Virus record (IMG/VR): IMGVR_UViG_3300037138_000128
Location: 1-28,782 of that record
DNA length: 28,782 nt
Source of the DNA: a virus
Reading direction: 5' to 3' (one strand)
The position numbers were made by a program, and so were the translations under genes. Below the pieces are notes generated by a model. It did not search any database. It saw only the letters and a list, made by a program, of their open reading frames with translations, and was not told the origin of the DNA. Position 1 is the stretch's first letter. Each line of letters starts with the position of its first letter. Positions 1-28,782 of this stretch are shown in pieces.

Positions 1-242
1 GCCAAGGATGTCAAGTCCTTGAGGGCGAACTTGGCACCTTCCACAGCCGCTTTGAATTGCTCGGTGCGGGATTCCAGGTCTTCCTTGTTCAGCGCCGTGA
101 TGGCCAGGAACAGCTTCATGTGCGCTTCCGAGACGGTGTGTCTGGCTTCCATGGTTCCTTCACCAAAAGCCGTGCTCCAGTACAACTGCACGAGGGCGTT
201 GTCCGCCGCCTGCATCGCCGCGACCGCTTCACTTCTTGCCAT
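1..242 (-). CDS. Hypothetical phage protein, 3' part outside window
   Basis: The reading frame begins at the ATG at 242 (MARSEAVAAMQAADN...) and is still open at position 1, so about 80 residues are visible and the C-terminus is missing. The visible part is mostly helical and charged, with no signal peptide, membrane segment or motif that I recognise. The start lies 14 bp inside the end of the upstream lipoprotein gene, the overlap typical of translationally coupled phage genes, which supports this start and the reality of the gene. Function unknown; being last in a run of accessory minus-strand genes suggests a non-essential role (inference). Confidence 0.7.
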   Translation of the reverse strand, partial: MARSEAVAAMQAADNALVQLYWSTAFGEGTMEARHTVSEAHMKLFLAITALNKEDLESRTEQFKAAVEGAKFALKDLTSL

Positions 243-1020
243 GGTATTCCTCCGCTATCTTGCGACTCTGCTCCGCCACGCGCTTGAGTTCGTCCTGCGC
301 CTTCGCTAATGTGTCTTCGGCATCCCGCGCCTGCTTCTCTATGGCTGGCAGCTTGGCTATCTCGGACCGGTGCTCCAAGGCGTCCATGTCGTCCCAGTTG
401 TCCCTGATGAAATCGTTCTCCAAGATGAGCCGCGTCTCAAAGGATTCCTTGACTTCAGCACGCAGCGTGTCGATGTCGCGGATGAACAGGTCGCATAAGA
501 CTTGGATGCTCGGATCGGCTTTGGCCACCGCCTTCGGGAGCTGTCGCCGGGTCTTGATGCTGGCAAGTGCCTCCCCGATGTAAGCGATGGCCTGCTGTGC
601 GGTGTTGACCTCGGATTGCGTGAGCTTCGGAAACGGGAACGGACCGCTCGACTTTGATGACGAAGACTTTGAACCCCCCTGTTTCGACTGCGTCGTTGCG
701 GCGAACTTCGGATTGAGTATGAAGTTGATTCGCTCACCATATTTGCCGAGCACATCAACGGCTTCTATACGGGCTCTCATGTCCTTCAACGATAGGAATG
801 TGGTGATTTCCCCCGGCGTGTAGCCGTGATCCTTGTAACGCTGCACGAGTTCGTCGGCCTGCTCGCCGTTGTAGGCATCCTCGGCTACGAAGTAGGCATT
901 CTTCGCGTCGAGGGCGGCGGATACGGATGCGTCCGAGATACTCGCATACGGGCGCTTCATCGCGGCGGACATACAGCCCGTCACGAAGAGGCACAGAACG
1001 AGGCTAGATTTGCGGAGCAT
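229..1020 (-). CDS. Phage-encoded lipoprotein with C-terminal helical domain
   Basis: A 263-residue protein. The N-terminus has Arg-Lys at residues 3-4, a short hydrophobic stretch and the lipobox VTGC, giving a lipidated Cys16 after signal peptidase II cleavage. Residue +2 is Met rather than Asp, so Lol-dependent sorting to the outer membrane is expected in an enterobacteria-like host. A Ser/Lys/Gly-rich linker lies at about 113-127. The C-terminal third is rich in Ala, Glu, Lys and Arg and looks like a long coiled coil. The ATG at 1020 is the only start that keeps the signal peptide intact. The gene overlaps its upstream neighbour by 17 bp and its downstream neighbour by 14 bp. Phage lipoproteins are known as superinfection-exclusion factors (Llp/Cor type) or as outer-membrane spanins. 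This one is long for either group, so its role stays open. Confidence 0.8.
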   Translation of the reverse strand: MLRKSSLVLCLFVTGCMSAAMKRPYASISDASVSAALDAKNAYFVAEDAYNGEQADELVQRYKDHGYTPGEITTFLSLKDMRARIEAVDVLGKYGERINFILNPKFAATTQSKQGGSKSSSSKSSGPFPFPKLTQSEVNTAQQAIAYIGEALASIKTRRQLPKAVAKADPSIQVLCDLFIRDIDTLRAEVKESFETRLILENDFIRDNWDDMDALEHRSEIAKLPAIEKQARDAEDTLAKAQDELKRVAEQSRKIAEEYHGKK

Positions 1021-1186
1021 CGGGTAACGATTTGTCCAAAGGGCGACTGCATGTCGGGCAGATCAGCGGCTCTACTCCCTCGCCGCCCATCCACTTGGGC
1101 CAATGACTCACCCGGTCGGCGATTTCCTCAATGTGCGCCCAGAAATCCCGGTTTTCAGGAGTGCTCAAGTTTCGTTGGAGTGCCAT
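1004..1186 (-). CDS. Small phage protein with CxxC zinc-ribbon half
   Basis: A 60-residue protein (MALQRNLSTPENRDF...). The segment FWAHIEEIADRVSHWPKWM at about 15-33 resembles a short helix-plus-WP-x-W pattern that I associate with small conserved phage proteins of unknown function. It is followed by a CPTC metal-binding knuckle at 43-46. Only one cysteine pair is present, so any zinc site would need a partner or dimer. I chose the ATG at 1186; a TTG six bases upstream (1192) is in frame but less likely. A TATTAT hexamer lies five bases upstream of this ATG and there is no Shine-Dalgarno sequence. Function unknown. Confidence 0.65.
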   Translation of the reverse strand: MALQRNLSTPENRDFWAHIEEIADRVSHWPKWMGGEGVEPLICPTCSRPLDKSLPDAPQI

Positions 1187-1200
1187 GCACAATAATACCG

Positions 1201-1386
1201 CTACTCGGCGGATTGTGCAAGGAACTTCTCAACACGCTCGGCCATGAGGAACCGATCCTTCTCACACCCTTCCAGTTGCGTAGCGCCCTTCTCGTCCGTC
1301 TTGCGGGATGCATAGATGCCCGTTCCCGACCGCGTGCGCCGGAGGTAGTCGAGGACATCCCGCAAAAGCTTGGTTGCGTCGCTCAT
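1201..1386 (-). CDS. Small hypothetical protein
   Basis: A 61-residue, charged, largely helical protein (MSDATKLLRDVLDYLRRTRSG...). No domain is recognised. The ORF fills the space between its neighbours and runs in their direction. Its start has a poly-A stretch (TAAAAAA) instead of a clear Shine-Dalgarno sequence. The amphipathic helix at the N-terminus and the second helix near the C-terminus (KDRFLMAERVEKFLAQ) look like a real small protein rather than chance translation. The 84-bp gap upstream (1387-1470) holds a 10-bp palindrome. Confidence 0.6.
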   Translation of the reverse strand: MSDATKLLRDVLDYLRRTRSGTGIYASRKTDEKGATQLEGCEKDRFLMAERVEKFLAQSAE

Positions 1387-1443
1387 TTTTTTACCATGAT
1401 TTTGCTGTCACCAACAGATCGTCAAAATGGGTCAGCCCCCGAA

Positions 1444-1453
1444 GCCTTAAGGC
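1444..1453. promoter_or_regulatory. 10-bp perfect palindrome in 84-bp spacer
   Basis: GCCTTAAGGC is perfectly self-complementary and sits in the non-coding gap between the secreted-protein gene (ending at 1471) and the next small gene (starting at 1386). It could be an operator half-pair or the weak hairpin of a transcription pause. No U-tract follows, so it is not a convincing intrinsic terminator. No binding protein is known. Confidence 0.3.
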
Positions 1454-1470
1454 GAAAGTCTTACCCCAAT

Positions 1471-1815
1471 TCATTTAGCATTCCCGATGAATTTGCAAAC
1501 ATCCTTCATGGCGTTTTTGGGGTCGCTGGTAGTCGTATGGAAAAGCACATCCCCCGAAGGTGAGAGCAACGTATATTCAGCCCCATACTGTCTCCCATTG
1601 GGGTGGATGCCTCTGGCAAGGGCTTCTAAAAGGTAGTCTGCCTTTGTTGTATCCATCGTGAGGGTGATATTTGAGCACTTCTTGTCCATCCCTGACGCCA
1701 CGATAGACAAGGGAACATCAGATCGTTCGGTGAGGGCGATGCGTTTAGATTGCGCATTGGCTGCGGGAACTGTCAACAAGGCGACGAACAATGCAACCGC
1801 GATTAAGTATTTCAT
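1471..1815 (-). CDS. Small secreted (periplasmic) protein
   Basis: A 114-residue protein with a classical Sec signal peptide: Lys2, a hydrophobic core (LIAVALFVALLTV) and an ANA cleavage site after residue 21, leaving a mature protein of about 93 residues starting QSKR. The mature part holds two cysteines (near 47 and 107) that could form a periplasmic disulfide. It has alternating beta-like stretches and no membrane anchor. The start is supported by a good Shine-Dalgarno sequence (GGGAG) eight bases upstream. The gene has its own promoter and a structured leader, unlike most neighbours, which implies separate control. Secreted phage proteins of this size often act on envelope functions or exclusion, but no family is recognised. 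Confidence 0.8.
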   Translation of the reverse strand: MKYLIAVALFVALLTVPAANAQSKRIALTERSDVPLSIVASGMDKKCSNITLTMDTTKADYLLEALARGIHPNGRQYGAEYTLLSPSGDVLFHTTTSDPKNAMKDVCKFIGNAK

Positions 1816-1864
1816 ATTTCTCCCTTAAAAGTGTAGATTTGCCAGGCGGCTCGCCGAGCGGATA

Positions 1865-1913
1865 GGGGTCGGTGTAATGCCCCGGCGGTAGGTGGCCGCG
1901 TTTTACCGACCCC
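1865..1913 (-). ncRNA. Structured 5' leader with 9-bp terminal stem
   Basis: GGGGTCGGT (1865-1873 on the plus strand) is the exact inverse of ACCGACCCC (1905-1913), separated by 31 bases that contain a smaller GCGG/CCGC pairing. In the minus direction the stem begins a few bases after the predicted transcription start of the promoter at 1922-1951. The mRNA of the secreted-protein gene would therefore carry a 5'-terminal stem-loop, with about 50 further leader bases before the ATG at 1815. It could be a stability hairpin, a regulatory leader or a small RNA. It matches no riboswitch class that I know. Confidence 0.45.
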
Positions 1914-1921
1914 ACGACGGT

Positions 1922-1951
1922 ATGATACTATGGGGGCCGCGTCCGCGTCAA
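1922..1951 (-). promoter_or_regulatory. Sigma70-type promoter for the secreted-protein gene
   Basis: On the minus strand TTGACG (1951-1946) is followed after 18 bases by TATCAT (1927-1922). Each hexamer matches five of six consensus bases. It lies just past the stop codon of the upstream gene (1955) and about 107 bases before the ATG at 1815. It is the best -35/-10 pair in the window by eye. Confidence 0.6.
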
Positions 1952-1954
1952 GGA

Positions 1955-2647
1955 TCATATGTCCGTGAGTCCGTGCCCTCTTCCCTCGGGGAGCAGGAAG
2001 TTCGGCTTCGGGGCCTCGTCGGTCGCGGCCTGCAACGCGGCGGTTTCAAGGCCGAGCGAGCGGAGCCGGTTGTTCATGTAGCCCTCGAAGGACGACTTCG
2101 CCTCGGACATCCTGGTCTCCATGGCCTCCGTGAACTGATCCTCGACGAACGGCAGGTTGTTCTCGAACTCCCGCACGGCCTTCTGTAGGTTGCCGAGCAC
2201 GGCGGCGAGTTCGGTCTTGTTGAGAGCCTTCGCCTTCGGCTCGAACGCCTTCTCTACCGTGGAAATGGCGCTCTTGATGGCGTTCAGGGAGTCCTTCGCC
2301 GTCTCGACGATTTCCTTGTGGAATGTGCTGGCGATGGACTTCGGCTCGGGCGGGGGAGCGATGCGCTTCCCTTCGATGTGGTTGAGCGTGCAGGGGACGC
2401 CGCCGCCCTGGTTCATGCTCGACAGAAGTTGCGCCCATTGAATCTCGGACATGTACACCCTGATGATTTCCTTGCCGCCGTGGACCCAATTCTGCGAATT
2501 GTGCCGCTCGGTCTCCGCGTGGCAGATTTCCAAGCCGATGAAATGCTGGTGCGTGACATCGGAGTCGAATAGTTCCATCTGGCCGGAAATCCTCCCGACC
2601 TTCACGACTCCCATGTAGGGCGCTTGCTCCTTCATGTCTTCGATCAT
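1955..2647 (-). CDS. Conserved-looking phage protein, two-domain
   Basis: A 230-residue protein. The N-terminal half (about 1-95) is beta-rich and well ordered: it contains ISGQMELFDSDVTHQHFIGLEI, then YMSEIQWAQLLSSMNQGGGVPCTL. I have the impression of seeing similar text in other phage hypothetical proteins, but I cannot name a family. The C-terminal half (100-205) is a long charged helical region, probably a coiled coil. The ATG at 2647 has GGGAGA nine bases upstream and starts 13 bp after the end of the preceding small gene. Function unknown. Its place among small early genes suggests a regulatory or host-takeover role, which is only inference. Confidence 0.75.
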   Translation of the reverse strand: MIEDMKEQAPYMGVVKVGRISGQMELFDSDVTHQHFIGLEICHAETERHNSQNWVHGGKEIIRVYMSEIQWAQLLSSMNQGGGVPCTLNHIEGKRIAPPPEPKSIASTFHKEIVETAKDSLNAIKSAISTVEKAFEPKAKALNKTELAAVLGNLQKAVREFENNLPFVEDQFTEAMETRMSEAKSSFEGYMNNRLRSLGLETAALQAATDEAPKPNFLLPEGRGHGLTDI

Positions 2648-2660
2648 GGCTGTCTCCCGT

Positions 2661-2831
2661 TTAGTTACAAAGCAAATCTGCGATAGCGCATTTGGCCTTT
2701 ACGATGGCGTCTTTCCGAGTTTTTGCCGTCCCACCCGCCATTCCCGCACTGGAATGGAACACTTGCCAATGCCACACGCCTTTGCCGTCTTCGTACAGAT
2801 GGTTGGGGTCTTTTGGGTTTGTACTAATCAT
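2661..2831 (-). CDS. 56-residue hypothetical protein
   Basis: A short frame (MISTNPKDPNHLYEDGKGVWH...) that fills the gap between its neighbours. The ATG at 2831 lies 8 bp inside the end of the upstream gene, as in other overlaps of this operon. The pattern of aromatic residues (W-x-W-x-V-F), a small-residue turn (SSAGMAGGTAKTRKDA) and a closing Ala-rich helix looks like a compact beta-beta-alpha fold. The small size and the lack of any hit in memory keep the call generic. Confidence 0.6.
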   Translation of the reverse strand: MISTNPKDPNHLYEDGKGVWHWQVFHSSAGMAGGTAKTRKDAIVKAKCAIADLLCN

Positions 2832-3012
2832 CACTTATTCTCCGTCTCGGAATGCACTTGCACTCCCAAAAGAATAGGCTAAAAAGTTCCCCGCATACGG
2901 GACAGACATAGCCATAGCTCTCGGGTAAGATTAGCGGCTCGGGCTCAACCGGCTTTGGGGGGCGCGGCCTGAAAAGGCCGTAAATGAAGCGCCCCAAGCG
3001 GACAGTCAGCAT
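2824..3012 (-). CDS. Small zinc-ribbon-like protein
   Basis: A 62-residue protein. A basic, hydrophobic N-terminus and a Pro-rich linker (RPRPPKPVEPEP) lead to CPVC (37-40) and, eleven residues later, CKC (51-53), a four-cysteine set that could bind one zinc ion. The C-terminus is basic (PRRR). Such miniproteins in phages may bind nucleic acid or RNA polymerase, but no specific family is evident. The ATG at 3012 lies two bases after the stop of the upstream gene, supporting co-translation. Confidence 0.65.
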   Translation of the reverse strand: MLTVRLGRFIYGLFRPRPPKPVEPEPLILPESYGYVCPVCGELFSLFFWECKCIPRRRISDD

Positions 3013-3014
3013 AG

Positions 3015-3368
3015 TCAGTCCGCGTACTTATCTACTACCTTTTGAACGGGCGTCCCGTCGCCGATGAACTTTTCAAGGTTCACCGAGTAATCGCTGAGCA
3101 CGTCCCAGCCGTCGTTGCCGTACACGAACCGTACCCAGCCGAACGCTCCGGCTGCATGCGGGCTCCGATTGTAGACATACAGATGTTCGTCATCCGTTTG
3201 GAACATGGCCTTCAAAACCGCCGTCTTGCTGTGGCTGCGGGCGATCTCGAAGTCCTCGCCGTTGTTGTCTCCGTTGTCAACCGAGATTGAAAACCCGGCC
3301 CGGAGCAGGGATTTCACGATCTCGGTGCAGATTTCCCTTTCGACGATCTGTCGCATTTTTACGCTCAT
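3015..3368 (-). CDS. Conserved-type hypothetical phage protein
   Basis: A 117-residue protein that starts at an ATG forming a 4-bp ATGA overlap with the stop of the upstream gene. Residues 10-35 form a helix, followed by strands and an acidic loop (DNGDNNGEDFE). The segment DDEHLYVYNRSPHAAGAFGWVRFVYGNDGWDVLSDYS is beta-rich. The layout of a helix plus a curved sheet with a W-V-x-F-V-Y-G-N-D-G-W-D strand pair resembles small single-domain phage proteins of unknown function. No catalytic motif is visible. Confidence 0.7.
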   Translation of the reverse strand: MSVKMRQIVEREICTEIVKSLLRAGFSISVDNGDNNGEDFEIARSHSKTAVLKAMFQTDDEHLYVYNRSPHAAGAFGWVRFVYGNDGWDVLSDYSVNLEKFIGDGTPVQKVVDKYAD

Positions 3369-3592
3369 TGGTAGATCGCCTCCTTGTCGTAGATAGAGTA
3401 GCGGATGTTGTGGGTCTTGAGGAAATCAAGACCCGCTTGGTTGGCGGAGCGGACATTCCAACCAGCGCCCCATGGGTGATAGCGGCTCTCAAAGGACGAG
3501 AGCTGGGCACCTACCGGGAGAGTGATCTTCTGAAGGGAGAACAATCCCAAGAAGTTGTTGTAGTCTCGGATAGCGATGATTTTGTTTTCCAT
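3365..3592 (-). CDS. Small hypothetical protein, possibly leaderless mRNA
   Basis: A 75-residue protein (MENKIIAIRDYNNFLGLFSLQ...). It contains a beta-hairpin-like region and the phrase YHPWGAGWNVRSANQAGLDFL. No family is recognised. The ATG at 3592 is preceded only six bases upstream by the end of an extended -10 element (3599-3607), with no Shine-Dalgarno sequence. The transcript could therefore begin at or next to the start codon. Confidence 0.65.
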   Translation of the reverse strand: MENKIIAIRDYNNFLGLFSLQKITLPVGAQLSSFESRYHPWGAGWNVRSANQAGLDFLKTHNIRYSIYDKEAIYQ

Positions 3593-3598
3593 ACAAGC

Positions 3599-3607
3599 AT
3601 TATACCA
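3599..3607 (-). promoter_or_regulatory. Extended -10 promoter element (TGGTATAAT)
   Basis: A perfect TATAAT with the TGn extension. There is no good -35 hexamer at 16-18 bases. The same ten bases (with the following G) occur at the promoter of the membrane-protein gene at 7936-7945. It lies in the 55-bp gap between the genes ending at 3648 and starting at 3592. An 11-bp palindrome (GACTTTAAGTC, 3629-3639) sits about 30 bases upstream, where an activator or repressor could bind. Confidence 0.5.
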
Positions 3608-3647
3608 TGGGCGGGGAATAAAAGGCTAGACTTTAAGTCCTTTGTTA

Positions 3648-3938
3648 TTATGGTAGTACAATAGGCATCTGACTCATGTCAGCGAGGAGGATGCTTGGGA
3701 TGTCGCAAAAAATCTCGTGGATGCGTGTAGGCGGGATCAGGCGGACACGGGAGCCTTCCTGCACGGGGATTCCGCCAATGTAGAGTTGAACGAGCACGGA
3801 TTGGATAGCTACGCGGAGGGCGGCTTGGTCCTTGAGCTTGTCCTCGCCGATGGGGATGCTGATGTTTATAACCGCCCGCTCGGATGTAAGGGGATTGAGT
3901 TCATTCAGTTCGACGGTGATCTTGAGGGCGGCACGCAT
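3648..3938 (-). CDS. Hypothetical protein, 96 residues
   Basis: The protein starts MRAALKITVELNELN at 3938, where TAATG joins it to the stop of the upstream DUF5664 gene. A longer in-frame extension to 4304 exists but only reads that gene out of frame, so it was discarded. Alternating hydrophobic residues (LKITVELNEL, AVINISIPIG) suggest a beta-rich N-terminus. A helix (KDQAALRVAIQSVLVQLYIG) follows, then a C-terminal segment ending in IVLP. No recognised domain. Co-translation with the nucleotide-hydrolase-like gene may mean a related role, which is inference. Confidence 0.65.
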   Translation of the reverse strand: MRAALKITVELNELNPLTSERAVINISIPIGEDKLKDQAALRVAIQSVLVQLYIGGIPVQEGSRVRLIPPTRIHEIFCDIPSILLADMSQMPIVLP

Positions 3939-4429
3939 TATTTCTTCTCGATGCCCTTCACCTTGAGCCATTCGATTTCCTTCGGGGAAAGCGGGCACAC
4001 CGGCGTGATGTCGTATGGTCCGCGCTGATTGATGAGCGTGTTGAGTTCCGCAGGACGCCACCCCATGTAGACCCAGATGGAAGTCTGGATGGCGTTGATG
4101 ATGTTCCACGCGGCCTGCGGGAGATGCGGCTCGGAACGGTCGCCCGCGAGGTAGGCGGATAGGTGGTTCATCGCCGACTGCACGAACACGATGATCGGCA
4201 TCCCGTTTTCCCAGTTGCGGTCGTTGCCGTCCTTGTTCGCGTTCTTGCTGCGCCCGATGTTGCCGTTCTCGTAGATGCAAGAGACCAGGAACACGGCGTC
4301 CCACGGCATCCAGTGGAAAGCGCCCTTGCCCGTGCGGGCGTCGCGTTGCGCACCGGTTGCGTAGTGGGTCTCGGCGGTGTTGATCTTCTTGAATCCGACG
4401 CCGCCCAGATCTGAGAGTATATCTTTCAT
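3938..4429 (-). CDS. dATP/dGTP diphosphohydrolase N-terminal family protein (DUF5664-like)
   Basis: A 163-residue protein. Residues 26-115 follow the pattern of the phage family named dATP/dGTP diphosphohydrolase, N-terminal (formerly DUF5664): TGAQRD at 25-30, GKGAF at 34-38, a helix with IYENG at 52-56, DRNWENGMP at 70-78, SAMNHL at 85-90, AGDRSEPH at 95-102 and AAWN at 106-109. Members are thought to hydrolyse deoxypurine triphosphates and so shape the dNTP pool. Two positions differ from my memory of the family: the usual RH pair in SALRHL is NH here, and the GAxKYG segment is replaced by a longer GNIGRSKNANKDG loop. Activity is therefore uncertain. The gene lies four bases after the Cys-rich replication-cassette protein and overlaps the next gene by one base. 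Confidence 0.75.
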   Translation of the reverse strand: MKDILSDLGGVGFKKINTAETHYATGAQRDARTGKGAFHWMPWDAVFLVSCIYENGNIGRSKNANKDGNDRNWENGMPIIVFVQSAMNHLSAYLAGDRSEPHLPQAAWNIINAIQTSIWVYMGWRPAELNTLINQRGPYDITPVCPLSPKEIEWLKVKGIEKK

Positions 4430-4433
4430 GAGC

Positions 4434-5036
4434 CTATAATACCTCCGGCTTGCCGTATTTCTCCAAGAGAAATTTCTTCTGCTCGGCGTTCATGTACGGG
4501 TACTCATCGACCTCTTTCTTGAACTCATCGGATTTACACTTCGGACATGCAACTTCGAGATGGATTTTCCACCCGTAAGCGTCATCCAGGCTGTTTGGAT
4601 AAAGCACATTCATACGACCACCGTGACACGGTTTGTATCCGCAGCTTTCACGCGACGGGGGAGGAACGCACATGACGCAGGAGTCCTTCGGCTTCTTATG
4701 CTTGCACCACGTAGGCCCACCGGCACGGACCCAAACCTCGTAGTTGGTTTCAAGGCATGCGTCCAAATTCGAGGGATAGAGGAGGAACTCAGCGAGCTTG
4801 CTCACCGTAACGACGCGGACAGCCCAGAAGTCGTCCTGCACGACGAATCGGATGATCTTCCCGCAACGTTCCTTGTCGTACCCGGCATCGATCAAACGAT
4901 TGCCATCCAGGACGCCTCTCTGGTTGGCTCCGGGTGTGTCCAGGTATTTAGGCTCGCCCAGCATCTTCCACAGGTAGCAGTGGATTTGGAATGCGTCCGA
5001 GTTCTCGGCTGGCCGGTATTTTTTTATTCCGCTCAT
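4434..5036 (-). CDS. Cys-rich protein of the replication cassette
   Basis: A 200-residue protein. The segment at 46-95 (NRLIDAGYDKERCGKIIRF, then a DDFW turn and a Ser-Lys-Leu-Ala helix) resembles the small helical domain found at the C-terminus of many phage replication-initiator or helicase-loader proteins. The second half has seven cysteines: C111, C120/C123, C132/C137 and C164/C167, plus His113 and His138, enough for one or two zinc sites. It sits two bases after the DUF1376 gene, downstream of the helicase. A role as helicase loader or DNA-binding partner is plausible, but the family is not recognised and this is inference. The C-terminal helix (NAEQKKFLLEKYG) is a possible contact region. 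Confidence 0.7.
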   Translation of the reverse strand: MSGIKKYRPAENSDAFQIHCYLWKMLGEPKYLDTPGANQRGVLDGNRLIDAGYDKERCGKIIRFVVQDDFWAVRVVTVSKLAEFLLYPSNLDACLETNYEVWVRAGGPTWCKHKKPKDSCVMCVPPPSRESCGYKPCHGGRMNVLYPNSLDDAYGWKIHLEVACPKCKSDEFKKEVDEYPYMNAEQKKFLLEKYGKPEVL

Positions 5037-5038
5037 GC

Positions 5039-5530
5039 TTAGATGTCCTCGACCAAAAATGGTGATTTCTCTTCTTTCTTCATTCTAACTGCAGAAGCAG
5101 AAGCAGATGCAGATGCAGAGCTATCGCCAAGCATTGCCTTAGCATTGCTTGTGCCATTGCTTGTGCCATGCTTGTGCCATCTCTTCTTAGCCCCAGCCTG
5201 TCCACGCTTCACCATGTTGTTTAGGAAAGACTTACGTTCTTTCCACTGGGCTGCCATCTTGGGATTCGTGATGAGGTTTTCTCCACACGGCACGAAATTC
5301 TCCAGAATTTGCTTCCCGTGTTGACGCCACTCTGCCTCCGTACAGTTCGCGTATTTGCGAAGCAGAATCTCGTCATCTGGTAGTGCCGCTATGCCGGAAT
5401 CCCACATGAAATCCAGCAGGTCACGGTAGATGCCGCGAGCCGCAGGAGACATGGCCAACCGCGTCGGACTCGCGAGCCAATCCTTCACCCACCACTGGTA
5501 AGCCGGTGGCTTATTCGATGTCTTCGGCAT
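5039..5530 (-). CDS. DUF1376 (YdaU-like) replication initiator-type protein
   Basis: A 163-residue protein. Residues 9-102 carry the DUF1376 signature: PPAYQWWVKDWL, the helix ARGIYRDLLDFMW, GIAALPDDEILLRKYANC, and a final KERKSFLNN helix. These proteins have a winged-helix fold and sit next to phage helicase or loader genes, where they are thought to act in initiation of DNA replication. The ATG at 5530 is one base after the helicase stop and has GGGGGG seven bases upstream; an in-frame extension into the helicase gene was discarded. The tail is odd: a basic helix, then GTSNGTSN and a run of SA repeats encoded by tandem DNA repeats, ending in a charged tail. The usual C-terminal partner domain is missing and may be supplied by the next gene. 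Confidence 0.85.
   Translation of the reverse strand: MPKTSNKPPAYQWWVKDWLASPTRLAMSPAARGIYRDLLDFMWDSGIAALPDDEILLRKYANCTEAEWRQHGKQILENFVPCGENLITNPKMAAQWKERKSFLNNMVKRGQAGAKKRWHKHGTSNGTSNAKAMLGDSSASASASASAVRMKKEEKSPFLVEDI
5091..5120. repeat. 6-bp tandem repeat, five units, in the DUF1376 gene
   Basis: Five consecutive hexamers of the form GCAGAR or GCAGAT (plus strand) encode the alternating Ser-Ala run near the C-terminus of the DUF1376 protein. Each unit keeps the reading frame, so gain or loss of units would only change linker length. Confidence 0.8.
5132..5177. repeat. 11/12-bp imperfect tandem repeat in the DUF1376 gene
   Basis: About four units built on CATTGCTTGTGC lie side by side: two identical 12-mers flanked by 11-base variants. 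Because the unit length changes from 11 to 12, the same DNA is read as WHKH in one unit and as GTSN in the next two. The repeat lies in the unstructured linker after the winged-helix domain. Confidence 0.7.
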
Positions 5531-5531
5531 T

Positions 5532-7136
5532 TTAAACACCCCCCATTTCCGGGTCCGAATCAAGACCGAGGCTGTCATCCACGGAATCGATGATCGTCTC
5601 CTTCCACTTGGTAACATCGGATAGGGTCTTTCGGTCAATCATGCTCTGAATCCGTGCGTCGATCTGGGCGGCGCTGGCACCTACATAGCGGGAATTTTCG
5701 TCGATGCGGACCCGTGCCGACGGCGGATATGCACCGTTGCGGACCTTTTGAGTTTCGACCAGGAGGTCCCCTGCACGCTTCATGATTTCATCCGAGAAGA
5801 TGCTCACGATGAAATCCATGTCGCGGAAGAAATCCGAATGCTGGTTGATCGATGTCATGTCGTGTTTCTTCTCACCCTCCTTCTTCTTCTTGGCTTCCTT
5901 GTATCCGGTGCGGTTGATCTGGACCGGCGTGATGACGACCAACCCGCGTCCCTCGTCGAAATTGCGACTGAGATCGAATGCCTTGTGGATGTAGCCGATG
6001 ATGTTCTTGTCGAACCATGCCGGGTCACCGGGAATCTCCAGGCGCGTCAGGTAGTCGATGCCGCATACATCATACTGGTTCTTCTTCTGGTTCGCATTCA
6101 GGTGCGCTATCAGGGTGTCCCAGTCGGAGAGGCGCTTGACCTCGAACAAGCCCGGGATGCCTACGCGGCTTTTGATGTCGTCTAGAATCCGCTGGAGGTT
6201 GGCGAAATCCTCCTTGCTTGCTGTTCGCTTGAAGAACGTATCCATGGCCGGAAGTTCGAATTCGTCTCTATACCGGTAGGAGTGGAGGAACGCGAGGTGA
6301 ATCCACACATTCATCGGTTCGGTTTCCTTCACCCATAGGATGACGTTCTTCCCCTGGCACGCCATGTTGTAAAGCATGGTCAACAGGAGCGTGGACTTGC
6401 CGTCGTTGGCGAATCCCATGATGCCGATGAACTGGTTAAGGTTCTTCGTGATGACGATGTGGTTGTCGACGTGCGGAAAGCCGGTGAGGATGCGATCGCT
6501 TCCGTCCCCGCTCATCCATCGCTCTACTTCGAGCTTGACGGCCTCGGTGTTCTCGTGGAGAGCGCCCTCCGGCGTCAATCTCGTCTTTTGAAGGTCGCCC
6601 TTCGACCAGAACTCCCGGATCATCTGCACGGCATCGTCCGGTGTAGATTTACGATCAGGTGTGCCCTTCTTGCCGGTGATCTTGGTTTGGCCGAGAGCAA
6701 ACGCCTTGTAGACATCGGCTTTTTTGGTGTGAATGGCGAGCCGCGTGTCCTCGACCAGCTTCTCGATCAGCGGACCCGTGGCCTCGAACAGGACATTGGT
6801 TTGCGTCTCAGGGTCCTTGATCCCCTCGTTCTCCCGCATATAGGTGCGCATCCGCTCGAGTTCGTCCCCGAAGTGCTTCAGCTTTTCTGCGGTCGTGATG
6901 TCCTTCTTGCGCAATGTCACGTAGTCGCACAACACCTGTTCATCGGGGCAGTAGCCGTTGGCTTTGTCGTAGGAGAGGATCAACGCGAGAACCAGGCCGC
7001 ACGGCTCGTCGCCCGCGCCGGATACGTCGAGGATGTGTAGCGTCTGTGCGGCCCACTCCAATTCGCGGCGGTAGCGGACGATCAGATCGTGTTCGTTGTT
7101 ATTGAGCAGAAGCCAACAGAGGTTTTCGGATAGCAT
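5532..7136 (-). CDS. Replicative DNA helicase, DnaB-like RecA fold
   Basis: A 534-residue protein. Residues 1-140 form a helical N-terminal domain with little DnaB-N similarity. The C-terminal RecA domain shows Walker A GFANDGKST at 241-249, an ETEP segment (271-274) in the place of the DnaB catalytic-Glu motif, Walker B VCGIDYLTRL at 357-366, and a VVITPVQIN sensor strand at 400-408. The protein should unwind DNA at the phage fork as a hexameric ATPase. The ATG at 7136 (MLSENLCWL) has GAAGGG upstream and keeps the leader hairpin outside the gene; a longer frame to 7211 runs through that hairpin. The DUF1376 gene follows after one base, so the two are probably co-translated. DnaB-like rather than RepA- or gp41-like is a judgement from motif spacing. 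Confidence 0.88.
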   Translation of the reverse strand: MLSENLCWLLLNNNEHDLIVRYRRELEWAAQTLHILDVSGAGDEPCGLVLALILSYDKANGYCPDEQVLCDYVTLRKKDITTAEKLKHFGDELERMRTYMRENEGIKDPETQTNVLFEATGPLIEKLVEDTRLAIHTKKADVYKAFALGQTKITGKKGTPDRKSTPDDAVQMIREFWSKGDLQKTRLTPEGALHENTEAVKLEVERWMSGDGSDRILTGFPHVDNHIVITKNLNQFIGIMGFANDGKSTLLLTMLYNMACQGKNVILWVKETEPMNVWIHLAFLHSYRYRDEFELPAMDTFFKRTASKEDFANLQRILDDIKSRVGIPGLFEVKRLSDWDTLIAHLNANQKKNQYDVCGIDYLTRLEIPGDPAWFDKNIIGYIHKAFDLSRNFDEGRGLVVITPVQINRTGYKEAKKKKEGEKKHDMTSINQHSDFFRDMDFIVSIFSDEIMKRAGDLLVETQKVRNGAYPPSARVRIDENSRYVGASAAQIDARIQSMIDRKTLSDVTKWKETIIDSVDDSLGLDSDPEMGGV

Positions 7137-7156
7137 GGATACCCTTCGGATGATTA

Positions 7157-7180
7157 GGGGGCGGGAAAGGTGCCGCCCCC
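7157..7180 (-). promoter_or_regulatory. GC-rich hairpin in the helicase leader
   Basis: A perfect 8-bp stem (GGGGGCGG / CCGCCCCC, all G-C) with an 8-base loop lies 20 bases upstream of the helicase start in the gap 7137-7240. No U-tract follows in the direction of transcription, so it is not a standard terminator. It may reduce read-through from the membrane-protein gene, protect the 5' end or tune helicase translation. Confidence 0.5.
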
Positions 7181-7214
7181 AACCGTGCTGGATAAGAGAC
7201 ACGGGGCGCACACC

Positions 7215-7220
7215 ATAATA
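7215..7220 (-). promoter_or_regulatory. Possible -10 hexamer for the helicase operon
   Basis: TATTAT lies in the intergenic gap, preceded by GGTAG on the minus strand. It would start transcription near 7208, about 70 bases before the helicase ATG and upstream of the GC hairpin. No acceptable -35 hexamer is seen at 17-18 bases, so the call is weak. Confidence 0.3.
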
Positions 7221-7240
7221 CTACCTGGAAGGGGAATTAT

Positions 7241-7918
7241 TTAGGGAAGGTTGAAATTTTCATGGAAGCGCCAGATAATATCGCATTGACTCTCTTCGTC
7301 CAGCCGTTGCCGTCGCTGCTCCCGATCGACCGAAGAGGTTTCGCGCATCTTGTTTTCGAGTTTGATCACGTCGTTCACGGTGTAGATTGACCATATGGCG
7401 TAGGCGATCACGATCACTATCCCGATTAGCGCCAAGTTTAGCGCGACCCATTCCATCGCGCCCGCGACGAATACGAGGATGATGAACGAAAGGATTTGCA
7501 GGATTCCGATGAATGCATACCACACCTGCGACGGCAGCCACAGGATGCTGTTCTCGAATGCCGCGAGCTTCTCTCCCTGGGGTCCGCCGCCCGTCGTCGT
7601 CGTGGGCAGCACCGGCGAGGGTGATGCGCAATTGAATAGGAGGCCAAAGCCCGCGATGATGCAGAGCACGGCGAAGATAGTTTTGAAGAGGAGTCGGATG
7701 TTGCGCCAGATGACACGTAACACGACTCGCAGCGCGAAGTGGATGGGGTTCTCTGCCCTTTCTGATTCCAGGACGCGGTACGATATCCAAAGGAGTAATG
7801 CGAGGATCAAGACCGCGAGGATGAAGTTTCCGAAGGTGTGGGCGCTGATCCCGTCGCCCCGGTTGAACTGGTCCCAAGCACTGCTATAGACGGGCGTCAT
7901 ATACTCGCTGGTTTGCAT
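7241..7918 (-). CDS. Four-helix integral membrane protein
   Basis: A 225-residue protein with four clear hydrophobic segments at about 31-49, 76-96, 132-153 and 157-180. A Thr/Gly/Pro-rich loop (98-115) separates the second and third, and a charged, Arg-rich tail follows 185. The positive-inside rule places the 50-75 loop and the C-terminal tail in the cytoplasm. The loop around 98-130, which begins NCASPSP, would be periplasmic. It is the first gene of the minus-strand arm, with its own extended -10 promoter and a strong Shine-Dalgarno (GGAGG). The protein is long for a holin. A role in superinfection immunity, membrane remodelling or lysis timing is possible, but no family is recognised. 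Confidence 0.75.
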   Translation of the reverse strand: MQTSEYMTPVYSSAWDQFNRGDGISAHTFGNFILAVLILALLLWISYRVLESERAENPIHFALRVVLRVIWRNIRLLFKTIFAVLCIIAGFGLLFNCASPSPVLPTTTTGGGPQGEKLAAFENSILWLPSQVWYAFIGILQILSFIILVFVAGAMEWVALNLALIGIVIVIAYAIWSIYTVNDVIKLENKMRETSSVDREQRRQRLDEESQCDIIWRFHENFNLP

Positions 7919-7936
7919 TTTATCCTCCGCACCACC

Positions 7937-7945
7937 ATTATACCA
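7937..7945 (-). promoter_or_regulatory. Extended -10 promoter for the membrane-protein gene
   Basis: TGGTATAAT lies on the minus strand 18 bases upstream of the ATG at 7918, with a GGAGG ribosome site between. It shares ten identical bases with the element upstream of the gene starting at 3592. It faces away from the plus-strand promoter about 30 bases away. Confidence 0.55.
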
Positions 7946-7954
7946 CGCCGGTCG

Positions 7955-7983
7955 CTGAGACGGCCACCCTTTCGGGGTATTAT
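7955..7983 (+). promoter_or_regulatory. Probable promoter of the tail operon
   Basis: TATTAT at 7978-7983 is preceded at 17 bases by CTGAGA (four of six matches to TTGACA), giving a start near 7990 and a leader of about 30 bases before the ATG at 8020. It is the only good candidate in the 101-bp divergent region (7919-8019). A 13-bp palindrome (CTTTAGACTAAAG, 7987-7999) covers the predicted start and could be an operator. Confidence 0.4.
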
Positions 7984-7986
7984 CTA

Positions 7987-7999
7987 CTTTAGACTAAAG
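7987..7999. promoter_or_regulatory. 13-bp palindrome over the tail-operon start
   Basis: CTTTAG-A-CTAAAG is a perfect inverted repeat with a one-base centre, placed over the predicted transcription start. The position fits a repressor site, or a short hairpin at the mRNA 5' end. No regulator gene is identified in the window. Confidence 0.35.
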
Positions 8000-8019
8000 G
8001 TCTTCCTGGAACAAAATGT

Positions 8020-8541
8020 ATGAGCGACCTCATCACAGTCCCCCTGGCTAACTTCGAATTCAAGTTCCGCCGCCTGGTATGGAAGGAGGAGTTTGAGATG
8101 AAAACAAAGGGTTTGGACGAGAAGTGTGTCTATCTTGCCACAGCCTTGGTTGAGGTTAGCGGATTGAAAATAAAGAACTTTCAGGATGCCTACCGCCTGA
8201 TGACCTCGCTTCCGAGACCGATCCTGGGGCGCGTCCTGATCGTTTACAAGGGCATGCAGCCCGAGAATCAACACTTTACGACCGGCAATCTCTACAAGGC
8301 TCCCGACCCTATCCAGTACTCCCGCCAAGTAGAAATCATCCGTGACGATGCCGAGACGACCTCTGATACGCTCGTAAAGCGCATGGAATCAACATTCGGC
8401 AGAAAGGAGCTTGCCGAAGCCGCCGAGATTGACCGGCAGATCGTGAGAGGCAGCAAGTACCGTGGAGCCATCCCGAAGTTCGCTGACGAGGAGGACAAGA
8501 ATCCGTTCGGAGGCAAGTTCAAGGCACGCGATGCCAAATAA
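8020..8541 (+). CDS. Hypothetical pre-tape-measure protein 1
   Basis: A 173-residue protein and the first gene of the plus-strand operon. The N-terminal part (ITVPLANFEFKFRRLVWKEEFEM) looks like the start of tail-assembly-type proteins. A helical middle contains FQDAYRLMTSLPRPILGRVLIVYKGM, and the C-terminus (FADEEDKNPFGGKFKAR) is charged. Its place two genes before a short gene and the tape measure matches that of tail assembly chaperones in many phages, but there is no sequence signature to prove this. It overlaps the next gene by 11 bp. No other in-frame start upstream keeps the leader. Confidence 0.7.
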   Translation: MSDLITVPLANFEFKFRRLVWKEEFEMKTKGLDEKCVYLATALVEVSGLKIKNFQDAYRLMTSLPRPILGRVLIVYKGMQPENQHFTTGNLYKAPDPIQYSRQVEIIRDDAETTSDTLVKRMESTFGRKELAEAAEIDRQIVRGSKYRGAIPKFADEEDKNPFGGKFKARDAK

Positions 8542-9580
8542 AGACATCAAGGGCATGTCCGGCACGGAGCTGATGAATGAAATCTTCTCCGGCTCCATCC
8601 AGCACGCCGAGCCGGAGCTCATCGCCGATGTCCGGTCGCGGGTGTCCGACGCCTGCGAGGAGCTTCTGGACATGGGTGCCAGAATCCGTCCGCTCATGGT
8701 CGGCACCAAGCGCGTAGGGTGGGTCCGGGGAGTCCACACGACCGAGCGTAAACTGCTCTACCGTTGGTACCAGGACTTGGAATTCGTGGAGAACATCCTG
8801 CTTTTGGCCACGTCGTTCACGCGGGATCAGCTAAACAAATTGACCGGCGTCGAGGTCTTTGCGCTGGCGCGAGTCGTCAAGGAAATGACGGAATACGACA
8901 TCAGCCTTGCACCCTATATGACGGCCTACTCGACCACCGGCCTCAGCGAATTCCAGTGGCACGGGAAGGGAATCGCCCTAACATCGTTCGAGAACAAGGT
9001 CGTCACTATGCCCGACGGTGCCCAACTCAAGATTCTTGCGCCGCCGCACCACGCACGCCTGTGGGCCACACTTTGCACTTACCGGGAATTGAACAAGACA
9101 CGCCTCGACGCCATGATGAACGCTACCATGATCGTGCGGCCCTGGGCTGGTCATTCCGTGGATGGCTTCGCGGCGGAACTCAAGACCGCCGGGCGGTTGC
9201 TACAGCCGGACGCCATGGAGGCGTGGGAGAACATCGTCAAGCAGCAGACCGTCAACCTGGACGACGGCTGGGGTCATCCATCCGACACGACCGAAGGCCT
9301 CATGCGGGAACTCAAGGGCATGCTGTCCGACGACAAGCACGAAAAGGTCATGAACGCATTCGCCCGCCAGCAAGTCGCCGCCGCCGAGGCGGAAGCCAAG
9401 CGCCTGGTGAACATCGTATCCAAGCATGGGGGTCCAGGGGTCTCGCAGAAGGAAGGCTTTACGATCATCACCAAGGAACAGGTGCGCGAGCGGGAGAAGA
9501 ATCTGCGCAAGGGGCGTCCGATCATGCGGGACACCGAGCTTGTCGAGAATCCGAAGGACAAGATCAAGCGTTACCAGTAA
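8531..9580 (+). CDS. Hypothetical pre-tape-measure protein 2
   Basis: A 349-residue protein starting MPNKDIKGMSGTELM; the frame is open back to 8447, but this ATG has AAGG nearby and overlaps the preceding stop, the usual coupling. The middle (about 75-220) is rich in aromatic and hydrophobic residues and looks globular. Residues 250-349 are charged and helical (EKVMNAFARQQVAAAEAEAKRL, QVREREKNLRKGRP), probably a coiled coil. No domain is recognised. As it lies between the first operon gene and the tape measure, it may act in tail assembly or be a minor tail component; that is inference. The overlap with the previous gene is in the +1 frame relative to it. Confidence 0.75.
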   Translation: MPNKDIKGMSGTELMNEIFSGSIQHAEPELIADVRSRVSDACEELLDMGARIRPLMVGTKRVGWVRGVHTTERKLLYRWYQDLEFVENILLLATSFTRDQLNKLTGVEVFALARVVKEMTEYDISLAPYMTAYSTTGLSEFQWHGKGIALTSFENKVVTMPDGAQLKILAPPHHARLWATLCTYRELNKTRLDAMMNATMIVRPWAGHSVDGFAAELKTAGRLLQPDAMEAWENIVKQQTVNLDDGWGHPSDTTEGLMRELKGMLSDDKHEKVMNAFARQQVAAAEAEAKRLVNIVSKHGGPGVSQKEGFTIITKEQVREREKNLRKGRPIMRDTELVENPKDKIKRYQ

Positions 9581-9623
9581 GTTTCGATGTTTGGACTTGA
9601 GATACCATTTCAGGGAGGAAGTT

Positions 9624-10229
9624 ATGAGTGAAGTGACGAATGAAGTAGTGAACGAAGTAAAAACGGAAACACCGTCGTTGGAAGAAGTTCTTGCCGGAGT
9701 TAGATTTTTTGGCATCGAGGACTATGAGGAAATCCTCACCCTCGACGCCGGTGGCCGCAAGGTGCAGCTCCGCATCAGCAACATTCCCACGGAGGAAGAG
9801 GTCGCCGCACTTCTTTCCCAGGAGCAGTCGAAGGGTTATATATGGGTGCAGCTCATCAAGTGCGAGATGCTGTCGCGTGCGATATCCTGGATCGACGGGG
9901 TGAACATCCGTGAATTGAAGGGTACCGCCCGCTTCGTGCCGGACCCGACCGACGCGACCAAGGCGAAGAAGGATGTCCAAGTCGTGCTCCGCAATCTCAT
10001 CCTCGGATGGGGTCAGGAAGTGACGACCATCCTCTGGAAGGCGGTCATGGTCCACAGCCAGCGCATCGAGGATCGCCTCGCGAAGTCGTTCCCGGATTCC
10101 GCCGTCATGACGGAAGTCGAGAAGCGCTTCATGGATCAGGCGCTCCGCGAAATCGAAGCCGCCAACAAAAACGTCATTGCCGAAACGATCAATGAGTTGA
10201 CCGTCGAAGATAAGCCAAAGGAAGAATAA
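9624..10229 (+). CDS. Pre-tape-measure protein 3, chaperone-like
   Basis: A 201-residue protein with a strong Shine-Dalgarno (GGAGGA at 9614-9619), which decides the start at MSEVTNEVV rather than the longer frame into the previous gene. The acidic N-terminus is followed by LDAGGRKVQLRISNIPTEEEVAALL and GYIWVQLIKCEMLSRAISWIDGV. These segments remind me of conserved proteins just before the tape measure in other large phages, which take the place of tail assembly chaperones. The C-terminus is acidic (ELTVEDKPKEE). It ends eight bases before the tape measure start. The chaperone role is inferred from position and style; no catalytic motif is seen. Confidence 0.75.
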   Translation: MSEVTNEVVNEVKTETPSLEEVLAGVRFFGIEDYEEILTLDAGGRKVQLRISNIPTEEEVAALLSQEQSKGYIWVQLIKCEMLSRAISWIDGVNIRELKGTARFVPDPTDATKAKKDVQVVLRNLILGWGQEVTTILWKAVMVHSQRIEDRLAKSFPDSAVMTEVEKRFMDQALREIEAANKNVIAETINELTVEDKPKEE

Positions 10230-10237
10230 GGAACTAG

Positions 10238-13200
10238 ATGGCAGACGATAAGACAATTCCGCCGGATCAGCCCGGAACACCCAAATCGAGCGACGCTACA
10301 GGTCCCAGCGCCCAGCTCTTGGAGTCTATCGCCAAGCTTGCGAATGCCACCGTGCAGATACACACCACTATGCTCACTTTGGTGGATGACTTCAAGAAGG
10401 CATTTGAAACTACGCAGAAGATGACGGGCGGCCTCAAGGATGTCCTGAACACTTCCCAGAAGGTTGAGGATGTCCACAAGCGCATAGCCGAGATCAACAA
10501 GCGCATCGGTGCCGGTCTTGGTGCGCAGAAAGTCACCTACAAGGAAGTCGTTGACGATGTGGGGGATTTGCTCGCCCTCACCCAGCGTCTTGCCAAGGAA
10601 AGCCCGACCGCCGCCGCCGCGCTCACCCGCCAAATAAGAACACTCGAAGATACGCTCAAGTCCGCGAAGAAGGGAGTGCTCCAATACGGCGACTCCGTCG
10701 CCGTCGCCGGGGATGAGCTGAAGGGTTTCCAGAGCACCGTCTCCGGCGTCACCAAGGAAGTGGAGCGCCTCAACGCAAGATTCGACACGAAGAGCATAGC
10801 CGGGTTCGAGTCGCACGTGAGAAACCTGAACTCCAGCCTGCACCAGATGGGGTCGTCGTCCCGCATCATGAATAAAATGGAAACCCTTTTCGACACCAAG
10901 CGTGCTTATCAGAGAGTGAAGGCCGACCGTGCGACGCAGCAGGACCTCCGGTCGGCTGGATTCCATGCAAGCCGCATCCAAGCTCATGTCCGCCACGCAG
11001 CAGCAGCCAGAATGTCGGGTGCCAACGAGACGGACATTGACCCGGACGCCCCTGAAATGGGTAGCCAACTCACATCCGCCGAATTGGGTCGAATTCTCGC
11101 TGGCCGTAAGGGACGCGGCCTCAACGCACGCCTCGGAAACATGCTGCAGCGCCGGATGGCGGGCGAGGAAGCCGGTGGCGGAGGGTACAGTCGCCCTACT
11201 AAATTAGGCATGAATGCCATGGCCGCCGGTGGAGAGGAAGGCGGCATGCTTGCCGGGGCCGCCGAGATGGCAATGCCCGGAGTCGGTGAAGCGCTGATCG
11301 TAGCAGCAGTCGTGAAGGAAGCGGTCAAGGCGATGACCAGCGTCTGGGATCACATGGCGGAGCAGAACCAGCAAATCGACAAAGGCATGGGGGGTGCCCT
11401 GTACACCCCGGGTCAGTCCGGCGGACAATCTTTGGAAACCGTGCGTCAGAACCTCGGTGCCAACCTCGTGGGCGCATTCGGGCAGAATCTTACTCGCAAC
11501 TTAGGTATCGCCCAGACGATGCGGGAGCAGGGACTGGACACCACGGAGATATCGGCGGGCAAACCCGGTGATCTCAAAAACAAGCGCCTGCCCAGCGGCC
11601 AGATGCCGGACACGGGTTCCGGATTCGTCGGCGGCGTCTTCGGGGAGTTCCAGCACAATGCCATGACCGTGGGGAAGACCCTCGGGTTGACCGATTCCGA
11701 GACGGTCGTCCGCATGACGAAGATGCTCACTACGATGCGCCAGACGTTCGAATCAACGTCCGACTTCCTGTACAGCGTCAACTCGCAGGCCCGCATGTCT
11801 GGTCTCAGCACTACCAAATACCTCGACATCATCGATAAGTTGACGGACAGCCTGGACAATATGAACAAGTCGTTCGACCAGACCGTGAGCATTGTGCAGG
11901 CCCTCGGCGCTTCCGGGACAAGTTCGGCGGATAGCATAGAAGGCATGGCAAAGGCATTGACAGGTGCCGGAGAAAACAAAACCCCGGAACAGACGGCTTA
12001 TGCCTTTCAGTCGATGACCCCGGATATGAAAACCGCTCTCCAGGACACTCAAAGAGAGGCCGTCGAACGAGCCAAGACCCAATTTTCGAAGGCATTGGCC
12101 GATCAAGGAGTGAACACAAAAGGCTACGACATGTCGACGCCGCAAGACGTGATGAAGATGCAAGGCCTCTTCGCCTCCATGCAAGAAGGCCAAGGGAAGA
12201 AGACGCTGCAGTCCGCAGCCGAGAACCTCATCAATGAACAAAATCAGATGAACGCCGTCGTCAAGCCTGGGACGACGCCGGGTGGAGAAGTTGCGGCTAC
12301 ATACGGCATCAGTTCGTATGGCGCAAACTTGTCCACCAAGGCGGCTCTCCAGGCGAGCGCCCTTATGGCAGGACTTGCGAACTCGGGTTCAAGTATGTCG
12401 GACCTACTGAAGCCGAATGCCACGGTCCCAACCCTAGCGTCCGCTTCGGCGAGTACCTTCGGCCTCGATCCCAAGGATTTCCCTATAGTTTTAAAAGGAC
12501 TCATGGACCTGGGGGCCGGAGCGCCCAACCTGATCCACGCCATGCCCGAAGGGGAGGAAAAGAACAAGAAACTCGAAGACATGTACAATGTAAGCAAGGG
12601 GGTGCCGGGTATCGGGAACAGTCCACAGGACATGGCGGTCAATATGATGAATGACCCAGCCGTGATGGCCGGTATAGTTAGTGCCGTACAAAAAGACTTG
12701 GCGGCCAATCCCGCTAAGATGATGAAATCCTATGCGGAATCAGTCGTGATGGGCGACAAGAAAGGGACGGATGAAAAGGCCAAAGCCGTGACGGAGCTGA
12801 GCCGCACGTCGGCTGACTACTATGCCAATGCGTTCGAGTATTTGTTCAACATGCTTATGATACCGCTCAACACGATTTCACGCATCGTCAGTACGTTTTC
12901 CACGACACCCGACTCGGAGGTGAAGATTGCGGATAGCGGGGATGCGGTTAAGTCTGAGTATAACACTCTCATGCAATCCGGTGATCTGGAAAAGGCCATC
13001 GCCGACCTGACGGAAATCATAGATAATCCCGAAACAGACCAGAAGACTAAGGAACGAGACCAGGTTAAGATCAACGACATGGGAAACCTACTAAAGACTC
13101 CCCCTTCCCAGGCCGACCAGGGCATGATGGACAAGGCCGTGAAGGCGATGGCTTCGGGGGTTACCGACGCCCAGGATTTGAACCCGCACGCATTGTACGA

Positions 13201-13615
13201 TCTCACGTCGAAAGCACAAGACCCAAAGATACAGTCCGCAATCATGGCGGATGGAATCCAGAAGCTTTTCGCGAAAGGGGGCATCTCGGCAACCAACTAT
13301 ATGGACGCCGGGCACGGCACGGCGACGGCGGATATAGACATCCAGGGCAAGCAGCTAGATTTGCTACAGCAGATGAAGGACGCCGGACAAATCACCGGCA
13401 ATATCAAGACCGGTCATCAAACCATCACCATCAACGCCGTGGATAGTTCCACGCAGGTGTATTCAAACATCGTAGGGTCCCATGTGACCGCAGCCGTGGG
13501 GAAGGCCGGTGAGGTCGCATCCCCGCACGGCGCGACTCCGACGCCGATGGGCCCTGTTAAGATCGCACCCCGAACTCTGCAAGCGCCGGAGCGCCCAGAA
13601 TGGTCCACGCCATAG
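10238..13615 (+). CDS. Tail tape measure protein
   Basis: A 1125-residue protein, the longest of the tail operon and placed directly upstream of hub genes. Residues 25-200 are heptad-like coiled coil (VDDFKKAFETTQKMTGGLKD, VEDVHKRIAEINKRIG). A Gly/Ala-rich hydrophobic stretch lies at about 331-375 (GMLAGAAEMAMPGVGEALIV) and another at 861-890, as expected for segments that enter the membrane when DNA is ejected. Coiled coil without large globular inserts continues to about 1090. The end is Pro-rich. AAGGAAC precedes the ATG. At the usual 1.5 angstrom per residue the tail would be about 165-170 nm (inference). No peptidase or lysozyme motif is visible within it; the muralytic function is in the next gene. 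Confidence 0.88.
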   Translation: MADDKTIPPDQPGTPKSSDATGPSAQLLESIAKLANATVQIHTTMLTLVDDFKKAFETTQKMTGGLKDVLNTSQKVEDVHKRIAEINKRIGAGLGAQKVTYKEVVDDVGDLLALTQRLAKESPTAAAALTRQIRTLEDTLKSAKKGVLQYGDSVAVAGDELKGFQSTVSGVTKEVERLNARFDTKSIAGFESHVRNLNSSLHQMGSSSRIMNKMETLFDTKRAYQRVKADRATQQDLRSAGFHASRIQAHVRHAAAARMSGANETDIDPDAPEMGSQLTSAELGRILAGRKGRGLNARLGNMLQRRMAGEEAGGGGYSRPTKLGMNAMAAGGEEGGMLAGAAEMAMPGVGEALIVAAVVKEAVKAMTSVWDHMAEQNQQIDKGMGGALYTPGQSGGQSLETVRQNLGANLVGAFGQNLTRNLGIAQTMREQGLDTTEISAGKPGDLKNKRLPSGQMPDTGSGFVGGVFGEFQHNAMTVGKTLGLTDSETVVRMTKMLTTMRQTFESTSDFLYSVNSQARMSGLSTTKYLDIIDKLTDSLDNMNKSFDQTVSIVQALGASGTSSADSIEGMAKALTGAGENKTPEQTAYAFQSMTPDMKTALQDTQREAVERAKTQFSKALADQGVNTKGYDMSTPQDVMKMQGLFASMQEGQGKKTLQSAAENLINEQNQMNAVVKPGTTPGGEVAATYGISSYGANLSTKAALQASALMAGLANSGSSMSDLLKPNATVPTLASASASTFGLDPKDFPIVLKGLMDLGAGAPNLIHAMPEGEEKNKKLEDMYNVSKGVPGIGNSPQDMAVNMMNDPAVMAGIVSAVQKDLAANPAKMMKSYAESVVMGDKKGTDEKAKAVTELSRTSADYYANAFEYLFNMLMIPLNTISRIVSTFSTTPDSEVKIADSGDAVKSEYNTLMQSGDLEKAIADLTEIIDNPETDQKTKERDQVKINDMGNLLKTPPSQADQGMMDKAVKAMASGVTDAQDLNPHALYDLTSKAQDPKIQSAIMADGIQKLFAKGGISATNYMDAGHGTATADIDIQGKQLDLLQQMKDAGQITGNIKTGHQTITINAVDSSTQVYSNIVGSHVTAAVGKAGEVASPHGATPTPMGPVKIAPRTLQAPERPEWSTP

Positions 13616-13626
13616 GCGGATAACAC

Positions 13627-15228
13627 ATGCCAAGCCCAAACAGCCCATCCTCGGACACGGTCAACGGATACATCGCGACATCCGTGGCGAATTACAATCT
13701 TCCGCCGAACACCGCCAACATCATCTCGGGAATCGTGCAGACGGAGTCCGGTTACAATTCCAATGCCATAGGCCAAAACACCAATGGTTCTAAGGATTTC
13801 GGCCTGATGCAATTGAATTCCAACAGCTTCGACAGCAACGGCAACTTCAGCCCTAACTCCTCGGTCCGGGGTTTCGCTCCGCTTGATCCGGCGCAGAACA
13901 TCGCCGGTGGCGTCGCCTACTACAACTACCTGTACCAGAAGAACAACGGCGATGAGGCGACGACCATCTCCCAATTCCACACCGGGTCCGGGGGAATATA
14001 CGATCCGGCCTACGTGGCGAAGGTGATGGCGGGTGCCAAGACGAGTCTTACGAGCGGCGGACCGACCATCGCTGGAAGCCAGGAGAAAAACATCGGCGGG
14101 AACAATGTCTCGCAGATCATCAATCCGGACCCTATTCCGTACCAGCCGCTGCCCGTCGCGTCGATCACCCCGGGCACATACGAAGCGCTCGTGGTCGCCT
14201 CCTCGTCCACGCCGGACCCAGCCGGGCTAGGCAACCAGCCCTGGTACCAGGACAAGAACCTCGTCGACGCCAACACGGAGACGGGCAACTATCCCGTTTC
14301 GTTCCAGGTCTACCTCGACCAGGCGAATCCGGCTTCCATGTTGACCAATCCGACGACGGGACAGCCTATCACCGTCAACCTGAACTGCTCCATCTCCCGA
14401 TACAACATTTCTCTGAAGCACCTCGCCAACATGGAACCGACTCGCACCGGCTTCCACATGACAATGTGGGGCATGCAGGCGGATATGATCACCGGGGAAG
14501 GCTCTACCGGCGTCTTCATGAACCGCTTCGGGCTCACCGACTACTTCAGTTTGGCGGGCGTGCCGTCGTATGCATCGACGCTGGTCACGAACGCCTACAA
14601 GCTTACGAACAGCGGCGTAGATATCTATCAGGTCGCGGCGGAGTCCGGCAACCCCATTCCCCCGGCTAACCATGCGGTCGCCGCCGTACAGCAGTTGGCT
14701 TTTTCGCGGTCCCCAACGATGGACTTGCAGACCAACTTCGAACCTTTCCGCATCCAGGCCGAGGACGCCTTCCAGGAGTTCCTGGCCACCTTCAAGATGA
14801 ACGCTACCACATGGCTGCACCCAAGCGGATTCGGGTTCGATTACGGCAATCAATCTCCCGACATCCCGAACCCCAATCAGACAGCGGTGTTCTCGCAGAC
14901 GGTGGGGGCTTCAAGCGACATGGTCAAAGCCCGGAACAACGATGTGTACAAGCGCGGCTATGTGGTGATGCGCTTTCACAACAGCCAATATCTCGGCTTC
15001 TTCAAGTCCTTGAGCTTCACGATGGATGCCAACAAACCGTACCAGTGGCATTTCAATTTCGTGTTCCAGGTCGAGCGCACCCTCACGCTTTTCTATTACG
15101 CGACGAGCGGGGTATTATCCAACCTTGTTACGGGCACCATCGTCCGCCCGGGGACCGGAGCCATTGAAACGCCTATTGCCCCAGTCATAGGGACACAAAC
15201 ATTTTCTGGATCGGTAATTCCGGGGTAG
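13627..15228 (+). CDS. SLT-type lysozyme domain fused to a tail hub protein
   Basis: A 533-residue protein. Residues 15-140 match a soluble lytic transglycosylase (lysozyme-like) domain: IISGIVQTESGYN with Glu40 as the catalytic acid, GLMQLN at 59-64 and NIAGGVAYYNYLY at 91-103, then an active-site-lining SQFHTGSG and a Y-VAKVMA ending. After a linker, residues 180-510 form a beta-rich structural domain with FHMTMWGMQADMITGEGSTG, AVQQLAFSRSPTM and YLGFFKSLSFTMDANKP, similar in layout to the next gene product. The protein should sit at the tail tip and cut peptidoglycan during entry. Its last eight residues, FSGSVIPG, recur at the end of the 999-residue hub protein. The gene begins 11 bp after the tape measure. 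Confidence 0.85.
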   Translation: MPSPNSPSSDTVNGYIATSVANYNLPPNTANIISGIVQTESGYNSNAIGQNTNGSKDFGLMQLNSNSFDSNGNFSPNSSVRGFAPLDPAQNIAGGVAYYNYLYQKNNGDEATTISQFHTGSGGIYDPAYVAKVMAGAKTSLTSGGPTIAGSQEKNIGGNNVSQIINPDPIPYQPLPVASITPGTYEALVVASSSTPDPAGLGNQPWYQDKNLVDANTETGNYPVSFQVYLDQANPASMLTNPTTGQPITVNLNCSISRYNISLKHLANMEPTRTGFHMTMWGMQADMITGEGSTGVFMNRFGLTDYFSLAGVPSYASTLVTNAYKLTNSGVDIYQVAAESGNPIPPANHAVAAVQQLAFSRSPTMDLQTNFEPFRIQAEDAFQEFLATFKMNATTWLHPSGFGFDYGNQSPDIPNPNQTAVFSQTVGASSDMVKARNNDVYKRGYVVMRFHNSQYLGFFKSLSFTMDANKPYQWHFNFVFQVERTLTLFYYATSGVLSNLVTGTIVRPGTGAIETPIAPVIGTQTFSGSVIPG

Positions 15229-15240
15229 AGAGGAAAAAGC

Positions 15241-16287
15241 ATGGGAAATCCCACCAACATCAGCAACGCAAACAGCACCAGAGTCCAAGGCAACCAGGAC
15301 ACCACGCTCAACCTCCTTCCGATCAGAGGCGAGAAGCACCTCGTTCAGGTATCTATATACACGGTCGAGGATGAGGCATTAACATCCAACGAAATCCTGC
15401 AGGCGGCCAATATTGCCGTCGCACTGAAACCGCTCACGAATTACATCACGATTCGCGTACAGAATCGCGGAATCAACACCATCGGCAACCCCGATCCGAC
15501 GCAGGATGCGGTATACCGCTTCCTCATCAATCCGTCCACGGTCCAGATAAACCACAGCACGCTGGACAATCAAAGCTATTCCAGAGGCGGATGGCAATTC
15601 GGCGTCTGGGGCGAGGACTTCGTCCGCATCAGCTTGTCCGGGAAGACGGCGGGACAGTATTTTGCGTTCGGACTCACGGACGCATACGCCGAATACACCA
15701 AGAGCTTCCGCAACCTGGAAATGCTCATCGACACCTTCGAGAACAACGGCTACTGGTTCGAGGGCGAGGCCGCATACGGAAACACGCAGGCGCTTAGCTT
15801 TTCGCGTCGCCCGATCAAGATGCACCAGGATGTCATCCTCAACTGCAAAGAGTTCATTTGGTACGGGATGTTCGACACCCTTGAGGTGAGCCAGGACGCG
15901 GACAACCCGTTCCTGTCGAACTTCACCATGTCGTTCGTAGCGTGGAAGGAAAGATTTCGCGGCGATTCACCGTACTATAACAACATGCCGAACAACGTGC
16001 AGCGGGGCAACTCGTACACGGTGTACCAGAACGCCATGAATCCGAACTCGAACCCGAACATTACCGTCACGCCGCCTTCCATGACCGGCACTTCGACGAG
16101 TGCCCAGACCCAGCCGCCCCAGCCGCCGCTTTCCTCGACGGCGCAGTCGCCCGCTGCGGCATCGGAGGCCGCTTCGAGCGTATTGCCGACGACATCGACG
16201 ACCGGCGTGGATTACTCGCCGACCCCTCCGATTTTCAATGCCGACACGACGTACAAGAGTTACTGGAACGGGACATTGGACGCCTAA
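15241..16287 (+). CDS. Tail hub/baseplate protein, paralogue of the SLT fusion
   Basis: A 348-residue protein with AGAGGAAA before the start. Residues 90-240 contain INPSTVQINHSTLDNQSYSR, FGVWGEDFVRISLSGKTAGQ, ALSFSRRPIKM and the strand FLSNFTMSFVAWKERF. The same order and spacing of motifs occur in the second half of the preceding protein (LNCSISRYNISLKHL, GMQADMITGEGSTG, AFSRSPTM, YQWHFNFVFQVERT), so the two probably arose by domain duplication. This copy lacks the lysozyme domain. The last 90 residues are Ser/Thr/Pro/Gln-rich and unstructured. It is joined to the next gene by TAATG. A place at the tube-baseplate junction is likely but inferred. Confidence 0.75.
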   Translation: MGNPTNISNANSTRVQGNQDTTLNLLPIRGEKHLVQVSIYTVEDEALTSNEILQAANIAVALKPLTNYITIRVQNRGINTIGNPDPTQDAVYRFLINPSTVQINHSTLDNQSYSRGGWQFGVWGEDFVRISLSGKTAGQYFAFGLTDAYAEYTKSFRNLEMLIDTFENNGYWFEGEAAYGNTQALSFSRRPIKMHQDVILNCKEFIWYGMFDTLEVSQDADNPFLSNFTMSFVAWKERFRGDSPYYNNMPNNVQRGNSYTVYQNAMNPNSNPNITVTPPSMTGTSTSAQTQPPQPPLSSTAQSPAAASEAASSVLPTTSTTGVDYSPTPPIFNADTTYKSYWNGTLDA

Positions 16288-19286
16288 TGGGAAACATACG
16301 CAATCTAGCTCAAAGCGCACAAGAGCGGGAGATAATCAAAACCTGCCCCGATCTGGTCGTGTATTTGGACGGTCTGCCCTATCTCAAGAACGTCTTCCTG
16401 AGCGCCAACCCGAGCAATCCCGTCATCGTCAACTTCAACGACTACATCACGTCGTTCAACTCCAACTATGATGTGGACAACATGATCCCGAGCGGATCGT
16501 TCACGCTGACCGTGCCCGCCCACGAACGCCATCTGTTCCAGGTCCCGGGCGGAACCAACATCATCCAGACTATGATGCAGGTCCAGGTCTACGCGAAGGG
16601 CTACTACTTCGCGTCCAACGGGAACACGCTCTTCCGCCGCGTCTTCAAGGGCCTGACGACGCACATAACCCACTCTGACGACGGCAAGACGCTTACGATC
16701 ACCGTACAAATCCAGGGGATTATGCGCCTGTTCGAGCTGATGCAGATCGACCTCAACCCGGCTATCCAATCCAGCGCCGCCGTGCACGTGACGCCGATGA
16801 CCAGCATCCTCTGGAACATGAATCCCTATGCCCAAATGGCCTTCACGTTCCTCTATCCGTCGTTCACGGATGGGTTCTACGTGAGTTCCCTCCGGCAGAA
16901 TATCATTCAGAATGACCCATACTTCAACGCCCTCACGGACGGGTTCGTAGCCAAGTTCCAGGGCATTCTCTTCGACATCTGCCAGGATTCGCACATCTAC
17001 GGACTGCAGAATAAGGACATCAAGAGCGTCATCCCCCTTTTAAACAGCATAGTGCAAAAATCGCCGAACAAAGGCGCGAAGGGGTGGTCCCTCCTCTCCG
17101 TCGAGAACGCATGGTTTTCCAAGAGAAAGGACTCCGATTACCAGGACATCGTCAACGTAGATAAAATCCGCGATTACCAATGCGACCACGGCATAGGCTC
17201 CATCCAGCTCATCAATGGGCGCGTGGTTTCCCGTGCCGAGCTTTTGCGCACCATAACGAGCGTCATCAACTTCGAGTGCTTCCAGGACATCGACGGCCAG
17301 ATCATCATCAAGCCGCCGCTCTACAACCTCGATGTGACGAACCTTTCGACCAGCGCGACGGCGAGCCAAACCTACTCGCAGCAGAACCCGAATACGGACA
17401 TCAACAACACCAACAACCCGTTCATCGTCCATCTGTCTGAAATCAAGAGCGAGCAGGAAACCGAGGACGAGAAGGCCGTGCGTTCGACGCGAATGGCGAT
17501 CCAGGGCAACACCACGACCGACACGCAGTACTTGCAGATTCCAGGCGACCTGCGACCAGTCGCCGAATACATGGACTTAGCAAAAATCGCCCGCTACGGA
17601 TTGCGGCAGGAACCGGCACGCACCATCCCATGGCTGCGTGACAACGACAACTACTCGACCTTTGCACAGGCATGTTCAGAGCTTGCTCTTGCCAATCGAG
17701 GATACCGCACCTATACGTTCAGCATTCCTATGCGCCCGGAAATCCACCTTGGATTCCCGATGTACATCCCGCATCGCGATATGTACGGCTATACCAAGAA
17801 CGTGTCCATCTCCTACAACCAGGGCGGCGGGGCGACTATGACCGTCACGCTCGACACGTTGCGCAAGCGTCCCATGTACCCGCAGAAGGGGGACACGCAA
17901 CAGGGTCAGCCTAACACTGTGTTCGCATCGCAGCCGAACCTCGTGTTGAAGTGGACGGCTGGGCCGACATCCCTGCAGACCCAGACCCAATCCAATATTC
18001 AGCAAGCCGCCAACACCACCGCAACATCCGAAAGCCAGCAACTCAGCAGTTTTTTGGGTGCGAACACCGCCCCCACCACCATCGCATCCCCCGGCAAACT
18101 GGCTGGCCAACAGATTACGCTTCCGCGTCCGGGACCGAATCCCAGTGCCGTCACGAGTCTCAGCATCAATTCGCCCATCACGGCTGATCAGAATGCCGTC
18201 ATCGCCGATCAGCAGGCGACGTATGCCAGCTACTATGGACCGTCTTCCGATACAGCCGACAACGCCTGGCGCATCCAAGCGGACACGGACCCTCTCTATG
18301 CCACGGTCGGGACATCGACCGCCGCTACGCCAGCGGCACCGACATCGGCACCGACACCCGCTAGCCTTGAATCGTACCTGCCTCAATCCATCACGCCCAC
18401 GACACCCGGCACCATAACGCCGTTGCCACCATACTCAGCCGCATTCGTGGCGGGGAGCCAGAGCGTTTCCGTCCCGGGCGGGGCACCGGGGGTCAACACC
18501 ATCCGCGCCGTTGTAGGCACCGGCATCTTCGTCAACCAGCGCCATGTCGACCAGGACTACTATGCCGATGTGTTTATGACCATCCCCTACACGGACGGCA
18601 AGGGTTACGAGGTCATCTCCCCGTTTCCGTGGGGTCGCTACATCGACCTCAAGACGGCTCTCCAGGAGTTCACTCGGGATGGCTACGTCTTACAGACCGA
18701 TGCTACCGCAGCACAGAGCACCGTCCAGACACTCCAGAACACGCAGACGGCCCTCTTCGCGGGACTAGGCCAACCGACTAGTTCCACCGATCCGGCACCA
18801 AGCGCAATGGCGGCTCTGAACACGACGGCTGGGACGACGAACAGCCCAGTGAATTCAGGTAGTCCGACGGCGCAGACCACGACACCGGTCAATTCCTCTG
18901 GAAATCCGGCGACCGGCGCGACGGGGAAGCCGATTACGATTCTACAATTCCCGCAGTCGGTCCTAAACACGGCTAATATCACCGTGTTCGAATTGGACTA
19001 TTCGGGCTTCAATCCGTCCAGCGCCAGTACTATAACACAGGGCCAGCCGGACACGCTTCTCAACAGCGAACTAGTGCAGAACACGGTCACGGCGGAACAG
19101 ACCAAGCTTAGCGTGTTCCTCACCGGTGCAGTCGTCCTGTCAGGCTCGGCGCTCCAGGCGCAGGTCCTGGCAACCCCGGCAACTCAACAGCGTCCGTCAA
19201 CGCCGGGACCGGTGGTGGCTGCCGCAGTGCCCACAGCCCCAGCCGTCGCGGCGGAGGCATTTTCGGGATCGGTAATCCCAGGGTAA
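16287..19286 (+). CDS. Baseplate hub protein (gpD/gp27-like) with long linkers
   Basis: A 999-residue protein that starts in the TAATG overlap. Residues 20-145 (PDLVVYLDGLPYL, SGSFTLTVPAHERHLFQVPG, VFKGLTTHITHSDDG, TLTITVQIQGIMRLF) show the beta-barrel style of T4 gp27 / lambda-P2 gpD hub proteins, and more hub folds follow to about 540. From about 545 to 735 the chain is Thr/Ser/Pro/Gln-rich. A folded island at 738-805 (VVGTGIFVNQRHVDQDYYAD, GKGYEVISPFPWGRYIDLKT) and more linker follow, then FSGSVIPG at the very end, as in the SLT-fusion protein. Typical hubs are 350-450 residues, so the linker half is unusual. The next gene is the spike, as in other phages. Confidence 0.8.
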   Translation: MGNIRNLAQSAQEREIIKTCPDLVVYLDGLPYLKNVFLSANPSNPVIVNFNDYITSFNSNYDVDNMIPSGSFTLTVPAHERHLFQVPGGTNIIQTMMQVQVYAKGYYFASNGNTLFRRVFKGLTTHITHSDDGKTLTITVQIQGIMRLFELMQIDLNPAIQSSAAVHVTPMTSILWNMNPYAQMAFTFLYPSFTDGFYVSSLRQNIIQNDPYFNALTDGFVAKFQGILFDICQDSHIYGLQNKDIKSVIPLLNSIVQKSPNKGAKGWSLLSVENAWFSKRKDSDYQDIVNVDKIRDYQCDHGIGSIQLINGRVVSRAELLRTITSVINFECFQDIDGQIIIKPPLYNLDVTNLSTSATASQTYSQQNPNTDINNTNNPFIVHLSEIKSEQETEDEKAVRSTRMAIQGNTTTDTQYLQIPGDLRPVAEYMDLAKIARYGLRQEPARTIPWLRDNDNYSTFAQACSELALANRGYRTYTFSIPMRPEIHLGFPMYIPHRDMYGYTKNVSISYNQGGGATMTVTLDTLRKRPMYPQKGDTQQGQPNTVFASQPNLVLKWTAGPTSLQTQTQSNIQQAANTTATSESQQLSSFLGANTAPTTIASPGKLAGQQITLPRPGPNPSAVTSLSINSPITADQNAVIADQQATYASYYGPSSDTADNAWRIQADTDPLYATVGTSTAATPAAPTSAPTPASLESYLPQSITPTTPGTITPLPPYSAAFVAGSQSVSVPGGAPGVNTIRAVVGTGIFVNQRHVDQDYYADVFMTIPYTDGKGYEVISPFPWGRYIDLKTALQEFTRDGYVLQTDATAAQSTVQTLQNTQTALFAGLGQPTSSTDPAPSAMAALNTTAGTTNSPVNSGSPTAQTTTPVNSSGNPATGATGKPITILQFPQSVLNTANITVFELDYSGFNPSSASTITQGQPDTLLNSELVQNTVTAEQTKLSVFLTGAVVLSGSALQAQVLATPATQQRPSTPGPVVAAAVPTAPAVAAEAFSGSVIPG

Positions 19287-19289
19287 ATA

Positions 19290-21785
19290 ATGCAAACATA
19301 TACCGACAACCGGGACAACTACAGACCGACGATAGCGGAGACCAACCGCCAGGACATGCTCTACACGCCGTTCACGGCGACAGTCATATCCGTGGACTAT
19401 GAAGGCAAGGTCCTCACTATCCAAAACGACAAGGATCGGCTGACTTACTCGGACATCCGCGTGTGGCCGTCCAATGCATCGTCAGCCGAATCCACCGATG
19501 TGAATATGCCGGAGCAGGGCTCCCGCTGCATAGCCATCCATCTCTACCACTCAAGCGGCTTTTCGGAAGTAGCCATCATCTCGTGGATCACGACCAGCAC
19601 CATCCCCGCCATCGACGCCGTCGCCAACCGTTGGACGGAGGGCATCGACGGCCTCACCGCACGCCGCCGTGGTACGTACCGCAAGGCATTCCCCGGCCAG
19701 AAGGCAATGACCACCACGTCCGGCTACAGCGAAAAAGTCGATGAGGGTTGGGACACATCGGCGTCCGATTTCAGCCGCGATAAGCTCGATGTGTTCCGCC
19801 GTACGCGCACATTGACGACGAGCCGCAACGTGGGCTATGCGGACTCCGGCCTGAGTTTCGCTGGACCGGTGAACCGTCCGCCTCAGTCGCCGTCTTTGAC
19901 GCTTAACTCCCAGATCATACCGACGACGCTGCCGGACGGGACGCAATCATGGGTGCTGTTCCTCAATTCCAATGCCGCTTACCAGGACCGCTATCTCAAG
20001 GGAACCGAGAACGTCATCCCATTGTCCGAGAAGGTGGAGAAGATTCAGGAGTTCGCGCTCGACTACCCCATGCCGCAGGATGTCCTTGAGACGCCCCTCA
20101 TCGATTTCATCCTCGGAACGACGCAGCCGGTGAACTTGCAGACCACCGTCAACGAAGAGGGCACGCAGCTTCCGAACGGCTCGACCACGAACGTGGCCTA
20201 CGACAGCGATTCTTTCATGGTCGATCAGGCGTGGGACAACCCGCAAAGCCGCACTGCTCCAGCTCTTGGGCCGACGACGCAGGAAGGGCAGACTCCGGCG
20301 CGTCGCGGATTCATCATCGAAAAGGCGGAGGGCACCCTCGTCGGGTCCAATCGGTTCGACCCTGTGACCTTCGGATACCCGCTCATCCCCATACTGACCC
20401 CGTACAACTATCTTGGCCGTTTCGGTGCCAATTTCGAGTCGGGGTACCTCCCGGTCGGCGACGACCAGGGTGAGGACTTCGTGGAAACCCGCATGGCGGC
20501 AAGCTGCTACTCCGTCCGCTTCCCGTACGAGTTCAACACTACCCGCTGGGACGTGACGAAGGAAGGCATGCTCCTGTTCGAAGTCGGCTCGTCCATCCCC
20601 CAGGCGAACAACCCGTGGCAGGATGCGCTGGATGGCGGCGATGCGCCGTATGAATATCCGCACGGTGCCGGACGCTCAGTGGAAGGACATTTGGTCGGCT
20701 CCCTCAAGCTCGTGATCGGCAAGAACATGAGCGAGGAAGATGCCGTGGATTTGCAGGCGCTGGGGCAGTGCGTGATGCGCTTCGGTGCCGACGATTGTTC
20801 CCTGCCGTACGGAGGACGCGAGGTCCTCACGCAGAACCGTGGCAAGAGCGATGCGTTCACCGCCCGCAACGGCGCACCAGGCACGCTGCAATACTGGAAC
20901 AAGTCAGCCTTGGGACAAGTCGGGAATCAGAGCGGAACGGGAACCCTCACGCCGTCCCTTACGAACAAGACCTACGGGGAGAACATCTCTATTCGCGGGG
21001 CGTCCGATGGCGGCATCGTATTCCGCTTCGGGGCACGCACGCCAGACACCCTGCGAGCCCACTTCAATAACGGCTACGCGGATGGACCCGGCGTCAACTA
21101 CCAGCCCGTGAGCAGCTACAACGCCACGAGCGGTGCCCGCATCGACTCCCATTCGCCTGGTCGTCCTACATACGGATTTGGGGATAGCGTTTATGCGTTC
21201 CATAATCTGATGAACGCGGGCCAGCCCGTGTCCGGCAAATGGCCGTATTCCACCATCAATCCCGGCCCCACCGTGAACAGCATGGACCGGCAAGGGCTTA
21301 GCATAGACTTCCATACGGTGCGGGACATCCTCATCCGCGCAGGGAAGGACACCGATCACGGGCAGTCCCTCCTTATGGACCTGGCGGGCGGACTGGTAGC
21401 CTGGATCGGTGCCGACAAGCAGGGGCGCTCCATGACCTTCACCATGGACGGCGGGATTTCAGGCGTCTTGGGGGCTACCACGACTATCGGAGCCAGCGGG
21501 AGCACGCCGGGAAAGGCGCTGCGGTTGGAAATCAACGGGGATGTGGACCTCACCGTGAACGGGAACTATCAGATGAACGTCACCGGCGACTACCTTGTGG
21601 AGGCGAATTCCGTATCCGTAAACAGCCACACGGACATGATCCATACCTGCCAGAAGATGATTAACATGGCACTGGCACGCATCACGAACGAAGCTCTCGA
21701 TATCGTCCACAGCCAGGGCGGCATCCCGGCGTCGAACGCCAACGACACAATCTCCGATGACCTTAGCAGCGACATCGTCGCATAG
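19290..21785 (+). CDS. Tail spike / central puncturing protein (gpV/gp5-like)
   Basis: An 831-residue protein. Residues 23-101 read as an OB-fold of the gpV/gp5 class (FTATVISVDYEGKVLTIQ, MPEQGSRCIAIHLYHSSGF, EVAIISWI). Residues about 742-772 carry the alternating pattern of the triple-stranded beta-helix spike (LEINGDVDLTVNGNYQMNVT, DYLVEANSVSVNSH). The middle (110-730) is a large insertion of mixed strands and loops without known domains. No PAAR motif or lysozyme domain is seen; the muralytic activity is in the SLT fusion. The tail of about 60 residues is helical. The protein is several times longer than gpV (about 210 residues), so much of it must form extra hub or spike parts. It follows the hub gene by three bases. 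Confidence 0.75.
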   Translation: MQTYTDNRDNYRPTIAETNRQDMLYTPFTATVISVDYEGKVLTIQNDKDRLTYSDIRVWPSNASSAESTDVNMPEQGSRCIAIHLYHSSGFSEVAIISWITTSTIPAIDAVANRWTEGIDGLTARRRGTYRKAFPGQKAMTTTSGYSEKVDEGWDTSASDFSRDKLDVFRRTRTLTTSRNVGYADSGLSFAGPVNRPPQSPSLTLNSQIIPTTLPDGTQSWVLFLNSNAAYQDRYLKGTENVIPLSEKVEKIQEFALDYPMPQDVLETPLIDFILGTTQPVNLQTTVNEEGTQLPNGSTTNVAYDSDSFMVDQAWDNPQSRTAPALGPTTQEGQTPARRGFIIEKAEGTLVGSNRFDPVTFGYPLIPILTPYNYLGRFGANFESGYLPVGDDQGEDFVETRMAASCYSVRFPYEFNTTRWDVTKEGMLLFEVGSSIPQANNPWQDALDGGDAPYEYPHGAGRSVEGHLVGSLKLVIGKNMSEEDAVDLQALGQCVMRFGADDCSLPYGGREVLTQNRGKSDAFTARNGAPGTLQYWNKSALGQVGNQSGTGTLTPSLTNKTYGENISIRGASDGGIVFRFGARTPDTLRAHFNNGYADGPGVNYQPVSSYNATSGARIDSHSPGRPTYGFGDSVYAFHNLMNAGQPVSGKWPYSTINPGPTVNSMDRQGLSIDFHTVRDILIRAGKDTDHGQSLLMDLAGGLVAWIGADKQGRSMTFTMDGGISGVLGATTTIGASGSTPGKALRLEINGDVDLTVNGNYQMNVTGDYLVEANSVSVNSHTDMIHTCQKMINMALARITNEALDIVHSQGGIPASNANDTISDDLSSDIVA

Positions 21786-21795
21786 GACACTATAA

Positions 21796-24700
21796 ATGGC
21801 CACACCGTCGATTCTTCCGCCACTTCAAATCCCGTCACCCCAGTCGCTGTACTGGCCCATACTGGTCAAGGGTATCGCGCAACGTCCGAACTACGCGGGT
21901 GCACCGGAGCTTGAGAAGGTGTACCACCACGCGCTGGAAGACGGTCGCCGCCTTTCGTCCGACATCAACGACGCCATGCTCGCCGTCAAGAAGGAGCAGG
22001 CGGACATCCAGAAGCACATCCAGCATTACATATCCCTCATCCAAACCAGCGTGGACTCGGAATTCGGCAAGGAGGAGCGCAAGTTCAAGCTTGCCGCCGA
22101 TGTCGTCACGTATACCCATGTAATCTACACGTACATGCAGAAATCGATGGCACTCATCCAGGCGCTCCAGACGAACCTCACGCTGCTACTGGCGCTGGAG
22201 AAGAGCATACTGGCCATGGTGCAGAACAATCTGAATGCCTTGGCGAACTTCATGCAGCAGATTTGCAATCTCGGCATCCCGAAATTGCCATCCCTGCCAT
22301 CCTTGCTCGGCACCAGCATTTTCGCATTCAACGGCTTCACGCTTTCGCAGTTGAAGGCTTTCATACCGAAAAACATAAGCTTCTCGCAGTTCTCCAACTT
22401 TTCATTCGCGCAATGCGCTCTCCTCCCCAACAACTCCAGCGTGGTCGTGATGCCGCCGACATCCACCAACTTCGACGGGTTCCAGGTGGGCTCCAACTCC
22501 GGGAACATCGTGCCTCCCCTGTCGGGCACCCTCGGGGATGCGTCCCAGCTTTCAAGCCCTCAATACCAGACCCTGATGCAGGCGACCACGAACGCGGTCG
22601 TCTACAACCCGACGACGATCAATCCAGCCACCATACTGCAGGGCTCCCTGCCGACGCCGTCCGAAATCATCTCGAACTATTCGCTGCCTCCGGCAATCTA
22701 TGCAGCGAACGTCTTGAGCGCCGTCACGGTCGTGCCGCAACTACAGCAGGCTATAGCGAGCGGGGAAGGTTCCGAGGAATCCAAGCTGCTGACGGAGTTC
22801 GTCACGCTGTCCAACATCGTAGCGAGCAACTATGACAAGAACCTCACCGCCGCCTGGCTCCTGTACCTCCAGGTCGCCCGAGCGGGACGCAGCGGAATTT
22901 GGCTGCCGAACTTCGAGGCGGCGTACCAGGCGTACATCGTGCCTTCGCTGACTTCGCTGGCCGCGAACCCCGTCCCGTGGAACACGGTGCTCGGCGGCAC
23001 CGGCACCTCGTCGGCACCGGTCGACATCCCGCTCCTTGACACGCTTGTAGCCCTCGGTCCGGTTGCGTCGACGAACGTCCTGTGGAAGCTCTCTTACATC
23101 GAGGCATCCCTGCTCGGATACCCCCGCACGGCCCAGTTCGATTCCGGCGCGGACAACGTGTACCTCTCAACGTTCACGGGCTCGAACCTCGATTACGTCT
23201 CTACCCCGCTCGTCCTTGCGAACATGCAGACAATCGTACTCGGCGCGGCAACGGCGTCCTTTCCGGTATCGTGCCCATATCCGTCAGCGATGGCTACCGT
23301 CCTCAACCAGGTGATCGCGGTCGCGACCAACAACATCGCGTCCAACACGACGTACCAGACGAACCGCCCGCAATTCCGCTACACCTACGACGCCCTTGCC
23401 AACGTCAGCATAGTGGACCGCTTCACGCAGTTCTGGCGCACGTTCAACTACAACCTCCAAGCGCTCCTGGCGCAGGACCCGTACATCGCGGATTTCGTCG
23501 CGACCTACGAGGCGTCGCTGGATTCGGCCATCGACCCGCTCGGCACACCTGCGGCCTACTTGCAGATCCAGAGCGACGCCCTCGCCCGCATTCGCTCATG
23601 GCTTCCTGGCCAGCCGCTTCTCCCGTTCCCGACGCCGCCAGTAGTGGAAATCGGACCGCTTCCGGGAATCAGCGGGACAACGACGGGATGGACTTCGTCG
23701 AACTTCAATCCGCAGAACTTCCTGGACCGTCCAGACGTGCAGTCCCTTCCGCTTTCGACCCAGTTGGCCATGCTTCGCACGAACGAGAGCTATGCCTCCA
23801 TCATGACGACCGCATCCGACGTGCAGGCAGCCGTGGCTACGGCGCAGGCGGAGGCGGCTGCATCTCTGGTCGGCATCCAGAACAACGGCTTTTCGGTGAC
23901 TTCATCCGTGTCGCTCCCGGTCAACACGAACGCCAGTCCCGCGACGCCGGTCTCATTCGACCAGACTTCTTACGACATGACCGGCTATGTGGAGTCCCCG
24001 ACCCTGTTCGAAATCCAGATCGCGGGGCTCTACACCGTTTCGGGCATGGTCACATGGGATGGCGGCCCGGCTGGCGTGCGAACCCTCACCCTCGTGCAAG
24101 GCAACACCGGCGTCATCCTCGACCAAGAGGTGACGCAGAACACGACGGACGGACCCGTATCGCAGACCATCAACGTCATCCAGCAGTTCAACGTAGGCGA
24201 CACGATCCAGGTGTTGGCTTCCCAGACCACGGGCGTAGCCACGGACATCCTCGCGGGCTCCGTGCTGTCCGTATTGCTGGTACCTAGCGCCCTCGCTACG
24301 CCACAGGCACCTTTTACTGACACTGCGCCAGGCGGAAAGCCCGACATGGCTGTACGCACGCTCCCAGCGGGCACCACGATGGCGGCTGGTACCGCCGCGA
24401 CCATAGGGGCGGCACAGCCTTGGGTGGCGCTCAACCTCTACGCCCTCGGGGTGGTTGTCGGCGACGCGAACGGGAACATCCAGCAGGTCGTCGTGGCGGG
24501 AACGTCCGGGGCTACTATCCCGGCATTTGGTCCTATTCTTGGCAACACAACCCCTAATGACGGCAACGTCACATGGGCGAATGTCGGCATAGTCCAAGGA
24601 AGCGTGTTTCCTATCGATCCCGTGAACGCCACGACCGTCCCATTCCTGGGCGGCGTCGTGACGGACCCCGTCATCCTTGGACAGCTCGCGAACATCGGCA

Positions 24701-24900
24701 CCAACTACGGAAGCGAGTACACGGTGACGGGCGCGACATTCACTCCCGGCGGACTCATCTATGCGGGTGCTGGCGGCGTCCTCACCCAGGACTACAACGC
24801 CTTGATCCTTGTGGTGAAGTGGGTCATTGTCGTCGGTCGCGCTATCTCCAATAATACGTTGCTGTTCCAGCCCCAAATCCCCTCTACAATAAGTCTTTAG
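21796..24900 (+). CDS. Large baseplate-periphery protein with C1q-like and adhesin-like domains
   Basis: A 1034-residue protein. Residues 40-165 are long helices (KKEQADIQKHIQHYISLIQT, ALIQALQTNLTLLLALEKSI) likely to form a coiled-coil bundle. A large helical/beta region without recognised motifs follows to about 690. Residues 695-832 match a C1q/TNF-like jelly roll (VSFDQTSYDMTGYVESPTLF, AGLYTVSGMVTW, FNVGDTIQVLASQTTG, AGSVLSVLLVPS). Residues 875-935 have the small repeated tail-fibre module Y-x-L-G-x-V-V-x-D-x-N-G-N-I-Q...GTSGATIP...DGNVTW that also opens the next protein. The gene probably connects baseplate and fibres. The ATG at 21796 has AGGA nearby. Confidence 0.75.
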   Translation: MATPSILPPLQIPSPQSLYWPILVKGIAQRPNYAGAPELEKVYHHALEDGRRLSSDINDAMLAVKKEQADIQKHIQHYISLIQTSVDSEFGKEERKFKLAADVVTYTHVIYTYMQKSMALIQALQTNLTLLLALEKSILAMVQNNLNALANFMQQICNLGIPKLPSLPSLLGTSIFAFNGFTLSQLKAFIPKNISFSQFSNFSFAQCALLPNNSSVVVMPPTSTNFDGFQVGSNSGNIVPPLSGTLGDASQLSSPQYQTLMQATTNAVVYNPTTINPATILQGSLPTPSEIISNYSLPPAIYAANVLSAVTVVPQLQQAIASGEGSEESKLLTEFVTLSNIVASNYDKNLTAAWLLYLQVARAGRSGIWLPNFEAAYQAYIVPSLTSLAANPVPWNTVLGGTGTSSAPVDIPLLDTLVALGPVASTNVLWKLSYIEASLLGYPRTAQFDSGADNVYLSTFTGSNLDYVSTPLVLANMQTIVLGAATASFPVSCPYPSAMATVLNQVIAVATNNIASNTTYQTNRPQFRYTYDALANVSIVDRFTQFWRTFNYNLQALLAQDPYIADFVATYEASLDSAIDPLGTPAAYLQIQSDALARIRSWLPGQPLLPFPTPPVVEIGPLPGISGTTTGWTSSNFNPQNFLDRPDVQSLPLSTQLAMLRTNESYASIMTTASDVQAAVATAQAEAAASLVGIQNNGFSVTSSVSLPVNTNASPATPVSFDQTSYDMTGYVESPTLFEIQIAGLYTVSGMVTWDGGPAGVRTLTLVQGNTGVILDQEVTQNTTDGPVSQTINVIQQFNVGDTIQVLASQTTGVATDILAGSVLSVLLVPSALATPQAPFTDTAPGGKPDMAVRTLPAGTTMAAGTAATIGAAQPWVALNLYALGVVVGDANGNIQQVVVAGTSGATIPAFGPILGNTTPNDGNVTWANVGIVQGSVFPIDPVNATTVPFLGGVVTDPVILGQLANIGTNYGSEYTVTGATFTPGGLIYAGAGGVLTQDYNALILVVKWVIVVGRAISNNTLLFQPQIPSTISL

Positions 24901-24922
24901 AATTCTAGGGTGAGGGAAATCA

Positions 24923-27403
24923 ATGTCTGCTCTGCTCTTCTGGCAACCCAACCACGTCTACCCGCCCCTTTCCTACATCTTTGACGGAACGGGCAACATT
25001 CAATTCTCATCGGCGGGTGGAACTTCTGGTACTGTTCTTCCGACTTGGAGCATGGGAACAACGCACGACGGATCAGTCACTTGGGTATTCATCGGTTTTG
25101 GCGGCAAGATTTTCGAGCTTCAGAAGCAATACAATCAGATCGGTCCCTACTTTGAATCACTTACGGACGCTATCAGCTACAGCCGTGGTTCGATCGACGC
25201 GGGCAAGTATGTTTTGCTTAACACTGTTGGGCAACTTGACGCATCTATGGGTGGCGGAGGCGGAGGTTCGCCACCGGGTAGTAGCGATTTTGCCTACATC
25301 ACAACTGGCCTAAACGACAGCGCCACCATGACGGTCGGGACAGGCGCAATGATCACGGTCTCGGGTGATGGCGTAGTCGAATCCACGGAGCTTGCTACCT
25401 CCGGTTCTCCCGTCAACGTTTCACTCAGCACGCCTCCGTCCCACGCCGGTCAACTTCTGATTTCCCAGCCCGGAAACGTCACCGCAGTATGGGCTGACCC
25501 GCTTGTCCAAGGTTTGTATCCCCCATCGACCCGAACCGACACCGGTAACGCTGGCGGACCCATCAACCCGGTTCTCATCGGCGGCTCTGACTATGCCGGG
25601 TCTCCAGAACTTTGGAACATCAAGGTCGATTCATCCGGCAACATCTACATTGGCGGTACCGTCACCGTATCCCTGGTATCCACGACCATCACGGGAACCG
25701 TCGCGGTCACGGGAGCTTTCTATCAAGCGACTCAACCCGTAAGCGGGTCCGTTTCCATATCGAACTTCCCATCGACGCAGGCGGTAACCGGGACATTCTG
25801 GCAAGCGACTCAACCGGTCACAGGGGCTTTCTACCCCGCAACGCAGCCCGTCAGCAACGCAGCCTTGTCGGAGATGAGCTTCACCAACTACGGCTCTCCG
25901 GCCGTCGAGGCGCTGAACACGTACGTCGTCAACCCGATCAGCGTGGCATTCCCATCGTCCCTTGCGGTCACCGGGACATTCTGGCAAGCGACTCAACCCG
26001 TGAGCGGGTCGGTATCGGTCTCCAACTTCCCCGCCACGCAAGCGGTAACCGGAACCGTATCGGTATCGAATCTATCCTTCACGAATTACGGAAGTCCAGC
26101 CGCAGAGGGCTTGAACGTCTACGTTCTGAATCCGCTCTCCGTCACGTTCCCCGCAAGTCTGCCCGTTACACAGAGCACGAGTCCATGGGTCGTTTCGCTC
26201 GCTTCCACGGCTATAACAGGAAATGTCGCGGTCACGGGCGCATTCTGGCAGGCCACCCAGCCGGTGAGCGGATCGGTTTCCGTCTCAAACTTCACCTTCA
26301 CGAATTACGGCTCTCCAGCCGTGGAAGCGGCGAACGTATACGTGGTGAATCCGGTTACATTCCCTGCATCCGTAACCGTGGCAGGAACCGTAGCGGTCTC
26401 CAATTTCCCAGCAACACAGGCGGTCACAGGAACCTTCTGGCAGGCAACCCAGCCTGTAAGCAACGCGAATCTTTCATTCACTAATTACGGTTCGCCTCTG
26501 GTTGAGGGATTGAACGTCTATGTATTAAATCCAAGTTCGTCCGCCATTTCAGGAGTCATAGAGGTTTCAGCGACAACTGCACCCAACTCCAGCGGCAACC
26601 CGCTCTATGTGGATGTGACCAATACCGTCCCCGTCACGGGAACCTTCTGGCAGGCTTCGCAGCCCGTCAGCAATGCTGCGTTGTCGGAGATGATGTTCAC
26701 GCCTTACGGAAGCCCGCCATGCACCGCATTGAGCGTCTACGTCGTCAACCCGGTTTCTATTACAGGAACCGTCGCCACATCCGTCTCCAACTTCCCATCG
26801 TCACAACCAGTCACGGGAACCTTCTGGCAGGCTACCCAGCCAGTAAGAGACGTGAATCTTTCTTACACACCCTACGGCTCACCTGCTGTTGAGGCCGCGA
26901 ACGTCTACGTCGTCAATCCAAGTTCCAGCACCATATCCGGAATTATTCAGGTAAGCGCCACAACGGCGGCCAACGCAAGCGGAAACCCCTTGTACATGGA
27001 ACTGACGGACAGCGTACACGTCGCCACGATCAAGGCCGCGAGCACCGCCGCACTATCCACCGATACCGCTCTTGTGGTCACCGAGAGCGGTTCGACCACC
27101 AGCAGTTTACCGGCACAAACAGCCGTGAGCGGTGGTTCACCGGCGTCGCTGGTAGGACCAATCCTTATTCTTGCTGCGAATACCGCGAGACGTGAATGCA
27201 TAATCGTCAATACGGGCACGACCGTCATCTATTTGGCATTAGGTCAAACACCGACTACTGCAGCCTATGCGATCCCCCTATCATCATGTTCGACGGCGAA
27301 TGACGGCACCGGGGGAAGTTTTGTGTCCGATGTGTGGAAGGGGAGTATTTCCGCCATCTCATCGGCGTCAGGCGGAACCGTGGTTGTGACGGAGCTTACC
27401 TAA
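24923..27403 (+). CDS. Repeat-built tail fibre protein
   Basis: An 826-residue protein, start supported by GAGGG. Residues 6-58 form the small adhesin-like module shared with the preceding protein (FWQPNHVYPPL, GTGNIQFSSAGGTSGTVLPT, DGSVTWVFIG). A poly-Gly/Pro linker lies at about 109-120. Residues 260-695 consist of repeated units: F-(W/Y)-x-A-(T/S)-Q-P-V occurs eight times, and (N/P)YGSP with a following YV(V/L)NP six times, separated by SNFPATQAVTGT-type strands. The last 110 residues form a beta-sandwich head (ANTARRECIIVNTGTTVIYLAL, VWKGSISAISSASGGTVVVTE) seen at the C-terminus of many phage fibre proteins. The protein likely reaches the host receptor; the head is the probable binding part. 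Related repeats are common in phage tail proteins. Confidence 0.8.
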   Translation: MSALLFWQPNHVYPPLSYIFDGTGNIQFSSAGGTSGTVLPTWSMGTTHDGSVTWVFIGFGGKIFELQKQYNQIGPYFESLTDAISYSRGSIDAGKYVLLNTVGQLDASMGGGGGGSPPGSSDFAYITTGLNDSATMTVGTGAMITVSGDGVVESTELATSGSPVNVSLSTPPSHAGQLLISQPGNVTAVWADPLVQGLYPPSTRTDTGNAGGPINPVLIGGSDYAGSPELWNIKVDSSGNIYIGGTVTVSLVSTTITGTVAVTGAFYQATQPVSGSVSISNFPSTQAVTGTFWQATQPVTGAFYPATQPVSNAALSEMSFTNYGSPAVEALNTYVVNPISVAFPSSLAVTGTFWQATQPVSGSVSVSNFPATQAVTGTVSVSNLSFTNYGSPAAEGLNVYVLNPLSVTFPASLPVTQSTSPWVVSLASTAITGNVAVTGAFWQATQPVSGSVSVSNFTFTNYGSPAVEAANVYVVNPVTFPASVTVAGTVAVSNFPATQAVTGTFWQATQPVSNANLSFTNYGSPLVEGLNVYVLNPSSSAISGVIEVSATTAPNSSGNPLYVDVTNTVPVTGTFWQASQPVSNAALSEMMFTPYGSPPCTALSVYVVNPVSITGTVATSVSNFPSSQPVTGTFWQATQPVRDVNLSYTPYGSPAVEAANVYVVNPSSSTISGIIQVSATTAANASGNPLYMELTDSVHVATIKAASTAALSTDTALVVTESGSTTSSLPAQTAVSGGSPASLVGPILILAANTARRECIIVNTGTTVIYLALGQTPTTAAYAIPLSSCSTANDGTGGSFVSDVWKGSISAISSASGGTVVVTELT
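25702..27012 (+). repeat. Coding repeats in the fibre gene
   Basis: Imperfect repeats of roughly 90-200 bp encode the FWQATQPVS and NYGSP units. Some copies are almost unchanged at DNA level: the stretch starting at about 25787 (ACCGGGACATTCTGGCAAGC, then GACTCAACC) recurs exactly at about 25970. Others have drifted at synonymous sites. Such homology allows units to be gained or lost by recombination. Confidence 0.8.
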
Positions 27404-27853
27404 ATGATCACACCAGCGGGAAGTGTCATCAACAGTCCCGGAAAAGGCGGCGGTGGGGCTGTCCCAGCTCGCACGACGGCCACGATCACGACAAGCGTTC
27501 TAGCCACGAACGCGAGTCAGTCGGGCAGCGTGACGCTGACGCAGAGTTTCACCCTGCTCCAAATCACGTTCTCCTGCAATGCTCGTGTCGAGCTTTACTC
27601 TACTTCGGCCTTCCAAGTTGCCGATGCGTCGCGGGCGTGGGGCACCCTTCCGACGGCATACGCACAGAACGGATTATGCTGCGACGTTCAGGTGTCGAGC
27701 GGGACTATGCCGGTCACCTGGACGATGAGCCCTGCGGCACCCGGGTTCAACGCGGATTCAGTGCCTTCCGGCACGATTTACTACAAAATCACGAACGTCG
27801 CTGCGTCCCAAGCAGTGACTATCACACTCACATATGTAGAGACGGAGAGCTAA
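27404..27853 (+). CDS. Small beta-rich tail protein
   Basis: A 149-residue protein whose ATG directly follows the fibre stop (27403). After a Gly-rich N-terminus (GKGGGGAVPAR) the chain is a run of beta strands (TATITTSVLATNASQSGSVTL, FTLLQITFSCNARVELYST, GTIYYKITNVAASQAVTITL), like a single jelly roll or Ig-type domain. There is a Cys-Cys pair at about 92-93. No signal peptide or enzyme motif. As it sits between fibre genes it may be a fibre head, cap or chaperone; the family is not recognised. Confidence 0.7.
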   Translation: MITPAGSVINSPGKGGGGAVPARTTATITTSVLATNASQSGSVTLTQSFTLLQITFSCNARVELYSTSAFQVADASRAWGTLPTAYAQNGLCCDVQVSSGTMPVTWTMSPAAPGFNADSVPSGTIYYKITNVAASQAVTITLTYVETES

Positions 27854-27855
27854 AA

Positions 27856-28782
27856 ATGGCAACACAGACATCGAACCAACCCTGCGACACAAGCACTTTG
27901 GCGAACTTCGTCGCGTGGGCGACGTTCATTTCCACGGCGTTCCAGGCTTTCGGCTGGCTGCAAACCGCTGACACCGGCCAGATTATGTGGACGGGCCTGA
28001 ACATTACGGCTGTCGCCATGAGCGGCAGCAACATGACGTGCACCTATTCAGGCCTAACCGGTCTGGCCCTCGCCACGGGTCGGGCTCTGACGGTCACGGG
28101 ATGGACGAGCGGCAACGTCGGCAACAACGGAACCTTCGTAATCACGTCCCTGGGCGTGGGCACATTTACCGCCGTGAATGCCTCCGGTGTGAACGTGGGT
28201 TCGGGCGGAACGGGCGTGGTCACCAAGGTAGTGGCGACCCCCACCAGCGTAAATGCGTACTACGAAATCTGGCAGGCCAACGACGCCGGGGCAGTCCTAA
28301 CCCCCATCTTCATCAAGATGGAGTACGGCACGACCGCCGGTCCTTCCATCCAGCTCCTCATCGGAACTTCCTCGAACGGAACCGGAACGATCACCGGTAC
28401 GACGATGCACAGCAACGCCATTTACAACATCACGAACACCAACTATGCTAGCAACGGTGGTACCACAATCCCGTGCTTCGCCTCGGGGAACGCCGGGGAA
28501 ATTCGCTTCTTGTTGTGGCAGGGCAGCGCCACGCTTGGCACCATCTTCGGAATAGAACGAGGCAAGGACTCCAACGGCAACATAATAACGACGACGGGAA
28601 GTCCCCCGGCTACGGCTTATTTCTCCTTCCTGTCCTGTTCCACCGCCGCCACTGCCACCAGCTTGTATCAATCCGCTATTTTAGGGAATTTGGCTGCGGC
28701 GACGGACACCAACTGGTCAACGTTCTGTGCATCAGCCGGTTCGGCATCGGAAAACTTCAACGGCACCACCGCCTCACAGCCC
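27856..28782 (+). CDS. Tail fibre/adhesin-like protein, 3' part outside window
   Basis: The frame opens at the ATG at 27856 (MATQTSNQPCDTSTLANFVAW), two bases after the previous stop, with GGAGAG upstream, and is still open at the window end: 309 residues are visible. Residues about 53-110 (ITAVAMSGSNMTCTYSGLTG, LTVTGWTSGNVGNNGTFVIT, GTFTAVNASGVNVGSGGTGV) form an inserted beta module of the NNGTF type found in other phage fibre proteins. The flanking parts resemble the FVAW-x(n)-WLQTADTG opening and a YYEIWQANDAG continuation that surround such inserts. The C-terminal end cannot be judged. A receptor-binding or fibre role is inferred from neighbours and composition. Confidence 0.75.
   Translation, partial: MATQTSNQPCDTSTLANFVAWATFISTAFQAFGWLQTADTGQIMWTGLNITAVAMSGSNMTCTYSGLTGLALATGRALTVTGWTSGNVGNNGTFVITSLGVGTFTAVNASGVNVGSGGTGVVTKVVATPTSVNAYYEIWQANDAGAVLTPIFIKMEYGTTAGPSIQLLIGTSSNGTGTITGTTMHSNAIYNITNTNYASNGGTTIPCFASGNAGEIRFLLWQGSATLGTIFGIERGKDSNGNIITTTGSPPATAYFSFLSCSTAATATSLYQSAILGNLAAATDTNWSTFCASAGSASENFNGTTASQP

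Follow-up and report, generated by a model that had tools for sequence, protein, structure and literature searches.

Why do two different proteins of one phage tail, an enzyme-bearing baseplate protein and the baseplate hub, finish with the same eight residues, FSGSVIPG? The stretch of DNA that we analysed (28,782 bases, referred to here as the window) is part of a tailed-phage genome, that of a large soil phage. Its + strand carries a tail module running from the tape measure protein through the SLT-fusion protein, a 348-aa protein, the 999-aa hub and an 831-aa protein to more tail proteins (Table 1). As we describe below, the motif is real and old, and one of the two baseplate genes received it as a copy from the other; the finding is modest but can be tested. 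The attachment of enzymes to phage baseplate hubs is known for few cases, and a peptide that hub and hydrolase have come to share by copying, in two lineages with unlike sequences, is a simple testable handle on a possible common partner.

Table 1. Coordinates of the features discussed in the text, numbered from the first base of the window.
Feature	Position	Strand	Remarks
Tape measure protein, 1125 aa	10238..13615	+	Homologue at the syntenic position in Tunturi_5 annotated as tape measure protein; without the shared tail
SLT-fusion baseplate protein, 533 aa	13627..15228	+	SLT lytic transglycosylase domain (~1-147), structural C-domain, predicted disordered tail (490-533)
30 nt before the SLT octapeptide	15172..15201	+	Homologous to the hub linker
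FSGSVIPG codons, SLT protein end	15202..15225	+	Stop TAG at 15226-15228; motif and stop TTTTCTGGATCGGTAATTCCGGGGTAG
348-aa baseplate protein	15241..16287	+	Gene lies between those of the tagged pair; protein paralogous to the C-domain of the SLT protein
Baseplate hub protein, 999 aa	16287..19286	+	gp27/gp44/VgrG-type fold N-terminally (predicted); long low-complexity C-terminal region
Hub linker segment	19230..19259	+	Homologous to 15172-15201
FSGSVIPG codons, hub end	19260..19283	+	Stop TAA at 19284-19286; motif and stop TTTTCGGGATCGGTAATCCCAGGGTAA; conserved in the relative's hub
831-aa protein	19290..21785	+	Downstream of the hub; homologue annotated 'tail fiber protein' in Tunturi_5

The tagged proteins belong to the baseplate hub region

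Synteny with the myovirus Tunturi_5 and with IMG/VR relatives places the hub gene after the tape measure gene and before the spike/fibre genes of a contractile tail. Tunturi_5 (PP885688; PMC11924767), a jumbo myophage of an acidobacterium (Tunturiibacter), is the closest cultured relative and shares the gene order: tape measure, lytic tail protein, virion protein, tail protein (the hub), 'tail fiber protein' and virion structural protein. Its hub is 40% identical to that of the window, and its 'tail fiber protein' is 50% identical to the 831-aa protein (96% covered), which we consider a candidate partner for the tails. The Tunturi_5 ends differ, however: its lytic tail protein finishes with VQVPI and its hub with GGASGNF, and neither carries FSGSVIPG or any tail common to the two. 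Pfam gives a PilJ match to residues 103-182 of the window's tape measure protein (28.1 bits, cut-off 26.6), which is probably a coiled-coil resemblance.

As judged by Foldseek, the model of the window's hub resembles the MuSo2 43 kDa tail protein (E=7.4e-12, probability 1.00), with further matches to Mu gp44, T4 gp27, VgrG and many hub chains, on a model of low overall confidence (mean pLDDT 52.5). By this comparison the N-terminal part of the protein has the fold of the trimeric hubs of the gp27/gp44/VgrG type. It differs from them in a long C-terminal extension, disordered by prediction, that closes with an end peptide specific to the lineage: residues 906-999 have pLDDT<50, and most of the last ~95 residues are predicted to be disordered.

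The SLT domain of the other tagged protein is recognised by Pfam (PF01464, E=3.2e-11, 43.2 bits against a cut-off of 21.3), and the predicted model has the SLT fold (Z up to 15.9). Profile comparison with the family of the 348-aa protein (hhalign E=2.8e-9) indicates that the C-domain is paralogous to it. Structure searches with the model of the C-domain yielded no firm fold, the Foldseek matches to PVC-type and XM1 baseplate chains being weak (E 2.6e-3 to 6.9e-3) and the model confidence low. The last ~44 residues (490-533) have pLDDT<50 and are predicted to be disordered. The lysozyme-like N-terminal part (13627-14100) shows much lower similarity among relatives than the C-domain does, its counterpart in Tunturi_5 is of a different type, and this enzymatic head seems to be swapped.

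An identical octapeptide ends the two proteins

The translations bear out what the initial annotation had noticed, namely that the SLT protein and the hub end identically, each after a Pro/Thr/Ala-rich stretch; the motif is real, but the start assigned to it (15205) lies three bases inside it, the true start being 15202. It had also noted that no further complete protein of the window has the tail, and two scans agree: a looser six-frame motif scan of the window found no third in-gene copy, and a search with the DNA pattern of the tail, allowing up to 3 mismatches, returned these 2 sites alone (0.00 expected, 100 shuffles). The 348-aa protein, for one, ends SYWNGTLDA and lacks FSGSVIPG. An exact C-terminal octapeptide match in 2 of ~10 genes is far beyond chance, and one short peptide is found on several proteins of one assembly. 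At the DNA level 23 of 27 positions agree between the two ends (octapeptide and stop), and the 4 differences (TCT/TCG, ATT/ATC, CCG/CCA and TAG/TAA) are all silent.

The tails are old copies kept by selection on the peptide

The similarity of the two gene ends runs upstream of the octapeptide. The 30 nt preceding it are identical at 18 of 30 positions, ungapped (codon-shuffle p=0.0004), a score that no other 30-mer read in frame from the window's structural genes attains. This significance belongs to the anchored test over 15-30 nt only; codon shuffles on a longer, unanchored upstream stretch gave none (95 and 52 of 1000). Since the similarity extends into these 30 nt, the two tails are homologous DNA, related by an old copy. 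The age follows from the silent sites: 4 of the 6 four-fold sites within the tail are alike in the window's two copies, a divergence about equal to that between the window phage and its nearest relative (four-fold identity 66% for the hub and 62% for the SLT protein), which rules out recent copying.

The peptide itself is conserved above its linker, over few codons. Within the octapeptide none of the 8 codons shows an amino-acid change, and there are 3 silent changes in addition to TAG/TAA, whereas 7 of the 9 codons directly upstream are changed at the amino-acid level (Fisher p=0.003). Counted by site, 0/18 nondegenerate and 4/9 degenerate positions of the tail have changed (p=0.007). These tests cover 8 codons in two to three copies, small numbers that nevertheless agree, and they show the octapeptide to be under purifying selection, at least in the window's clade. 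The initial annotation had taken the differing codons as a sign of likely selection rather than recent copying. Selection is supported, no residue of the tail having changed against 7 upstream; setting it in place of copying is not, since the homology extends upstream, and the codon differences date the copying as old instead of speaking against it.

The motif is found in the window phage and its nearest relative only

The nearest relative is a 142 kb contig (3300047539_000078), the hub of which is 78% identical to that of the window and ends AFSGSVIPG, keeping the octapeptide while the preceding linker has changed. The relative's SLT protein (65% identical) ends SFIAGGPPVQ and has no intact tag. 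Its end (VTQAQADSFIAGGPPVQ) matches the window's SLT tail at 20/36, the second-best score of 4219 in-frame windows, where the sole better match is the relative's own hub tail; it is therefore a probable decayed remnant of an ancestral tail. Both the N- and the C-termini of the SLT protein are mosaic between the two phages. Elsewhere, a repeat-rich fibre-like protein with modules FWQATQPVS (24923-27403 in the window, 15649-17019 in L008) is 99% identical to that of the relative over 453 residues, against 53% only for the tape measure protein, which suggests that the fibre region was exchanged recently.

When every viral contig was scanned for the motif (with TCN serine codons) followed by a stop, this one relative alone came up. 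Profile searches recovered 45 hub loci and 64 SLT loci, with both proteins complete in 42 distinct syntenic loci; a scan of genome contigs yielded no hub relatives. Neither orthologue carries FSGSVIPG in the distant relatives, the hubs of which end otherwise, and a tail common to SLT protein and hub is absent in 40 of the 42 loci. The viral-contig scan and the distant hub ends gave no sign of wide conservation of the motif. Absence from the orthologues of both proteins, which the initial annotation had said would speak against a kept tail, is what we observe in all distant relatives, but the nearest relative has the exact motif on its hub. Many SLT orthologues end 9-21 residues past the conserved domain, and the tail is therefore optional for the SLT protein.

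A second lineage has a different tail on the same two proteins

Comparison of C-terminal ends across the loci revealed two tail-sharing lineages, that of the window and that of L030. The L030 SLT protein (4203-5669) and hub (6836-9940) have in common a C-terminal tail of ~45 residues, TIAQTLGP.QTTTS, which is unrelated to FSGSVIPG (SLT ...GGSASVGGLTTTMVTSATNTIAQTLGPVQTTTSGPVGDI, hub ...GGSANAGGLTTTKVTASTSTIAQTLGPAQTTTSNLPVDITP; score 147), while SLT-hub comparisons across loci score 72 at most (the window's SLT protein against the relative's hub). Two contigs near-identical to L030 (L032 and L034) likewise have the tail on both proteins and count with it as one lineage; in a fourth (L052) only the hub copy was found. 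Of the 3265 ORF pairs compared within single loci, the SLT-hub pair alone stands out, in the window and L030 lineages, and the two genes are not adjacent, the 348-aa gene lying between them. Matches of the L061 SLT protein with the L033 and L025 hubs (scores 52-53) were discarded as low-complexity proline matches across different phages. The DNA of the L030 tails is 73% identical over 48 codons, with 16 nonsynonymous against 10 synonymous codon differences, and selection on this tail is therefore not obviously strong.

In several hub clades the last ~10 residues are better conserved than the linker before them, and clade-specific end motifs follow variable linkers (LP.FLK..LNGGNS, FSIPL..GTPLAG, VNDFKNLLKP and LYP.TNQQGIK, in hubs of L009-L116). 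Some hub pairs with ~70% core identity nonetheless have unrelated ends. With ends kept within clades, yet unrelated on otherwise similar hubs, the hub end looks like a short motif exchanged between lineages. We would only tentatively take this further: in these large myophages the hub end may be a lineage-specific, exchangeable address tag, of which the tail's hydrolase at times acquires its own hub's copy, at least twice and with unrelated sequences, which would keep the two proteins together at a single site.

A proposed docking tag for a common baseplate site

We consider it an even chance (probability about 0.5) that FSGSVIPG is a selected docking tag, a tail of the hub that the SLT protein also acquired and that lets it reach the same baseplate site. 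FSGSVIPG would be the free end of a flexible baseplate-hub tail. At least 57 nt of the hub 3' end were copied onto the end of the SLT gene, no later than about the time when the window phage and its nearest known relative separated; we infer the direction, from hub to SLT gene, because both hubs have retained the tail. The two copies were then preserved in the window's lineage by purifying selection on the peptide, as seen on few codons. Both tails would reach out from the folded parts of their proteins to a pocket of one kind, on a partner in the baseplate or at the tube tip, and we infer that they dock at one type of baseplate site. Such docking would hold the hydrolase at the hub or help both proteins to assemble together. 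The tag is specific to the lineage, and the SLT protein can do without it: in the sister phage the SLT copy has decayed, and the distant L030 lineage gave the same two proteins a different common tail. Because of this different tail on the same two proteins, docking is the best-supported function.

In T4 capsid-targeting sequences and encapsulin cargo-loading peptides, too, one short terminal peptide brings several proteins to one assembly. The former differ in being N-terminal, cleaved and for capsid cargo, and the latter serve shells, whereas the window's tag is C-terminal, sits in the tail hub and is found on two proteins only. Closer to the baseplate, precedents exist for docking: the C-terminal tail of phage A-1(L) gp16 inserts into the hub barrel or, in the other conformer, onto the tube initiator (PMC10966104), and the C-terminus of XM1 gp11 wraps around gp12 (PMC10457771). 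In both, the flexible C-terminal tail of a hub-adjacent protein docks on neighbouring baseplate proteins; as described there, however, a single protein docks by its own tail, while the window has one tail on two proteins. A literature search for C-terminal motifs common to phage tail proteins found nothing. If the docking reading is true, short virion docking tags can be swapped together between proteins, which would help when other enzymes are to be loaded on phage tails.

Alternative explanations of the common tail

The main rival of the docking tag is a neutral leftover of recombination, in which the gene ends were exchanged by illegitimate recombination or homing-endonuclease repair and the tail has no function on the SLT protein. 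This we regard as possible though rather doubtful. Recombination is concentrated at the SLT 3' end, and endonuclease insertion there is a visible source of gene-end copies: the SLT and 348-aa genes are separated by putative free-standing endonuclease ORFs in L036 (4889-5626; no firm family match) and L020 (5102-5677; NUMOD3, E=0.0026), and on either side of the L036 insert stands a copy of the SLT 3' end, the two being related. Phage genomes are described as having nuclease genes at the borders of exchanged segments (PMC10448857), and both the mosaic SLT termini and the decay of the relative's SLT tail fit such a history. The window, however, has no endonuclease gene between the SLT and 348-aa genes, the changes in the octapeptide are all silent next to a freely changed linker, and a common tail recurs on the same non-adjacent gene pair, all of which argues against a leftover.

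Alternatively, a protease of the host or of the phage (prohead type) could cleave the tail, or the tail could route both proteins into one assembly intermediate without lasting docking. Such a signal would fit a short peptide that ends a disordered linker on two virion proteins, as the initial annotation had offered with a protease site or a sorting signal, but we found no specific support for either. The L030 tail differs in sequence and in its end, cleavage at the extreme C-terminus would remove few residues, and among the window's genes none was identified as a protease; we consider this explanation unlikely.

Less probable still is a nucleotide-level element preceding the next gene (ribosome-binding, regulatory or an RNA structure), with the peptide as its by-product. 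While both copies abut the next start codon, they do so at different distances (12 nt for the SLT gene and 3 nt for the hub gene), and an inverted repeat in the hub copy (GGGAT..ATCCC) is broken in the SLT copy. Third positions differ under a fixed peptide, and four-fold identity is no higher than elsewhere. An RNA or DNA element is further disfavoured by local RNA folds no better than shuffles (z -0.03, 0.55 and 1.47) and by the lack of any Rfam match. Finally, chance or convergence of two unrelated C-termini, to which the low complexity of both linkers might lend itself, is refuted by the upstream homology, the 8 identical terminal residues being preceded by 30 nt that agree at 18 positions.
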